From contig CAKRFY010000001.1 of assembly GCA_934320895.1 (NCBI GenBank), positions 62,001 to 126,000 of the forward strand: a DNA stretch of 64,000 bases, given 5' to 3'. The notes below the pieces were generated by a model. It searched no databases and had not been told where the DNA came from. It worked only from the letters and a program-made list of their open reading frames with translations. The stretch's first letter is position 1. Each line of letters opens with the position of its first letter. This document shows, piece by piece, positions 1 to 64,000 of this stretch. The translations under genes were made by a program, and so were the position numbers. The stretch comes from an uncultured Lachnospiraceae bacterium. Its GTDB lineage: Bacteria > Bacillota > Clostridia > Lachnospirales > Lachnospiraceae.

Positions 1-56
1 TTTATCTTAATAAATTTTATACATATATTCCTAAACTGTTTTTATATAATAAATTA

Positions 57-1109
57 TTATTTTTCATCAAACTCTTTTGCAGTTTTTGTCTCAACTACTT
101 TTTCACATAAATCCTTAAATCCACTGTAATCAACACCAATCTGCTTAGCAATTTCTGTATTAACTGTTGTAATACCATTGTCAAGAGTCTTTACAGCTGT
201 CTCTCCAGGTTTCGCACCATTTACAAGAATATCAGCCGCCATATCTGCGGTTTCTGTTCCAAGCTCTTTATAATTTACACCATATCCAACAAATGCTCCG
301 TTAAGCGCAAATGAATCGGCTCCTGTATAATGTGGAATTTTTGCATTTGCAAACTTCTCATAAATTGCAAGTTCTGCTGTCATAACAGTATTGTCAGTCG
401 GGGTGAATACAGCGTCTACCTTTGCTGCAACAAGTGCATCTGCTGCAAGAGATAACTCATCATTTGTAGTTCCTGTCTTTTCAACAATCTCTATTCCATT
501 ATCCTCACAGAATTTTTTTGCATCTGCAATAGCCTGCTTTGATGAATCCTGACTCTTATCATATAAAAGTCCTAATTTTTTTGTCTTACTGTTTGCATTA
601 AGAATAAGTTTCATAATAGCGTTTGTATCAATCGCATCACTTGTTCCTGTAATATTTGCTCCCGGCTTATCCATACTTGCAACAAGTCCTGCTGAAACCG
701 GATCAGTAACTGCTGAGAATACTACCGGTATCTGATTATCCTCTGTAGCTGACTGTGCAATAAGCGCTGTAGGTGTAGCGATTGGAATAATAAGGTCAAC
801 TCCATCTGATACAAGCTCCGTCATAATCTGATTTAATGTTGACTGATCAGCCTGACCATTAAATGTATAATCCTTATAATCAAACTTTACTCCCAATTCT
901 TTTCCTTTTTTATCAAGTTCTGACTGAACTGCTTTCTGAATCTGGTTAAGGGATGCATCATCTACATACTGGACAATACCAACTTTGTATGTCTTTGTCC
1001 CTGATTTATCATCGCTCTTTCCTGATTTTGAATTTTTGTCTGAACCGCATCCTGCCATACACAAAATAACAAGTAACGCTGTCATTATAAGTAATAATTT
1101 CTTTTTCAT
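57..1109 (-). CDS. TrpX-like ABC transporter substrate-binding lipoprotein
   Basis: This is a 350-residue extracytoplasmic solute-binding protein of the ABC_sub_bind family (PF04392, TrpX/YtrX-like), expected to capture a small, possibly aromatic or amino-acid-like ligand. The N-terminus is a lipoprotein signal peptide ending in the lipobox LCMAGC, so Cys21 should be lipidated. The body shows the family's alternating lobes, with the segments VFSAVTDPVSAGLV and GANITGTSD in the usual places. A GAGG-type ribosome binding site precedes the ATG. Permease and ATPase partners normally lie downstream, which would be left of the window edge, so the operon cannot be seen. The family is clear; the ligand is not. 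Confidence 0.85.
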   Translation of the reverse strand: MKKKLLLIMTALLVILCMAGCGSDKNSKSGKSDDKSGTKTYKVGIVQYVDDASLNQIQKAVQSELDKKGKELGVKFDYKDYTFNGQADQSTLNQIMTELVSDGVDLIIPIATPTALIAQSATEDNQIPVVFSAVTDPVSAGLVASMDKPGANITGTSDAIDTNAIMKLILNANSKTKKLGLLYDKSQDSSKQAIADAKKFCEDNGIEIVEKTGTTNDELSLAADALVAAKVDAVFTPTDNTVMTAELAIYEKFANAKIPHYTGADSFALNGAFVGYGVNYKELGTETADMAADILVNGAKPGETAVKTLDNGITTVNTEIAKQIGVDYSGFKDLCEKVVETKTAKEFDEK

Positions 1110-1188
1110 GTTATGTCCTCATCTTTCATATTATGTCATTGTGTGGTTATTTTTGCTCACAATAGTGTGAACATTAACACCATTTTTA

Positions 1189-1233
1189 AGTAAACCATGA
1201 TTGCATTGTAAAGTCAAGTATGTGCATGGTTTA
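1189..1233 (-). promoter_or_regulatory. Candidate promoter with overlapping inverted repeat upstream of the lipoprotein gene
   Basis: On the minus strand TTGACT (1212-1217) and TTTACT (1189-1194) are separated by 17 bp. A perfect 9-bp inverted repeat, TAAACCATG at 1191-1199 and CATGGTTTA at 1225-1233, overlaps the -10 element and brackets the -35, as a repressor operator would. The regulator is not identifiable from the sequence. Confidence 0.4.
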
Positions 1234-1257
1234 TCTTAATTTTTTAACTTTATTTTT

Positions 1258-1286
1258 TTGACCATCACATAAATATATGTTAATAT
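1258..1286 (+). promoter_or_regulatory. Promoter for the amino acid ABC transporter operon
   Basis: TTGACC at 1258-1263 is followed after exactly 17 bp by TAATAT at 1281-1286, a good sigma-A promoter. It lies about 110 bp before the start codon at 1398 and diverges from the promoter of the lipoprotein gene. Confidence 0.6.
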
Positions 1287-1397
1287 AAAGTTTATATGTC
1301 TTATTGTATTTAGCAGTCATGTATAAAATTTTGTACTTGTCACATGCAGCGCTAAATCCATACACAAACATTTTATAAAATTGAAAGGATCACGATA

Positions 1398-2942
1398 ATG
1401 ACCAGAAAGAAAAAAAATCTAATCAGCTATGTGGTATTTGCAGTCGTCTGCATTGCCATTATCATCGCCGGAATATGTTACAAAAACTATTCTAACGAAC
1501 AGAAACTTAAAAAAGCCGAGAAAAATGCCATTACATGTGTTGATGACATAACAGGTAAAAAAATCGGTGTTCAAATCGGTACAACCGGTGACATATATGC
1601 ATCGGATTATGAAGGTGACAAAGAAGGTACTGTTGTTGAACGTTACAACAAAGGTACTGATGCAATACAGGCACTCAAAGATGACAAAATAAACTGTGTT
1701 ATTCTTGATGAGCAGCCATCCCTTGCATACACTGAAAAAAATACTGAATTAAAAATTCTTGAAGAAGAATTTGCAGTTGAAGATTATGCTATATGTATAG
1801 ATAAGTCAAATGGCGAATTAAAAAGCAAAATAAACGACGCATTAGCTAAGCTTCAAAAAGACGGAACTCTTGCAGACATAAAGAAAAACTATACAGGAAA
1901 AGATGAAGAAAAGGGTAAGTTTCCTTATAAAAAGAAAAATGTCTCAGGCAAAAACGGTACTTTAAAAGTCGGTACAAATGCCGCATTCAAACCTTATGAA
2001 TACTATGACAACAACCAAATCACAGGTCTTGACATAGACATGATGCAGGCTGTATGTGATGAACTTGATATGAAGCTAGAAGTAGAAGACATGGAATTTG
2101 ACTCTATCATCGCCGCTGTTACATCTGGTAAAGTCGATGTCGGCTGTGCCGGAATGACCGTAACTAAAGACCGTCTTAAAAATGTTGATTTCACTGATTC
2201 ATATACGACAGCAAAACAGGTAATTATTGTAAAAGACTTTAAGGCCGCAATAAAAGCCCAATCATTAGTACAGAGATTTCATGACAACTTCATCTCAGAC
2301 CACAGATACAATTATCTTATAAAAGGTTTTGCAAATACTATAGTTATCACAATATTTGCCGTTCTTATGGGAATCATCCTCGGCGCGATCATTGCACTTA
2401 TAAGAACAACACATGATAACAATGGAACACTTCCAATTCCTAACCTTCTATGTAAGATCTATCTTACAGTAGTCCGTGGAACCCCTGCGATGGTACAGCT
2501 TTTGATATTCTACTATATAATACTCGTATCAGTAAATTCAAAGATACTTGTCGCAATCATCGCATTTGGACTTAACTCAGCCGCATATGTTGCCGAAGTT
2601 ATCCGTTCAGGTATCAACTCTATCGACCACGGACAGTTTGAAGCTGGACGAAGTCTTGGACTTAATTATAGACAGACAATGACTTCCATCGTGCTGCCAC
2701 AGGCATTTAAAAACGCACTTCCTGCACTTTGCAACGAATTTATAAGTCTTATAAAAGAAACATCTATCAGCGGTTATATTGCTATCGTTGACCTTACTAA
2801 AGCCGGCGATATCATACGAAGCAATACGTATGATGCCTTTTTACCACTTATCACTGTTGCAGTAATCTATCTTGTTATAGTTATTGCACTTACATCCATT
2901 GCAAATGCACTTGAAAGGAGACTTAGAGCAAATGAGCGATAA
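1398..2942 (+). CDS. Amino acid ABC transporter, fused (permuted) substrate-binding domain and permease
   Basis: This 514-residue protein combines a type-II binding domain (SBP_bac_3) with a His/Glu/Gln-type permease for polar amino acid import. It has an N-terminal anchor helix (about 7-27). Residues 45-166 match what is normally the SECOND half of a binding protein ([16 protein letters not shown]). After a Lys/Gly-rich linker, residues 188-280 match the normal FIRST half ([18 protein letters not shown] through GMTVTKDR and VDFTDSY). Residues 305-514 are the permease, with the EAA loop around [13 protein letters not shown]. The lobes are therefore in circularly permuted order. An AAAGGA site precedes the ATG. 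It overlaps the ATPase gene by 11 bp, so the two genes are translationally coupled. Confidence 0.88.
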
Positions 2943-3696
2943 TAACAGCACTTTAAAAACAGAAAACAATCCATTGATAGAAGTAAACAACCTTCACAAA
3001 TCATTTGGAAAACATGAAGTTTTAAAAGGAATATCAACTACGATAAACAAGGGCGATGTTGTGGCTATCATAGGTCCTTCCGGATGCGGTAAATCAACAT
3101 TTCTTCGTTCCTTAAATCTCCTTGAAGATACAACTGACGGACATATTTTATTTGAAGGAACCGATATAACAGATGATTCCGTTGATATAAACACTATCAG
3201 AGAAAAAATCGGAATGGTCTTCCAGCAGTTTAATCTTTTTGAAAATATGACAGTACTAGAAAACATCATGCTTGCACCTGTAAAAAGAAAGAAAATGAAT
3301 AAAGAAGAAGCTGCTGCAAGAGCCAGAGAACTTCTAAAAAGAATAGGTCTTGATGACAAAGAAAATGCTTACCCTTCTGTTTTATCAGGCGGACAGAAAC
3401 AGCGTATCGCAATCGTACGCGCTCTTGCCATGAATCCGGATGTTATGCTTTTTGATGAACCTACATCAGCACTTGACCCTGAGATGGTCGGAGAAGTTTT
3501 AGAACTTATCAAGGAGCTTGCCAAAGACGGAATGACTATGGTCATCGTTACACACGAAATGGGATTTGCAAGAGAGGTTGCAAACCGCGTCATGTTCTTT
3601 AATGAAGGCGTTGTAATGGAAGAAAATGAACCTGCCGAGCTTTTTGGCAATCCTAAAAATGCAAGACTTAAGGAATTTTTGTCAAAGGTCTTATAA
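2932..3696 (+). CDS. Polar amino acid ABC transporter ATPase (GlnQ/HisP family)
   Basis: The 254-residue ATPase subunit powers the fused binding-protein/permease encoded just upstream. Walker A is GPSGCGKST, the Q-loop is VFQQFNLF, the signature is LSGGQKQR, Walker B is [14 protein letters not shown], and the switch His lies in VTHEMG, so all catalytic elements are present. I chose the ATG at 2932, preceded by AAAGGAG, over an in-frame upstream ATG at 2884 because residues before it have no family similarity. The gene starts inside the end of the permease gene and is followed by a strong terminator, making a two-gene operon. Confidence 0.92.
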
Positions 3697-3703
3697 ATAA
3701 AAC

Positions 3704-3745
3704 TCAGGTATACTTACATTTATTTTAAGTATACCTGAATTTTAA
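3704..3745 (+). terminator. Intrinsic terminator after the ABC transporter operon
   Basis: Perfect 13-bp arms (TCAGGTATACTTA at 3704-3716 and its complement at 3726-3738) form a hairpin followed by an AT-rich T-containing tail, 8 bp after the ATPase stop codon. Confidence 0.75.
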
Positions 3746-3763
3746 CTTCGTTAAGTCAGGCAA

Positions 3764-3796
3764 ATATTCGCAATCCACTCTGCTGCTTGCTTGATA
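3764..3796. repeat. Dispersed 33-bp repeat, copy 1
   Basis: About 33 bp here match 55152-55184 with only three or four mismatches (shared core CTCTGCTGCTTGC). Weaker similarity extends to the flanking CGTTAAG on the left and TTAAAT on the right. Both copies lie in intergenic DNA. On the minus strand both can be read as a short peptide tail of the form I-[KR]-Q-A-A-E-x-I-A-N-I, so they may be remnants of one coding or mobile sequence. Confidence 0.5.
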
Positions 3797-3894
3797 TTGT
3801 TAAATCATAAATTAGTAATCATCTGCATATATAACATAATCGGTTATTAAAACCGAAAATACTCATATACCATATATAAAGAAAGGATTTTTTA

Positions 3895-4368
3895 ATGCAA
3901 TTCATTATTGTTTTTTTTATTTCAATGTTTCCATTAGTTGAGCTGCGTGGAGCTATCCCATATGCTGTCGCGCAGGGACTTCCACTAGTTCCATCATACA
4001 TTATATCAATAATCGGAAATATGCTCCCGGTTCCTTTTATCTTTCTTTTTGCAAGAAAAGTTCTTGAATGGGGTGCAGATAAACCTGTTATTGGCGGCTT
4101 CTTCACTTTCTGCATCGAAAAAGGCGATAAGGGTGGTAAAAAACTTCAGGAAAAAGCCGGCAAAGGTCTTTTTATCGCACTTTTACTTTTCGTAGGTATT
4201 CCACTTCCAGGCACTGGAGCATGGACTGGTACTCTTGCCGCAAGTTTTCTTGATATGGATTTTAAATCAAGCGTTATCGCTGTTATGCTTGGTGTTATGC
4301 TTGCTGGTGTTATCATGGGATTAGCCTCTGCTGGAGTTTTTGGTGCAATAAGTGCTCTTATATTATAA
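3895..4368 (+). CDS. Small multidrug export family membrane protein (COG2426)
   Basis: This 157-residue integral membrane protein resembles the Sm_multidrug_ex family (PF06695). Hallmarks are the N-terminal FPLVELRGAIPYAVA segment and the central VGIPLPGTGAWTGTLAA segment, with hydrophobic helices before and after and a Gly-rich C-terminal helix. The family name suggests small-molecule export, but the substrate is unknown. A GAAAGGA ribosome binding site precedes the ATG. The gene stands alone, ten bases from the end of the convergent Ala-rich gene. Confidence 0.82.
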   Translation: MQFIIVFFISMFPLVELRGAIPYAVAQGLPLVPSYIISIIGNMLPVPFIFLFARKVLEWGADKPVIGGFFTFCIEKGDKGGKKLQEKAGKGLFIALLLFVGIPLPGTGAWTGTLAASFLDMDFKSSVIAVMLGVMLAGVIMGLASAGVFGAISALIL

Positions 4369-4377
4369 TATTTATTT

Positions 4378-4881
4378 TTAATTTATACGCATTTTTTCTG
4401 TAACCTGTGCAGCCGCATTCACATCCATCTTTTCAAGTATAGCTGCACGTTTATTTGCAGGCATATTTTCAAGTATTTTTGCAACAAGATCAAGCGAGCC
4501 TGTAGTCATATCATTAAAAAGATTTGCAGCCTGCTGTGGATCCATTTTTGCATATGCATCAGCATAATCTTTTATTTTCGCATCTTTTTCAGCCTGCGCT
4601 GTTGCCCTTGCCTCAGCTCTTGCCGAAGCTTGTGCTGACGCAGTTGCCATAGCTTGCGCTTCTGCAGTTGCCCTTGCCTGTGCTTCTGCAGTTGCTTTTG
4701 CCTGTGCAGCAATTTCCTTCTGCTTCTTTGCTGCATCTTTAGCAGCTTGCTTTGCTTTCTTTTCCGCCTGAATCTCAGATGCGTTTTTCTTTTGTAACTT
4801 TTTAGGAAGTATACTTCTTGCCACCGGAACATCACCTATAACAGGTGCAAGTGTATTTGATGCTATTCCACCTGCATCCAT
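4378..4881 (-). CDS. Ala-rich helical protein with C-terminal MgtE_N/FliG-like domain
   Basis: About 167 residues. The first 35 residues are followed by a Lys-rich helix and then an extreme low-complexity stretch (about residues 55-105) built from AQA/ATA/AEA units, which should form a long solitary helix or coiled coil. The last 55 residues (YAKMDPQQAANLFNDM through VTEKM) resemble the intracellular MgtE_N/FliG-like fold seen in MotE-type proteins. I place the start at the ATG at 4881, which overlaps the last codons of the VanZ gene by 19 bp; an upstream in-frame ATG at 4968 would lie deep inside VanZ. No strong ribosome binding site is visible, so coupling is likely. Function unknown. Confidence 0.6.
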   Translation of the reverse strand: MDAGGIASNTLAPVIGDVPVARSILPKKLQKKNASEIQAEKKAKQAAKDAAKKQKEIAAQAKATAEAQARATAEAQAMATASAQASARAEARATAQAEKDAKIKDYADAYAKMDPQQAANLFNDMTTGSLDLVAKILENMPANKRAAILEKMDVNAAAQVTEKMRIN

Positions 4882-5348
4882 CTTAATAATCTGTAAGAAA
4901 TTAAATATACTATAAAAATTCCCACAACCGCACCAGTCGAATCTATCATAACATCTCTTAGCTGACAACTTCTTCCAACAACAAAAAGCTGATGAATTTC
5001 ATCTGTTGCCGCATATAATGTTGCTATAAGCCATGGAAAAATAAATCTTGCCTTTATTAACTTTTTTTGAAATTTGTATTTAAAATAACCATACCAGAGT
5101 ATAGCAAGAAATGCATACTCTGAAGCATGAGCTGATTTTCTTACGGGAAACTCAATATTTTTTGCTATCTTGTACTGCTCTTCACTGTCCAGCTTCGAAT
5201 ACCCAGGAACAAAAATGCTACATATCTTTTTCCCAAATGTCATACTCATCTGCGTCGACTCAACCGCCGGCTGTGCTGAAAACCAAAAAATCACGCACAT
5301 CCACATAATAGCTGCTATCAAAAAAATCCATTTAAAATATTTTTTCAT
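4863..5348 (-). CDS. VanZ family membrane protein
   Basis: A 161-residue membrane protein with an N-terminal helix (FLIAAIMWMCVIFWFSAQP) and the VanZ-family signature of RKSAHASEYAFLAIL, then TDEIHQLFVVGRSCQLRDV, followed by a C-terminal helix. VanZ relatives are associated with teicoplanin tolerance and envelope functions, but the biochemical activity is not established. A GAGAGA site precedes the ATG. It is the first gene of a two-gene minus-strand unit with the overlapping Ala-rich gene. Confidence 0.85.
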   Translation of the reverse strand: MKKYFKWIFLIAAIMWMCVIFWFSAQPAVESTQMSMTFGKKICSIFVPGYSKLDSEEQYKIAKNIEFPVRKSAHASEYAFLAILWYGYFKYKFQKKLIKARFIFPWLIATLYAATDEIHQLFVVGRSCQLRDVMIDSTGAVVGIFIVYLISYRLLRWMQVE

Positions 5349-5420
5349 GATATCTCTCTTTTCTCACTATAACTTTTATATTAAAAAAATAAGATTTATT
5401 GTATACCTAATATAATATAA

Positions 5421-5462
5421 AAAAATACTGCATTTCGTCAAATACGCTATTGCAGTATTTTT
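5421..5462 (-). terminator. Bidirectional-looking terminator
   Basis: Perfect 12-bp arms, AAAAATACTGCA at 5421-5432 and its complement at 5451-5462, give a hairpin with an A run on one side and a T run on the other. It can end transcription arriving from the gene whose stop is at 5596. Confidence 0.7.
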
Positions 5463-5469
5463 TATTTCA

Positions 5470-5544
5470 TTATCTTTCTTCTCTCCTATACTTTACAGCT
5501 ACAAGCGCACCCCCTATAAATACTACTGCAAACAGAAGCTGCAC
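5470..5544 (-). pseudogene. Possible remnant of a cell-wall sorting signal
   Basis: A 24-codon reading frame starting at a GTG encodes a hydrophobic stretch (FAVVFIGGALVAV) ending in KYRREER, shaped like the C-terminal hydrophobic helix plus basic tail of an LPXTG surface protein. No LPXTG motif, ribosome binding site or longer reading frame precedes it (a stop codon lies two codons upstream). It could be the decayed end of a surface protein gene or chance. Confidence 0.25.
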
Positions 5545-5595
5545 TATATCTTATGAATTGAAACAGAACAGTTCATATTGCTACACCCCATTTTC

Positions 5596-7299
5596 TTAAT
5601 CATCCGTCCCAATCAATACTTTTTTTCCTTCAAAAGCAAATCCATAATGCCTAATATTTTCCTTTTTTACTCCTACTTTTAACAATTCCATATCATATTT
5701 CTTTTCCTCTATCTGCCGCAATGCAGACTTTACCGTTTGCTCTAATGATTTTTCTATCGAATGATTGACAACCTTAAATTCAAGTATCAACGCCGGCATC
5801 CCACTATCTCGGATATCTCTTGGTATCATCATTACATCATAGCGTCCAAAACCACTTTCCTTGTTTGATTTTATGATATAGTCATCTCTTTTATCGACCA
5901 TAAGTCCAAGTACAAATCCATGATAAAAATTTTCAGGTCTGATTCTTGATTCCTCCCTGCCCGCAACATCAAAACTACTGAAAGTATCAAGTGCAATATC
6001 ATTCATGTAACTGTTCATTGCATATATATCCCCCGCAAGCATTGCTTGTATGAAATCACTTGACAAATCATTCCCATTATCGAACCATTCTTCAATCATT
6101 GATTCAAACATAATTTGAACTTCTTTGTTAGTGAGTTTTAAAGTGTAAAAAACCTTTCTAAAATCTCTATCATACCTAAGTTTAACCACTCGAAGATATC
6201 CACTTGCAAGAAGCAGACTCCATATTGCATTCTCTTTCTTTTCAAGCTCATTATATACGATCTGTTCATCTATTCTTTTTTCTATCACTCCACCTTCAAT
6301 AAGTGTCTCCATTGCCTTTTTAAGACTTGCTGAACCTGTTTTTATCAGTTTATTTACAAGCCCATTTGAACTCGAATCTGCCCAATATGAACCAAACTGT
6401 TTGAGCTTTATAAAATTAAGTATAGACCACGGATTATACATATCATTTTTATTTCCAAATGTAAATCCATCGTACCACTCTTTTACAAACTTCTTTTTTG
6501 CTGATAATCCATATTTGTCAAGTGTTAAAAACACCTCTTTTTCAGTAAAACCAAAATCAGTTTCATACTGTTCCGATGTTGTAGTTATTACAACCAAATT
6601 ATTTAAATCGGAAAATATACTTTCTTTAGACACCCTTGTAATCCCCGTCATCATTGCTCTTTCAAGATATGGATTTGTTTTAAAAGTAGAGTTAAAAAAA
6701 CTTCTTGTAAATGCAACAAGTTCATCCCAATATCCATTTACATATGCCTCCTGCATCGGTGTATCATATTCATCCAAAAGAATTATGACATTCTTCCCAT
6801 AATAACGGCTGAGATAATTTGACATATTTTTTAATAAATCCTGTGCCATAACATCACTCATATCATAACCGATATTTTTAATATTTTTTCTCTCATTTTC
6901 TGTTAAGCCATCCCAATCCTTTAAAAAATCAAACTGCTGACATACATCGCATATTATTCTTTTTATTTTCTCAACGGCATCCTTATAATTATTTTGTTTT
7001 ATCTCAGCAAAACTTATAAAAATAACTGGATATTTTCCCTGAATTTCACGATACTTTTGTTCCTTCCATATATCAAGCCCCTCAAATAAATCTCCCCTGT
7101 CCTTATACTCAATTGAAAAGAAACATTTGAGCATATCCATATTTAATGTTTTTCCAAAACGTCTAGGCCTCGTTATAAGAGTAACATCATCTTGATTTTC
7201 CCACCACTTTTTTATAAATTTTGTTTTATCTATATAAAAGCAATCATTTTCAATTATTTTATCAAATCTCTGTTTACCAATACCTACTACCTTCGCCAT
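5596..7299 (-). CDS. DUF1703-type AAA-ATPase-like / PD-(D/E)XK nuclease protein
   Basis: A 567-residue protein of the AAA-ATPase_like (PF09820) plus PDDEXK_9 (PF08011) architecture common in Bacteroidetes and Lachnospiraceae. The P-loop is RPRRFGKTLNMDML near residue 45, Walker B is VIILLDEYDTP, and a sensor-like segment MTGITRVSKESIFSDLNN follows. The C-terminal nuclease-like core has an Asp in RYDVMM and the ExK motif in ALILEFKV. These genes are usually present in many copies and their role is unproven; defence, regulation or mobile-element links have been suggested. A GGAGGTGG site precedes the ATG. The gene stands alone between a terminator and an AT-rich upstream region. Confidence 0.85.
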   Translation of the reverse strand: MAKVVGIGKQRFDKIIENDCFYIDKTKFIKKWWENQDDVTLITRPRRFGKTLNMDMLKCFFSIEYKDRGDLFEGLDIWKEQKYREIQGKYPVIFISFAEIKQNNYKDAVEKIKRIICDVCQQFDFLKDWDGLTENERKNIKNIGYDMSDVMAQDLLKNMSNYLSRYYGKNVIILLDEYDTPMQEAYVNGYWDELVAFTRSFFNSTFKTNPYLERAMMTGITRVSKESIFSDLNNLVVITTTSEQYETDFGFTEKEVFLTLDKYGLSAKKKFVKEWYDGFTFGNKNDMYNPWSILNFIKLKQFGSYWADSSSNGLVNKLIKTGSASLKKAMETLIEGGVIEKRIDEQIVYNELEKKENAIWSLLLASGYLRVVKLRYDRDFRKVFYTLKLTNKEVQIMFESMIEEWFDNGNDLSSDFIQAMLAGDIYAMNSYMNDIALDTFSSFDVAGREESRIRPENFYHGFVLGLMVDKRDDYIIKSNKESGFGRYDVMMIPRDIRDSGMPALILEFKVVNHSIEKSLEQTVKSALRQIEEKKYDMELLKVGVKKENIRHYGFAFEGKKVLIGTDD

Positions 7300-7508
7300 G
7301 CATCCACCTCCAAATATTAATTTTCAGTTTTTACAATTATAAATATATTAGCATTAGCAAAATGTAATGTAAAGAAAAAGAGCCTATATTTTAACAATAA
7401 ACCTTAATGAATTTTCCTTATACTTTATCCATTTAAAATCAATTATCTTTAAATACAAGCTCTTTTTAATTTATAGTTTTCTTTAAATACTACGATTCTA
7501 CCGCATTA

Positions 7509-9077
7509 TCAATAACTTGGCACCGCATATCCTAACACATAACTACTGCTAACTGTTCTTTTTGCATTCTTTGTAAATTTAACAACCTTCCAATTTCCAT
7601 CACTGCACTGTATATTGCCTTCAACTGTCTGTAAATAACCATTAACTGGTTCTGATATAATCATTCCAACATGACATGAACTGTATTTTGAACCATTTGT
7701 ATAGTAAACAATATCACCTGCCTTTGGTGTATAATTTCCTCCATAATATTTACTATAATAAAACTGTCCTCTATTTTTAAATTCATTTACAGCATATGTA
7801 CAACTTGCAGTTTTTGGAATAGCATTATTAGAACCCGTTATCTGATTACAACAATATGCCTGAAATGCCATGCACCATGCATGTCCGCTTCCTGATACAG
7901 TTCTTCCATAATACCATGTATTATATTTAACATTATTATTACCTTTATAATCTCCAATTCCAACCTGACTTAATTCATAATCCACAATCTTCTGCGCCAC
8001 TGAAGCATTTGAAGAACTTCCCGTTGAAGATACCGCTACTAATTTCCACTTTTGGCTTGCCGTTCCATTTGATTCATAAATTTGAATATTATTTCCATTA
8101 TAAACATTTCCTCCCGACACATCAATACATTTGCCATTACATTTACAAGTAATTGTGTAATATCCTCCACCAACATCTGTTAATTTCCAACGCTGTGCTG
8201 AAGTAGAATTTGAATCATATTGCCATATATTTAACCCATTTTCCGATCCTCCTGTTGCACAATCAAGTACCTTTCCTGAATTAATGTTTGTAATTGTATA
8301 ATATCCATCGGAATTATAAGTAAATGTAAATTTCTGAGCATCTGTGCCGTTACTTTGGTAAAGCTGGCAATTTGCACCACTAGAAGTATCACCTCCTGAT
8401 ATATCCGCAACATAATCATTATTTAATGCTGAAACCAATGTATATGTCCCATTGGCCACCTTTGCTGTATTTCCATTACTATTATTACTATTTCCTATCT
8501 TTTTTACATATCGATTCACATCCGATGTACTTGCGAACGCATACTTGAACCCTCCTGCAACATTATATTTTATCTGTGTAAGGGAACCTCTTGTTCCAAG
8601 TACCTTTACATTGTCATTTGTATCGACATATCCATATACATTTGCTGTGTTGTCTCTTCTATATGTAGTAAATCTTCCTGATGATCTATATGTCGTTCCT
8701 CCTGTTGCTGTTAAAATTGCACTTGTTGATATATAACCTGTTTTTGTCCTATTTCCAGCAGGATACGAAACTTTTGAATATCTTCCTGTAACAAGAATAA
8801 CACTAACTTCATCTGTAGGATAAATCCATCCATATCCTCTTGTTAATGCTGTATCTGAATACACTCTTGTATTCGATGTGCTAATAGTATAGCACTTTCT
8901 AGTAGCTGCACCTGCTCTTGTTGAATCTCCATTTAACAGCACACTAATGAACATTACAAAAGTTAGAACTGCAAAAATAAAATACTTTCTGTAATTTTTC
9001 ATATTCTCCACCTTTCCTTTCTCTCCTCTAAAAAACATTTCGTCATTATTTTTCTTCAAAAATTTTTGTGTGTTCAT
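7509..9077 (-). CDS. Secreted SH3 / ricin-B lectin / CHAP peptidoglycan hydrolase-like protein
   Basis: A 522-residue exported protein. A signal peptide centres on FAVLTFVMFISVLLNG. Two SH3-like repeats follow (about 60-200), then a three-repeat ricin-type lectin module (about 205-345) with QKF, QRW and QKW at its QxW positions. The C-terminal CHAP-type amidase/endopeptidase domain has Cys in AWCMAFQAY, His in SSCHVGMI and Glu in TVEGN. It probably binds wall polysaccharide or glycan and cleaves peptidoglycan. Two starts look usable: the ATG at 9077 behind AAAGGAGG, and one at 9002 (MKNYRKYF) behind AAAGG that gives a normal-length signal peptide. The upstream start adds 25 hydrophilic residues. 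Confidence 0.85.
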   Translation of the reverse strand: MNTQKFLKKNNDEMFFRGEKGKVENMKNYRKYFIFAVLTFVMFISVLLNGDSTRAGAATRKCYTISTSNTRVYSDTALTRGYGWIYPTDEVSVILVTGRYSKVSYPAGNRTKTGYISTSAILTATGGTTYRSSGRFTTYRRDNTANVYGYVDTNDNVKVLGTRGSLTQIKYNVAGGFKYAFASTSDVNRYVKKIGNSNNSNGNTAKVANGTYTLVSALNNDYVADISGGDTSSGANCQLYQSNGTDAQKFTFTYNSDGYYTITNINSGKVLDCATGGSENGLNIWQYDSNSTSAQRWKLTDVGGGYYTITCKCNGKCIDVSGGNVYNGNNIQIYESNGTASQKWKLVAVSSTGSSSNASVAQKIVDYELSQVGIGDYKGNNNVKYNTWYYGRTVSGSGHAWCMAFQAYCCNQITGSNNAIPKTASCTYAVNEFKNRGQFYYSKYYGGNYTPKAGDIVYYTNGSKYSSCHVGMIISEPVNGYLQTVEGNIQCSDGNWKVVKFTKNAKRTVSSSYVLGYAVPSY

Positions 9078-9198
9078 AATAATTTACCTCCTTTACTTAA
9101 AATATTACTTCGATTATATTTATTGTGTCCAGAATGAATGTTGATTTTTTATTTTACATTTCATTCTATATCTACATCCACCTTTTTCTAAAAAAAAC

Positions 9199-9420
9199 TC
9201 AAATTTCTTCAAATATTTTTGAAAAATCTTTTACAATATTTTCATTTTCAAGTTTATATATCATTAGTCGCAATAAATACTCTGGCATTTTTCTATTTCC
9301 AAGCTCCCATTCCTGCAATGTTCTTCGTGGTATATAAAAATATTGCGCAAAATCTTTTTGAGTCCAATCTGTTACACCTCTAAGTCTGATTAAAATTTCT
9401 CTTAAAGATTCTTTATTCAT
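9199..9420 (-). CDS. Small XRE/Cro-type helix-turn-helix regulator
   Basis: A 73-residue DNA-binding protein. The helix-turn-helix spans TQKDFAQYFYIPRRTLQEWE, with the recognition helix at RRTLQEWELGNR. I chose the ATG at 9420, preceded by AAAGGGGAT, over an upstream ATG at 9483 that lacks a good site and would cross the palindrome. It sits between the CHAT-protease cluster and the CHAP gene in the same orientation, and may control one of them or itself through the palindrome at 9447-9466. Confidence 0.75.
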   Translation of the reverse strand: MNKESLREILIRLRGVTDWTQKDFAQYFYIPRRTLQEWELGNRKMPEYLLRLMIYKLENENIVKDFSKIFEEI

Positions 9421-9446
9421 ATTTTTAATCCCCTTTCTATGTATCT

Positions 9447-9466
9447 TTATATTGATATCAATATAA
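9447..9466. promoter_or_regulatory. Perfect 20-bp palindrome, candidate operator
   Basis: A perfect 20-bp palindrome centred on GATATC (core ATTGATATCAAT) lies 27 bp upstream of the XRE-type regulator start. Its position suits autoregulation. The link is inferred from position only. Confidence 0.5.
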
Positions 9467-9481
9467 TTAACAAAAAAACTC

Positions 9482-9515
9482 AAAAAAGTCCTGATTTTTT
9501 TATCAAGACTTTTTT
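9482..9515 (-). terminator. Terminator at the end of the large cluster
   Basis: AAAAAAGTC at 9482 pairs with GACTTTTTT ending at 9515, extended by TGAT/ATCA with one internal mismatch, and is followed by T-rich sequence on the minus strand. It lies about 20 bp after the CHAT gene stop codon. Confidence 0.65.
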
Positions 9516-9535
9516 ACTTCCTGCAATCATTTAAA

Positions 9536-12355
9536 TCATATAAAATAATTTTTATAACAAACAAATCCTGCCCAATAATATGGAGAACTAAATATCTGCT
9601 GTTGTGAATCAAGTTTTAAAAAATTTTCCAGAACACTAGACGGAATACTACTTACAGCATTTTTTTCCATAATATATCTATATATTTCATTAGCTGTCAT
9701 CAATCGAATTTTCTCTTTTGCATTTAACAATGATTCTTCAACCGATTTTTTTTGATTCCATTCCTCATAAAACAGTTGCATCAATACAGCAGTTGCAAAA
9801 TCATCGACCTCCCATAAAGATGAAATTATATATTGAACGCCTGCTGCTGCAAAAGCAATATGTAAACCTGCCAGATGATTTGTTTGATCTAACAAACTAT
9901 TTCCAGAATTACATGCCGACAAAACTACAAGTTCCGTTCCATTTAAATCTATTCTACTTATCTCATCAGCAGTTAATATTCCATTGCCATATACATTTTG
10001 CTCAACTCCCGAATCCAGCCAGTCAATAATTCCTGCAAAAGATAATGCACTTGAATACCATACATTATCTACACCTTCTCTCTCTGAAAATCCATGTGTA
10101 GCAATATGAAACAAGCGATATCCTGAATGAACACATCTTTTTACAGCTCTCCTACCAACGTAACACTCTTTTCCATATATATCCGCAATACACCTTGCTT
10201 CATATTCGCTAAAAGGCAATGGTACAAGATGCGCACCTCTTTTTCCGGAAATAATATCATCAGTATATTTTTCTTTCAGACTGTAGCTTGGATTTCCAAT
10301 AATACAACCATCAGTCAATGCAGATACATGACCTTTATAAAACACTTCCCTTGCAGTCTGCATATATACTACTTTGCACTTCTGAAGTATTGGATTTTGC
10401 GAAAGTATTATATCAAAAGGAATATTAGCGTCAAATGTATGCGGACAAATATAAATTGTGTCTATATCTTCAATATTGTCCATACACTTTCCAAATATTT
10501 CATTATATAGTTTCGCAGCTTTTTTCTTATATTTACGATGCGGAGCTTTTAGTGTTTCAATAAAATCTTTTAATATTTCTAATACTTCATGTGCATTTCC
10601 ATTTTTATAATAATGCAACTGACTGTCCTTTTCTTTTATCCAGATAAATGTTTCCAAAACATTATAATCATTGAAACTGGTAATTTGTTCTAATGATTTT
10701 AAATGCAGATCTGCCTGACTGAAAAAAATATCTATCACCACAGAATTATCTGGTATTGCTCTCTTAAATTGATGAACAAAATAGTATGGTATTATCTTTT
10801 TCCTTCCGTATTTTTCCGAAAATGTGTTTTCCAATTCTGTCAATCGAATTTTCAATGTTTGAATTTCTTCCCAATTAACAGTCATAGAAAGTAAACTGCC
10901 TGATTTTTGTGCTATTTTATCTTTTATAGCATTTACTTCTTCCAAAATATCTTTTAATTCTGTATGATCTGATATTTTCAAATCCCGTTGCTGCACAACT
11001 GTTGGCAAAGGATTTTTATAATTTAGCAAATACTCAAATTTCTGTTCTTCTGACACATTTTCCATCAATGAAGAATATGCAAATAAAAACGGGATTTCGA
11101 TATTAAAAAGTGCCTGTAGCATTCTGTCATTATCTATATAATATTGACAACTATGAATATTTTTATACAATTGTATCATTAAATGTTCTGCACATTTTTT
11201 TAATTTAGAAACTCTCTGAAGTTGTCCAAATTCCCTTAAAAGAATAAGCATTTGTGATACATATGAACCAAATTCCACTTCTGGACATCCAAACTTAGCA
11301 TATCTCTCATATATATCATCCAAATTTTTTTCATAATCCTCTCCTGACTTTTTGGCAATTTTATAAGCAACCAGGTCTAGCGATGAAGCTTCTGATATAA
11401 ACTCTGACCTAAAATCCTTTCTATTTTTTCTTTGCTCCATTAAATCTTTAACTCTATCATAAACAATACTGTTTACCGTCACATTACATTTCTCTGCCAA
11501 ATCTATATATTCCACATACAAATTCATAAGATATGTATCACTACTCTTATCATACATAATTCCCTTTTCAAATGCTTTATTCATAACCCGTAATGCTAAT
11601 CTGTTATTTCCCTGTATTGATAATACATTTACATATCCAAATATCATCCTGTGTATTTCTTCAATGCTACGGACTTTTATTTCCTCTTTTAAATATTTCA
11701 CATATAAAAATCTTCCCAAATCAATTGCACGATCGTTCTGCCCAGCACCAGTATATATATACATAAGCTGATTTAAAAAAAATAACTTCTGCTCATCTAT
11801 TATTTCTTCATATTCAGTCATATCCAAAACAATTGTTCCATAACGGATAGCTATTGCATAATTTCCCTGCCTTACATAATATGCAGCTGCCAGACCGGTT
11901 GCTGAAATATATGACTTTTTTTCCCATTCTTTGCTAATACTATTACTTTGTAGTAAATCTAAAACTTCTTTAAAACATTCTTCAAATATTACATTCTTCT
12001 TTCCATCAATAGAAACTTCCATCATATTTATTAATATATTCACATAGATGTCTTTAATCTGCTCAAACCAATCAGGTGACATGCAATCCCTTGCAATATC
12101 CCTCAACCTACTATATATGTTGATGCATTGCCGTTTATCATAATCCATATCATACAAATAATGATATCTTGTATGATTAAACTCCACAATCCAGTTCATA
12201 AGCTGATACGGCTTTATCTGACATACAAGTTCCATTGCTTTATCAATAAGCGGAATTATATTTTCAATGCTCCCACATTTCTCCGCCGCAATTGCTTTAT
12301 CATTCAACCTCCCCACTTCATCAAGCACCTTTTTATACTTGTTTTTTCTAAACAT
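9536..12355 (-). CDS. TPR-like CHAT-domain caspase-like protease
   Basis: A 939-residue protein. Residues 1 to about 600 are helical and repeat-like, resembling degenerate TPRs. The C-terminal 300 residues are a CHAT domain (Caspase HetF Associated with TPRs), a clan CD cysteine peptidase. The catalytic pair is His at about 754 in LFHIATHGFSE and Cys at about 815 in LVVLSACNSG, followed by the conserved HLAGLHIAFAAAGVQYIISSL-type segment and WEVDD. CHAT proteases act in programmed-death and conflict systems, where a sensor releases proteolysis. I chose the ATG at 12355, behind AAGGGAG. It is the last gene of the kinase cluster, as expected for an effector. Its substrate is unknown. Confidence 0.88.
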   Translation of the reverse strand: MFRKNKYKKVLDEVGRLNDKAIAAEKCGSIENIIPLIDKAMELVCQIKPYQLMNWIVEFNHTRYHYLYDMDYDKRQCINIYSRLRDIARDCMSPDWFEQIKDIYVNILINMMEVSIDGKKNVIFEECFKEVLDLLQSNSISKEWEKKSYISATGLAAAYYVRQGNYAIAIRYGTIVLDMTEYEEIIDEQKLFFLNQLMYIYTGAGQNDRAIDLGRFLYVKYLKEEIKVRSIEEIHRMIFGYVNVLSIQGNNRLALRVMNKAFEKGIMYDKSSDTYLMNLYVEYIDLAEKCNVTVNSIVYDRVKDLMEQRKNRKDFRSEFISEASSLDLVAYKIAKKSGEDYEKNLDDIYERYAKFGCPEVEFGSYVSQMLILLREFGQLQRVSKLKKCAEHLMIQLYKNIHSCQYYIDNDRMLQALFNIEIPFLFAYSSLMENVSEEQKFEYLLNYKNPLPTVVQQRDLKISDHTELKDILEEVNAIKDKIAQKSGSLLSMTVNWEEIQTLKIRLTELENTFSEKYGRKKIIPYYFVHQFKRAIPDNSVVIDIFFSQADLHLKSLEQITSFNDYNVLETFIWIKEKDSQLHYYKNGNAHEVLEILKDFIETLKAPHRKYKKKAAKLYNEIFGKCMDNIEDIDTIYICPHTFDANIPFDIILSQNPILQKCKVVYMQTAREVFYKGHVSALTDGCIIGNPSYSLKEKYTDDIISGKRGAHLVPLPFSEYEARCIADIYGKECYVGRRAVKRCVHSGYRLFHIATHGFSEREGVDNVWYSSALSFAGIIDWLDSGVEQNVYGNGILTADEISRIDLNGTELVVLSACNSGNSLLDQTNHLAGLHIAFAAAGVQYIISSLWEVDDFATAVLMQLFYEEWNQKKSVEESLLNAKEKIRLMTANEIYRYIMEKNAVSSIPSSVLENFLKLDSQQQIFSSPYYWAGFVCYKNYFI

Positions 12356-12378
12356 ATAATCTCCCTTTTCTTTAAGCA

Positions 12379-12654
12379 TCAATCTTCAAATACAAATATG
12401 TCACTATTCCTTCTTTTAAATTCTTCGTATAAAATATACAATAGATCTTCATCTTCTACAGGAATATAATATGTTTCTCCATCATGTATGTGTTCCTGTG
12501 CAATGTAAATTTCTTCACATTCAGGTTCGTCTACTGGAAATGCAAAAATATATTTGCAGTTTTTATATTCAAAGCCATCGACAACTTCAATTTCAAAGTC
12601 CTCATCATCCATAGATAAAACTAGATAATCCCCTGCCAGCTCCTCAATTTTCAT
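12379..12654 (-). CDS. DUF1292-like small acidic protein
   Basis: A 91-residue strongly acidic protein similar in pattern to DUF1292 (PF06949), a small beta-rich family with no defined role. The segment CKYIFAFPVDE and the C-terminal helix LLYILYEEFKRRN fit. The start overlaps the stop of the preceding zinc-finger gene as ATGA, so translation is coupled. A partner role within the CHAT/kinase cluster is inferred from position. Confidence 0.55.
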   Translation of the reverse strand: MKIEELAGDYLVLSMDDEDFEIEVVDGFEYKNCKYIFAFPVDEPECEEIYIAQEHIHDGETYYIPVEDEDLLYILYEEFKRRNSDIFVFED

Positions 12655-13247
12655 GATAACCTACCTCTTATCACTAATTCATATCTCTCAGTACTTACTT
12701 TAACAGCCACTTCTAAACATTCTTCAAGTTCATTATAATAAAATGGAACTATCTGTTCTGTGCCATTCTCTATAAAAACCAGTTCATATTTGCCTTCATT
12801 AAAATATTCATCGTCCAGTCTGACGATTACTTTATCCTCAGATATTGTAATCGTAGAATACTCTGACATCTTATTTATAAATACATTTTCTTTGCTTTCT
12901 TTTCCTCTTGTTACCGCTAACTGAGTATAAGGTATAAAATCCCATAACTTCTTAGCCGCATTTTCAAGAGCATCATTTACAAGTACTTTTACCTTTCCAG
13001 CAATATTGCTTATTTGTAAATAAACATTTTCCTCCTGTTCTTCTTCAATACTCATCAATGCATCAAGCTCAAACAGTCCCTTATCTTCCAATTCATGTGC
13101 CGCAACAACACTAACACAGAACTCCTCGTAACATGGTTCACAATCCGTCATATGCATTTTAGCTTCAAGAAGCTCATCAGATAGTTTTTTATTTTTAAGA
13201 TAATAATATGTAAGCTTGTCAATCTGTTTTTTTGTTAAATGAGTCAT
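12651..13247 (-). CDS. Putative anti-sigma-factor-like zinc-finger protein
   Basis: A 198-residue protein. Its N-terminus is a short helical domain with the motif HMTDCEPCYEEF (H-x3-C-x2-C), which resembles the zinc-binding anti-sigma domain of ECF sigma regulators. No membrane helix follows; the C-terminal half (about 125-198) looks beta-rich. It lies 27 bp downstream of a sigma-region-2-like gene, as expected for a sigma/anti-sigma pair. A GGGGTGAAAGGA site precedes the ATG. The role is an inference from motif and neighbour. Confidence 0.55.
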   Translation of the reverse strand: MTHLTKKQIDKLTYYYLKNKKLSDELLEAKMHMTDCEPCYEEFCVSVVAAHELEDKGLFELDALMSIEEEQEENVYLQISNIAGKVKVLVNDALENAAKKLWDFIPYTQLAVTRGKESKENVFINKMSEYSTITISEDKVIVRLDDEYFNEGKYELVFIENGTEQIVPFYYNELEECLEVAVKVSTERYELVIRGRLS

Positions 13248-13274
13248 ATTCCTTTCACCCCTTTTTTTTACAAA

Positions 13275-14324
13275 CTATCGTCTTAAATCAAGAATAATCT
13301 TTTCTGCCCGTCCAACTGCAAATCTACGGAACTCCTTATCCATACTCATCCGTTTTTTTGTATCTTCATACAAATGTTTACCTACCCTTGCCGACCAGTT
13401 TTTTATTCTCACAGTTTCAAATTCATCTGTAATGACAATATCTTCTATCTTTTTATCATCACACTTCTTTTTAAGAGCAGACAAATACTCTTTTCCCCAG
13501 CAAAATGGCAGACCAACAACTGGTTCCTGCTGATAAAGTCTTTCAAATTCCGCACTTAATTCTCCTGTTTTCTGAGCATTCATTGCATCCAAAGCCCAAT
13601 TTAAAAGAACAAAACTTTTTCTTCCAATATCACCACCTATTTTTCCATCACTGTACCACGAATTTCCATTTCCTCTTGCAGACATAATATTTATATTTTT
13701 AAGAAAATCAGGATTCTGACTTTCTTTAAACATCAATGGTAATAATGATGCATAACAATATGTAACTATCTGATACGGAACCTCTTTATTCTCGATCAAT
13801 GCCTGTCTAAAAAAATCAATTACTTTTTTATCTGAATATGCTTCTTCTTTCTCTATAAGATTTGATAACATATCTGTTGAAATATTTTCATTTCGTTTAT
13901 TTTTTGCATTGATTCTTTCAATATCGTCAGAATTTTCATTCTCAAACTGTGTTTTTTGTGAATATATTTTGTTTTTGTTTATCATATGCAGATATGCGTG
14001 ATAAACCGTGTTTTGCAATAAACCGTATATTCCTTGCGTTAAAACAGATTCCTGCAATCCCCTTATACACAGTTTAAAAAAATCCTCACATGCCTGGTCC
14101 AAGATTGCATCAGCATAGTCCGGCGACCATGCTGATTTTTTAGCATAATACAAAGCTAAATCATAAAATTTGTAGTATATCACACGGCAAACAACATCCA
14201 TTGCCTCTGAATCATTTCGCATAATGGACTCGGCTAAATTATTTACAACCTCCACCACATCTTCTCCATCATGAATTACCATTAAATATCTCTCACGATA
14301 AAAAGCTTTTGAATCCTGTTTCAT
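13275..14324 (-). CDS. Divergent sigma-factor-like protein
   Basis: A 349-residue cytoplasmic protein. Residues about 30-130 resemble region 2 of an ECF sigma factor: a helix like FYDLALYYAKKS, an acidic stretch around YADAILDQACEDFFKL, then a segment like GIYGLLQNTVYHAYLHM. No clear region 4 helix-turn-helix is visible, and the C-terminal 200 residues are not recognised. It could be a repurposed sigma-fold protein. AAAGGAGC precedes the ATG. The neighbouring zinc-finger protein supports a sigma/anti-sigma reading. Confidence 0.5.
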   Translation of the reverse strand: MKQDSKAFYRERYLMVIHDGEDVVEVVNNLAESIMRNDSEAMDVVCRVIYYKFYDLALYYAKKSAWSPDYADAILDQACEDFFKLCIRGLQESVLTQGIYGLLQNTVYHAYLHMINKNKIYSQKTQFENENSDDIERINAKNKRNENISTDMLSNLIEKEEAYSDKKVIDFFRQALIENKEVPYQIVTYCYASLLPLMFKESQNPDFLKNINIMSARGNGNSWYSDGKIGGDIGRKSFVLLNWALDAMNAQKTGELSAEFERLYQQEPVVGLPFCWGKEYLSALKKKCDDKKIEDIVITDEFETVRIKNWSARVGKHLYEDTKKRMSMDKEFRRFAVGRAEKIILDLRR

Positions 14325-14350
14325 AACTTTGCTCCTTTACAATTGTTTCA

Positions 14351-14884
14351 CTACCTTCTATAATATCCATCAAATTGCTTGATGCCAATATACTCTAGCA
14401 TATCAATTATTTTATTATTATCCATCTTATCTAAAACAACAATTGCATCACTGTCACTAAACTTTGGAAATACTATAAAAATATCATTGCCATAGTATCC
14501 ATAACCATAGCAAACACTTTTTCCCCACTTTTCTTTTTTTAATGTTCTAGGATATACAACCATTCCATCTATATTAAAAAAAGCTTCATAACCATATGCA
14601 ACAATATAATTCTCATAAATTTCAATTTTTGAATGCCATGTATTAATATGTTTTCTAATTTTAAAAATTGCAAAAACTAAACCAATTAATAAAATTACAA
14701 TATAAGCCCAATGCATATTCGAATCAACTTCTATATAATGACTTATAATAAAGTAAAAAACAATATAAATAAGAACATCCCAAAATATATACCGTATTTT
14801 TCCTTTTTCCTTATATAACAATTTACCTGGATTTTGTTCCTGATCTCCACTTATCAACAAATCATATGGATCATTTCCTCTCAC
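14351..14884 (-). CDS. PH-like membrane protein, paralogue of the 25.5-kb gene
   Basis: A 177-residue protein with a soluble N-terminus, two membrane helices (about 35-55 and 60-78) and a C-terminal beta-rich domain that looks like a bacterial PH or YdbT-type fold. It aligns along its length with the protein at 25535-26104: the pattern GKLLY-E-x-GK, two helices, IKIY-NYVIA-G, and a final helix ending in IGIK are shared. The start is a GTG at 14884 behind GTGGAG. It lies between the kinase and the sigma-like gene. Function unknown. Confidence 0.6.
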   Translation of the reverse strand: MRGNDPYDLLISGDQEQNPGKLLYKEKGKIRYIFWDVLIYIVFYFIISHYIEVDSNMHWAYIVILLIGLVFAIFKIRKHINTWHSKIEIYENYIVAYGYEAFFNIDGMVVYPRTLKKEKWGKSVCYGYGYYGNDIFIVFPKFSDSDAIVVLDKMDNNKIIDMLEYIGIKQFDGYYRR

Positions 14885-14907
14885 TATTCTATCACTCCAC
14901 TCTTAAT

Positions 14908-17900
14908 TTATTTTCTTAAAAGTTTTTCATAGTAACTACTATCTGAATCAGGCTCAAATTCCTGCGGTTCAAATTCAATATCTTCCGGAGTATCAGGATT
15001 AATATTATATGTATAAGTGTTAAATAAATAATATTCACTAGCATATGCACTTAAAAGCCATGATAATCCCGAATTCTTTTTTTGAACCTTAACATAATAG
15101 TTTCCTCTAACAGAACTTCTTTTACATGAAATTCGTGAAATCTTATCTTCAGACCATTCCTTTCCCTTGTCCTGCAACTGTAAAGCTACAAGTTTTTCAG
15201 CCATCCTATCCGCATTTGAACCATTCTTTAAAATCTTATACATCTCCCCTAACTTTGAACTTTTACTTCCATCCTTACATATTTTCTTATATTTTTTTGC
15301 AATCTTTTTCAATTCTTTAAGATCACCATTTTCAATATACACCTGTTGTTTCTCATATAGTTTATTTAGATATTTATTTAAATATTTCTGTGCCTTTACA
15401 TAATTGCTATCTCTTGATATCACATTTAAATAATGCATTACTGCCTTTTCTATTTTTCCCTTATCTTTTGCAACACTTCCTTTTTTATATTCTGATTTTG
15501 AAACATCAATTGTATCAAGCGTATTTTTTAATTTTTTGTTAATTACATACCCTGCACTATCACACATAGCATAATATTTTTGTCTTTGCTGTTTAAATTT
15601 TTTTGTATCTATATCACCGGCATTATACGGATTTATGAGACTTTTGTCAGCGTTTGACTCTGTAATAAAAAGTACACCTTTTGTTACTTTTGAATTAAAT
15701 GCGCGCATAACTCCATGCATTGCCATACTTTCCTGTGAATACTCACTTGCCTTAACTATATTATTATTCCACATCGCACCTAACACTTTTTTCGCTGGTA
15801 TATGGTTAAACATAAATAAAACTATAGCAACTGCCGCAACAAACATTAATGATGCAGTTCTGCTGTTATTATATGAACTATTAATTCCTTTTAAATTGTA
15901 TTTTTCAAAATATGTATTTGCCCCGTTTCCTAGCATACCGGACATTTGAACAATTTCTTTCTCATCTGAATCCAGTTTTCCAATTCTATTATTTGCAGCC
16001 ATAACCCCAAGCTTATTTTGTATTGATTCAATCATTCTGCTTCTTTTAGCCAACTCGCAGCTTTTTTTATATAATTTTAAATTATCTAATGTATCCTTTA
16101 TATCTGAACGACAGCCATATGCAAAAATACACCCTGAAATTATGTCCAAAATAATAAGACCAACCATATATGACTTGCTTAATTCTCTACCATTAAATTG
16201 TTTGCTGGTAGCAAAAGCAATTCCTGATAATACCAAACCGATTCCTGATAACACTACCAAAAAAGCTACTACAAAATCAAAAAACACTTTTGTTTTACTT
16301 TTAGAAAGAAGTCCCTCCAATCCTTTTCCTGCCAATACTTTGAAGGTATTTCTAAACTTTTTAACATATTCATATGTAGACTCAACCGATTTACTTGCTA
16401 TATCATCCTGAGACCTAGGATTTTCAATCTTAAACTTGTCCTTACAATATGTATCCGCAATACACCTTGGAATAAGAAATTCCCCATCTACCAAACAAAG
16501 ATTGCTTTTTTCACTGTTTGCTATGACAGCACTATTTATAAATCCATTTGTTCCATTCTTTTGAGTACATAACAGCATTCCCGAATCTACTATATTTTTA
16601 TCATAAATAAAAATTTTTATTAAATCTGTAATTAAATCCTGTAAATCATGCATATGTCTCACAAAACTACAAAACACTTTATAATCTCCCAAGCCACCAA
16701 TTTCATGTTTTAAAACATCTTCTGCATGCTCAAGACGCTTTTTATACTCACTGGCTTTTGTATTCCCGGTAGTATCAACATACTCCCAGTTGTTTTTTTG
16801 TCTTATATAATTACATATCACTCTTACATAACAGGTCTGAATAAAAATATTTTTGATGCCTATTACATTGTCTTTTACCTTGTCACAAAAAGCTAACAAT
16901 ATTATCAATTCTAAAATCTGTTCTACTGTAGAACCATCCATGCTGATCTCATCAAGTGTTTTATAATCCAAGCCATACACACTTATAATACTAGCTTTTA
17001 AGCGTTCATTTTCCTTGTAGTCATCTAAAAATTCCAATATCAGATTACCAGCTTCAACATCATCTGTATTTACTATTTTCATCGCCTGATCAATATTATC
17101 AATTGAAAAAGTATTCTTTATAAAATCATTTAGATTTTTTGTTTTTCCCTCCGTATAAACATCAATTATATAACTGTCCATACTACCATCTGTAGTACTT
17201 CTATAACATATTTCTGCTAAACAAAATTTAGCTAATTTAACAGATTTTTTTGCCATATCATTAAGATATTCAATATTTTTCATACAGCCATAATAGTCTA
17301 CATTTTGCTTGTCAGCATCAGAGGAACTCTCATCTACAAAACGAATCTGAGGATAAAGTAATTCCTTTAAAGCACGTGAACTTACCAATTCATCAAATTC
17401 AGTTCCATCTGCACTTGCAGCATCTTTATATAGTTCATCTGCTAGGGCTTTATAATCTGTATTTCCATTTTCGTCTTCATAAATACACCCTTTCCATGCA
17501 AATGCCATATTTTTTCCCAATAAAGCAACTATTTCGGTCAATGCTGCATGCTTTGAAATATCAGGTGATATATTTTCATAATCATATTCTATATTGCTAA
17601 TTTTGTCTGCTGTACTTTTATATTCTATATCAAGTTTATTTTTATAAGTTTCCTCCAATCTTCCTCTTGTTACTTCCTCAATTCCTCTTTGCCAGTTGAG
17701 AGCCATTGCTCTAGCAAGCTCCTTCTCGGAATTACAAATCTTTGAATCAAACGGATACATATATTGGGCTTTCTTATCCTTCTCCGTCGGACGATCAACT
17801 TCAAGTACAGCACCATCCAACCAATCCATTACCTCCTTATATCCTGCACGATCTACAGGATTATGTCGTAATAAAGCCCTGATAAGATTTACCATTCTCT

Positions 17901-18936
17901 CATTTTTTTCTAAATTAGGTGGGAATTTAAATTTTGCATATTTACAAGCAGTAATCGATTCATTATCTGTCTTAAAAAACCGTTCTGATTTTCCTGCATT
18001 TAAACTACAATAAATATCACATACAACAACTCCTAATTGAAAGAAATCATATTTTGGACTAGCCTCAACTTCAGCTCCTGAACTTCCTCCAAATGATTCA
18101 AAAAATTCAGGCGGTCTATATCCAGGTGTTCCCTTAGCAGTCCCTGTCACTGCAACATCACTTATAGATAAATTAGCTGAAGTAACAATACCATAATCAA
18201 TAATAATAGGTCTTTCTAACTTCTTATCATCATATAAAATATTATCTGGTTTTATGTCCCTATGATAATATCCTTTGATATGCATTGTATTTAATGACTC
18301 ACTTATATTTTTTATAAATTCAATTATCTTTTCATCTGACAATGTATGATTTTGCATATATTTAAATAAATCTTTTATTCCTGAATAATCTGGTAAAATA
18401 TATGCCCTGTTATCTTGTCCCTGTACAAATCCTCTATCATATATCTCCATTAAACCATTCGAGTATTTAGGTTTAACATCATCATAAAAACGATCAATAT
18501 GTGTATTGTATTTTTTTCCAAAACAGTAAACTTTTGCTACATATCTTTCATTTGTCTCAATACATTCAACATGATATAATTCTGCTTCACCACCTTCATT
18601 AAAGTACTCCCCAATAGTCCTATAGTGCTTATCCTGTCTATCATTAACTATTATTTTTTCTTTACTACTCTTATTATTATCATTATCTCGATAAAATTTT
18701 TTTGTGTTGTCTTGTGCTGCTCCATGCATAAAATCGGTCTTACCATTATCCCCCATCTTAGGTAACACACTTGTCTTGACATCTTTTGACATTTTAGGCA
18801 TCACGTCTGTCTTGATATCTTCTGACACTCCCGGCATTATACCTGTTTTTACATTTTCTGACATTCCTGGCATCACACTTGTTTTTACATCTTTTGCTGC
18901 CATAGACATAAAATCTGTCTTTAGTTTATTATCCAT
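14908..18936 (-). CDS. Transmembrane Ser/Thr protein kinase with N-terminal KT repeats
   Basis: A 1342-residue Hanks-type kinase. The N-terminus holds about six 12-residue repeats of the type DVKTSVMPGMS, each with a conserved Lys-Thr. The kinase domain spans about 105-385: Lys in YVAKVY, catalytic loop YHRDIKPDN, a DYG replacing DFG in IIDYGIV, and activation segment GTPGYRPPE. The rest is helical, with membrane helices near 880-925 and 1010-1030 and a C-terminal half rich in Lys. I chose the ATG at 18936, behind AGGAG; the ATG seven codons earlier (18957) has only a weak site. Neighbouring PP2C and FHA genes form a phospho-signalling set. Confidence 0.88.
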   Translation of the reverse strand: MDNKLKTDFMSMAAKDVKTSVMPGMSENVKTGIMPGVSEDIKTDVMPKMSKDVKTSVLPKMGDNGKTDFMHGAAQDNTKKFYRDNDNNKSSKEKIIVNDRQDKHYRTIGEYFNEGGEAELYHVECIETNERYVAKVYCFGKKYNTHIDRFYDDVKPKYSNGLMEIYDRGFVQGQDNRAYILPDYSGIKDLFKYMQNHTLSDEKIIEFIKNISESLNTMHIKGYYHRDIKPDNILYDDKKLERPIIIDYGIVTSANLSISDVAVTGTAKGTPGYRPPEFFESFGGSSGAEVEASPKYDFFQLGVVVCDIYCSLNAGKSERFFKTDNESITACKYAKFKFPPNLEKNERMVNLIRALLRHNPVDRAGYKEVMDWLDGAVLEVDRPTEKDKKAQYMYPFDSKICNSEKELARAMALNWQRGIEEVTRGRLEETYKNKLDIEYKSTADKISNIEYDYENISPDISKHAALTEIVALLGKNMAFAWKGCIYEDENGNTDYKALADELYKDAASADGTEFDELVSSRALKELLYPQIRFVDESSSDADKQNVDYYGCMKNIEYLNDMAKKSVKLAKFCLAEICYRSTTDGSMDSYIIDVYTEGKTKNLNDFIKNTFSIDNIDQAMKIVNTDDVEAGNLILEFLDDYKENERLKASIISVYGLDYKTLDEISMDGSTVEQILELIILLAFCDKVKDNVIGIKNIFIQTCYVRVICNYIRQKNNWEYVDTTGNTKASEYKKRLEHAEDVLKHEIGGLGDYKVFCSFVRHMHDLQDLITDLIKIFIYDKNIVDSGMLLCTQKNGTNGFINSAVIANSEKSNLCLVDGEFLIPRCIADTYCKDKFKIENPRSQDDIASKSVESTYEYVKKFRNTFKVLAGKGLEGLLSKSKTKVFFDFVVAFLVVLSGIGLVLSGIAFATSKQFNGRELSKSYMVGLIILDIISGCIFAYGCRSDIKDTLDNLKLYKKSCELAKRSRMIESIQNKLGVMAANNRIGKLDSDEKEIVQMSGMLGNGANTYFEKYNLKGINSSYNNSRTASLMFVAAVAIVLFMFNHIPAKKVLGAMWNNNIVKASEYSQESMAMHGVMRAFNSKVTKGVLFITESNADKSLINPYNAGDIDTKKFKQQRQKYYAMCDSAGYVINKKLKNTLDTIDVSKSEYKKGSVAKDKGKIEKAVMHYLNVISRDSNYVKAQKYLNKYLNKLYEKQQVYIENGDLKELKKIAKKYKKICKDGSKSSKLGEMYKILKNGSNADRMAEKLVALQLQDKGKEWSEDKISRISCKRSSVRGNYYVKVQKKNSGLSWLLSAYASEYYLFNTYTYNINPDTPEDIEFEPQEFEPDSDSSYYEKLLRK
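18690..18915. repeat. Tandem 36-bp coding repeats in the kinase gene
   Basis: The first part of the kinase gene is built of diverged 36-bp units, visible on the plus strand as recurring GACATCTTTTG/CTGACAT and CATCACACTTG-like blocks. They encode 12-residue repeats with a fixed Lys-Thr and Met-Pro. The phase is in-frame, so gain or loss of a unit would keep the gene intact. Confidence 0.7.
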
Positions 18937-19020
18937 ATTATTTTTCTCCTCGCTCATAAATCATACTTAAAAAAGTAATCATTTTTTACAAATGCAGCAC
19001 TTATAAACCTGTGTAGTCTT

Positions 19021-19764
19021 TTAGTCTTTTTTCTCTACAAGCACTACTGTTTCATTGTCATGTCCGCCTTTATCATGTGCACATTCAATTATCTGCTCTG
19101 CCTTTTCTTTCAAAGATATATCTCTTGAAAGAATATTTTCCAATTCTTCAATATCAATATAGTCGTGTATTCCATCCGTACAAAGCATAAGGATATCGTT
19201 ATAACTAAAATTCTCCCTGTGTTCCGTAACGGTTATCCAATCAGTTGAAAAGCCTGCTGCGCCTAAACATCTGGTAATGATATTTTTCTCCGGATAATCT
19301 TTTGCAGTTTCTTCATTCAAAATTCCCATATCCAGTAATTCCTGAACCTTAGAATGATCTCTTGTCAATTGACGTAGAAAACCGCCCCTAAATCTATATA
19401 ACCTGCTGTTTCCAACATTATATGAGATTATCTGGCTTCCCAATATTCCAACCGCACACAATGTAGTGCTTAACATATTTCCATAATTATTTTTTACAAG
19501 ACCAACATTTGCCTGATTTATACATTGAATTATTTCTTCTGCTTTCCTCGGATTACACTCTTCCAGACAATACAGTACATAACGGGATGCCAGCTCACTG
19601 TTTTCAATAGAACCAACGCCATCTGCCACTGCGAACAATCCTCCCTCTATCAGAGACTCACCCTCAAAGATTCCATCATGTATCACTGAATGCTTTAGCA
19701 TCGCAGCATCATCATTTGTTTCATGAACTAATCCTCTATCAACAACACCAACATATCTCAACAT
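19021..19764 (-). CDS. PP2C-family Ser/Thr phosphatase
   Basis: A 247-residue metal-dependent phosphatase that should reverse the neighbouring kinase's phosphorylations. Metal and phosphate motifs are present: VGVVDRGLVHETNDDA at the N-terminus, GGLFAVADGVGS near residue 45, ILMLCTDGIHDYI near 195 and GGHDNETVVLV at the C-terminus. Length and motif order are typical of bacterial PPM phosphatases such as PrpC/Stp. It ends about 85 bp before the kinase gene and starts 5 bp after the AAA+ gene. Confidence 0.92.
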   Translation of the reverse strand: MLRYVGVVDRGLVHETNDDAAMLKHSVIHDGIFEGESLIEGGLFAVADGVGSIENSELASRYVLYCLEECNPRKAEEIIQCINQANVGLVKNNYGNMLSTTLCAVGILGSQIISYNVGNSRLYRFRGGFLRQLTRDHSKVQELLDMGILNEETAKDYPEKNIITRCLGAAGFSTDWITVTEHRENFSYNDILMLCTDGIHDYIDIEELENILSRDISLKEKAEQIIECAHDKGGHDNETVVLVEKKD

Positions 19765-19769
19765 CTATA

Positions 19770-21686
19770 TCACCCACAAATCAATTTTGCTATGCCATCT
19801 GTTTCTGAAATATCCGTAATACGGACTACGCTGCCCTTTTCAATATGGTTATCAAACACATAATTAGATAGCGGCGTGATGAAATACTCCTCCACCACAT
19901 TTCCAACACCTCGTCCACCTTCCTCAAGATTTCCGAGAACCTTTTCTTCTATTTTCTCCCATACATTTTCATTTAACTCAATCTCAATTGTCTGCGTTTC
20001 TTTAATCTTTCCACATATCTTATTTATCTGTGATCTCATAATTTCTTTCGCAGCATCTGGCTGAATGAAATTAAATACTATCAGATTTTTTCCAATCCTG
20101 TTTAATACCTCCGGTTTTCCTTTTTGATGAAAATAATCCTGTATTCCCTCTGTCACTGTACTTTCAACCTGCTCATAAGGCATATTGATGTCTACCACCC
20201 GTGTTTTTACACCTCCAACATCCTTATAAATTCCGAGATTGCTTGTAAATACTATCAGGGCTTCTGAAAAATATACAGTATTTCCCTGTCCGTCTGTCAT
20301 TCTTCCGTCCTCAAGAATTTGTAAAAATTTATCCCATATACTTGGCGATGCTTTTTCAATCTCATCAAATAGCAACAATGAAAAAGGATGTTCCTTAATT
20401 ACATTTGTCAACTGACCTCCTGCTTCATAACCAACATATCCCGGAGGTGCTCCAAACAGCTTTTGTGCCGAATGGCTTTCTGCATATTCACTCATATCAA
20501 ATCTTCTACATGCACTTTCATCACCAAATAAAAGCTCTGCCAAGGATTTCGCCAGTTCTGTCTTTCCTGTACCTGTTGGTCCTGCAAAAAATAAAATTCC
20601 CTTAGGCTTTGAATTAGACGAATGTTGCAGTCCCGATAAACCTGTTTTTGCTCTTTTTATTACAGATATACTTTTCTGGACAGCCAAATCCTGTCCTTTT
20701 ACCCTGCGTTTAATCTCCTGTTCTGCATTTTCAATCTGACCTCTTTCTATCGCATCCCACGGATTTTCCTTAATTCCATACTTATATAATGCCGTTACAT
20801 CTAAAAGACTTCTCTCTCCCTCCGGTTGAATCATCTTTAATTCCATTATTCCTTTAAGGTCAAGTATTTTCATTCCATCAGTTATATCTATAAAATGGTC
20901 TATTCTTTTTGCCTGCTCATCCGGTGTCATATCACTGTTTTTCTCCTCAAAGAAATTGCGGTACAAATTAACATATTCCAGACGAACATACTTATCCGGT
21001 GTCGGCAAAATGATGTTCTTAACATTTGGATTATCAAGATAGAACCAAGCCGGGATATCATTTACCTTATCAACGATCATTATCAGCAGATTTTGTCTCT
21101 TTATCTTATCCTCATTTCCAACATTTCTCCTTGCATTCATTGACGCATAGAGCAGATTCATAAAAATCGCACGTTCCGCATCCTGCATCCGTGTAGGATC
21201 TGCAAGCGTCTGGGATGCAAAATTCACACAGAAAACAGATGGATTTCTATTTTCAATCAATATTTTTTTAATAAATTCACTTGCCTTTAATGTATCACAC
21301 ATTATGGCACTGTCTATCTGACCATTCACCCTTATATCATCCTGTGTTTCTTCCATATAGTGATATGCTTCCAAACACTGTATATCCGAGTCTGATAATT
21401 GAGATTTATTTTCTTCAAATTCAGCCATTATTTCAGAAAAAACAGAAACAGCACTTTTTTGTTTATTTCTGTTATAAAATCCATTTACCGGATCATAAAA
21501 GCACACACTATATCCGTTTGTAGATAATATTTTGTGAATATAATTGTCTAATTTCAAAAAATTAGCGCACTTTTCATTATTATCATCTAATACAGGATAT
21601 TCATCATAAATATTTCCTTCTATTACAATGCAGTTCTTTATCTTTGTAAAACATTCAAATTCACGAATCCATTTAGGCATCTTCAT
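19770..21686 (-). CDS. ClpB/ClpA-type AAA+ ATPase with degenerate N-terminal ATPase-like domain
   Basis: A 638-residue protein. The C-terminal half (about 305-638) is a Clp/Hsp100 D2 module: a GQDLAVQKSISVIKRAK lead-in, Walker A GPTGTGKTELAKSL, pore-loop segment GAPPGYVGYEAGG, Walker B LLLFDEIEKA, and the ClpB D2-small domain with the GGRGV motif. The N-terminal 300 residues look like a second, inactive P-loop domain (IVIEGNIYDEYP and LLIMIVDKVNDIP strands) without Walker A. There is no ClpP-binding or chaperone N-domain, so it probably remodels a partner in this cluster. AGGAG precedes the start. Confidence 0.85.
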   Translation of the reverse strand: MKMPKWIREFECFTKIKNCIVIEGNIYDEYPVLDDNNEKCANFLKLDNYIHKILSTNGYSVCFYDPVNGFYNRNKQKSAVSVFSEIMAEFEENKSQLSDSDIQCLEAYHYMEETQDDIRVNGQIDSAIMCDTLKASEFIKKILIENRNPSVFCVNFASQTLADPTRMQDAERAIFMNLLYASMNARRNVGNEDKIKRQNLLIMIVDKVNDIPAWFYLDNPNVKNIILPTPDKYVRLEYVNLYRNFFEEKNSDMTPDEQAKRIDHFIDITDGMKILDLKGIMELKMIQPEGERSLLDVTALYKYGIKENPWDAIERGQIENAEQEIKRRVKGQDLAVQKSISVIKRAKTGLSGLQHSSNSKPKGILFFAGPTGTGKTELAKSLAELLFGDESACRRFDMSEYAESHSAQKLFGAPPGYVGYEAGGQLTNVIKEHPFSLLLFDEIEKASPSIWDKFLQILEDGRMTDGQGNTVYFSEALIVFTSNLGIYKDVGGVKTRVVDINMPYEQVESTVTEGIQDYFHQKGKPEVLNRIGKNLIVFNFIQPDAAKEIMRSQINKICGKIKETQTIEIELNENVWEKIEEKVLGNLEEGGRGVGNVVEEYFITPLSNYVFDNHIEKGSVVRITDISETDGIAKLICG

Positions 21687-21689
21687 AAT

Positions 21690-22262
21690 TTACACACTCC
21701 TCTCATTGTTATGTATTCCTATTGACATCAATTCATCTTTCCAAAAAACATTTTGAATCTGCCGCCCTTTATCCATATATTTTTTATATTTTCCTCTTAA
21801 ATTTTCTTTCAGAAAATACATCTTCTGATTTGTTGATGCTATAAGTGCTGTTTTGTTGTCATTTTTTTCATCAATGTATTCACCTGATATAAGTACACCC
21901 ATATACTGAAAACATTCCTGCACATCACTATCTGGCATTTCCAATAATTCCTCATATGTATATCCTGAAAAAACAAGAATATCCTCAATTCTTGATGATA
22001 TTTCTCGCAAGAATTTTTTTAATTCACTAGGCTGTGCAAACGGTTCCCCACCACTTATAGTAATCCCATCTATACGCTTCGTATCAATTTTTAAAATCAT
22101 TTTTTCCAATTGTTGCACGGATATATCTTTTGTCTTGTCAAACATCCGCAATTCCGGATTTGCACATTTTTTGCACCTTTTGTGACACCCTATCATCCAC
22201 ATTGCCAGTCTGTTTCCAGGACCAAGAGCAGTCACGGGAAATAATAATCTGTCTACCTGCAA
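21690..22262 (-). CDS. NrdG-like radical SAM (4Fe-4S) protein
   Basis: A 190-residue radical SAM protein of the short activase type. The iron-sulfur motif is GCHKRCKKCANP (C-x3-C-x2-C) and the SAM-binding strand is ISGGEPFAQP. It resembles ribonucleotide-reductase activases, but no NrdD or pyruvate formate-lyase gene is near; it sits between the FHA and AAA+ genes. It may install a glycyl radical or modify a protein of this system. The likely start is a TTG at 22262 behind GAGGTGAGGA, overlapping the FHA stop by 10 bp, so it is translationally coupled. Confidence 0.85.
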   Translation of the reverse strand: MQVDRLLFPVTALGPGNRLAMWMIGCHKRCKKCANPELRMFDKTKDISVQQLEKMILKIDTKRIDGITISGGEPFAQPSELKKFLREISSRIEDILVFSGYTYEELLEMPDSDVQECFQYMGVLISGEYIDEKNDNKTALIASTNQKMYFLKENLRGKYKKYMDKGRQIQNVFWKDELMSIGIHNNERSV

Positions 22263-23170
22263 ATCCTCACCTCGAAATTCTGGTCTGCCATAGTAACAAT
22301 ATCCTCATTAACAATACGCATTTTTCCCTGTCTCTTATAAATCATTTCTCCATTAATTCTTGTCCCATTTGTGCTGTTCCAATCCTCAATAAATGCACCT
22401 GTTCCGTCAACAACAATCATCGCATGCTGTCTGCCAATGTATCTTTTCTCACTAAAATAATCACTTTCAACATCACCCAGTTTTCCAAGAATATGCTTAC
22501 CTCTGCCTATTCTTATAACTTTTCCATCATTGTTATTGATAAATTCTATGTAACTGATTTCCTTAATTTCAGATTTATGTTCATCTGATTTTATTTCATG
22601 ACCGTAAGACTTTTGTGCAAAATTATCTGCCGAAGTATTATTTTCCGGCTTGTCCACCCTTTCCGACTCATTATCTTTCTTCTGTTCATTACCCCTTTCT
22701 GTCTCATCAGCTTTTTCTGTTTCATCATCATTTTGTGATATGTACTCTGAATTCGGTGCATCCAACTGATTTTTTTCATCATTTTCTATATTATTTACTT
22801 CTTCTGAATTATTATTTTTTTCTTTATCCCCCGGTATGTTGTCTTTTTCTGCCACCTCATTTTTTGATTTTATTTTACCAATTTCCAAAAGGTATTCTTC
22901 TTCCGACAGAATACTGTCTTCTCCCACATTATTTATTCCAATCTCATAACATTCAGGACATGAATTTGGAATGCTCTCTTTATCCTCAAACGATATCCAT
23001 GCGCCACAGCTTCCACATCTTATATACCATTTTTCATTACTATTTTTATCTTCCATATCATTATCATCACTTATAGTTTCATATGGTTTATTACAATCTG
23101 GGCAAATAAATATTGTCATATTTTTTTCAATTCTTTTACAAGAACTGCAATATTGATATCCTCCAGCCAT
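22253..23170 (-). CDS. Twin zinc-ribbon FHA-domain protein
   Basis: A 305-residue cytoplasmic adaptor. Two zinc ribbons occupy the N-terminus (CSSC with CPDC, then CGSC with CPEC). A charged, Asn/Glu/Lys-rich disordered linker follows (about 105-200). The C-terminal FHA domain (about 210-305) has the phosphothreonine-binding pattern IGRGKHILG, IGRQHAMIV and the classic WNSTNGTRING. FHA domains bind phosphothreonine, so the kinase's KT repeats are a natural ligand. AAGGAGGA precedes the ATG. Confidence 0.88.
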   Translation of the reverse strand: MAGGYQYCSSCKRIEKNMTIFICPDCNKPYETISDDNDMEDKNSNEKWYIRCGSCGAWISFEDKESIPNSCPECYEIGINNVGEDSILSEEEYLLEIGKIKSKNEVAEKDNIPGDKEKNNNSEEVNNIENDEKNQLDAPNSEYISQNDDETEKADETERGNEQKKDNESERVDKPENNTSADNFAQKSYGHEIKSDEHKSEIKEISYIEFINNNDGKVIRIGRGKHILGKLGDVESDYFSEKRYIGRQHAMIVVDGTGAFIEDWNSTNGTRINGEMIYKRQGKMRIVNEDIVTMADQNFEVRICR

Positions 23171-23174
23171 TTTA

Positions 23175-24683
23175 TCATTCCTCCTTATCTACATATTGCA
23201 AACGCTGAACATTAGCATCATCAAACTGTCTCTCAGACTGAGATTCTGAAACAAGCTGCACATGACGGAAACTAAATCTTTTAGTTGATTTTCTGATATT
23301 CTTCTGACGCACAATATGTTCATTTGAAGTTTGCTCTGCTGAAACAGGCATTAAATTTTCATAATCAATATGAATACCTTTTTCTTGTAACTGCTCTCTT
23401 ATATTAGGATACAGGTCACAAAATGCTACCTGCTGACGAACCATCTCTTTTACCTCAGCATCCGTAGGCGGATTGTCACCCTCGCCAATAACATTCATCA
23501 TGATCATTCCATCACCAAATGAAGTTGATATTTTTTCACCCTTGTTACCTTCAAAAATAATTCTGGATACACTGTCAGCATTATGCAACTGATATGATGA
23601 TATACTTGCATATCCATAATCTTTCATAATATTTTCGATACTTTCCTCTATATAAATCCTTGATTCCTGTTTTTCTACCCTGCTCCTTAAGTTATTGACA
23701 CGCTCTCTTAATTCCTGAATCGTAAACTCTTCATAATTTGCACGCTTAACATCCAATGCCTGACAAAATGATATGTATTCGAGTTCTAAAGTAGTTCTTT
23801 CTTCCATCTCTGCATTTCTGGCAGCCACCAGCATTGAGACATATTTTTCCAGTCTTGCATACTTCATTCGCATCTGCTGCAAAACTGCTCTCTTACTTTT
23901 CATTGAATATGCCCTTTCACTTGTATCATTTATACATATCAAATCCTGCTTTAATTCATAAAGCAGACCTGTCTCTTTCTCTGTTAGATAATCAATTTTT
24001 GAATATTCTCTCATATCAGCCTGAAGCATCTCCAACAAAGCAAGTTCTTCTATTGTAAAAGGCAATGTTTCGGGATCAATATATTCATCCTTTTCAGGCA
24101 TAAACGGTATGTCTTTTCCATTTCCCATATATCTTTCTATGCGGACACTATTTATATTTACATTTTCTAATTTTTCCTTTTCTTTTTCTATTTTTTCCAT
24201 CCATTCCCTTGAACCACGGGCAGCCCGTTCATTTTCTTTTTTTATCTGTTTTATACCGGCATTAAATTCTTCAATATCTGCCTGCAGTCTTTTTAATACA
24301 TCAGATATTTCACTAAGAAATTCTTCTTTCCATTTTGGAATATCCTCAACTTTTTGAACTCCCATTTTTCTTAGCTGTTCAACACTATGAGATGCAATAA
24401 TCCCTAAATCAAATTTCTTTTTATTTACATTATCTGCATATTTTTCTTTTAATAATCTAACTTCCTGAAGTACTCCCGATGCATCTCCATAACCAATAGG
24501 TACAGTATTTAATGTTACATTTCCATAATTTTGTATCCATAAAGCCGTGTTTTCAATATCTTTGTTGATACCCTCGAACAAATCTGTGTAATAATTGTCC
24601 TTACCTATCTGTCTTAATCTCTCATTATTTCTTGCAATCACCTCTGGATCACAAGTTACTCCTACCATCTTAGGACCACTCAT
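23175..24683 (-). CDS. MSGPK-type coiled-coil protein
   Basis: A 502-residue soluble protein that starts MSGPK and is dominated by coiled coil (about 120-190 and 240-370; for example the EKIEKEKEKLE heptads). The N-terminal MSGPK recalls other poorly characterised bacterial coiled-coil proteins in conflict-type gene clusters; this resemblance is from memory and not a family assignment. The C-terminal 120 residues contain a beta-rich segment and a basic tail. GGAGGA precedes the ATG, and it lies 4 bp before the FHA gene. Likely a structural or scaffold component. Confidence 0.6.
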   Translation of the reverse strand: MSGPKMVGVTCDPEVIARNNERLRQIGKDNYYTDLFEGINKDIENTALWIQNYGNVTLNTVPIGYGDASGVLQEVRLLKEKYADNVNKKKFDLGIIASHSVEQLRKMGVQKVEDIPKWKEEFLSEISDVLKRLQADIEEFNAGIKQIKKENERAARGSREWMEKIEKEKEKLENVNINSVRIERYMGNGKDIPFMPEKDEYIDPETLPFTIEELALLEMLQADMREYSKIDYLTEKETGLLYELKQDLICINDTSERAYSMKSKRAVLQQMRMKYARLEKYVSMLVAARNAEMEERTTLELEYISFCQALDVKRANYEEFTIQELRERVNNLRSRVEKQESRIYIEESIENIMKDYGYASISSYQLHNADSVSRIIFEGNKGEKISTSFGDGMIMMNVIGEGDNPPTDAEVKEMVRQQVAFCDLYPNIREQLQEKGIHIDYENLMPVSAEQTSNEHIVRQKNIRKSTKRFSFRHVQLVSESQSERQFDDANVQRLQYVDKEE

Positions 24684-24701
24684 AATACTTCCTCCAAATT
24701 A

Positions 24702-25478
24702 CTATTTTTTGCTTTTTAAACTTCTCAATAAAATATATATGCCAATGATCATCACAATAACCGAGCCCCATGATTCCATTGTATCCACCGTTCCCTGCAA
24801 TATATTACATACACTTCCATATTGCGTTTCTAATACTATCATCAATACAAGAAACATCACCGACGATGTAATAGCAGTGGAAATTGCCCTGCCTATGGAT
24901 GTACTTGGAAACTGTTTAATTATGTAAGTCAGTATAAAACTATCTTTTTTTAGTCCTGTGATAAACGACAATAACAAAATCGGTGTATATAAAATACTTC
25001 CCCCGGTTATGATACATTCAACACAATATACGCACCACTTCATAACTATATTTTCTCTTACAAAGTCCATAAAGAAGCCATACACGATAATGCCGCCAAA
25101 AACAATCGCAATTCTTGATGTGATTTTTCCTACAAATCCCGCATTTCCAAATGTGAATGTATTAGATACCAAATTTATCATCAATGTCAATGTAACCAAC
25201 TCAACAAAATCTAACGCAAAAAAAGCAGGACTGTCTGCAAAATACTTTCTCACACTTCCTGCTCTTTCTACATTGTTTACCAATGGAAGTCCTGAATCAA
25301 AAATCCCACCTGTTGAAAAATCTTGATTAAACATCTCTAATACTAGAGCATATAAAATAACCGCTGTAATACAATTGACGATAATCGTATTTCCTTTTTC
25401 TTCCTCCCCTGTAATAGAACAGAGGACGCCAAACAGTATGGCTAGAATTATAATAAAAGATAATAAAGTTCCTATCAT
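24702..25478 (-). CDS. Multi-spanning membrane protein of unknown function
   Basis: A 258-residue hydrophobic protein with about seven predicted membrane helices, starting with LLSFIIILAILFGVL and ending with VIVMIIGIYILL and a basic tail. No family motif is recognised. The pattern of long helices with a short periplasmic Ser/Gly segment recalls channel-like subunits, but this is only a guess. It lies 18 bp upstream of the MSGPK gene and would give the kinase cluster a membrane component. Confidence 0.6.
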   Translation of the reverse strand: MIGTLLSFIIILAILFGVLCSITGEEEKGNTIIVNCITAVILYALVLEMFNQDFSTGGIFDSGLPLVNNVERAGSVRKYFADSPAFFALDFVELVTLTLMINLVSNTFTFGNAGFVGKITSRIAIVFGGIIVYGFFMDFVRENIVMKWCVYCVECIITGGSILYTPILLLSFITGLKKDSFILTYIIKQFPSTSIGRAISTAITSSVMFLVLMIVLETQYGSVCNILQGTVDTMESWGSVIVMIIGIYILLRSLKSKK

Positions 25479-25534
25479 ATCACTTATTTTTCTCCATATA
25501 TAATTTTTCTAACATAATTGTAAATAATATACTA

Positions 25535-26104
25535 TTATATATTTTTAATCCCTATATCTTCCAATACCCCAACAATCCTATCTGTATTTAATTTCTCTAT
25601 TATAACTTTATTTTGTAACTCTTGACCAAATTTTTCAGCAAATATTATTATTACATCTTTTCTCCCTGAAGAATCTTTACAAATCGAATACCCTTGTATA
25701 GTACTTTTTCCTCCCTCGTTACTTAACAATTTCTGTCTGTCAACTGTAATTCCATCATTATTTAATACAGCTCTTACTCCTTGCGCGATAACATAATTTT
25801 GATATATTTTAATATAATATTTACTAATTTTAATATCATTGCGAATTTTATTAAAATATATTATTCCACCGATTAATAAGATAACAAAATACCACCAATG
25901 TACTTCTATTTCTATATTCTTTAAATATAAATATCTTACCATTGCTATACATATGAACAATATAAGCAAATCGATTATCCAATAAATATTCTTACCATTT
26001 TCCTCATATAACAATTTACCGCTATTTTCTTTTTCCTTTTCGTCAATCGAATTTATATTTATACTCCTAAATATAGCTCTACGATCTAGCTTTTTCCTTT
26101 CCAT
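25535..26104 (-). CDS. PH-like membrane protein, paralogue of the 14.4-kb gene
   Basis: A 189-residue protein with a basic N-terminus, two membrane helices (about 45-62 and 72-88) and a C-terminal beta-rich domain. It shares layout and scattered identities with the protein at 14351-14884, including GKLLYEENGK, IKIYQNYVIAQG and the ending EDIGIK. AAAGGTGAA precedes the ATG. Two copies at opposite ends of one cluster suggest duplication, with possibly different partners. Confidence 0.6.
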   Translation of the reverse strand: MERKKLDRRAIFRSININSIDEKEKENSGKLLYEENGKNIYWIIDLLILFICIAMVRYLYLKNIEIEVHWWYFVILLIGGIIYFNKIRNDIKISKYYIKIYQNYVIAQGVRAVLNNDGITVDRQKLLSNEGGKSTIQGYSICKDSSGRKDVIIIFAEKFGQELQNKVIIEKLNTDRIVGVLEDIGIKNI

Positions 26105-26224
26105 CTAATTCACCTTTCACCCTTAATAACATACTATTATTGTAACTTCAATAACAAGCTATATTTTCATAAACTTATAAAAATATAGCTTGCTCTTAGA
26201 TACTACTTTTCACAATCAATTTGA

Positions 26225-26404
26225 CTAGCTATGATAATGAAAACAGCCATTTCTATCAGATGGTCTGTTATAGCCGCCATATCCACCTTCGCAGTATGGT
26301 TTTCCATCCCTTGTGTCATCCCAATTAGCATATCTGCAATCAGAACAATTTCCTTCAAAACAGCCTGCTGGAATTCTTATTGGACATTCAATTTTTTTAT
26401 CCAT
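26225..26404 (-). CDS. Cys-rich mini-protein
   Basis: A 59-residue protein with six cysteines (ECPI, AGCFEGNC, SDCRYA, PYCEGG, NGCFHYH) and a His-rich end, likely a small metal-binding or disulfide-knot protein. I chose the ATG at 26404 behind AAGGAAGGAG rather than an upstream ATG at 26452. It lies between the JAB peptidase gene and the PH-like membrane protein. It has no signal peptide. It could be a peptidase substrate or metal-site accessory; this is conjecture. Confidence 0.6.
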   Translation of the reverse strand: MDKKIECPIRIPAGCFEGNCSDCRYANWDDTRDGKPYCEGGYGGYNRPSDRNGCFHYHS

Positions 26405-26455
26405 TTTACTCACTCCTTCCTTATTTATTTCAAAAAACAATACAACAGACATTAC

Positions 26456-26887
26456 TTAAATAACGTAATAATTACATTGCATAATTTCCATTGTTTGATT
26501 TTTAATTGCATATAAAACCATTTCTTTTTCAGGAAAAACTATTATAGGAAAATACAAAACATCTACACTCGAAGGCATTACTCTCATTATTTTATACATA
26601 TACTCTATATCACCTTTTGAAAGAGTTCTAACACCAAAATAATGTGTATGAAATATCCCTAAAAAAACAATATTATTCTGATTCCATTTTCGTATCTGCT
26701 CATTAATAGCATCTACATCCGGCGTATATCTACACATATTTTTTTCTTTTAAAGCAGTCTTATCTATCCAATACTCTGTTATCTCTTCATTTTTTCCACC
26801 TATAATTCCTCCTGTTTCAGGTAATTCTTCTGGTAGTCTCTGCAACAAATTTAATAAATTTTTCTTTGTTATTTTTAATTCATACAT
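26456..26887 (-). CDS. JAB/MPN-domain (JAMM) metallopeptidase-like protein
   Basis: A 143-residue single-domain protein. The JAMM zinc motif is visible: an upstream Glu in PETGGIIGG, then GIFHTHYFGVRTLSKGD, which fits H-x-H-x7-S-x2-D. Prokaryotic JAB peptidases cleave ubiquitin-like tags or process small proteins and occur in conflict systems. No E1, E2 or ubiquitin-like gene is visible nearby, so its substrate may be the Cys-rich mini-protein or another cluster member. The ribosome binding site is weak. Confidence 0.75.
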   Translation of the reverse strand: MYELKITKKNLLNLLQRLPEELPETGGIIGGKNEEITEYWIDKTALKEKNMCRYTPDVDAINEQIRKWNQNNIVFLGIFHTHYFGVRTLSKGDIEYMYKIMRVMPSSVDVLYFPIIVFPEKEMVLYAIKNQTMEIMQCNYYVI

Positions 26888-26928
26888 ACTTACTATACTT
26901 TAAACTTTAATCCAAAACTTACAAATCA

Positions 26929-27201
26929 TTATTTACCATTAACAATATGACCTATTATTCTAATAACTGTATATGCCAGTACTGCAAGTGCAACTGCTGC
27001 AAATAAATACGCAAGTACACAACTAATACCTATTTTTGCTGCAACTGATCCAGGCTTTTTTTGATTCAGCCACATCTTGGCATTTTGAGGCAAACGACTA
27101 GCTAAAAAGCCTTCTCCCTTAGTCAATTGTTTCCAGCCACGCCAAAAACCATATACAAAAACTGCAACTACTATGATTTCAAAAATTGTTTCATCACTCA
27201 T
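26929..27201 (-). CDS. Small two-helix membrane protein, first gene of the cluster
   Basis: A 90-residue protein with two membrane helices (IFEIIVVAVFVYGFW and IGISCVLAYLFAAVALAVLAYTV, the latter long) joined by a basic loop. No family is recognised. I chose the ATG at 27201, which has GGAGG eight bases upstream; the in-frame ATG at 27225 overlaps no site. It is the first gene after the invertible switch. Confidence 0.6.
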   Translation of the reverse strand: MSDETIFEIIVVAVFVYGFWRGWKQLTKGEGFLASRLPQNAKMWLNQKKPGSVAAKIGISCVLAYLFAAVALAVLAYTVIRIIGHIVNGK

Positions 27202-27277
27202 TTCATACTTCCTCCATTTTTTCACATTCCATACACAAAAATTGTTTCTTTAAATAAATATCTCTTTTCCTTTTCTA

Positions 27278-27307
27278 TAATCCACATAATGATTATTATG
27301 TGATTTA
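27278..27307 (-). repeat. Left inverted repeat of the invertible segment
   Basis: A 30-bp sequence identical to the reverse complement of 27518-27547. Each repeat is itself an imperfect palindrome: 13-bp arms (TAATCCACATAAT and ATTATGTGATTTA) around a 4-bp centre GATT, two arm mismatches. That is the structure of a tyrosine recombinase crossover site. Confidence 0.9.
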
Positions 27308-27517
27308 AACCAACAAATATATATCATCATCACTCTCAATGCGTACAAAATACAAAAATCGACAAAACATATTGCATATCCTAATAAAAAGTTATATAAT
27401 TTGTTTACAAACACAAAATGAATTTAGCAGATAGTTTCATTTTAATTCTTATTAATGATAGTTTTTATGATTTACTTTTAAGAATCTATCAGATAATGTA
27501 AGAACTATGTACCATTC
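27308..27517. promoter_or_regulatory. Invertible promoter segment (present orientation: OFF)
   Basis: The 210 bp between the inverted repeats hold no gene. The strongest promoter is on the plus strand: TTGCAT at 27372-27377, 17 bp, then TATAAT at 27395-27400. As written it fires away from the cluster, into the 3' end of the recombinase gene as antisense. After inversion it would sit near 27425-27453 on the minus strand, about 215 bp before the first cluster start codon. No comparable promoter faces the cluster in this orientation. Confidence 0.8.
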
Positions 27518-27547
27518 TAAATCACATAATAATCATTATGTGGATTA
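27518..27547 (+). repeat. Right inverted repeat of the invertible segment
   Basis: Perfect 30-bp partner of the left repeat, in opposite orientation, ending five bases before the recombinase stop codon. Close coupling of a recombinase gene to its own site is typical of phase-variable switches. Confidence 0.9.
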
Positions 27548-27552
27548 GAAAT

Positions 27553-28398
27553 TTATATTATCAGGTTTAATTTTTCTATCCTCTTTTGATGTTCCATATA
27601 CGATTCTTTAAGATATATTCTCGTAGTTTCCACGCTGCTATGCCCTAATATATCAGCTAATTTAGAAATATCTTTATAAATAGAATAAAATGTTCTTGCA
27701 AATAAATGTCTTAAATTATGAGGAAATACCTTTTCTCTCGGTATATTAGCAATATCACACAACTTTTTCATCTCTCTCCAGATCCATGTCCTATCAACCG
27801 ATTTTCCTTTAGATGTTTTAAATACTATACCATACTGAATTTTCTGCTTCCTTATATATCTCAGTAACTTTACCTGCAAATCTCTGGGTATCAATATCAT
27901 TCTTTCTTTTCCCTTATTATATATAGTAGCTACTCCTCTTTTTACTGCCGATACAGTAATTGCAGATAACTCACTTACACGTATTCCGGTGGCACAGATT
28001 GTCTGTATTATCATTCCTATGCGAATCTTTCCGTTTCTCAAAGCAGTTTCTACTAATTTCTTATACTCCTGTTTTGACAATTCATTACTTTCTGGCATAA
28101 AAACTTCCTTTTGCAGTTTAAATGTTTTTACACGAAATTCGTACCACCCCATAAATTTAAAGAAACGATTTGCTGCAACCAAAAACGAATTTACACTGCT
28201 AGTTTTATAGTCATCGTTCTTTTTCAGATAATCTTTATATTGTATAGCTAATAGTTTTGTCATCTCTTTATTGTCAACAAACTCAACTAACTTTTTAAGA
28301 TCACATATATATTTCTGTATAGTTGCTTTACTTTTTTCCTGTTCATATAAATATTTTTTATATTCTTCCAACATTGCCATTGTTATTTTCTTCTCCAT
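27553..28398 (-). CDS. Tyrosine site-specific recombinase (switch invertase)
   Basis: A 281-residue XerC/D-type recombinase. The N-terminal SAM-like core-binding domain (about 5-85) includes an SKATIQKYICDLKK segment. The catalytic domain has Arg in CATGIRVSEL, the HxxR box in PHNLRHLFAR, His in LGHSSVETT and the nucleophile Tyr in TTRIYLKES. The start is the ATG at 28398 behind GGAGGG. It lies directly beside the 30-bp inverted repeats it most likely recombines. The short length and absence of phage genes argue against a prophage integrase. Confidence 0.9.
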   Translation of the reverse strand: MEKKITMAMLEEYKKYLYEQEKSKATIQKYICDLKKLVEFVDNKEMTKLLAIQYKDYLKKNDDYKTSSVNSFLVAANRFFKFMGWYEFRVKTFKLQKEVFMPESNELSKQEYKKLVETALRNGKIRIGMIIQTICATGIRVSELSAITVSAVKRGVATIYNKGKERMILIPRDLQVKLLRYIRKQKIQYGIVFKTSKGKSVDRTWIWREMKKLCDIANIPREKVFPHNLRHLFARTFYSIYKDISKLADILGHSSVETTRIYLKESYMEHQKRIEKLNLII

Positions 28399-28709
28399 AA
28401 TATCCCTCCATATAAATATACAAACTTTTTTAATCTGCTTTTTCATTAATCCTCTATTCGCATTATATTTTATAATAACTGTCATTAAAATTATAAATAT
28501 AATTACATTATATATTTATTGTTGCCCACATTGGGACAATTTTATTAGATGTCCATTATTATATTGTTATAAATATATTAGAAATATTAATCACATAATA
28601 ATTACAAAAAAAACGATCACAAAAGATAAAAACTTCAAAATTTTGTGACCGTTTCTTTATTTTATTTAATATTATATTGTTGACATTCTTTTTTTCATTT
28701 TGTATACCT
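28399..28709. other. AT-rich region upstream of the recombinase, with a recombinase half-site
   Basis: No gene is visible in this 311-bp stretch. It holds the recombinase promoter (not confidently located), a terminator at 28605-28652 for the gene to the right, and at 28589-28602 the 14-bp sequence AATCACATAATAAT, identical to half of the 30-bp switch repeat and in the same orientation as the right one. Confidence 0.5.
28605..28652 (-). terminator. Terminator after the PD-(D/E)XK transposase-family gene
   Basis: Arms ACGATCACAAAA (28613-28624) and TTTTGTGACCGT (28641-28652) pair with one G-U on the minus strand and are followed by a run of eight Ts. Confidence 0.7.
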
Positions 28710-29666
28710 TTATAGACATGCGGCTGATATTTTCTTAATGATTTCCCTCACATATTCCTCAGATTTTGACACCTTTTTAGCTATATCAGCCACTGACATG
28801 TTACAGTCTGTATATAATGTTTCTATCCTTCCTTCTTCCCTTCCTTCTTCCCTTCCTTCCGCTCTTCCTTCCGCTCTTCCTTCCACTCTTCCTTCCGCTC
28901 TTCCTTCCGCTATTCCTTTCCTCATTCCTCTCTTCATTGCTTGTTCTTCATTCGCCTTTATTTCTTCTTTAAAAAATTCTCTTAATACCTCATTCATAAT
29001 CCCATTACCTCCGTTCTTTATTTTTTTAAATAATTCTGAATTTGACGATACCATTATTCCTAATAATGAATCAACGCAATCTTTTTCGAAAGGCTTTTTT
29101 AATGCTAACGCTTCATCAAAAAACATATCTACAGTGCTTTCATTAAGACCTCTCTTCAATGTCTTTAAAAATATATGTTCTTTTTCTCCAACTTCTGCCG
29201 TGACTACAACTTGTGTTTTTATAAATCCGTCCTTTTCTACATAGTATATTCCACTTGTTTTTTCGTATACTTTGTAACTATTATCTGAAAACCATTTTAA
29301 AAGTTTTTCAGGCTTTCTCTCTCTTACAAATGTAATAGTCATACTGTTTATGTCTATATCACCTACATGCTTTTCACTGCTCTTATACAAGTATGCATAT
29401 GCCATTACTTTAAAATATGTATCTTCATTCAGCGCATCATTTTCTGATTTATATTCCATAATGTTATGCTTTTGAAAAATACGACCTATATCATTTGATA
29501 TTTCAAAATCATCTGATTTCTCCACTACAAGCAAATCTATAAGCAGCGGCTTTCGACTGAGCGGATATTCTCTATGAAATTCCAGCTTATCTGCATATTC
29601 TCTCAATTCCAGTTCCATTGCGGCACAAAATCCTAAATGCCATTGAATATCATTTTCTTTCCCCAT
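28710..29666 (-). CDS. PD-(D/E)XK nuclease family transposase-like protein (Rpn-like)
   Basis: A 318-residue protein of the PDDEXK_2/Rpn superfamily, linked to recombination-promoting nucleases. The nuclease core shows Asp in LLIDLLVVEK and ExK in IMEYKSEND. The C-terminal third carries an EGR repeat (units of AEGR/VEGR/EEGR, about residues 252-280) and a helix-turn-helix-like end (SVADIAKKVSKSEEYVREII). The gene stands alone, upstream of the recombinase, with its own terminator. Such genes are often multi-copy. Intactness suggests activity but mobility is unproven. Confidence 0.8.
   Translation of the reverse strand: MGKENDIQWHLGFCAAMELELREYADKLEFHREYPLSRKPLLIDLLVVEKSDDFEISNDIGRIFQKHNIMEYKSENDALNEDTYFKVMAYAYLYKSSEKHVGDIDINSMTITFVRERKPEKLLKWFSDNSYKVYEKTSGIYYVEKDGFIKTQVVVTAEVGEKEHIFLKTLKRGLNESTVDMFFDEALALKKPFEKDCVDSLLGIMVSSNSELFKKIKNGGNGIMNEVLREFFKEEIKANEEQAMKRGMRKGIAEGRAEGRVEGRAEGRAEGREEGREEGRIETLYTDCNMSVADIAKKVSKSEEYVREIIKKISAACL
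28832..28920. repeat. 12-bp in-frame tandem repeats
   Basis: About seven copies of a 12-bp unit of the type CTTCCTTCCGCT encode successive [AVE]EGR tetrapeptides in the transposase-like gene. Slippage would add or remove four residues without a frameshift. Confidence 0.8.
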
Positions 29667-29735
29667 ACAGTTTCCTCCGTCTATTTAATAAAATAATATC
29701 ATCATTTAACCATTACTGCAACATTTCTTCACAAC

Positions 29736-29775
29736 AAAAAGATGGATTATTACACTACCAATAATCCATCTTTTT
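29736..29775 (-). terminator. Terminator of the sulfate assimilation operon
   Basis: Perfect 16-bp arms (AAAAAGATGGATTATT at 29736-29751 and its complement at 29760-29775) with a T run on either strand, about 25 bp after the Rrf2 gene stop. Confidence 0.85.
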
Positions 29776-29799
29776 TTACTTTTATTCTGTTTTATACCA

Positions 29800-30246
29800 T
29801 CAGATATAATACATCTCATCCGCATCCCTATCTGTATTCGAATATTCATCAGCCAGTTTTCTGAGCGTTACATTTTTTATAACTTTTCCTGTCTCATCAT
29901 TTATGCGGTCTATGACAAGTCTCTGAAGTGCTTTTGATATACCTTTGACCATACAGTTTTCAGATATTTCCTCATCTTCTATCTTATAATCACCTTCCAC
30001 CGCATTTAAAACATCCTCAACGCTTATGTCTGTGGATGGTCTTGCAAGAAGATAACCTCCATTTATACCTGCCACACTTTTTACAATACCGGAGCGTTTT
30101 AGATTTGAAAAAATCTGCTCAAGGTATTTGGTAGATATATCATTTTCTTTTGCAATCTTGCTTAGTGTCATTTTTTCCTTGTCGCTGTTAAGCGAAAGAT
30201 AAACCAATGCTCTTAACGCATATCTGCCTCTCTTGGATAATTTCAT
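29800..30246 (-). CDS. Rrf2-family transcriptional regulator (CymR-like)
   Basis: A 148-residue winged-helix regulator. The N-terminal MKLSKRGRYALRALVYLSL and the segment ISTKYLEQIFSNLKRSGIV with SVAGINGGYLLARP are typical of Rrf2/CymR. There is one Cys (ENCMVKG), not the three-Cys cluster of IscR, so iron-sulfur sensing is unlikely. CymR relatives repress sulfur and cysteine genes. I chose the ATG at 30246 behind GGAGGG. It is the last gene of the sulfate operon, so autoregulation through the operator near 35.0 kb is likely. Confidence 0.85.
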   Translation of the reverse strand: MKLSKRGRYALRALVYLSLNSDKEKMTLSKIAKENDISTKYLEQIFSNLKRSGIVKSVAGINGGYLLARPSTDISVEDVLNAVEGDYKIEDEEISENCMVKGISKALQRLVIDRINDETGKVIKNVTLRKLADEYSNTDRDADEMYYI

Positions 30247-30341
30247 ATCTAACAAACCCTCCATATTTTATAACTTTTATTTACTGTCAAATTTAATCGA
30301 TAGTGTATAATCTGACATTCTGTATTAAGCTATTGTTCTCT

Positions 30342-31985
30342 TCAAATAAAGTCGCCGTTTCCGGATACTCTTACATCATATGCTGAAAGCTCATCAATAT
30401 ACTTAACAATCTCATCTGTCTCAACCTTTAAGTTCTCAGGAAGCACATGATAATATTCTTCACTTGCTATTCTTACTGTAGATGCATATTTTTCTTCTAC
30501 AAGAAGCAATGTGATAACACCTGCATGGTGAAGATGCTTGATTACATCTGAAATATTTTCTTCTGAACCTGGAGCATAGAGGTATGTATGCTTACCCTGA
30601 ATCGAAAGTTCTTTTTCCACTTTTTCAAGAAGGCTTCTTGTTACGCCCTGTCTTTCAACTGGGAATGCTATTGCAACGGCTTTCTGACCGTTTAATGCAG
30701 CTCTTACATTTCTATCAACTTTTCCTGCAAAAAGTCCCTCGCCGCCTTCATTTACCTTTTCAACAACACCACATGCTGATGTCATATTTGTCACACGGTC
30801 TATAAGGATAAGTTCTCCAAGTGTCTTATGTTTTTTAAACTCATCTACTACAATTTTGTCTGCAAGTGAGATTGTGCAGAGTGCAATTTCATTCTTTGAA
30901 AGTTTATCCGCTTTCTTTTCCTCACCTGTATTTACATCTACTGTATGAACGATTTCTGTAACGATACCCGGAATCATTTTTGTTCCAAGTTTTACAAAAT
31001 AATTTTTGCCGTTTTCAAGAATGTCATCATCCATCCAGAGAAGTGTTGCTGTGATTGATGATGATACTTTTATGTCAGTATCTTTCTCAAGTACACATCC
31101 TCTTGATACATCAACTTCCCTGTCAAGCTGAATTGTAACAGGCTGTCCTTTTTCAATAGTATCTGCTTTTTTATCTCCTACAAGAAGGCTCTTCACATGT
31201 GCTTTCTCATTGCTTGGAAGAGTTGTGATTTCGTCACCTACGCTGATAGTTCCTGCTTCAACCTGTCCCTGGAAACCTCTGAATGTATGGTTTGGACGGC
31301 TTACTCTCTGTACAGGCATATAGAAACCTTTTTCTGTTGTCTTCTCTTCAACATCAACATTCTCAAGATACTCAAGAAGTGGAACCCCTGTATACCATGG
31401 TGTGTTTTCTGATTTTGTTGTAATGTTATCCCCTTCTGTTGCTGAAACTGGAATGATAACATAGTTTGCAAGGTCAAGTTCCTTTGCAAGCTCAGCTATC
31501 TGGGCTTCAATCTCTTTAAATCTGTCTTCACTGTAATCTACAAGATCCATCTTGTTTACAGCAAATACAAAGTATTTGATTCCCATAAGTTCACATATGC
31601 GTGCATGTCTTCTTGTCTGTACTAAAACACCCTGCTTTGCATCTATAAGTATAACCGATAAATCTGCAAATGATGCACCTACCGCCATATTTCTTGTGTA
31701 TTCTTCATGTCCTGGTGTATCTGCAACGATAAAGCTGCGATTGTCAGTTGTAAAATAACGGTATGCAACATCTATAGTAATACCCTGCTCTCTCTCCGCC
31801 ATAAGTCCGTCAAGAAGAAGTGAGTAGTCGATCTTTCCTTCTCTGCTTCCAACCTTTGAATCAAGCTCAAGTGATTTTTCCTGGTCAGCATAAAGTAATT
31901 TTGAATCATATAATATATGGCCTATAAGTGTAGATTTTCCATCATCCACGCTTCCGCATGTAATAAATTTTAATAATCCTTTCAT
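30342..31985 (-). CDS. cysN: Sulfate adenylyltransferase subunit 1 (GTPase)
   Basis: A 547-residue GTP-dependent subunit that with CysD makes adenosine 5'-phosphosulfate (APS) from ATP and sulfate. The GTPase motifs are GSVDDGKSTLIGH, DTPGHEEYTRNM and NKMD, followed by EF-Tu-like domains 2 and 3. The C-terminal 120 residues look like a shrunken APS-kinase-like domain without a P-loop. The start is the ATG at 31985 behind AAGGAGGG, one base after the cysD stop codon. It belongs to the apr-cys operon. Confidence 0.93.
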   Translation of the reverse strand: MKGLLKFITCGSVDDGKSTLIGHILYDSKLLYADQEKSLELDSKVGSREGKIDYSLLLDGLMAEREQGITIDVAYRYFTTDNRSFIVADTPGHEEYTRNMAVGASFADLSVILIDAKQGVLVQTRRHARICELMGIKYFVFAVNKMDLVDYSEDRFKEIEAQIAELAKELDLANYVIIPVSATEGDNITTKSENTPWYTGVPLLEYLENVDVEEKTTEKGFYMPVQRVSRPNHTFRGFQGQVEAGTISVGDEITTLPSNEKAHVKSLLVGDKKADTIEKGQPVTIQLDREVDVSRGCVLEKDTDIKVSSSITATLLWMDDDILENGKNYFVKLGTKMIPGIVTEIVHTVDVNTGEEKKADKLSKNEIALCTISLADKIVVDEFKKHKTLGELILIDRVTNMTSACGVVEKVNEGGEGLFAGKVDRNVRAALNGQKAVAIAFPVERQGVTRSLLEKVEKELSIQGKHTYLYAPGSEENISDVIKHLHHAGVITLLLVEEKYASTVRIASEEYYHVLPENLKVETDEIVKYIDELSAYDVRVSGNGDFI

Positions 31986-31986
31986 C

Positions 31987-32886
31987 CTAGAAATAACCCT
32001 CCTTCTTTCTTCTTTCCATGCTGCCTGCTGCCTCATGGTCAATAACACGGCTTGTTCTCTCTGACTCTACCGCACTAAGTGTCTCCTCAATAATCTCATC
32101 AAGTGTCTCTGCGTCTGACTCAACACCACCTGTAAGAGGATAGCAGCCAAGTGTACGGAAACGAACTTTCTTGTACTCGATCTTCTCGCCTGGTCTAAGC
32201 TTAAGTCTATCATCATCAACCATGATAATATTTCCGTCTCTCTCAATGACAGGACGCTCTTTTGCAAAATAAAGTGAAGGTATTTCAATATTTTCTCTCT
32301 TTATATACTGCCAGATATCCTTTTCTGTCCAGTTTGAAAGTGGGAATGCTCTTACTTCCTCACCCTTAAATATCTTACTATTGAAAAGTTTCCACATCTC
32401 AGGACGCTGGTTCTTAGGATCCCACGCATGTGCTTCATTTCTGAATGAGAAAATTCTCTCTTTTGCACGTGATTTTTCTTCATCTCGTCTGCCGCCACCA
32501 AACGCTGCTGTAAACTGATATTTATCAAGTGCCTGCTTAAGAGCCTGTGTCTTCATGATATCTGTATAAGCAGAACCATGGTCAAAAGGATTTATCCCTT
32601 TCTTAACACCATCCTCATTTGTGTATACTATAAGGTCAATACCAAGCTTCTTTGCCATTCTGTCACGAAACTCTATCATTTCCTTAAATTTCCATGTTGT
32701 ATCTACATGAAGAAATGGAAATGGTGGTTTCTCCGGATAAAATGCTTTCATTGCAAGATGAAGCATTACTGAGCTGTCTTTACCGATTGAGTAAAGCATT
32801 ACCGGCTTTTCAAATTCTGCCGCCACTTCTCTTATTATGTAGATTGCCTCTGCCTCTAATTCATCAAGATGAGATAAATTTCCCAT
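31987..32886 (-). CDS. cysD: Sulfate adenylyltransferase subunit 2
   Basis: A 299-residue PP-loop ATP sulfurylase subunit. The PP-loop is [13 protein letters not shown], and the segments [26 protein letters not shown] and [11 protein letters not shown] are conserved in CysD. It forms APS with CysN. GGAGG precedes the ATG, and the stop is directly followed by the cysN start. It is preceded by the ferredoxin gene of APS reductase, so APS made here is reduced directly. Confidence 0.95.
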
Positions 32887-32908
32887 AACGAACCTCCTGT
32901 TCCTTTTA

Positions 32909-33223
32909 TCAATATTTGTTAGCGTCTTTTTTGTTTATAATTATCTCTTCTACACTTCCATCAGCCTTTGTAATCGTCCATGTATTTATATCTCCCTTAG
33001 ATGATACAGATAAGACGCTGCCTGCGCCTCCTACATCAGCTCCAAGGAAAAAGTCGATTGCATTTATCTTACACTCCTTTATGCAGGATGTACATCCCCA
33101 ACAATCTCTCTCATGCTTTATAAAAGCTTTTCCACTTTCATTTTTTTTAATCAGATTTCCCGGACAGGCCTCTATACAAAGTCCGCATCCGACACATTTT
33201 TCATCATTTATCCGAATGCTCAT
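32909..33223 (-). CDS. Ferredoxin-like APS reductase subunit (AprB-like)
   Basis: A 104-residue protein with two 4Fe-4S clusters: [13 protein letters not shown] and [12 protein letters not shown]. It should pass electrons to the flavoprotein AprA. It is shorter than dissimilatory AprB, as in assimilatory clostridial systems. It overlaps the end of the aprA-like gene by 20 bp, so expression is coupled. GGAGG precedes the ATG. Confidence 0.88.
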
Positions 33224-34928
33224 AAACCTTACCTCCTGTCACTAAATCTCTGTAAATAATCTTTATCTTTCCATTTTCATATCTTGAATTTACGTATTTG
33301 AGATAATCATCGCTTTTATCAGGATAATCCAAATTTTCGGCAAAACTGTGCCATCTCGTCTCTTTTCTGGCTTTTAAATGCTCGATCAGGACTTTACATA
33401 CGACTAATCTCTCTTTTAACTCATAAATTCTAAGCAGATCGTCCATATCATCCGCATGAAGATTTACTGAAAGTTTTTCTATATCATCAATCTTTCTCTT
33501 TGCGATTTCAAGTCTGCTTTCATTGTACTCATAGTTTGTGCTGATACCGCCTGCATACTGATCCATTATCTTCTGCATGGTCTCCTCAAGCTGCTCTGTG
33601 TCGATAAACCCTTTAGGATTTAAAAAATATTTTTCATACTCAGCTTTTTTCTCATCTATTGATGCATCACTACCATCAATAACTTTTACTGCTGAACCGT
33701 TTCCAGCCTTTATATCCTTATCTGAAGCAGCCAGCTCCTTAACATACTCTGCAACTGATTTTGCCGCTATCTCACCTTCAACCAAAGCTCCTGTCACATA
33801 TTTCTGTGGACATCCTCCTGCAACATCACCAGCTGCATAAAGTCCTGTAATAGTTGTCTTTCTGTTATTGTCTATCCAATAGCCACTTGCTGTATGACCA
33901 CCTACTATATATGGTTCAGTTCCCTCTATCTCGACATTCTCATTTTTTGGTCCTCTGCCTGACTCTATCCACTTAAGTGTCTGGCTCGGTGCCATATTAA
34001 GATATGCCTTGTAAAGATCACTTTGCTGTTCATCTGATATCTCATCTGTCTTTAAGTAACATGGACCCCTGCCTTCTTTGTTCTCTGTTACTGTACCATA
34101 GAGACGCTGCGATGTTGTAATACCATATTTATCCTCATATATCTCACCATCAGAATTTAACTGCTTCGCATGAACTCCCTGTGCTATCGTTCCTGTAGGT
34201 GCTATCGTATCTTTACATCTAAGTGCTATAAAACGCATCTCAAATGTTGTCATCTCGGCTCCAGCCTTGATTCCCATAGCATATCCTGCTCCCGTATTGA
34301 ACGGTGGATACCACATCTTATGTCTTGAAAATCCCGGATTATTAGGCCTGTAAAGACCTGACGCACCACCTGTCGCACAGATAACTGCTTTTGCATTTAT
34401 CTTATAAGCTGTTTTATCATTTACATCAAATCCATAAGCACCTTTTACTACACCATCTTCAACTATATAGTCTGTAATGTTTACATGATTTATAACCTTT
34501 GTATTCTGAAGACTTTTTACTGCGTCCGCAAGAATAGGCTTGATATTTTCGCCATTTATTTTTATATTACGGTTTCCCCTTGCAACATATTTGCCATCTT
34601 TATCTTTTAAAATAACAAGACCAAGACGTTCCATATGTGCTGTAACTTCATTTAGTCTTTCTGACATGGAAAGAAGTAAATCCTCTCTGACTATACCATC
34701 AGCATCCTTCTTGGCATAGTCAACATAATCCTGCGGAACATGTCCTTCAGTTATATAAGCATTTATGGCATTTACACCAGCCGCCAGACATCCGCTTCGC
34801 TTAATATTAGCTTTCTCAACAATAAGGACTTTTACATCCTTTTCCTGTCCGAGTGTAATCGCAGCATAACAACCTGCTGTGCCACCACCGACAATTAACA
34901 CATCGGTTGTCAGTTCTCTAAACTCCAT
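33204..34928 (-). CDS. FAD-dependent adenylylsulfate reductase alpha subunit (AprA-like)
   Basis: A 574-residue flavoprotein of the fumarate reductase/AprA superfamily. The FAD-binding motif is VLIVGGGTAGCYAA at the N-terminus; GGASGLYRPNN, YPPFNTGAGYAMG and YAAGDVAGG are further hallmarks. It reduces APS to sulfite and AMP. The protein is shorter than the roughly 630-660 residues of dissimilatory AprA, in line with an assimilatory role. It is the first gene of the operon, behind a strong promoter at about 35.0 kb. Confidence 0.88.
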   Translation of the reverse strand: MEFRELTTDVLIVGGGTAGCYAAITLGQEKDVKVLIVEKANIKRSGCLAAGVNAINAYITEGHVPQDYVDYAKKDADGIVREDLLLSMSERLNEVTAHMERLGLVILKDKDGKYVARGNRNIKINGENIKPILADAVKSLQNTKVINHVNITDYIVEDGVVKGAYGFDVNDKTAYKINAKAVICATGGASGLYRPNNPGFSRHKMWYPPFNTGAGYAMGIKAGAEMTTFEMRFIALRCKDTIAPTGTIAQGVHAKQLNSDGEIYEDKYGITTSQRLYGTVTENKEGRGPCYLKTDEISDEQQSDLYKAYLNMAPSQTLKWIESGRGPKNENVEIEGTEPYIVGGHTASGYWIDNNRKTTITGLYAAGDVAGGCPQKYVTGALVEGEIAAKSVAEYVKELAASDKDIKAGNGSAVKVIDGSDASIDEKKAEYEKYFLNPKGFIDTEQLEETMQKIMDQYAGGISTNYEYNESRLEIAKRKIDDIEKLSVNLHADDMDDLLRIYELKERLVVCKVLIEHLKARKETRWHSFAENLDYPDKSDDYLKYVNSRYENGKIKIIYRDLVTGGKVYEHSDK

Positions 34929-34993
34929 TGGGTAACCCCCTTATTTTTCGTATTTCCTACTTTTTCTATATGTTTTGGTAGTCCATGGCTATA

Positions 34994-35022
34994 ACTATAC
35001 CCTACTTTTCCTATCATGTCAA
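34994..35022 (-). promoter_or_regulatory. Promoter of the sulfate assimilation operon
   Basis: On the minus strand TTGACA (35017-35022), 17 bp, TATAGT (34994-34999): near-consensus, about 66 bp before the aprA-like start codon. The region 34929-35056 contains no gene. Confidence 0.8.
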
Positions 35023-35028
35023 TAGGAA
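35008..35028. promoter_or_regulatory. Candidate CymR-like operator over the -35
   Basis: Inverted repeat TTCCTAT (35008-35014) and ATAGGAA (35022-35028) with a 7-bp spacer covers the -35 and part of the spacer. It fits an Rrf2-family dimer site and would repress by blocking polymerase. Assignment to the Rrf2 gene at 29.8 kb is inferred from operon membership. Confidence 0.55.
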
Positions 35029-35056
35029 TTATGTAAAATCTTTAAATTATATAAAA

Positions 35057-35095
35057 AAGACTGTTACCCCGACACTTCTTGCAGATAACAGTCTT
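35057..35095 (-). terminator. Terminator after the fibronectin-III-like gene
   Basis: Perfect 10-bp arms AAGACTGTTA (35057-35066) and TAACAGTCTT (35086-35095), followed by a T run on the minus strand, 35 bp after the stop codon. Confidence 0.8.
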
Positions 35096-35129
35096 ATTAC
35101 CTTTTATATTATCAATATATATACTCTTA

Positions 35130-36350
35130 TTAATACATATAAAAACTATATGTATTTACTAGATCACTCTTATTAGTATTTTTACCTGATTTTGCATTTG
35201 TAAGAATTCTTATATAATAAGTTTTGTGTGTTTTAAGTTTACTTTTACCACACTTTTTTATCGTAACACTTGTACTTTTTGTTGATTTGATTTTTTTAAA
35301 TCCAGCTTCTTGGCTTGTTGATATCATGACTGTGTAACCTGAAGCATTTTTAACACTTGACCAGCTAAGTTTAACATTTTTTTTATTAACTTGTGCTGAT
35401 ATTTTTGAAGATAAGCCAAAATATCTGTAAGTACTCCATGCACTATAGGCCTTTTTATTATTATCACATTCTACATATGTACGAATTCTGTAACGATAAA
35501 AAGTTCCATTAAGATTCTTTAACTCAACAGTATCTCCACTTCCTGTACATGTTCTCTTATTTTTTCCTGAAGGAGTCTGAAGCTGAACCTGTACACCATC
35601 ATATGAACCGACCGCTGAATCGGCAAAAATACCAATCTTATAATCATCCAGATTGTACCAGATATTAGTAAAACCAAAATTATCTTTTTCAACTTTATTT
35701 GTAAGTGTTTTAGCCGACCAGCCACTAACATAAACAGACGATGACTTTGCAACAAATCCTGTTGTCTCTGCTTTACGACAAGGATAACATTTTACATCAT
35801 AGCTTGTTCCTGCATTAAGAGATGCTGATGTTTTTATAGTACTCGTAGTACTTTCACCTATCTGAAAATCTCCTGTATATATCTGATACATATTAGCACC
35901 AATAACATCTGAGCTTTTCATTGTTATACTTTTAGTCGTTGCGCCGCTCTGAATAAGAGTCATTCCATCTGTACTTGGTGCAGTAACTACTTCAACTGGA
36001 TTTGACCAACCTGAAACTGGTGTCTGTGTATTAGTTTTATCAATCTTCCATGAAGCAACAGAAAAGCTTCCCACTCTGGCATAATAAGTGCTTCCTGCCG
36101 TCAGATTATAAACTGTATCTGATGTAGATGATGTCGTTTCCATTGTATACCATGCTGTGCCATCCTGACTAAACTGAATAGCATAACTCTTAGCCCCAAG
36201 ATCCGTATTCCACTGAAGGCTTACACTTGTAGTTTTTCCCTCTGTCTGCATGATACCAGTTACTGCTGCACTACTGTCTGCTTTAGAGAAAGCAAGCACA
36301 CCTGCTGTAATAGCAACTGTAGCCATCAGAAATTTAATTGTTTTTTTCAT
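35130..36350 (-). CDS. Secreted fibronectin-III-like protein
   Basis: A 406-residue exported protein. The signal peptide is MKKTIKFLMATVAITAGVLAF followed by the SSAAV cleavage region. About four FN3-like beta-sandwich repeats follow, with repeating patterns SLQWNTDLGAKSYAIQ, AGSTYYARV and NVKLSWSSVKNASGYTVMI. No catalytic domain, LPXTG or SLH anchor is visible. The start is the ATG at 36350 behind AAGGAGG; upstream in-frame ATGs lack a signal peptide context. It probably acts in adhesion or as an extracellular scaffold. Confidence 0.8.
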   Translation of the reverse strand: MKKTIKFLMATVAITAGVLAFSKADSSAAVTGIMQTEGKTTSVSLQWNTDLGAKSYAIQFSQDGTAWYTMETTSSTSDTVYNLTAGSTYYARVGSFSVASWKIDKTNTQTPVSGWSNPVEVVTAPSTDGMTLIQSGATTKSITMKSSDVIGANMYQIYTGDFQIGESTTSTIKTSASLNAGTSYDVKCYPCRKAETTGFVAKSSSVYVSGWSAKTLTNKVEKDNFGFTNIWYNLDDYKIGIFADSAVGSYDGVQVQLQTPSGKNKRTCTGSGDTVELKNLNGTFYRYRIRTYVECDNNKKAYSAWSTYRYFGLSSKISAQVNKKNVKLSWSSVKNASGYTVMISTSQEAGFKKIKSTKSTSVTIKKCGKSKLKTHKTYYIRILTNAKSGKNTNKSDLVNTYSFYMY

Positions 36351-36660
36351 TTTCATCCTCCTTGCAATTTTCATTTCTGCATTATATATCTGTATAACTT
36401 TCAAATAATCTGAGATTTTTTCTAATTTACCTTTGAAAATGTTATACATTATAACAATACACAATTTACCATTTTATGTCAATCAGATGTTTTGCGCTGA
36501 ACTATTCTCACTGTGGTTATTTTAACGCAAAGATTGATATATACTTTTTTATTTTTTGAACAGTGTTTGAAGGTGCCTTATACTCTGGATTTTGCTGTTG
36601 CGAAATCTATTATTTATTTTTGCATGACTTTTTTATACCGATACCGTAAAAATTTATGGC

Positions 36661-38658
36661 TCATATATTTTTGTAACACTTTTTTATGAAATACTCCGTC
36701 GTATAAACTTTATCTTCTAAATTCAATGTTATATTGTAACTTCCATTTTTTATCTTATCTAAAGGTATATTTATATAATATTTCTGTTTTGCAAATATTG
36801 CACTTTTCTGTTCTGTATCTGTAAAATCTTGTTCATATATTTCTTTTTCATTATAAAGATACACTTTCTTTACCAAGTGATCTCTTGCATATATCTGCAA
36901 TATATCTCCAACTATACGCATTATTACAGGTAATCCATTACCAAAACATTCTTCTGGGTTATTTTCTTTATATTCTTTTATATCAGTTAAATCGCACAAT
37001 TTATCGAGATTACCCTCTTTATATTCAGGCTCTTTTAAATTTCCGACTACTATATCATCATTGCTACTAATGGGTCTGGATAATTCTTTTACATTAAATT
37101 TAGTCTCTCCACCTACGAAAAAGTCCTTTTTGCATGATATCTCACTTACACATTCACCTGACTGATAAGCATATTTATATATTTTTGCCCTGCATCCGTC
37201 AATCTCCTCTTTTAAATTTCCACACATCGCATATATATAATTTCCATCATCTGTTATCATTGCATTTGAACGAGTTATACTTAAAGCCGTTGGAACCCTT
37301 TTCTCCTGTGAGACTGTCCCGTTTTTTTCATCTATATTTAATATAAGTACATTTGACTTTTCTACTTCATCAAAATATTTTACAGGTCTGCGATTAGCCG
37401 TATGATTATCAAATAAAATAATTTTATATGCATGAGCTTTGCTGTCACACTCAAGTATTGAAACCGCATGCTGCTGGAAAAACCAGTCTATATGACCTGT
37501 CGGTTTCAAAACTTTGTTCTTCTGTTCTGTTTTCTTATAAAACTTTGGATTTGCAATAAGCCATATAAGTTCATTATCTTTCAGACTTATTTTTGCTAAT
37601 GTATGAATATTTCTCATAGAAACTATAACACAGTCTTCTTCTGTTATATAATCAAATGAATTTATATGTGCCCAATCACTTCTCGTGACATATGTATCAT
37701 CGAACAGATCATTTACATTTATACTTCTTATCACATTTCCTGTTTCCGAATCCATCTCAATTATCATATTTTCAGAAAATGAATCTTTGATAGAACTTGA
37801 TGCTATAAGATAATTTCCGCTGTTTTTCTCTCTGACCGCCCAATGATGATATCCACTCTGATGAAGAAATGTCTTGTAAACACGCCCCATATAGTCCATT
37901 TCATGCATTACGACCGAATGTGCATTCCCATAGTTGGGCTGGCGCATATATCTTTCCGCGTATAAAAATCTTCCATTGCCAAGTTCATGAACACCATATG
38001 GATGAGACGGTCTGCCAAGTATAAAGCGCACATTTCCATTATTATCAAAAGCGTAAGTTGAACCGCTGTAACCACCAGTCACAAGCATAAACTTATTTGA
38101 GTCATCATCTGTATATCCTGTTACTTCTATACCCGTTTCAAGCTTTCCTTTAAGTTTAGGTGTATGTATCATAATCTTGTTCATATCAACCACTTTTTCA
38201 TCTGCATCTAAAAGATACACCTGAACAATATTAAAGGCATTCTCATAAAGTCCTAAGATTGGAATACGATGCCTTGTAGTATATGTATCATCGCACACTA
38301 TATAATCTTTAGAACCCCGAATACCTTTAACCTTGTATTTAATCATACACTCTGTATCTGTATTAAAAATAAGCAGTGCAGTTAACACTGATATTTTATA
38401 TGGATTTAATATTAAAAGAGCATTCCTGAAATTATAAGTCTTTTTGTCAAGAATGTGCTCTATCACTAATTCTTTTTTATAAGTCTGCACTGCCGTAGAC
38501 TGCTGTACATTATCTATATTCGTATCATATATAAACGGTTCCTGCTCATGTGAAAGCTGTTCTTCTTCAGCCATCTGTGAAAATACTTCTTCATTATAAA
38601 TAATTGTATTAAATAATTTCTTTTTTATCGCATTGCTGATCTGACTTTTAATTTTCAT
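36661..38658 (-). CDS. Arylsulfotransferase (ASST) family protein
   Basis: A 665-residue protein with a central beta-propeller of the ASST family (PF05935), which transfers sulfate between phenols. Conserved blocks include GYHHWAVREK, SDWAHINSFDY and WFFQQHAVSILE, each with a His that could be catalytic. The N-terminal 150 residues form a separate beta-rich domain. No signal peptide is seen, which differs from the periplasmic E. coli enzyme. AAAGGAGTC precedes the ATG. Activity on small phenolic sulfates is an inference. The gene is unlinked to an operon. Confidence 0.8.
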   Translation of the reverse strand: MKIKSQISNAIKKKLFNTIIYNEEVFSQMAEEEQLSHEQEPFIYDTNIDNVQQSTAVQTYKKELVIEHILDKKTYNFRNALLILNPYKISVLTALLIFNTDTECMIKYKVKGIRGSKDYIVCDDTYTTRHRIPILGLYENAFNIVQVYLLDADEKVVDMNKIMIHTPKLKGKLETGIEVTGYTDDDSNKFMLVTGGYSGSTYAFDNNGNVRFILGRPSHPYGVHELGNGRFLYAERYMRQPNYGNAHSVVMHEMDYMGRVYKTFLHQSGYHHWAVREKNSGNYLIASSSIKDSFSENMIIEMDSETGNVIRSINVNDLFDDTYVTRSDWAHINSFDYITEEDCVIVSMRNIHTLAKISLKDNELIWLIANPKFYKKTEQKNKVLKPTGHIDWFFQQHAVSILECDSKAHAYKIILFDNHTANRRPVKYFDEVEKSNVLILNIDEKNGTVSQEKRVPTALSITRSNAMITDDGNYIYAMCGNLKEEIDGCRAKIYKYAYQSGECVSEISCKKDFFVGGETKFNVKELSRPISSNDDIVVGNLKEPEYKEGNLDKLCDLTDIKEYKENNPEECFGNGLPVIMRIVGDILQIYARDHLVKKVYLYNEKEIYEQDFTDTEQKSAIFAKQKYYINIPLDKIKNGSYNITLNLEDKVYTTEYFIKKCYKNI

Positions 38659-38715
38659 TCGTAATGACTCCTTTTTATTTTGTTAGAAATACATTAAAAA
38701 AATTTCATGTCAGTT

Positions 38716-39372
38716 TTATATTATTTTTGTGTCAGTCTCATATTTATCTGCCTGCACTCCATATCGACCAAGATCGACTCTGCCATTTTCAACTATTATT
38801 CCATCAGCTTCAAGCCTTTTTTTCTGCTCATCCTCACCACCAAATGCAAACGCTCCCGAAAGTTCTCCCCTTGAATTAACCACACGATAACATGGAATAT
38901 TCTCCGGGTCAGGATTTTTATGCAAGGCATTGCCAACGGCTCTTGACATTTTTGGATTTCCCGCCATAGCTGCTACTTTTCCATAAGTTGCAACTTTTCC
39001 CTTAGGTATCCGTTTAACAGCCTCATAAATCCTTTTTGTCGGACTGTCAGACACAATCTCATAGCTTTCCGTTATCATCCTTTTAACATCATCATCAGGA
39101 ATCGAGCCATCAAGAATTATCGTGTTCCAATTTTCCTTGTTCTGATGCCATCCTGGAATAACAGACTCAAACGCATCTCTCCAGAAATCACGCCACTCAC
39201 TATTTACCTTTACATTGAGATTAATATATCCATTTCTCTCATATGTCCACAAAAAAGCCTTTTTACTTCCCTTCACACGCACAAGCTGCCAGTTATCATC
39301 ATGAAACGGAGCATTCTGGTAGGTATCTGGAAACGAAAGACCGAAATTCAATGCTTCTTCTCTTGTTGTCAT
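38716..39372 (-). CDS. YjbR (MmcQ) - alkylguanine alkyltransferase-like fusion protein
   Basis: A 218-residue fusion. Residues 1-108 are a YjbR/MmcQ domain (FPDTYQNAPFHDDNWQLVRV and LDGSIPDDDVKRMI), a putative DNA-binding fold. Residues 112-210 are the DNA-binding domain of an O6-alkylguanine alkyltransferase, with AVKRIPKGKVATYG and the active-site region NIPCYRVVNSRGEL. Cys161 is present, but the canonical PCHRV has become PCYRV. Without the usual N-terminal Ada domain it may be an alkyltransferase-like or a modified suicide repair protein. GAGGGGAA precedes the ATG. Confidence 0.88.
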   Translation of the reverse strand: MTTREEALNFGLSFPDTYQNAPFHDDNWQLVRVKGSKKAFLWTYERNGYINLNVKVNSEWRDFWRDAFESVIPGWHQNKENWNTIILDGSIPDDDVKRMITESYEIVSDSPTKRIYEAVKRIPKGKVATYGKVAAMAGNPKMSRAVGNALHKNPDPENIPCYRVVNSRGELSGAFAFGGEDEQKKRLEADGIIVENGRVDLGRYGVQADKYETDTKII

Positions 39373-39481
39373 AGATTTTTCCCCTCATTTGTTATAATAA
39401 AAATACATTATCACAATTGATTATTTGTCTAATATATCTTTTAAAAAGTGTTTATAATTAACACAGACTACAGCATTTTCA

Positions 39482-40459
39482 CTACCCAATCAAACCTTTA
39501 TCCATATACTCTGCTATCTGCTCAGCAAAATAAGTAAGATATATACTTGAACCTGCTCTATATGTAGCGGCTGCCATTTCGCACACGATTTTTTCCTCAT
39601 CAATGCATCCTGCCTTTGCTGCCGCTTTCACCATTGCATACTCTCCACTCACACTGTATGTAGCTACAGGCACATCCACTATATCTGCAACTTCTCTTAC
39701 AATATCAAGATAACTCATTGCAGGTTTTACCATGATTATGTCTGCTCCTTCTTCCACATCCTGCAAAGCTTCTTTTATTCCCTCTTTTCTGTTGTGATAA
39801 TCCATCTGATACGATTTTCTGTCACCAAATGATGGAGCTGAACCTGCTGCATCTCTGAATGGTGAATAAAATGACGATGCATATTTTACAGCGTATGACA
39901 TTATTGGTGTATTTGTAAATCCATTCTCATCAAGTGCATTTCTTATAGCAAGCACTCTGCCATCCATCATATCTGACGGAGCGACCATATCTGCACCAGC
40001 CTTCACATGAGAAACGGCAGTTTTTGCAAGAAGTTCAAGTGTAGAATCATTGTCTACATCATGACCACAAAGCACCCCACAATGACCATGTGATGTATAT
40101 TCACACATGCACACATCTGTTATAAAATACATATCAGCAAAATCTTTTTTTGCAGCCCTTAAAGCTCGCTGCACTATACCTTCATCATCATAAGCACTAC
40201 TTCCAACCTCGTCCTTCACATCAGGAATACCAAACAGGATAACACTGTTTACACCTGCTCTTTTAAGACTTTCAAGTTTCTCAGACATTCTGTCTATGCT
40301 ATAACGAAACTGTCCCTCCATCGAAGGTATTTCCTCAACAATATTTTCACCTTCCCTGACAAACATAGGATAAACAAGTGATGACTTATCCATTCTTGTC
40401 TCTCTCACCATCTTCCTAAGAATCTCATTCTGTCTTAATCTTCTTGCTCTTTGTATCAT
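39482..40459 (-). CDS. hemB: Porphobilinogen synthase (delta-aminolevulinate dehydratase)
   Basis: A 325-residue HemB that condenses two 5-aminolevulinate to porphobilinogen. The active-site lysines lie in MSYAVKYASSFYSPFRDA and ADIIMVKPAMSYLD, and the metal-site segment is DVCMCEYTSHGHCGVL with Cys residues for zinc. GAGGAAG precedes the ATG. It is the last of three linked genes (hemL-hemA-hemB). Confidence 0.97.
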   Translation of the reverse strand: MIQRARRLRQNEILRKMVRETRMDKSSLVYPMFVREGENIVEEIPSMEGQFRYSIDRMSEKLESLKRAGVNSVILFGIPDVKDEVGSSAYDDEGIVQRALRAAKKDFADMYFITDVCMCEYTSHGHCGVLCGHDVDNDSTLELLAKTAVSHVKAGADMVAPSDMMDGRVLAIRNALDENGFTNTPIMSYAVKYASSFYSPFRDAAGSAPSFGDRKSYQMDYHNRKEGIKEALQDVEEGADIIMVKPAMSYLDIVREVADIVDVPVATYSVSGEYAMVKAAAKAGCIDEEKIVCEMAAATYRAGSSIYLTYFAEQIAEYMDKGLIG

Positions 40460-40487
40460 AATCTTCCTCTTTTCTAAATCAACAATA

Positions 40488-41654
40488 TCAATATATTTTT
40501 GCTATCATATCCACAAAATCTTGAAATTCCTGTGCATTACTTTTCTCTTTTATATCAAAAATCATCTTATGAACAGCCGCATCAAGTGACTTTTTTTCCG
40601 CATTTTCCTTAATAAATGCTATAAATTCATCTATTCTTTCACGGTTTGACCTAAATGTTTCATTTTTAAGATACTCCTGTTCATACTCTTTTATAATCTC
40701 TTTTGCATCAAAAAGATAACTTTTCTTTAATTCATTGTTCTTTGCCGCAAGCCTTTCCATATCTTCCATAGAATATCTTACTACACCTGATATTTTCTCT
40801 ATATCAGGTGATATATCAAATGGAACCGCAAGGTCAATAAATACAACATTATTTTTGTGTTCTTTTTCCTCAAAATGCTTTCTTGTAACGGTATAATGCG
40901 GACTTGATGTTGCACTTATTATAACATCCATCTTTTCCATATGCTCATACCTGTCTTTATAATCTATTATCTTACATCTCGCATTTTTCTCAGGGATATG
41001 ATTTCTCGCAGTGACATAAACATTTCCCCCCTCTATATCAAGCGCATCTCTCATAACTATATTTCCAATCTTTCCTGATGCACCTATTATCATAATGTTT
41101 TTTCCTGATAACGAACCAATTTCCTCACCTGCCTGCTTTAGTGCAAGACTTGCTGTTGATACTGAGGTTTTTGACATCGGTGTATCAGTTTTTACTTTCT
41201 TTGCCGCTGCCATTGCTGCCTGAAAAAGCGAATGAAATGAAGTTCCTATATATCCCTTTTTATCACTTTCCAGATAAGCATTTTTTACCTGTCCTAAAAT
41301 CTGGTCTTCGCCAAGCACAACAGAATCAAGCCCTGCCGCTACCATAAAAAGATGATGAACCGCCTTTTTTTCTTCATATCTTAAAATCACATCCTGAATT
41401 TCTGAATCTTCAGAAACTCCTGCCTCTTCTAAAAGCACCTGCTGCATATAAAGCACTACTGTCTCTGTCTTTTCTGTCACTTCGCAATAAAGTTCTGTTC
41501 TATTGCATGTTGCAAGTAGTACTACTTCATTTATATAAGGTGAACACTCAAGCCTGTCCATTATCCTCGTCTTTGCATCAGAATCAAATGCAAATAGACT
41601 TCTTATCTTTGTATCTGCGGTTTTATGACTTACGCAAAGTAATTGTATGCTCAT
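40488..41654 (-). CDS. hemA: Glutamyl-tRNA reductase
   Basis: A 388-residue HemA making glutamate-1-semialdehyde from Glu-tRNA, the entry step of the C5 tetrapyrrole pathway. The catalytic Cys lies in VVLLATCNRTELYCEV; GEDQILGQVKNAYLES and the NADPH site MIIGASGKIG are present. The C-terminal dimerisation helix is somewhat short for the family. It starts as ATGA overlapping the hemL stop. A fused Glu-tRNA binding region is intact. Confidence 0.95.
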   Translation of the reverse strand: MSIQLLCVSHKTADTKIRSLFAFDSDAKTRIMDRLECSPYINEVVLLATCNRTELYCEVTEKTETVVLYMQQVLLEEAGVSEDSEIQDVILRYEEKKAVHHLFMVAAGLDSVVLGEDQILGQVKNAYLESDKKGYIGTSFHSLFQAAMAAAKKVKTDTPMSKTSVSTASLALKQAGEEIGSLSGKNIMIIGASGKIGNIVMRDALDIEGGNVYVTARNHIPEKNARCKIIDYKDRYEHMEKMDVIISATSSPHYTVTRKHFEEKEHKNNVVFIDLAVPFDISPDIEKISGVVRYSMEDMERLAAKNNELKKSYLFDAKEIIKEYEQEYLKNETFRSNRERIDEFIAFIKENAEKKSLDAAVHKMIFDIKEKSNAQEFQDFVDMIAKIY

Positions 41655-42934
41655 AAACTAATAACCTCACAAGTTCTCTCAATATCCTCTTTCGTATGTG
41701 CAACAGACACAAACATAGCCTCAAACTGTGCAGGTGCAACATAGATTCCATTGTCAAGCATTTTCCAAAAATACTCTGTATATGCTTTCGTATCAGAAGT
41801 AAGTGCACTATCATAATCATCCACAACCACACCTGTCTGGAACGCAGATAAAAGTGAACCTATCTGATTTACATGGAGAGGGATATTTTTATCTTCCGCC
41901 ATCTTTCTGTACGCATCTGCAAGTTTTTTTGCACTCTCATCTATCTGCTTATAGTATTCAGGATGTGCCTTTAATATCTTAAGTGTTTCAATTCCTGCCG
42001 TTGTGGCAATAGGATTTCCTGATAATGTACCAGCCTGATAAACCGGTCCTGTAGGAGAAACTCTATCCATTATCTCTTTCTTTCCACCATATGCGGCAAT
42101 AGGCATACCGCCGCCAACAATTTTTCCAAGTGTAGTCATGTCAGGCTTCACACCAAAATATTCCTGAGCGCCGCCAAATTTAAGCCTGAATCCAGTAATA
42201 ACCTCGTCAAATATAAGAACTGTTCCATATTTTAATGTAATCTCACGAAGGAATTTCAAAAAGCCCTCCTTCGGAGGAACTACACCCATATTGGCAGCTA
42301 CAGGCTCAACTATTATTGCAGCTACATTATCACCATACTGCTCCATAAGTTCTCTTACAGAATCCTCATTATTGTACTCTGCAACAAGCGTATTCTGTGT
42401 ATAAGAAGCAGGAACTCCCGCACTGTCCGGAACGGCAGTTGTAAGAGCCGCTGAACCAGCCTTTACAAGAAGTCCGTCTGAATGACCATGATAATTTCCT
42501 CTGAATTTTATTATCATATCTCTGCCCGTATATCCTCTTGCAGTACGAATTGCACTCATAGTAGCCTCAGTACCTGAATTTACAAGTCTAACTTTCTCAA
42601 TCGAAGGCATGGCATCCGTTATAAGCTCTGCAAGTTCAAGTTCTTTCTCTGTAGGAGCGCCAAAAGTAAGACCGTCAACGCAGGCTCTCTGAACCGCTTC
42701 GATAACCTGTGGATGTGCATGACCAAGGATTCCCGGTCCCCACGAACATACATAGTCAATAAACTCATTACCATCCACATCATAAATGCGGTCTGCTTTA
42801 GCACTCTTTATAAAAAGAGGAGAACCTCCAACACTGCAAAAAGCCCTCACCGGACTATTAACACCACCTGGAATCTTCTCAAGCGACTTCTCAAACAAAA
42901 CCTTAGAAATTTCCATATTCGATCTTATATTCAT
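41651..42934 (-). CDS. hemL: Glutamate-1-semialdehyde 2,1-aminomutase
   Basis: A 427-residue PLP enzyme converting glutamate-1-semialdehyde to 5-aminolevulinate. PGGVNSPVRAF, the gatekeeping loop, TFGAPTEKELELAE, LIFDEVITGFR and TTLGKIVGGGMPIAAYGG (PLP lysine) are present. I chose the ATG at 42934 behind GGAGG; an ATG at 42952 overlaps the ribosome binding site itself. Couples to hemA by a 4-bp overlap. Confidence 0.95.
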   Translation of the reverse strand: MNIRSNMEISKVLFEKSLEKIPGGVNSPVRAFCSVGGSPLFIKSAKADRIYDVDGNEFIDYVCSWGPGILGHAHPQVIEAVQRACVDGLTFGAPTEKELELAELITDAMPSIEKVRLVNSGTEATMSAIRTARGYTGRDMIIKFRGNYHGHSDGLLVKAGSAALTTAVPDSAGVPASYTQNTLVAEYNNEDSVRELMEQYGDNVAAIIVEPVAANMGVVPPKEGFLKFLREITLKYGTVLIFDEVITGFRLKFGGAQEYFGVKPDMTTLGKIVGGGMPIAAYGGKKEIMDRVSPTGPVYQAGTLSGNPIATTAGIETLKILKAHPEYYKQIDESAKKLADAYRKMAEDKNIPLHVNQIGSLLSAFQTGVVVDDYDSALTSDTKAYTEYFWKMLDNGIYVAPAQFEAMFVSVAHTKEDIERTCEVISL

Positions 42935-43081
42935 CTTAAAAAATGCCTCCATATCATCATCTCAATAATACTTATAAATTCTATATGTTATAATCAATCT
43001 TTATCTTAAATTATAATAGCTATTGTGAAACAATCTTTACCTGTAAAAGATTATTTGTTATAGCTGCAAAATTAACACAGC

Positions 43082-45619
43082 CTACCGTTGTTTCACAACA
43101 TCACTTATTATAACATCCACAATACCTCTTGCATCAAACTCCTCTGCGACAAGTTTTACAGAAAGCCCTGCCTCTTCACAGTCCCCCTTTGTCACCGGAC
43201 CTATTACAACGATATTGTCATGCTCACATCCTGCCATATCCTTTAGTGCCCTTGCCCCTGAACCACTTGTCACAACAATATAATCAACATCAGAACATAT
43301 CCTTTTTACTTCATCAGCACGCCTTTCATCCTGAATTGTTTCATATATGCAGATTTTGTCAAAATCAACTGACATATCATTAAACTTATCCTCAATAAAG
43401 TTTTTGCCCTGCTTTCCTTTTACGATAAGTACTTTGTCTTTATCTGTCAAATCTTCTGACAATTCATCTGCCAATGTTTTTGATGTAAATTTGGACGGTA
43501 TAAAATCCGCATATAAACCATATTTTTCAAGAGCCTTCTTTGTTGAAGTACCTACTACTGCAAACTTTGCATTTGCCAGCTTCCTGATATCTAATTTCAA
43601 ACTTTTGAGCCTGTCAAAGAAAATATTAACACCATTTGCACTTGTAAAAATAAGCCATGAATATTTTTCAATACAATTAAGTATATCATCACAATCACTA
43701 TAGTCTGGTATCGTTTCAACGAGGCTTATAGCAATAGTTTCTCCACCATATTGTTCAAATTCTTTTTCAAGACTGTCTGCCATATTCCTTGAGCCTGTCA
43801 CAAGTATACGTTTTCCATCAAGCACCTTTTTATCATTCTGACTCTGCCATTCACTTATCTGTTTCCCGACTCTGACAACATCACCAACCACTATTATAGC
43901 AGGCGCTTCTATATTATTTTTTCTCACTTCATCCTCAATAGTCAGGAGATTTCCATATACAGCCCTCTGCTTTGCCGTCATTCCTTTTGAGATAACAGCA
44001 ACAGGCGTTTCATCTTTCTTTCCATTTTTGATAAGTTTGTTACATATATTTCCAAGACTTCTAAGCCCCATCAAAAATACAAGTGTTCCCTCCTCTTTTG
44101 CAATAACAGAAAAATCAAGTGCTTCTGAAGGTTTTGCCGGATGCTCATGTCCCGTAATAATATGCACTGATGAAGCTTCTCCCCGATGCGTTACGGGAAT
44201 TCCCGCACTTGCCGGAACACTGTATGAAGAAGAAATTCCAGATACTATCTCATATTTTATCCCAGCTTTTCCAAGTGCCAGTGCTTCCTCACCGCCTCTG
44301 CCAAATATAAACGGATCTCCACCCTTAAGACGGACAACATATTTTCCTGCTAAAGCAAGCTTTATGAGAAGTTCATTTATCTCCGGCTGCTTTTTATAAA
44401 TAGTATCAGCCCTTTTTCCTACATAAATAAGTTCTGTATCCATACTCGCCTCATTTAATATTGATGGTGAGATAAGGGCATCATACACGATAACATCCGC
44501 TTTCTTAATGCATCTTAAAGCCTCAATACTCAGATAATCTCTCTTTCCGGGACCTGCACCAACAAGAGAGACCATTCCTTTTTTATCCGCAAACGAATTT
44601 TCTATTACATCTTTTTTCATATTTATATCAATGTTTTCATTATGGGATTTTGAAATTACACATTCTTTTACATTTACATTCTCATTCTTACTCCCAGATT
44701 TCAAAACGGCAACAAGCTTTTTTGCAAGATTACCGGCAAATTCTAAACTCTTATTATCTATGCTTACCGGCTCTGAGTTTTTTTCCAACTGTCCATCCAC
44801 TTTTTCCTTTATAACGGCATACCTCGGAGTTTTGCCATCATAAGCATACATTCCTCTGAATTCAAAACCATTTTCATCTACTGTACAATGAGCACCACAG
44901 GGAGCATTACAACTTCCATCAAGGCATCTCAAAAATTCACGCTCAGCTTCAAGACATATCCTTGCTTTCCTGTCATCAAGTACCGCCATAACATCTTTTA
45001 AATCACCGTTTCTGCACTCGATTGCAAGAATCCCCTGACCTGCCGCAGATATAAATTTCTCCTTGTCAGGATATATATAATCAAGCTCCTCATCTTTATC
45101 AAGACCAAGTCTTTTTAATCCTGCTGCCGCAAGAATGATAGCATCATACTCGCCTGATCTTAATTTATCTATCCTTGTCCCAACATTTCCCCTAAGCGAT
45201 TTTATCGTAACATCTGGATATATCTGTTTTATCTGAATTTCTCTCCTCAGACTACTTGTCCCAATAATACTGCCTGCACCAATTTTTTTAGTTTCTTTTC
45301 TTTTAAGAATAACATCCCTGTTGTCATCTCTAAGAAGAACGGCCCCAAGACAAAGCCCATTTGCAAGTTCCATAGGTACATCTTTAGCACTATGAACGGC
45401 GATATCAATAGTTTTGTCGAGCAGCTTTTCCTCAATCTCTTTCGTAAAAACGCCCTTGCCGCCAATCTCACCGAGCGGTTTATCCAAAACTTTATCACCA
45501 TGTGTAACTACATGAACAATCTCTATATTTTCATCGGGAAAATATTTTAAGATCTGAGCTTTTACAAGCTCTGTCTGAATTAAAGCGAGCTTACTTTTTC
45601 TTGTTCCTATTCTAATCAT
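43082..45619 (-). CDS. HemC - CobA - HemD trifunctional fusion
   Basis: An 845-residue fusion of three consecutive enzymes. Residues 1-300: porphobilinogen deaminase (MIRIGTRKSKLALIQTE; cofactor Cys in LDGSCNAPCGAH). A low-complexity linker covers about 305-348. Residues 350-590: uroporphyrinogen-III C-methyltransferase (VSLVGAGPGKRDYLS, YVVRLKGGDPFIFGRGGEE, GITSS-like GISSSYSVPASAGIPVTHR). Residues 605-845: uroporphyrinogen-III synthase (ILVTGSRN, WLIFTSANGVNIFF, YIVVTSGSGARAL). It takes porphobilinogen to precorrin-2 in one chain, favouring siroheme over heme. GAGGTC precedes the ATG. Confidence 0.95.
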   Translation of the reverse strand: MIRIGTRKSKLALIQTELVKAQILKYFPDENIEIVHVVTHGDKVLDKPLGEIGGKGVFTKEIEEKLLDKTIDIAVHSAKDVPMELANGLCLGAVLLRDDNRDVILKRKETKKIGAGSIIGTSSLRREIQIKQIYPDVTIKSLRGNVGTRIDKLRSGEYDAIILAAAGLKRLGLDKDEELDYIYPDKEKFISAAGQGILAIECRNGDLKDVMAVLDDRKARICLEAEREFLRCLDGSCNAPCGAHCTVDENGFEFRGMYAYDGKTPRYAVIKEKVDGQLEKNSEPVSIDNKSLEFAGNLAKKLVAVLKSGSKNENVNVKECVISKSHNENIDINMKKDVIENSFADKKGMVSLVGAGPGKRDYLSIEALRCIKKADVIVYDALISPSILNEASMDTELIYVGKRADTIYKKQPEINELLIKLALAGKYVVRLKGGDPFIFGRGGEEALALGKAGIKYEIVSGISSSYSVPASAGIPVTHRGEASSVHIITGHEHPAKPSEALDFSVIAKEEGTLVFLMGLRSLGNICNKLIKNGKKDETPVAVISKGMTAKQRAVYGNLLTIEDEVRKNNIEAPAIIVVGDVVRVGKQISEWQSQNDKKVLDGKRILVTGSRNMADSLEKEFEQYGGETIAISLVETIPDYSDCDDILNCIEKYSWLIFTSANGVNIFFDRLKSLKLDIRKLANAKFAVVGTSTKKALEKYGLYADFIPSKFTSKTLADELSEDLTDKDKVLIVKGKQGKNFIEDKFNDMSVDFDKICIYETIQDERRADEVKRICSDVDYIVVTSGSGARALKDMAGCEHDNIVVIGPVTKGDCEEAGLSVKLVAEEFDARGIVDVIISDVVKQR

Positions 45620-45683
45620 ATTGACCTCATTTCTACATATGTCAGGTTTATGTGAAATTTTCTATTTTCACACTATTATTTTA

Positions 45684-45712
45684 ACTATACACCACTTTAC
45701 AACTTTTTTCAA
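45684..45712 (-). promoter_or_regulatory. Hybrid promoter at the insertion-element junction, driving hemC
   Basis: On the minus strand TTGAAA (45707-45712) inside the element and TATAGT (45684-45689) across its outer boundary are 17 bp apart. Transcription would enter the HemC-CobA-HemD gene about 65 bp on. The -10 joins the terminal repeat to host DNA, so this promoter would not have existed before insertion. Confidence 0.55.
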
Positions 45713-46194
45713 AAAAATAAATCGTACAGGGCTTTCTGATGTATAATAAATTTGACCATGCTGCCCACAATGACTCCAATTACTTAAATGGGCACTGTTT
45801 TGTGAGCCTGATGCTCTGCGTACCAGTATGGAAACATAACAAGATTTCTTATCTTGCTGTGCCTTTAGGTTATCGGCTGTGGCAGAAAAAAGAATCAAAA
45901 CTGCAGCTTACTGCATCTATGGTTCGTCAGGTTATGCCTGAATTTTCACAAAAGAAAAATGTCATCATCCTTTGTGACGGCTGGTATATGAAAAAGAATC
46001 TTGTTTCCATTGTTGACGAATACCCTAATCTCGACTTGATCGGTAATGCAAGGTCAGACTCTGTTATTTATGATCTGGTGCCAGCACCTACAGGTAAAAA
46101 GGGACGACCTGCAAAACATGGACAAAGGCTCTCCATAGATGAAGATTTATTTGAGAAACGGGGGCTTCATTTATAAAATTGTAAAGTGGTGTAT
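45687..46194 (+). mobile_element. Internally deleted insertion sequence (MITE-like)
   Basis: A 508-bp element bounded by perfect 16-bp terminal inverted repeats: ATACACCACTTTACAA at 45687-45702 and its complement at 46179-46194. It keeps only the middle of a transposase gene. No target-site duplication is obvious. It lies between the precorrin-2 dehydrogenase gene and hemC, in the opposite orientation to both. Confidence 0.8.
45739..46176 (+). pseudogene. Truncated DDE transposase
   Basis: 145 codons remain. The catalytic Asp regions are visible: HNDSNYLNGHCFVSLML and VIILCDGWYMKKN, followed by GNARSDSVIYDLVPAPTGKKGRPAKHG, as in IS4/IS701-like DDE transposases. The N-terminal DNA-binding domain and the C-terminal part with the catalytic Glu are missing. 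The reading frame ends just inside the right terminal repeat. It cannot be functional by itself. Confidence 0.8.
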
Positions 46195-46519
46195 TTGATA
46201 CATTACACTAGCTTTAACTGTATTATATATTTTTTCAAAATTCATTATCTTATCATAATGTTTTATATTTAATGCCTCCATTACTACAACAGCAATACCC
46301 TACCCACTATACTAAACAAACTAAAATCCTAAAACCTTGCAATCTTTTAAACATAAAATATTCAAATATTTCTCTAAAACAGAGTAAAAAAACAGCATAA
46401 CTTAAAATTGACTGAATTATTTGCATGAAATATTTTTAACATATCTTAAAATACTTCATTTTGCTTTCAATCCGCTCAACTTTTAAATCATGCTGTCTAC
46501 TTTACCACTACGACAATAT
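46195..46519. other. AT-rich intergenic region without recognised features
   Basis: 325 bp between the element and the precorrin-2 dehydrogenase gene. No reading frame, terminator or promoter stands out. It may be decayed sequence separating formerly adjacent siroheme genes. Confidence 0.4.
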
Positions 46520-47146
46520 TTACAATTTCTTCACTAAAACACTGTTAAGTTCTTCCTCTGATAACACATCTCCCTTCCTTTCACACTCTGCATAAATCTT
46601 TTCAAAATATTTCTTTCTTTCTCTCTCATCGGTTATTTTTTCTTTTATGTACGGTCTTATCTCACCAAGCCATCTGTTTATATTGTCAAGATTTTTTGGT
46701 ATTACATTTTCTATTTTTTTTCTGAGTTCTCTGGCAAGCACCGGACTGTTCCCACCACTGCTTACTCCTACTACTATATCTCCATCTTTTATTATTGACG
46801 GAAAATAAAAATTGCAGTATTCTTTTCTGTCAACGGTGTTTACAAGGATATTTTTATCAAAACATATCTCAGATACTTTTTTATTCACTCTCTCGTCATT
46901 AGTCGCCGCTACAACAAAAAATTTATCTTCTATATCTTTTTTATCAAACTCCCTCTCAAAAAGTTCAATATCTGAACCATATTTTTCTTTTAACAGACTA
47001 AATTCAACACATATGTGAGGTGCAACAACATGAACAACTGCCCCATATTCAAGAACAGACTGTGCTTTCCTTAGAGCAATAGTTCCGCCTCCAACTATCA
47101 GACACTTTCTACCTGATAGGTCTACAAAAAAAGGAAAATATCCCAT
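46520..47146 (-). CDS. Precorrin-2 dehydrogenase / siroheme synthase N-terminal domain (SirC/Met8-like)
   Basis: A 208-residue NAD-dependent enzyme oxidising precorrin-2 to sirohydrochlorin, possibly also a ferrochelatase. It has FPFFVDLSGRKCLIVGGGTIALRKA with the NAD motif, FFVVAATNDERVNKKV, NTVDRKEYCNFYFPS and VGVSSGGNSPVLARELR. I chose the ATG at 47146 because AAAGG then has correct spacing; the ATG at 47155 would be too close. It works with the HemC-CobA-HemD fusion toward siroheme for sulfite reductase. Confidence 0.9.
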   Translation of the reverse strand: MGYFPFFVDLSGRKCLIVGGGTIALRKAQSVLEYGAVVHVVAPHICVEFSLLKEKYGSDIELFEREFDKKDIEDKFFVVAATNDERVNKKVSEICFDKNILVNTVDRKEYCNFYFPSIIKDGDIVVGVSSGGNSPVLARELRKKIENVIPKNLDNINRWLGEIRPYIKEKITDERERKKYFEKIYAECERKGDVLSEEELNSVLVKKL

Positions 47147-47203
47147 ATCACGCATATCCTTTCTTTTTCATCATATACTTGAGTTTTGCTTACAAAGCAA
47201 ACT

Positions 47204-48856
47204 TTAAAACTTAATAACCCCATCTGACATACCACTATCATCCGGAGTTATCTCCTGGTTCATATCAGCCAGCTTAAGCCTGAATGTGACATTAAATCTC
47301 GTACCCTCATTTTCCACACTCTTAACATAAATTTCTCCACCCATGAGTCTTGCAAGATTTCTGGCAATGGTCATACCAAGGCCTGTTCCCTGTATATTTC
47401 CGCTATGTACCTTTTTATCTCTTTCAAACGGCTCAAACAAATGAGGTATAAATTCTTCTGATATTCCGATTCCATTATCCTCAACTATCATTTCATATTC
47501 CATATATACAGTATCTGGTTCTTCTTTTTCCTTGTGTGCCCCACGCTCTGCTATTGAAAAAAATATCTTTCCACCATCGTCAGTGTACTTCACTGCATTA
47601 CTTAACAGATTTAAACATATCTGACTTATCCTCTTAGCATCGCCAATAACTATATCAAGCGTAATTCCTGAAAAATCTGTATTAAAGTCCTGATTTTTCT
47701 TTACTGCTAATGGATTTATAACCTGCGTTATTTTGTTAAGTTCACTTTTCCATGAAAATACACTCTCCTTAAATACCAAAGCCCCATGTTCAAAGTTATT
47801 TACGTCAAGTACATCATTAACGAGTTCCAGAAGGTTTCTACTCGAATATAAAATACTATTTAAGCTCTCCATCACCATATTTTTATCATCAATATGTGAC
47901 GCTGCTATCATATCCATTCCTATTATAGCATTTAATGGTGTCCTCATATCATGACTCATTCTAGATAAAAAATAACTTTTTGATTCACTCGCTCTTTTTG
48001 CCTCCTGATATGCCAGTTTCACCATATCATTCTTTTTTTCTTCTTTTTCGAGCTGGTCAGTTACATCCATCTGTGACATAAGAACAGTTTCTTTTTTATC
48101 ATCAAGATAAACAAATCTATACTTTTTGTGATACAGTTGACTACGCATAACCAAAGAAGTATAGCATGTATATGCCTCTTCTCTGCTCAAATGCATTAAA
48201 ATATTTTTAAGATCCATATTTTTGAATGTTTTATCAATCATCTGTGGTATAACATATTTTTTTATACGATATCTCAGGAAATCATCATAAAATATATTAA
48301 AAAATATGGGAGTATGCACACGTTCCACATTGCAGTTATATACACTTATCTTACCACTTGAAACATTTATTCCTATGACATAATCATAATCTTCCATAAT
48401 AGCTTTTTTCTGCATTTCATTTACACATGCTTCATCCTCATTTTTCATAAGAAGTATAAGCCTTCTTGAATCAGCCGGGTTTCTTATAAGAGTAACGATA
48501 TACCATGCTTTACTTTTTGACGCACTGCGGAGTCTTATAAATTTCTTTTCAAGCATATCCTGCCCTGATTCAATAAATTTCCTCAAAGCTTTCGGCTGAA
48601 AACACGATATAAATTCATCACAATCATGTGGATATACTCTTGCATCTACATACTCCCAGAAAAATGATGAATAACACATAGTAAGTCCACATACTTTCAA
48701 GTCATACTGACTATTTAATATATATATGTAATCTTCATACGGATTTATCTCAAATACCTCATCATATATCATCTGTAATGCTGCCGTAAATGACTGCTTT
48801 GTTCCTGCCGAACACTTCAGAAAACAATCTTCAACCTCTTGTTTACTTTTAATCAT
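47204..48856 (-). CDS. Cytoplasmic PAS-type sensor histidine kinase
   Basis: A 550-residue kinase without membrane helices. Two PAS-like regions precede a coiled coil. The phosphorylated His is in SRMSHDMRTPLNAIIG; the ATPase has NLLSNAVKYTDDGG (N box), VEDNGIGISEE (G1) and GTGLGMTIARNLA (G2). No receiver domain or cognate response regulator gene is adjacent, so it is an orphan. GAAAGGA precedes the ATG. Confidence 0.9.
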   Translation of the reverse strand: MIKSKQEVEDCFLKCSAGTKQSFTAALQMIYDEVFEINPYEDYIYILNSQYDLKVCGLTMCYSSFFWEYVDARVYPHDCDEFISCFQPKALRKFIESGQDMLEKKFIRLRSASKSKAWYIVTLIRNPADSRRLILLMKNEDEACVNEMQKKAIMEDYDYVIGINVSSGKISVYNCNVERVHTPIFFNIFYDDFLRYRIKKYVIPQMIDKTFKNMDLKNILMHLSREEAYTCYTSLVMRSQLYHKKYRFVYLDDKKETVLMSQMDVTDQLEKEEKKNDMVKLAYQEAKRASESKSYFLSRMSHDMRTPLNAIIGMDMIAASHIDDKNMVMESLNSILYSSRNLLELVNDVLDVNNFEHGALVFKESVFSWKSELNKITQVINPLAVKKNQDFNTDFSGITLDIVIGDAKRISQICLNLLSNAVKYTDDGGKIFFSIAERGAHKEKEEPDTVYMEYEMIVEDNGIGISEEFIPHLFEPFERDKKVHSGNIQGTGLGMTIARNLARLMGGEIYVKSVENEGTRFNVTFRLKLADMNQEITPDDSGMSDGVIKF

Positions 48857-48911
48857 ATTCCTTTCTTCGTTTCCTCTCTAAACCACTATGTTAATACATA
48901 TTATAATGATA

Positions 48912-49700
48912 TCACCATTTAAGATTTAATAAAAATTCACACAATCTTTTTTCTTCCTCTGTATCCCTGCTGTTTATAAACTTCACACTTCCCTTTTTAG
49001 TGCGTTTATTTAAAAGTCCAGCTTCACTTAGTCTCCTTCTCATCTCTCTTGCAGTTCCCTCACCGCCATCAAATATCTTTACCTCGTCCCCTAATACATT
49101 TTTTATCGCATTTATTGCAAACGGATAATGCGTACATCCAAGTACAACAGAGTCTATCTTACTTTGATTTACTGAGCCAAATATTATATTCAAATATTTG
49201 TAAAGATCATCCCCTTCCAAATCACCTCTCTCTACAAATTCCATAAGCCCCGGACACGGCAATGGTACAATCTCAGCCTGTCCATCATATTTTTCCATCA
49301 GCTTCTGAAATTTATCCTGTTTAAGTGTCATTGGTGTCGCCATGACTATAATTCTTGAATCTTTTTTGTATTCTACTGCCGGTTTTATAGCCGGTTCTAT
49401 ACCTACAAGTGACATATCAGGATACATCTGCCTTAGTACCCTTACTGCTGCACTTGTGGCCGTATTGCATGCAACAACTATAGATTTTGCTCCCATTGCC
49501 ATAAGTTTTTCAACATTTTTAATGGTAAGTTCTCTTATTATACTAACTTCTTTTGTGCCATAGGGGGCATTTATCGAATCCCCCAAATAAAGATAATCCT
49601 CATTTGGCATTATTTTTACCAATTCTCTAAGTACACTTATTCCACCAACTCCCGAATCAAATACCCCTATAGGACTCTCACTATCTACTTTAATACTCAC
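48912..49700 (-). CDS. murI: Glutamate racemase
   Basis: A 262-residue racemase supplying D-glutamate for peptidoglycan. The two catalytic Cys lie in SIVVACNTATSAAV and VVLGCTHYPFAI; PIGVFDSGVGGISVL is the N-terminal hallmark. The likely start is a GTG at 49700 behind AAGGGAGAG; the upstream TTG at 49730 would precede that site. Follows the orientation of its neighbours but has its own spacing. Confidence 0.95.
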   Translation of the reverse strand: MSIKVDSESPIGVFDSGVGGISVLRELVKIMPNEDYLYLGDSINAPYGTKEVSIIRELTIKNVEKLMAMGAKSIVVACNTATSAAVRVLRQMYPDMSLVGIEPAIKPAVEYKKDSRIIVMATPMTLKQDKFQKLMEKYDGQAEIVPLPCPGLMEFVERGDLEGDDLYKYLNIIFGSVNQSKIDSVVLGCTHYPFAINAIKNVLGDEVKIFDGGEGTAREMRRRLSEAGLLNKRTKKGSVKFINSRDTEEEKRLCEFLLNLKW

Positions 49701-49829
49701 TTTTAACTCTCCCTTAATTCCTTTTATCAAAATTAATTTGTTTCAAACATTATAATTTTTAATACAAGGTCAAAATACCTTTTGGCCCAAACATCATTAT
49801 ATTACACTTTTATTATAATCTCAAACAAA

Positions 49830-49874
49830 AAGGAAGTATCAGTTTTCCTATTTCAGGAATACTGACACTTCCTT
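49830..49874 (-). terminator. Terminator after the aldolase gene
   Basis: Arms AAGGAAGTATCAG (49830-49842) and CTGACACTTCCTT (49862-49874) pair with one G-U on the minus strand and are followed by a T run, about 25 bp after the stop codon. Confidence 0.8.
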
Positions 49875-49896
49875 ATAAAATATATGACCGCTTTTA

Positions 49897-50874
49897 TCAG
49901 TCATCTCTATCGATAATCTCACGATAAAACTCTGTGTAATCCTTTCTTCCAGCCTTCATAGCTGCAATAGCTGTACGAGGATGCTGGTTTAAATGACCGG
50001 TAAGAAGATATGGAATAGCAAATCCCCATTCAACACCTGCTGCCTTAAGTGGCTCAATGTTTTCTTCAATAAATTTAATGATAGGGAAAAGATTATACTC
50101 TGGATTTTTAAGGAAACCAAGTAAAAGTTCCATCTGACAGTTTCCTGCACCTCTTCCCATTCCGCCCATAGTTGCATCAAGATAAGATACACCCTGTGAG
50201 CATGACTCTATAGTATTTGCAAAAGCGAGCTGCTGATTATTGTGTGCATGGATACCTATGTATTTTCCATATTTATCAGCTATCTCCATATACTGCTCTG
50301 ATATCTTTCTTATCTGCTCAGGGAAAAGAGAGCCGAAACTGTCTACTATATAAATCCCATCTACAGGACTGTTTCCAAGCATCTCAAGTGCTGTATTTAT
50401 ATCTGATTCTTTAGCATTTGAGATAGCCATGATATTACATGTAGTCTCATATCCCTTATTGTGAGCATCCTCTATCATATCAAGTGCTGCCGGCATAGTG
50501 TTTACATATGTTGCAACTCTTACAAGATCAACAGGGCTGTCTGCCTTGTCATGTATATCCTGCTTATAATTGCATCTTCCGACATCTGCCATAATGGAAA
50601 TCTTAAGGTCTGTATTATTATCACCAACGATTTCCCTGATTGTCTCATCTTCAGCAAATTTCCATTTTCCGAACTTGTTTACATCAAACATTTCCTTATC
50701 GGCACGATAGCCAAATTCCATATAATCCACTCCTGCCTTTACATTTGCAAGATAAAGATTTCTGATAAACTCATCTGTAAAATAGAAATCGTTGACAAGA
50801 CCTCCGTCACGAATTGTTGCGTCCAGTACTTTTATGTCCGGACGGAATGATAATAAATCACCTTTCTGTGCCAC
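49897..50874 (-). CDS. HMG-CoA lyase-like aldolase (DRE-TIM family)
   Basis: A 325-residue TIM-barrel protein of the HMGL/4-hydroxy-2-oxovalerate aldolase superfamily. The N-terminal LDATIRDGG provides the metal-binding DxTxRDG signature, VDSFGSLFPEQI and GIHAHNNQQLAFAN carry the metal His pair, and GGMGRGAGNCQMELL follows. No acetaldehyde dehydrogenase partner is adjacent, so the substrate is uncertain. The likely start is a GTG at 50874 behind GGAGG, not the ATG at 50889 that overlaps this site. Confidence 0.85.
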   Translation of the reverse strand: MAQKGDLLSFRPDIKVLDATIRDGGLVNDFYFTDEFIRNLYLANVKAGVDYMEFGYRADKEMFDVNKFGKWKFAEDETIREIVGDNNTDLKISIMADVGRCNYKQDIHDKADSPVDLVRVATYVNTMPAALDMIEDAHNKGYETTCNIMAISNAKESDINTALEMLGNSPVDGIYIVDSFGSLFPEQIRKISEQYMEIADKYGKYIGIHAHNNQQLAFANTIESCSQGVSYLDATMGGMGRGAGNCQMELLLGFLKNPEYNLFPIIKFIEENIEPLKAAGVEWGFAIPYLLTGHLNQHPRTAIAAMKAGRKDYTEFYREIIDRDD

Positions 50875-50920
50875 TTTTGTTTCCTCCATTTCATTTTAAC
50901 TGTTGTACAGTATTTTTATT

Positions 50921-51122
50921 AAAAAAAGCATACACCCAAAGTGCCGTGTCCCGAATTTTGAGTCCTAGCGAACGCTAGGTGGGCAACCGCACATGTAATT
51001 CTGCCTTCCGCTGCTATAAGTTGGCGGCTTGGCATCCTCACATAAATATAGGAATCCCAATTCAAAAGTGTAGGTTCAAAATATCAGGAGTATCGAACAC
51101 CCCAGGCATGTATGCTTTTACT
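50921..51122 (-). ncRNA. ssrS: 6S RNA candidate
   Basis: About 200 nt between a promoter and a T run, without a gene. The two ends pair (AAAGCATACA at the 5' end with TGTATGCTTT at the 3' end). The interior shows features I associate with Firmicutes 6S RNA: a TTTTGAACCTACAC segment, GATGCCAAGCCGCC, and a hairpin CCTAGCGTTCGCTAGG. 6S RNA mimics an open promoter and sequesters sigma-A polymerase. Identification is by pattern, not by covariance search. Confidence 0.7.
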
Positions 51123-51128
51123 AATACT

Positions 51129-51157
51129 AGTATATACACTTTCCATAAAAAATACAA
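51129..51157 (-). promoter_or_regulatory. Promoter of the 6S RNA candidate
   Basis: On the minus strand TTGTAT (51152-51157), 17 bp, TATACT (51129-51134). The expected start is about 51122, consistent with the 5' end of the folded RNA. Confidence 0.65.
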
Positions 51158-51175
51158 CTGTATTTTTTATTTTCT

Positions 51176-52687
51176 TTATTCATAATCTTCCATTGCCGTA
51201 CATTCCTCAAATGAAAATGAGAATTTTGTTCCTTTTCCAACTTCACTCTGCACATTTATATCACTGCCATGCCTAAATGCTATCTGTTTGGCTATCATAA
51301 GTCCAAGCCCAGTACCTTTCTGGTTTTGTTTTAGTTTTGATTTGTAAAACTTCTCAAATATATAAGGCAGCGCTTCTTTAGAAATTCCGACACCAAAATC
51401 CTGTATGGAAACTTCTATTTTATCATTTTTTGCTATACAGATTATTATTTCACCATCCTGCTTTGAAAATTTAACAGCATTATCTATGATGATCATAAAC
51501 ATCTGCCTGAGACGTTCATAGTCTCCAAGTATCAGGCACGGATCCTCCTCGTCTAGCATGAGTTTTAATGTAATAGTAATATTTTTTTCTTTTCCTATTT
51601 CTCTTGCACTGCGTATAACATCCCCAAATATCTGCCTTATACTTACTGGTTCTTTTTCTATGCGAAAATCAGGATTCTGCATCTTTGACAATATAAACAG
51701 ATCGCCAACAAGTCTTTCCATTCCACGACATTCCGTAAGCATTTTTTGATAGATTTCCCTAACCATATCTGCTTCTGATACAACACCATCATTAAGTGTT
51801 TCGGCAAATCCACGCATCACAGTTATCGGTGTCCTAAGCTCATGTGAAACATTAGCAAAAAAATCCATCCTTAACTGTTCCTGATTTTCTCTTTCCACTT
51901 TCGCACTTTCCAACCGGCTTGATAGATCATCAAGATTTGTTTCTAGTCGACCTATCTGGCTTTCAGGATGTTTCACATCAATTCCAGAATAATCCCCTAG
52001 TGCTATATTGCTTATATCCTTGCCAATCTTTTCAAGAGGTTTTGACAGATATCTTGACAAGATCACTGCAACTATAAGTGAAATAACTGCTGATAATAAA
52101 ACACTCATGCTGATAATAGACTTTCCCTCATTTATTCCCATAGTCTGTCTGTCTACCATCGAAACCAGCAAAATAGCACCGGACACCTCTTTTGTCTTAA
52201 TATTTCTTACTGGTACCGCCACATACAGTATAACCATTCCATATACTTTATCATATGCGGTATTTGAAGTGACATTTCCATTGTATGCACAATCGAGAAC
52301 ATAACTCATTTCTTTTGTTATAGTATCTTCAGATATCTCAGAATTAGTATAATCCTCTTTAAGCGGTGTAACAGCTTTTTCATTACTTACAATCCATATA
52401 TCTGTTTTTTCTGCTCTCTCCATTTCATCAATATAAACACTATATTTTTGAAACTGTGCTTCTTTTTTTCTGTCTTCAAACCGGGCAACTCTCCTTGCTA
52501 TCGTTTTTCCCTGCTTTGTCAGAAGCGATGTATATGATCGTATATAATTTTTCTCATATATCTTAATAAATATTGCTCCGGTAAGCAGACTTGTAAAAAT
52601 AAGAACAAATACAAATGATAAATAAATTCGTATAGAAATATCATTTCCTTTTATCTTATCAAATATCCTATTAAATATCTTCTTCAT
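51176..52687 (-). CDS. Membrane sensor histidine kinase
   Basis: A 503-residue kinase: first helix near 23-45, an extracytoplasmic sensor domain of about 135 residues, second helix near 190-210, HAMP, then HisKA with FFANVSHELRTPITVM and HATPase with IIDNAVKFSKQDG, VSIQDFGVGIS and GTGLGLMIAKQIA. It pairs with the OmpR-type regulator just upstream, whose last codons it overlaps (ATG at 52687, stop of the regulator at 52671). The stimulus is unknown. Confidence 0.92.
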   Translation of the reverse strand: MKKIFNRIFDKIKGNDISIRIYLSFVFVLIFTSLLTGAIFIKIYEKNYIRSYTSLLTKQGKTIARRVARFEDRKKEAQFQKYSVYIDEMERAEKTDIWIVSNEKAVTPLKEDYTNSEISEDTITKEMSYVLDCAYNGNVTSNTAYDKVYGMVILYVAVPVRNIKTKEVSGAILLVSMVDRQTMGINEGKSIISMSVLLSAVISLIVAVILSRYLSKPLEKIGKDISNIALGDYSGIDVKHPESQIGRLETNLDDLSSRLESAKVERENQEQLRMDFFANVSHELRTPITVMRGFAETLNDGVVSEADMVREIYQKMLTECRGMERLVGDLFILSKMQNPDFRIEKEPVSIRQIFGDVIRSAREIGKEKNITITLKLMLDEEDPCLILGDYERLRQMFMIIIDNAVKFSKQDGEIIICIAKNDKIEVSIQDFGVGISKEALPYIFEKFYKSKLKQNQKGTGLGLMIAKQIAFRHGSDINVQSEVGKGTKFSFSFEECTAMEDYE

Positions 52688-53372
52688 TGATTGCAAACTT
52701 ATATCCAACTCCCCATATTGTCTTTATGCTCCATGCCGGATGTTCAACCGAATCAATCTTTGCCCGCAATCTCTTTATATGTGAATCAACAGTCCTACTG
52801 TCCCCATAATAATCATATCCCCAAAGGCTGTCCAAAAGATTATCTCTTGTAAACACCTTGTTTGGATTACCAGCAAGCGTCCACATAGTTTCTATTTCTT
52901 TTTTTGTAAGTGGAATCTTCTTTCCATCTATCTTAAATGAATATTCCTCAAGATTTACCTCCATATTGTTTACTCTTAGTACAGAATCTGAATCCTTAGA
53001 TATCTCATCTCTGTTTATACGCCTTAAAACAGCACGAAGTCTGGCCATAACTTCACTAGGGCTAAACGGCTTTACAATATAATCATCAGCGCCTATATCA
53101 AGCCCCATGATCTTATCATAATCCTCACCTCTCGCAGTAATAAGAATAATAGGTACACTTGACTTCTGTCTTATACTCTTGCAAACTTCATACCCATCCT
53201 TAAAAGGCATCATAACATCAAGCAGAATTGCAACAGGTTCATGTTTAAAATACATATCCTCCGCCATAACACCATCAGTTGCTATAAGAGGCTCATGGCC
53301 TTCTTTCTTAACATATGCAGACAAAATATCCGTAATATCCTTATTATCATCAGCTATTAAAATATAACTCAT
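52671..53372 (-). CDS. OmpR/PhoB-family response regulator
   Basis: A 233-residue regulator. The receiver has DDNKD, phospho-acceptor Asp in AILLDVMMPFKDG, Thr in ILITARG and Lys in IVKPFSP. The winged-helix DNA-binding domain has LTKKEIETMWTLAGN and DSRTVDSHIKRLRAKI. GGAGG precedes the ATG. It forms a two-gene unit with the overlapping kinase gene. Confidence 0.95.
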   Translation of the reverse strand: MSYILIADDNKDITDILSAYVKKEGHEPLIATDGVMAEDMYFKHEPVAILLDVMMPFKDGYEVCKSIRQKSSVPIILITARGEDYDKIMGLDIGADDYIVKPFSPSEVMARLRAVLRRINRDEISKDSDSVLRVNNMEVNLEEYSFKIDGKKIPLTKKEIETMWTLAGNPNKVFTRDNLLDSLWGYDYYGDSRTVDSHIKRLRAKIDSVEHPAWSIKTIWGVGYKFAINEEDI

Positions 53373-53690
53373 TTGCAGACATCCTCCATTCTATGTAAGT
53401 TCCATCTTCTGACATGAAACTAAAAATCAAATTTACTTACACGTAAAAACATATGCACATTTTACTAATCATTATTTTTTATAATACCACCAAAATGTGT
53501 CAGAATAAAGATTTTATTTCCCATGTATAACACTAACCCTATTTATACCAAATAAAACCTTGCACTTCATACAGCAATAAATCATTTTTATTTTAAATAT
53601 GACAACTAATTGCCATTTACTTATGATATCGTATTATCGAGGCACACTAGTGTATTGGATATTTATGGGTCAATAGGAAAGGGAGCGCAT
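53373..53690. other. Divergent intergenic region
   Basis: 318 bp between the two divergent units, AT-rich, with no RNA gene seen. A weak plus-strand promoter may be TTGCCA (about 53610) with TATTAT 16 bp on, before the Ig-like gene. Confidence 0.35.
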
Positions 53691-54422
53691 ATGTTTAACA
53701 GAAGTTTAAAACGATGTTATAGAAAAAAGGCTGCCGGTTTACTGGCTGTTTTTTTCATTTCATCCATGGTGGCAACATCTACTTTCGGCAGTATTTCACA
53801 TGCGGCTTCAAAAAGCATTATGGTCACCGATACAAAACAGAATTACAAAAGCACTTCAAAAAACAGACGTCAAAATCAAAAAAAAGATTCTGTTGTACTC
53901 AGCCATAAAAAAGATACTATCCTTGTTGATGAGGAAAATACTTTGTCAGTTAATAATATGGCCAAAAAGTGGACTGCTTATTTTGAAAGTTCCGATGAGA
54001 GTATTTTAAAAATCACAGAAAACACCTCTTCATCATGTGAATACCGGGGTGTAAAACCCGGAACTGCCGAAATAACAGTAAAAGTATCTAAACCTGGCTT
54101 TTTATTCGTTCCAAATAATGTATATCTTCACTGTAGTGTAACGGTTTCTCCAAGAGCCGTAAGCATAAGATTTACAAAAACGAGATATACCATAAATCTT
54201 GGAACAAATAAAAAACTCAAGCTCACAACAAGACCAAGTATCTCTAAAGAAAAGGCGAAATTTGAATCATCAGATGTAACTATCGCAGAAATTGATTCAA
54301 AAGGAAAAGTGTATACCAAAAGTATCGGTACCGTGACTATTACTGCCAGAATATCAAATGGTAAAACTGCCAAGTGCAAAGTTATTGTGAGAAATAAACC
54401 TGCACCACCACAAGATGCCTAA
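53691..54422 (+). CDS. Secreted Ig-like (BIG2) protein
   Basis: A 243-residue exported protein. The signal peptide runs through AAGLLAVFFISSMVATS and a likely SHAAS cleavage site. Two bacterial Ig-like domains follow; the second has the BIG2 pattern GTNKKLKLTTRP, FESSDVTIAEIDSKGKVY and IGTVTITARISNGKTAKC. No anchor motif is seen. I chose the ATG at 53691 behind GGAAAGGGAG. Confidence 0.8.
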   Translation: MFNRSLKRCYRKKAAGLLAVFFISSMVATSTFGSISHAASKSIMVTDTKQNYKSTSKNRRQNQKKDSVVLSHKKDTILVDEENTLSVNNMAKKWTAYFESSDESILKITENTSSSCEYRGVKPGTAEITVKVSKPGFLFVPNNVYLHCSVTVSPRAVSIRFTKTRYTINLGTNKKLKLTTRPSISKEKAKFESSDVTIAEIDSKGKVYTKSIGTVTITARISNGKTAKCKVIVRNKPAPPQDA

Positions 54423-54476
54423 AACTGATATTCTAATCATACGCCATAAGACGTACATGAAAAAATGTGTAAAAAA

Positions 54477-54515
54477 GTAAAAAGCATTGCATGAAACTTG
54501 TGCAATGCTTTTTAC
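54477..54515. terminator. Bidirectional terminator between convergent genes
   Basis: Perfect 15-bp arms (GTAAAAAGCATTGCA at 54477-54491 and its complement at 54501-54515), with T runs in both directions, serve the Ig-like gene and rfbC. Confidence 0.85.
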
Positions 54516-54534
54516 TTTATAGCTTTTTATCTTA

Positions 54535-55098
54535 TTAGTAGTTCAATGAAATCTCATTTGTAAATGCCGGATGCTTTCCATCTTTTTCTGAAATATTTGG
54601 TGTCGTTCCTTCCGGAATAGGCCATTTCACTCCTATTGTCGGATCATCCCACTTAATTCCTGCCTCTGACGAAGGATCATAAAAGTCTGTACATTTATAT
54701 GCAAATTCTGCTGTATCTGAAAGCACATAAAATCCATGAGCAAATCCCTCAGGAATATAAAACATATTTTTCTTTTCGGCACTGAGCGTAACTCCAAACC
54801 ATTTTCCATATGTCTTTGAACCTTTTCTGATATCTACGGCAACATCATAAACTTCTCCTGAAAGAACTCTGACAAGTTTACCTTGTGTATGATTTTTCTG
54901 ATAATGAAGCCCACGAAGAACACCTTTTGTAGAACTTGACTGATTGTCCTGAACAAATACCATATCAAGTCCTGCCTCTTTGAACTCTTCATAGTTGTAA
55001 GTCTCCATAAAATATCCTCTTGAATCCCCAAACACTGTCGGCTGAATCAAATATAATCCTTCAATATCTTCACATTTTTCAATCTGAAATTTACCCAT
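54535..55098 (-). CDS. rfbC: dTDP-4-dehydrorhamnose 3,5-epimerase
   Basis: A 187-residue cupin enzyme of dTDP-L-rhamnose synthesis. Hallmarks: PTVFGDSRGYFMETYN, the active-site His in GVLRGLHYQ, and VYDVAVDIRKGS with FYIPEGFAHGFYVLS. No rfbA, rfbB or rfbD gene is adjacent, so the rest of the pathway lies elsewhere. GAGGATT precedes the ATG. Confidence 0.95.
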   Translation of the reverse strand: MGKFQIEKCEDIEGLYLIQPTVFGDSRGYFMETYNYEEFKEAGLDMVFVQDNQSSSTKGVLRGLHYQKNHTQGKLVRVLSGEVYDVAVDIRKGSKTYGKWFGVTLSAEKKNMFYIPEGFAHGFYVLSDTAEFAYKCTDFYDPSSEAGIKWDDPTIGVKWPIPEGTTPNISEKDGKHPAFTNEISLNY

Positions 55099-55151
55099 AA
55101 TAATCCTCGCTAATCTCCATTCTTATTTTTTATAATCCACACGTTAAGCGT

Positions 55152-55184
55152 ATATTCGCAATCTGCTCTGCTGCTTGCCTGATA
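55152..55184. repeat. Dispersed 33-bp repeat, copy 2
   Basis: Near-identical to 3764-3796, placed just upstream of rfbC. Two copies 51 kb apart in non-coding DNA suggest a family of remnants in this genome. Confidence 0.5.
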
Positions 55185-55204
55185 GTTTTAAATTTGTTTA
55201 TTTT

Positions 55205-55247
55205 AGAAAAAAGGAAGCTGCTCACTGACCACAATGTAACAACTTCC
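55205..55247 (-). terminator. Terminator of the infC-rpmI-rplT operon
   Basis: On the minus strand GGAAGTTG pairs with CAGCTTCC (8 bp, one G-U) and is followed by a T run, about 25 bp after the rplT stop. Confidence 0.6.
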
Positions 55248-55272
55248 TGTATATTAAAAAGCTATATTTCAA

Positions 55273-55629
55273 TTAAGCAAGCTTAGATTTTGCAACTTCT
55301 ACAAGTGCTGCAAATCCTTCAGGATCGCTGATTGCCATCTCTGAAAGCATCTTTCTGTTAAGATCGATATTTGCAAGCTTAAGACCATACATAAATTTGC
55401 TGTATGAAAGTCCGTTCATTCTTGCTGCTGCATTGATACGAGCAATCCAAAGTCTTCTGAACTGTCTCTTTCTTTCCTTTCTTCCAGCGAAGGAAGATGT
55501 AAGAGCTCTCATTACAGACTGCTTTGCAACTCTATACTGCTTAGATCTTGCTCCTCTATAACTCTTTGCAAGCTTTAATACTCTATTGTGTTTCTTCTTT
55601 GCATTTAAACCGCCTTTAATACGTGCCAT
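55273..55629 (-). CDS. rplT: Ribosomal protein L20
   Basis: A 118-residue basic protein of the large subunit, needed for early 50S assembly. The sequence [14 protein letters not shown] at the start and [15 protein letters not shown] in the middle are diagnostic. In Firmicutes L20 feeds back on its operon through the leader. It follows rpmI by 17 bp behind GAGGATAG. Confidence 0.98.
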
Positions 55630-55646
55630 TCGTCTATCCTCCTAAA

Positions 55647-55847
55647 TTATTTTGAATATGGTAAAATACGTTTCATCATCTTTGCGTTTGTAGCATCAAC
55701 CTGTGCTGCTTTTCTAAGATTTCTCTTTCTCTTTGTAGATTTCTTATTTAAGATATGACTCTTATAAGCCTTCATTTTCATGAGCTTACCTGTTCCTGTT
55801 GTCTTAAAACGCTTAGCTGCAGCTCTTTTGGTTTTCATTTTTGGCAT
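55647..55847 (-). CDS. rpmI: Ribosomal protein L35
   Basis: A 66-residue basic protein of the large subunit ([20 protein letters not shown]). It lies in the conserved infC-rpmI-rplT order. AAGGAGG precedes the ATG. Confidence 0.98.
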
Positions 55848-55927
55848 GATAATTTCCTCCTTAACATATGTTTATCTATCGGAACTTTATTAATTCCATT
55901 TAAAGAATGTCTTTTAGACAAGCTTTA

Positions 55928-56434
55928 TTAACGCTTCTGAGATAAGAACATAACCATGGAACGACCTTCCATTTTAGCATTCTTATCAATCACTGCGATA
56001 TCTTCAAGTTTTTCATAAAAACTGTCAAGTATCTGTTTACTATAATTTACATGTGCCATTTCTCTTCCACGGAAACGAAGTGTAACCTTAACTTTGTCTC
56101 CTTTTGTAATAAACTTTCTCGCCTGATTTGCCTTAGTATTGAGATCGTTTGTGTCAATATTTGGAGAAAGTCTGACTTCCTTGACTTCCATAGTCTTCTG
56201 TTTTTTCTTTGCTTCTTTTTCTTTGCGGGCAAGTTCATATCTGTACTTACCATAATCGATTATCTTACAAACCGGTGGCTTAGCATTTGGCGCAATCTTT
56301 ACAAGATCTAAATCTGCTTCTCTTGCAAGTTTTAATGCCTCCCTCGATGACATAATACCAAGCTGCTCTCCGCTCTCGCTTACTAATCTTACTTCTCTGT
56401 CTCTGATTCTTTCATTAATCATTAAATCGCTAAT
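55928..56434 (-). CDS. infC: Translation initiation factor IF-3 (AUU start)
   Basis: A 168-residue IF-3 that keeps 30S subunits free and proofreads initiator tRNA pairing. LMINERIRDREVRL opens the N-domain; the linker is rich in Lys; the C-domain has LRFRGREMAHV. The ATG at 56422 lacks a correctly spaced site. GGAGGTG at 56442-56448 instead fits an ATT codon at 56432-56434, giving an N-terminus M-S-D-L-M-I-N-E as in other clostridial IF-3. AUU starts are the classic basis of IF-3 autoregulation. Confidence 0.95.
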   Translation of the reverse strand: MSDLMINERIRDREVRLVSESGEQLGIMSSREALKLAREADLDLVKIAPNAKPPVCKIIDYGKYRYELARKEKEAKKKQKTMEVKEVRLSPNIDTNDLNTKANQARKFITKGDKVKVTLRFRGREMAHVNYSKQILDSFYEKLEDIAVIDKNAKMEGRSMVMFLSQKR

Positions 56435-56441
56435 TGTAGTG

Positions 56442-56448
56442 CACCTCC
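56442..56448 (-). promoter_or_regulatory. Ribosome binding site that fixes the infC AUU start
   Basis: GGAGGTG lies 7 nt before the ATT codon, ideal spacing, but 19 nt before the first ATG. This decides the start in favour of AUU. Confidence 0.8.
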
Positions 56449-56625
56449 AAATAATTATAAGCTATATACCGTGTCCAAAATAGTAAAAAAAAAGTGAATA
56501 GCAAAGTCTATCCACATTCGTCAATAATATATAATAAATATAAATTATGCTTGATAAAAACCCGAGTCACTCGTTTGTGCTAAGGTGAGAGTGGATAACT
56601 CTACTTTGTTATTGTTCACGCAACA
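56449..56625 (-). promoter_or_regulatory. infC leader (L20-leader-like)
   Basis: About 180 nt of untranslated leader between promoter and infC. It contains AGAGTTATCCACTCT, GAGTGACTCGGG followed by five Ts, and further pairing elements, as expected for an attenuation leader bound by L20 in Firmicutes. The assignment rests on position and hairpins. Confidence 0.5.
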
Positions 56626-56631
56626 AATAAC

Positions 56632-56660
56632 ACTTTATCACAAACAAAGAGCTATGTCAA
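56632..56660 (-). promoter_or_regulatory. Promoter of infC-rpmI-rplT
   Basis: Minus strand TTGACA (56655-56660), 17 bp, TAAAGT (56632-56637). The perfect -35 lies inside the terminator hairpin of the gene to the right. Confidence 0.8.
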
Positions 56661-56683
56661 GCATTTTTTTGACATAACTCTTT
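56646..56683 (-). terminator. Terminator hairpin overlapping the infC promoter
   Basis: 15-bp arms AAAGAGCTATGTCAA (56646-56660) and TTGACATAACTCTTT (56669-56683) pair with one G-U. The hairpin follows the stop of the coiled-coil gene at 56691 by a few bases and contains the infC -35. Confidence 0.75.
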
Positions 56684-56690
56684 ATTTTAT

Positions 56691-58115
56691 TTAACTATGT
56701 TTTTTGTTGAAATCTGCTACAACTCCAATAAGCTCATCTCTTATGTTCGAGCTTGAATTTATAACCTCATCAAGCTGCTTTATAATATTTTCTTTCATCT
56801 GCCCACTATTTTCTATCTTCTCTCTTAATGCCTGTCTTTTCTGGTTAAGTTCATGACGTATTTCAACCATCTCTTTTGGGTCGACTATCGCCGCACAGCG
56901 ATTTAACCATATATCGGTATCAACAACCTCTAATTCCTTTAACATCAATAATAAATTCTCATTATCAGCATTAAGCTGTTCCGTATTCTCACGAAACTTT
57001 TTTTCATACTCACGCAACTTACAATATTCATTCCATTTCTGTTCAAAATCCTTTGCATTTTCAACACCGAATTTATTGCAGTTATAATCAAGTACATTTA
57101 TATTGTTTATGTATTTTATCTTGACTTTGTTCAATAGAGCAACTGCCTTATTTATCTTTTTTTCAGTAATCAGTACATCACGCCTGTTTTTAGATGACTC
57201 GAATATAAGTGCTGCTGCTGACACTCCCGCCAAAAAAATAACTCCGAGATAAGGAAGTGTCATATCTGCCTTCAATGCGTAAAATATAACTATAAGAAGA
57301 ACTATAAGTGAAAATATAAGAAATGCAAGTATCTTCGTCATTTTCCTTATGACATTCTGTTTTTCCACTATCTCTTTCCGCTGTGAATAAAGATTTTCCT
57401 TTTCCTTCTTTAAATTTGATATATCACTTTCTATGGCAGCCTGATAAGACTCTGCATTATACATTTTTTTAATTTCATCAACAAGTTTGTCATCTTCAAA
57501 TGGTTCAAACTTTCTCATCTGAGCATCACTTATCGAAAAATTTTTGTCTTTGTACTTGCCTCTCTCACCTGTAAGAGAAATAATATCTTTGCATGTATCT
57601 ATTATCTCCTTTTTTTGATCATCAGGAGCCATTTCTATACGCTGAATATCTGTGAGATATGATGTAACTTCTTCATACTCTTTTTTTGCTTTTGCAATCT
57701 GCCTCTCATTTTCATCTATTGCCTCACAATTTTCCCTGACAAATTTCAGAGCCTCATTTTTATCAATAGTTATCGGTATTTTCTGTTTAGGTATCTTTTG
57801 TTTAGGTTCCTCCTGTCTAGGTATTTCCTGTCTGGGTATTTCCTGCTTAGCAACCCTTTGAAGCTGTGCCGCCAAATCTGGGTCAATGCCATTATTTCCC
57901 TGTTCACCCATTGGCATATCGTCGTCATCATCAAACATACTATCTGCAACAGCAGCACCTAACGATTTACCAACAGCATTGCCAGCCATATTTCCGGCAG
58001 TATTGCCAGTCATATTGCCAATAATATCTTTAACAGTGCTGCTGTCAAGCATATCACTAGCCGTAAGTTCATTTTTAATCTTTTTTTCTTTTTTTCTTTT
58101 ACCTAGGAAAAACAT
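56691..58115 (-). CDS. Coiled-coil membrane protein of the DUF5716/DUF5717-type cluster
   Basis: A 474-residue protein of unknown function. A Gly/Asn/Ala-rich N-terminus (NMTGNTAGNMAGNAVG), an acidic patch (DDDDDMP), and a Pro/Lys/Gln repeat (IPRQEIPRQEEPKQ, about 95-115) precede coiled coils (130-260). Two membrane helices (about 270-310) are followed by further coiled coils. It lies last in a four-gene cluster. AGGGGGA precedes the ATG. Confidence 0.55.
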   Translation of the reverse strand: MFFLGKRKKEKKIKNELTASDMLDSSTVKDIIGNMTGNTAGNMAGNAVGKSLGAAVADSMFDDDDDMPMGEQGNNGIDPDLAAQLQRVAKQEIPRQEIPRQEEPKQKIPKQKIPITIDKNEALKFVRENCEAIDENERQIAKAKKEYEEVTSYLTDIQRIEMAPDDQKKEIIDTCKDIISLTGERGKYKDKNFSISDAQMRKFEPFEDDKLVDEIKKMYNAESYQAAIESDISNLKKEKENLYSQRKEIVEKQNVIRKMTKILAFLIFSLIVLLIVIFYALKADMTLPYLGVIFLAGVSAAALIFESSKNRRDVLITEKKINKAVALLNKVKIKYINNINVLDYNCNKFGVENAKDFEQKWNEYCKLREYEKKFRENTEQLNADNENLLLMLKELEVVDTDIWLNRCAAIVDPKEMVEIRHELNQKRQALREKIENSGQMKENIIKQLDEVINSSSNIRDELIGVVADFNKKHS

Positions 58116-58140
58116 ATATCCCCCTTTTTAAAGCATGTTG

Positions 58141-58977
58141 TCAGTGAACCTCGTTTCTGTATTCTTCTTTCCACTGATCTATATAACTTTCTACTTTTTC
58201 ATAATATTCTTCAACATAGCCCGACTTCATTATTCCTTCAAGTTTCCTAATACGACGGATTTCTTTTGAATTTCTGGTCTCTTCATCTATCTTTACAAAT
58301 TCCTCCATTATATTATTTAAAGTGTGAATGTCAACATCAAATTTCTTTATTCCTTTGTCAAAAAGCTTTTTATCCCCTGTAAGTTTAAGTGCATAAAAAT
58401 ATGAACGAAGCGACTCTTCTTTTCTAGTTTTTGCATATGCATGCTCAAAACTGTCTGATGCCTTTATAAATGAACCCATACCACAGAATGCAGTTCCCAT
58501 GTTGTGATATATCCTGCCGTAATCTTCCTCCGTAGCATTTAACATATCATCTGTTCCAAGTATCTTTGTATACTCTTCAATGGCTTTTTCATATGAACCA
58601 AACCGACAGTAATTATCTGCTTTTATCTTTTTCTTCTGCCATTTTGAAAGATTGGCTATAGCATCCATTATCCCGATAAGCTCATTTATCTGTTCTTCAT
58701 CATAATAATCACAACTACAGCATATTGTAACAACTATATCTTTAAGATTGTTTTTATCATGCCGCATACTGTCTACTTTGGCAGCAACAACTTCCATACC
58801 AAGTTCGTCTCTAAGCCATATTGTAAATTCCTTATCAAATATTTCTTCCTGTATTATATATATGTTATTGTAAATATAATAGCAGACTTCCTCTATCGAG
58901 TATACATTAGTATCTGTAAGTCTGAAATGATAGGGTTTTTCTGCTATCTTTCCAAAACACTCGATCAGCTTACCCAT
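58141..58977 (-). CDS. TPR-containing protein
   Basis: A 278-residue soluble protein. At least two tetratricopeptide-like helical pairs are visible: DNYCRFGSYEKAIEEYTKIL and YHNMGTAFCGMGSFIKASDS. The N-terminal 110 residues are not recognised. TPRs mediate protein contacts, so it may bridge the neighbouring proteins. TGGAGGA precedes the ATG; it lies 15 bp from the actin-fold gene. Confidence 0.65.
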   Translation of the reverse strand: MGKLIECFGKIAEKPYHFRLTDTNVYSIEEVCYYIYNNIYIIQEEIFDKEFTIWLRDELGMEVVAAKVDSMRHDKNNLKDIVVTICCSCDYYDEEQINELIGIMDAIANLSKWQKKKIKADNYCRFGSYEKAIEEYTKILGTDDMLNATEEDYGRIYHNMGTAFCGMGSFIKASDSFEHAYAKTRKEESLRSYFYALKLTGDKKLFDKGIKKFDVDIHTLNNIMEEFVKIDEETRNSKEIRRIRKLEGIMKSGYVEEYYEKVESYIDQWKEEYRNEVH

Positions 58978-58992
58978 GTTTTTCCTCCATAT

Positions 58993-60276
58993 CTAACCCT
59001 GTTTAATATTGTCTTGTGCATCAAGCTTTATGTAGCGTTCCCATATCCTGTTTGTGGATGGAGAAAATTCACCAAAACCATTATCCTTTAATGTAACAAT
59101 GCATGTATTTCTGTCTGCAAACCGTATTCTAACAGTAAAACGTGTCATCTTATTTTCACGGGTAGCAAATCCACTTAGCGAAAGTATATGTGCTCTCGCC
59201 TCTTTGCTCAAAACATTCCTGTCGGTTATCTGAATTTCATCTTCATTATCAGGTATAATATCTATCGACACATCAACATCACTCCAAAGACTTCCCGCTC
59301 TTGCAAGCACAACATCATGCATTTTCGCATTATGGTATGTTCTGATCGAAATGTCACTCGTAAGCATATCATCATCAAGAAATATAAATTCTTTTAATTT
59401 TTCTTCTTCTGTCAATGCCCTGGCCGCATAACATGCACCTTTCGTAAAAAGATTTTGTCCTCTGAACACGCGTCTTCCATTGCACAGCTTTCTAAGTGCC
59501 TCTGTAGCCCATGCTCCTTCAAAACCCTTTCCGGTAACATATATCGTTGTAACCATTTTCTTATGAAGAATCGTATTTGCCGTATTTAAAAACATATACT
59601 CGACATCCTCACCATTTCTTAATACATCATAAGGCATTATCTGTGACAGATCCTGTGTATCAGCCCCCACAATATATGGAATAGTTTTCTTATCAACCGT
59701 CAGATTTGTATATCTTAGCCCGTCTTCATCATACTCAAACAATCCCACACTATTTGCCCACAATTCCTTTGACTGGCTTACAGCATAATACATATAACTC
59801 TGCTTCCTGCCAAATATTACAAGTCTGTCACCTCCTATACCTAATTCCATTGCAACTCTTTTTAACATATCAACAACAGCCATTTCTCTTTTAGGTATAG
59901 TTATAACAAGTTTTAATATTGTCTCATTCGGAAAATACTCTTTTAAGAGACTGAGTAACTTGACCATAAATTTTTTCACAACATCTTTAGTTCTGAATAT
60001 ATAGCTGCCTGCCTGAAACTTTTCCCCAGCCATTATCTTTCCAAGAATATCTTCTATGAGTGTATGACCTCCCAGTTCAATATTCTTTTCTGTTTTCCAA
60101 AGCCACTCATTTGTATTTGGATTTACAAGCAGAGCAAAAGGTATCTCATAAATCCTGCTCTCCTCATCAGGAATTCCTACCGGTACAGGCTCATATATTT
60201 TTTTGTCATAATATGATATCTGTGCAAAATCTTTGCATAGATCGATTCCCACTAAAAGCTGTCTTCCAGTTTCCAT
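58993..60276 (-). CDS. Actin/Hsp70-fold-like protein (DUF5716-type)
   Basis: A 427-residue protein. LLVGIDLCKDFAQISYYD resembles the phosphate-1 loop of actin/Hsp70 ATPases, SVGLFEYDEDGL the phosphate-2 position and TIYVTGKGFEGAWATEAL the adenosine loop, but the key Gly/Thr residues are partly lost. It may bind nucleotide weakly or not at all. I recall this architecture as DUF5716 but cannot confirm it. I chose the ATG at 60276 behind AAAGGGG. It is coupled to the very large upstream gene (25 bp). Confidence 0.55.
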   Translation of the reverse strand: METGRQLLVGIDLCKDFAQISYYDKKIYEPVPVGIPDEESRIYEIPFALLVNPNTNEWLWKTEKNIELGGHTLIEDILGKIMAGEKFQAGSYIFRTKDVVKKFMVKLLSLLKEYFPNETILKLVITIPKREMAVVDMLKRVAMELGIGGDRLVIFGRKQSYMYYAVSQSKELWANSVGLFEYDEDGLRYTNLTVDKKTIPYIVGADTQDLSQIMPYDVLRNGEDVEYMFLNTANTILHKKMVTTIYVTGKGFEGAWATEALRKLCNGRRVFRGQNLFTKGACYAARALTEEEKLKEFIFLDDDMLTSDISIRTYHNAKMHDVVLARAGSLWSDVDVSIDIIPDNEDEIQITDRNVLSKEARAHILSLSGFATRENKMTRFTVRIRFADRNTCIVTLKDNGFGEFSPSTNRIWERYIKLDAQDNIKQG

Positions 60277-60301
60277 ATAAGCTGCCCCTTTCATCAGTTA
60301 T

Positions 60302-63300
60302 CTATAAAAGTTTAAACATCTTTTTAACATTTTCTCTCTCAGTCTCATAATCAGCCATCATATCAATAAGCGTTTTATCATCATTCATCTCATGCGCTAT
60401 AAGTATCATATTTATATTATGAAATCTGCTTCCTGCCCTCTCATTATCCATCGTCTCATCAAAATGAACACTATTTTTGCATGTAACGATTTCACCATCA
60501 GGTCTTAACTCAGTTATATAATATTTAAGCACTTCATCCTGAAACATCACAAACTCTTTTACCCTTATTCCTTCAAATATATCTGGCATGACTTCTGTGA
60601 TATATTCATCTTCATTTATCTCTTTATCTTCTTTTGATGACGATATATAATAATTTATTCTCACCTCATACTTCGGATCAGCAGTATATTCAACATAATG
60701 TTCATCAAGTATATGTATCGGAAGTGGAAATTTTCCATAATAATCTTTAAAAAATGGAAAAATTTTTCCACTGTTATATAATTTATTCAAATTATAATCT
60801 GCAAAGTTTAATTTTTCCTGGCTTAACTCCTTCTGACCACTGAAGTATTTAAGCACAGCGATAAGACATGGCAGATTTTCCTGTTTTCTTACTTCCTGAT
60901 AAAAATACTCGAAAATCTTTTCTGGCAGCGGATAATTTTTTATAAGATATTTATACGCAAGCATTTTCATAAAAGCGGATGTAAGTTTCCTATTCGAATC
61001 GTGTTCATAAAAGCTGTAAAATACACTGTAACCTTCCGGAACAAGTTCTTCTGAAAATACAAGCTGCGCTATTATTCTTTCTTCAAGCTCTTTTACATCT
61101 ATTCCAAAACCATCAGCAGCTTTCCATAAAGCTATCATACTATCAAGACTTCCATTGTAAAACATACACATATATCTGAGCATATTTTCATCAAACTTGC
61201 CATTCTCAAATATATGGCATGCAAGTTTTGTCAATGAACTGTCTTCTGTTTTCTGTTTTTCAAAGTATTCTGATGATATCTGCAAAAGCCTTTTTGAGTC
61301 TATGCTGTTATATCCAAACAACATAATACCCTCCATTGCCTTATCATAACAATGCCTTACAGCACAATACTCTATATATTGTTTTCTATCTCCTGGATTT
61401 ACATTATTCCAGTCGATCGTCTGTAAAGCTTCATCAAGAAGTTCTCCTTCAAAATTATCAAAGTAGTATCTAAGCAATGATGAAAAAATCTTTCTTTTCT
61501 GATATTCACTAACCAGTTCGAGTTCATAAACTCTCCTTAAGACATCCACTGAATTTGCATTTATCTGTCTAAGATGTTCTATCTTGTCATACATATAAAG
61601 CAGCAGACATATATTTTTTCTATTCATTTCAAAACATTTGTCTGCAAGGTCATCAAGATGCAGCAGCTTATTTAATGTATAATCAATTGACATTGAATAC
61701 CTGTTATCAAGTGCATCTGCAAGAAATATCTGCGCATTATCTGTAAATATCTGCACCACCGCACGACCATTTACCACTGGTACAAACTGTTCCTCCTTAA
61801 GTTCTCTGTGTCTTACATAAACTCCAACTATATCGGGATTAGAACATCTTATTTCATGTGCAAACATAATATCCGGAAGCTTTTTAGCAATATCTTCCGT
61901 TATATTTTCCTCTTTTACAAATTGTTCATAACATATAGCAAGATTTTCACTTATCCTTCCTGCTTCAATCTGGCTAAATGCAAATTCTTCAATAACATTC
62001 TGGTACGATACATATGTATCAGGATCATTTTCACGATTTTTTATGATATAAGCATACAACATCGCTTTTTTAGATACTGACAAATGATTGTCGTACATAA
62101 AATAAAGAAGTACCGACTTTGTGAGTTTTAATCCCTCATCAGGATTTAATGAATCCATATAGTACTCAAACAATTCAGTTATCTTAAGATTATGCTCTAT
62201 CGCAAGGCCATACCATTTATTTGCCTCAGAGTTAATTATCTGCCCCCTCATATACATACGGCATACCCCGGCAAGCACCTCATCATCATCAAATCTTGAA
62301 TATGTACTTACCATATCTCTCAGAATAACTTTGTTAAATTCTTTTGAACGCCCTGCAAGATAAATATATCTTAATGCCAGTTCTTTCGAGAGGAATTCAT
62401 TTTCGCATCCCCAATGAAGGCATCTGATAATAGCTGGCGTAAGCTCCCTAAGTACTCCTGCTGATGTATTTAATGCACTGCACATTTCAAAATAAATTAC
62501 CGGACTGCTGCATCCACCTTCAACGCAGTCAAGCACATCCTCAAGTTTTCTTCTATCTGATTCATATACTGGATCAAGATACAATAAAAACCACAATATC
62601 TGCCAGCTATTGTCTTCATTTTCATAACAATTTCTGACTTTCTCTATACATTCATCTTTTACACTGTTTTCCTCTGCCCATAATGCCTTAAGATACTGAT
62701 ATGCACAATAACTTATCTTATCGGTTTCATACAATCTGTTTTCAATCTCATCAAAATATGCAAGTCCACTTTTAACCCTGACATTGTCACCTGCCAATAT
62801 TGCTAAATGTATATCATACAGTTTCTTTTCGTTTCCATTTGTATATATCAGATTTTTTTCTACACCGGAAATATATTCTTCTTTGTCTATTCTCCCCATA
62901 GAAAATTCCAAATACAGATTTACCAGATCATAATATGATTTCTGTCTTGCAAGAGATCTTACTACAATATCGTGGTCCGTTCCTCTCTTCTGTGCCATCA
63001 CTTCTATAACGATCGTCTGCCTTACCGTCTGAATTACCACTCTTCCATAGTTTATACCTGCTGCCATTTTATCAACATCTACAAGAAATTTCATCTTATA
63101 TGAATTTCCTGAAAATTTGTCTGTCCAGATTATTTTATGTTCAGGCTGTAAAAATTTTGCATCAGAACTTACATGTAATTCACAAAATCCCCAGTTATCC
63201 TTTGTAATAGTAACTTCCTCAACAAATGACTCCACACAATCGTCATATATAAAATTCGTTTTATCAAGTGTAAACTGAATGGGAAGTTTCTTGCGGATGG

Positions 63301-63850
63301 CTATAAGAAATTCCTCCATTGCAATACCTTTACTCGTGCCTGCAAGCAGCCCCCTGTAAAGCGCTATATTTTCCGGATCTTTATATAAAAACACCTCTTC
63401 AAATTTCTTATTTTTAAATAATGATACTGCTTCCGATTCATCTTCCCGTGCGAGATTAGCAAAATGAAACATATCCTTTATCTTTCCTATTGAAGCATTG
63501 CATGCCGGAACATTTATTGAAATGCTAAATGGAATTTTTAGATTTCCACAATCTGATATAATATTAAAATTTCCTTTTATGATTTCTCCCGGAATACATC
63601 TTTCTCCAACAAATGTATATTTTATCTCGCCTTCTATCCCCTCAAAGCTGTCATTTTCAAGCATCATATAATGACAATCAGTAACGACCATACCTCTTAT
63701 GATACTCCCACTGTTTGTCCATACTTTAAAACTTCCTGAAATATTTTCTCCTGCTTCTGTTTCAAGCGAAATTTCCGAGCTGTCACACTGTATAACAGAC
63801 TGTTCATATTCAAATTTGCCATTTGCATAAAGATTTATCTTTTTGTTCAT
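60302..63850 (-). CDS. Very large DUF5717-type protein
   Basis: A 1182-residue soluble protein. The N-terminal 280 residues are beta-rich, looking like two Ig-like or sandwich domains (CDSSEISLETEAGENISG; LQPEHKIIWTDKFSGN). The middle 700 residues are helical, with many TPR-like pairs; the C-terminal region (about 1050-1182) is again beta-rich. No catalytic motif is seen. I recall it as DUF5717, not confirmed. The start is the ATG at 63850 behind GGAGG. First gene of its cluster. Confidence 0.6.
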   Translation of the reverse strand: MNKKINLYANGKFEYEQSVIQCDSSEISLETEAGENISGSFKVWTNSGSIIRGMVVTDCHYMMLENDSFEGIEGEIKYTFVGERCIPGEIIKGNFNIISDCGNLKIPFSISINVPACNASIGKIKDMFHFANLAREDESEAVSLFKNKKFEEVFLYKDPENIALYRGLLAGTSKGIAMEEFLIAIRKKLPIQFTLDKTNFIYDDCVESFVEEVTITKDNWGFCELHVSSDAKFLQPEHKIIWTDKFSGNSYKMKFLVDVDKMAAGINYGRVVIQTVRQTIVIEVMAQKRGTDHDIVVRSLARQKSYYDLVNLYLEFSMGRIDKEEYISGVEKNLIYTNGNEKKLYDIHLAILAGDNVRVKSGLAYFDEIENRLYETDKISYCAYQYLKALWAEENSVKDECIEKVRNCYENEDNSWQILWFLLYLDPVYESDRRKLEDVLDCVEGGCSSPVIYFEMCSALNTSAGVLRELTPAIIRCLHWGCENEFLSKELALRYIYLAGRSKEFNKVILRDMVSTYSRFDDDEVLAGVCRMYMRGQIINSEANKWYGLAIEHNLKITELFEYYMDSLNPDEGLKLTKSVLLYFMYDNHLSVSKKAMLYAYIIKNRENDPDTYVSYQNVIEEFAFSQIEAGRISENLAICYEQFVKEENITEDIAKKLPDIMFAHEIRCSNPDIVGVYVRHRELKEEQFVPVVNGRAVVQIFTDNAQIFLADALDNRYSMSIDYTLNKLLHLDDLADKCFEMNRKNICLLLYMYDKIEHLRQINANSVDVLRRVYELELVSEYQKRKIFSSLLRYYFDNFEGELLDEALQTIDWNNVNPGDRKQYIEYCAVRHCYDKAMEGIMLFGYNSIDSKRLLQISSEYFEKQKTEDSSLTKLACHIFENGKFDENMLRYMCMFYNGSLDSMIALWKAADGFGIDVKELEERIIAQLVFSEELVPEGYSVFYSFYEHDSNRKLTSAFMKMLAYKYLIKNYPLPEKIFEYFYQEVRKQENLPCLIAVLKYFSGQKELSQEKLNFADYNLNKLYNSGKIFPFFKDYYGKFPLPIHILDEHYVEYTADPKYEVRINYYISSSKEDKEINEDEYITEVMPDIFEGIRVKEFVMFQDEVLKYYITELRPDGEIVTCKNSVHFDETMDNERAGSRFHNINMILIAHEMNDDKTLIDMMADYETERENVKKMFKLL

Positions 63851-63902
63851 ATAATCCTCCGGAAAAATGATTGCCATTCTTACTGATGGCATTAGTGGTT
63901 TT

Positions 63903-63932
63903 ATTATATCACTTATCGTCTGTGTGTGTAAA
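63903..63932 (-). promoter_or_regulatory. Promoter of the DUF5717-type cluster
   Basis: Minus strand TTTACA (63927-63932), 18 bp, TATAAT (63903-63908), about 55 bp before the start codon at 63850. The rest of the window to its right edge shows nothing recognisable. Confidence 0.65.
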
Positions 63933-64000
63933 GGGATTGAATTTTTGTAAGTGGCTTACTGACGCCGTAATTGAGGTATTAGTTTCAAGGAACAAGTAAG

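Follow-up and report, generated by a model that had tools for sequence, protein, structure and literature searches.

A predicted invertible promoter switch with an adjoining tyrosine recombinase upstream of a kinase-AAA-CHAT gene cluster

The window analyzed here (the whole 64,000-nucleotide stretch of Lachnospiraceae DNA) very probably carries a switch in which a tyrosine recombinase inverts an adjacent 210-bp segment and so turns a likely promoter from an OFF orientation toward a cluster of kinase, AAA, and CHAT protease genes. Strand exchange would occur in or beside the 4-bp GATT spacer of the flanking repeats, the flip would point the predicted TTGCAT-17-TATAAT promoter at the cluster, and transcription would then proceed along the minus-strand genes from 27201 to 9536, leaving populations mostly OFF with ON minorities. 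One short DNA switch would in this way be tied to an uncharacterised multi-gene kinase/protease system, whose cost and function could be studied in natural ON and OFF cells.

Repeats, recombinase, and downstream genes in the window

A first-pass annotation had proposed perfect 30-bp inverted repeats around 210 bp, each a 13-4-13 pseudo-palindrome, with a recombinase gene ending five bases from one repeat and encoding a full Arg/HxxR/His/Tyr active site; each of these elements held up. The two repeats (Table 1) are 30 nt each, 100% complementary, and 210 nt apart, and their score of 30 compares with a best of 15 for comparable inverted repeats after the 64-kb window had been shuffled 100 times with dinucleotides preserved. 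Each repeat has the form TAATCCACATAAT-GATT-ATTATGTGATTTA, in which 11 of 13 arm positions agree, and the spacers of the pair (GATT and AATC) match in inverted register. The recombinase gene ends 5 nt from inverted repeat 2 and has an open reading frame; its product can be aligned to PDB chains of XerA, XerD, and a XerC-like protein and contains R140, K164, H227, R230, H253, and Y262, which we take to be the active-site residues of a tyrosine recombinase. At the level of sequence, the window has the adjacent intact site-specific recombinase by which an inverton is recognised. Searches of viral contigs recovered no exact copy of the repeat and no relative of the recombinase. Elsewhere in the window, the second-best inverted repeat (45687-46194, score 17) encloses a short ORF that weakly matches a DDE transposase.

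Table 1. Features of the predicted switch and the downstream cluster (positions in the window)
Feature	Position	Strand	Remarks
Tyrosine recombinase	27553..28398	-	281 aa; PF00589 E=1.3e-20
Inverted repeat 2	27518..27547	+	Recombinase-proximal recombination site (predicted), spacer AATC
Invertible segment (predicted)	27308..27517	.	210 bp, without assigned gene
Predicted promoter TTGCAT-17-TATAAT	27372..27400	+	Faces recombinase (OFF); family model only
Inverted repeat 1	27278..27307	+	Cluster-proximal recombination site (predicted), spacer GATT
Small membrane-like protein, first gene after switch	26929..27201	-	ATG 27201 behind GGAGG; GTG 27225 also possible
JAB-like metalloprotease, HxHx7SxxD	26456..26887	-	PF14464 E=2.3e-4 (below curated cut-off); PADLOC JAB E=2.1e-8
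59-aa cysteine-rich ORF	26225..26404	-	No family found
Membrane-like protein	25535..26104	-	Resembles 14351-14884 by eye
Membrane-like protein	24702..25478	-	
Coiled-coil-like protein, MSGPK start	23175..24683	-	Relatives in 4/7 related clusters
FHA protein	22253..23170	-	PF00498 E=3.5e-10; zinc-ribbon-like start by eye
Radical SAM activase-like protein	21690..22262	-	PF13353 E=1.4e-30
AAA+ ATPase (AAA_2, ClpB-like)	19770..21686	-	PF07724 E=2.7e-46
PP2C phosphatase	19021..19764	-	PF13672 E=6.8e-7
Ser/Thr kinase, 1349 aa	14908..18957	-	PF00069 E=9.2e-24
Membrane-like protein	14351..14884	-	
Predicted sigma-factor-like protein	13275..14324	-	N-terminal region-2-like fold (structure model)
Anti-sigma-like protein	12651..13247	-	HxxxCxxC (zf-HC2-like) motif by eye; no family found
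DUF1292 protein	12379..12654	-	PF06949 E=3.8e-7
CHAT (caspase-like) protease	9536..12382	-	PF12770 E=3e-39

The cluster genes all run in the same direction on the minus strand, with a largest gap of 120 nt and other gaps of at most 63 nt, and no terminator-like site was called in 25400-28700; the genes from 27201 to 9536 are predicted to form one operon. The product of the first gene matched no family above cut-off, and HxHx7SxxD in the next is presumably the JAB-type motif. The structure model of the sigma-factor-like protein (mean pLDDT 52) is confident for approximately the first 120 residues only and had no Foldseek match at E≤0.001, the model of the anti-sigma-like protein was poor (mean pLDDT 37), and the CHAT protein had no match to PDB sequences at E≤0.1. 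In PADLOC, the kinase matched mad6 (E=7.6e-22) among others and the AAA protein matched PDC-M37B (E=3.8e-29); these matches run via shared domains, and so the cluster is not assigned to a named PADLOC system. The only CRISPR-type PADLOC match among 10 cluster proteins was a weak one, between the radical SAM protein and Cmr7 (E=0.0019). Judged by its gene content, the cluster may encode a conflict or stress circuit that is controlled by phosphorylation and has a CHAT protease as its endpoint, next to a sigma/anti-sigma-like pair. Further downstream, the window encodes a protein that combines ricin-type lectin repeats with a CHAP domain (7509-9077).

It is possible, though somewhat unlikely, that the switch governs the first genes only (membrane protein, JAB, and 59-aa ORF) and that the kinase-AAA-CHAT genes have their own promoter. 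The 120-nt gap between these two gene sets (26105-26224, from the 59-aa ORF to the next gene) contains a hairpin, the inverted repeat AGCAAGCTATATTTT/AAAATATAGCTTGTT, and internal promoter-like sites occur, including a weak one (score 9.0, spacing 19) before the 59-aa ORF. However, the hairpin lacks a T run and was not called as a terminator, no intergenic promoter of the cluster scores ≥10.2, and the genes on both sides of the gap share one direction and are otherwise closely spaced.

Related clusters elsewhere lend this alternative some further weight. Of 397 genomes sampled from the family to which a Lachnospiraceae MAG belongs, 8 have a related AAA gene (E≤1e-80), and seven of the eight places were examined, the eighth being a fragment at a contig end. 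By tblastn with the window proteins, radical SAM and AAA genes were present at all seven related loci, PP2C and kinase genes at five each, the coil protein at four, and FHA at two; JAB, sigma-like, and CHAT genes were recovered at none. All seven lack a relative of the window recombinase as well as a site pair of its kind, which indicates that such a cluster can exist without the switch and that the switch is an addition to it, seen once here. One of these loci (L019) has a phage-type integrase gene (12173-13159, PF00589 E=6.5e-30) just upstream of the coil gene of its related AAA/PP2C/kinase cluster. It was rejected as a second switch: the integrase had no match to the window recombinase at E≤1e-4, and no repeat pair convincingly encloses a segment of promoter size (the best is 16 nt at 81%, with 393 nt between). 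At another locus (L020, 4363-16429), PglZ (E=5e-269), GmrSD, and a restriction-type helicase with an HNH domain are encoded close to the related AAA/radical SAM/PP2C cluster, and L019 and L024 have ATPases matching mad8 and SspH models; these neighbours suggest a conflict or defence role for this type of cluster.

Relatives of the recombinase and the direction of their predicted promoters

The preferred reading, a recombinase-linked promoter switch, was examined among relatives of the recombinase. A pattern-based scan of one genome per species (84,980 species) yielded two, 70 and 72% identical, both in Lachnospiraceae MAGs, one from roe deer rumen and the other from a sample named Lapin. A second search, of the 397 sampled genomes at a cut-off of E≤1e-66, yielded close relatives in 65 genomes at a minimum of 117 places, with at most six candidates scored per genome. 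The examined set comprised the best-scoring 70 of the 117 places, three further loci (L001, L002, and L005), and the window, for a total of 74 loci, with 47 places left out; the 73 relatives are 44-72% identical to the window recombinase.

The first-pass annotation had also placed a promoter inside the segment, a claim that can be kept in part. A simple consensus scan called no promoter inside the segment (1 in the region versus 5.0 expected by chance), and the best site of the window segment under a generic matrix with shuffles reached p=0.13; by contrast, a family model trained without the window gave a single clear site (score 10.2, p=0.025; next best 3.0), which faces the recombinase. Toward the cluster, the same model called no promoter in the window (best 2.7, p=0.955). 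With its single good promoter directed at the recombinase rather than at the cluster, the window copy reads as the OFF state. Our confidence in this call is moderate, since the promoter lies 117 nt from the repeat it faces, beyond every one of the other 40 OFF loci (7-59 nt), and since its generic p value is 0.13. In two relatives (L002 and L009), a TTGCAT-17 promoter points the same way as in the window, 22 and 37 nt from the repeat. Inversion would place the −10 of the predicted window promoter 224 nt upstream of the ATG at 27201.

For the family as a whole, OFF was defined as a promoter toward the recombinase, and the model was rebuilt leaving out each test locus and its close kin. This leave-group-out model called 41 of 56 loci OFF and 5 ON, with 10 ambiguous; under the generic matrix with shuffles (p≤0.05), 31 of 55 loci had a promoter facing OFF and 7 had one facing ON. 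The called promoters lay 15-60 nt from the repeat faced in 42 of 46 cases, versus 28% in shuffled segments, for which OFF and ON calls were even (56 and 53 of 280). OFF promoters are antisense to the 3′ end of the recombinase gene, and the OFF bias in assemblies could reflect costly cargo or antisense feedback on the recombinase.

We consider it quite improbable that the segment inverts but that its orientation decides whether transcripts from the recombinase gene, or from a start further upstream, pass or stop, as in the leader switch of Clostridioides difficile cwpV (PMC2784873). The recombinase gene, being co-directional with the cluster and ending so near the repeat, is a possible source of read-through, and generic models score the window promoter as weak, in an unusual position; against this, the interval 25400-28700 has no called terminator-like site, and the promoters of relatives hold a fixed place relative to the repeats.

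Site position, spacers, and orientation across the family

Comparison among relatives strongly backs the recombinase-linked inversion that the first-pass annotation had proposed and that we prefer, through site pairs at the 3′ end of the gene, matched spacers, and one trio with a flipped segment. An inverted repeat scoring ≥15 was found near the recombinase stop codon in 55 of the 74 loci, window included; 19 had no repeat of that score near the gene end, 9 of them with <350 nt of flank. The pair was on the 3′ side of the gene in 53 of the 63 relatives with enough sequence and on the 5′ side in 1 of 70. Three loci have a second recombinase-like gene, with weak integrase matches, between segment and cargo (L002 1746-2504, L029 2-616, and L058 3798-4298); those of L029 and L058 are truncated by the end of the stretch, and that of L002 is followed by glycosyltransferase-like genes. 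Genome G255 has at least six site pairs beside such recombinases (L047, L066, L067, L072, L076, and L079), of which L067 and L072 have a common spacer and segments 89% identical, pointing to recent duplication.

The site core across loci is CATAAT-N4-ATTATG. Over 46 relatives (a set pre-filtered for matched spacers, with the window left out) the consensus is ACnACATAAT-NNNN-ATTATGTnGT, and 30 distinct spacers occur. In an unfiltered test, sites were picked by their 12 arm letters alone in 64 eligible loci, window included. Arm-only site pairs were found in 46 loci, the other 18 having no pair by the arm motif, and the spacers were identical in inverted register in all 46 pairs, versus an expected 1.5% for spacers drawn from different loci; one pair matches in direct register too, AATT being its own complement. 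Strand exchange in the spacer demands this pattern of identity within pairs and free variation from locus to locus. The matched spacers are the strongest evidence that these are recombination sites and that GATT/AATC in the window is a matched pair. Locus-specific, matched spacers also offer a handle on how several invertons per genome avoid mutual crossing over. The spacer as an address against crosstalk was itself rejected: in the filtered set without the window, sharing was seen in 1 of 28 locus pairs within a genome versus 23 of 1007 between genomes, a base rate too low for avoidance within genomes to be shown.

Opposite orientations were found in a trio of loci, L032 and L061 (both genome G363) and L044 (genome G048), whose recombinase genes and downstream DNA share one orientation and are 77-85% identical, with 77-81% between L032 and the other two. 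Only when inverted does the L032 segment align to those of L061 and L044 (inverted 25 and 28, same orientation −15 and −16; null scores −15.1 and −13.4, sd 4.7), and the L044 and L061 segments align directly (score 98). As read from these alignments, the trio shows inversion within the recombinase family, as distinct from the strain of the window. BLAST had proposed four inverted segment pairs, two of which were upheld by global alignment; the other two (L074-L087 and L064-L082) were rejected by it. The window segment is weakly alike to that of L002, in the same orientation (6.0; null −8.9, sd 6.1), and is not alignable to those of L009 and L010.

Very unlikely, in our estimation, is a locked relic, in which the recombinase formerly flipped the segment and no longer does: the window is seen in one orientation only, in a single assembly, but its repeats are still perfect over 30 bp, the recombinase gene is open with six catalytic residues kept, and both states are present among relatives. 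It is barely credible that no inversion takes place and that the repeats serve as operators at which the recombinase regulates transcription of its own gene or of the cluster: although an exact 14-nt copy of part of the repeat (AATCACATAATAAT) recurs upstream of the recombinase gene at 28589-28602, such a copy is no general feature (1 of 51 loci, the window alone), and spacers that match within pairs and diverge between loci are a signature of recombination and not of operators.

Cargo and comparison with known switches

Among relatives, the predicted recombinase-linked switch lies beside varied cargo. The cargo survey took one ORF per locus at 54 loci, the longest near the site and not always the first gene. 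Among the matches listed (25 of 56 families), Pfam hits included capsule and polysaccharide genes and choline-binding, LRR, and Ig-like surface proteins, along with single cases of GGDEF, HD, response regulator, PRD, and HTH domains. Given these mixed matches across the 54 cargo ORFs, regulatory cargo is a minority theme among relatives of the recombinase. Together these loci delineate a family of cis-linked invertons that can be recognised by sequence alone (65 of 397 genomes), with cargo ranging from capsule and surface genes to second-messenger enzymes.

The first-pass annotation had likened the switch to those of Bacteroides capsule loci and C. difficile. In Bacteroides, a serine invertase (Mpi) acting on many loci flips the capsule promoters, and their cargo is surface related. 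They resemble the window, with its predicted promoter, as invertible promoters before operons; because their enzyme is a serine invertase, the comparison holds for the logic only, and an Mpi-type switch was rejected for the window, where the adjacent enzyme is a tyrosine recombinase.

In C. difficile, pdcB (PMC9286219) and cmrRST (PMC8844915) each have an invertible element with a promoter upstream of signalling genes and are OFF in the reference genome, a layout shared by the window, in which the promoter is predicted. At pdcB the repeats are imperfect (19 bp) and no recombinase is assigned (PMC9286219), whereas the window has perfect repeats and a recombinase gene abutting one site; cmr requires RecV, which acts on several switches (PMC8844915), whereas the window recombinase gene adjoins its own site. 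The cwpV switch (PMC2784873) is similar to the window in having approximately 200 bp between inverted repeats and a XerC/XerD-family tyrosine recombinase; it differs in that its promoter is outside the segment (inside, by prediction, in the window), termination is the proposed mechanism, and recV is not at the switch. A RecV-type switch, with imperfect repeats of ~20 bp and a distant recombinase (PMC2784873), was rejected for the window, where the repeats are perfect over 30 bp and the recombinase gene is 5 nt away. The earlier contrast of a signalling cluster instead of a surface gene stands as to the signalling cluster but not as something unprecedented, in view of pdcB and cmrRST and of single cases of GGDEF, HD, and receiver-domain cargo in relatives.

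Read-supported invertons with nearby tyrosine recombinases have been reported in Clostridia (PMC11892184). Among them, inverton group 139 with invertase group 35 comprises 33 invertons, 32 from Clostridia, called from reads, and resembles the window as a short inverton near a tyrosine-type recombinase. That CATAAT-N4-ATTATG is the repeat motif of group 139 is a guess on our part, the motif being absent from the main text of that paper; the main text is also without the word “kinase,” whereas the window cargo includes a kinase. With published Clostridia invertons, and with pdcB and cmrRST signalling genes under invertible elements, the mechanism is already known and the cargo is the unusual part. 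A literature search, with subscription journals largely outside its scope, found no publication on an inverton upstream of a kinase/AAA/CHAT cluster.

For the CHAT and sigma-like part of the cargo only, a parallel exists in the type III-E CRISPR Craspase (Csx29-Csx30-CASP-sigma), whose CHAT protease gene is accompanied by genes for a sigma-like protein and a candidate inhibitor (PMC10028731). Unlike Craspase, the window cluster has no Cas7-11-sized unexplained ORF (the kinase is its longest), and its predicted CHAT/sigma-like pair lies within a kinase/PP2C/FHA/AAA cluster. A joint reading, unlikely to be right in its entirety, would be that of a phase-variable immune or cell-death circuit: the flip would give a minority of cells an armed CHAT protease, controlled by the kinase, PP2C, FHA, and AAA proteins and acting on the anti-sigma/sigma pair (a CRISPR-free parallel to Craspase), and the population would hedge between carrying and silencing a costly conflict system. 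The switch would come from a large family in Lachnospiraceae in which the CATAAT/ATTATG arm is common to all and every recombinase reads the 4-bp spacer specific to its locus.

Two further features were observed outside the switch and the cluster: 12-bp tandem repeats (28816-28947) within an ORF at 28710-29666, encoding E-G-R repeats, and a 6S RNA gene at 50929-51111.
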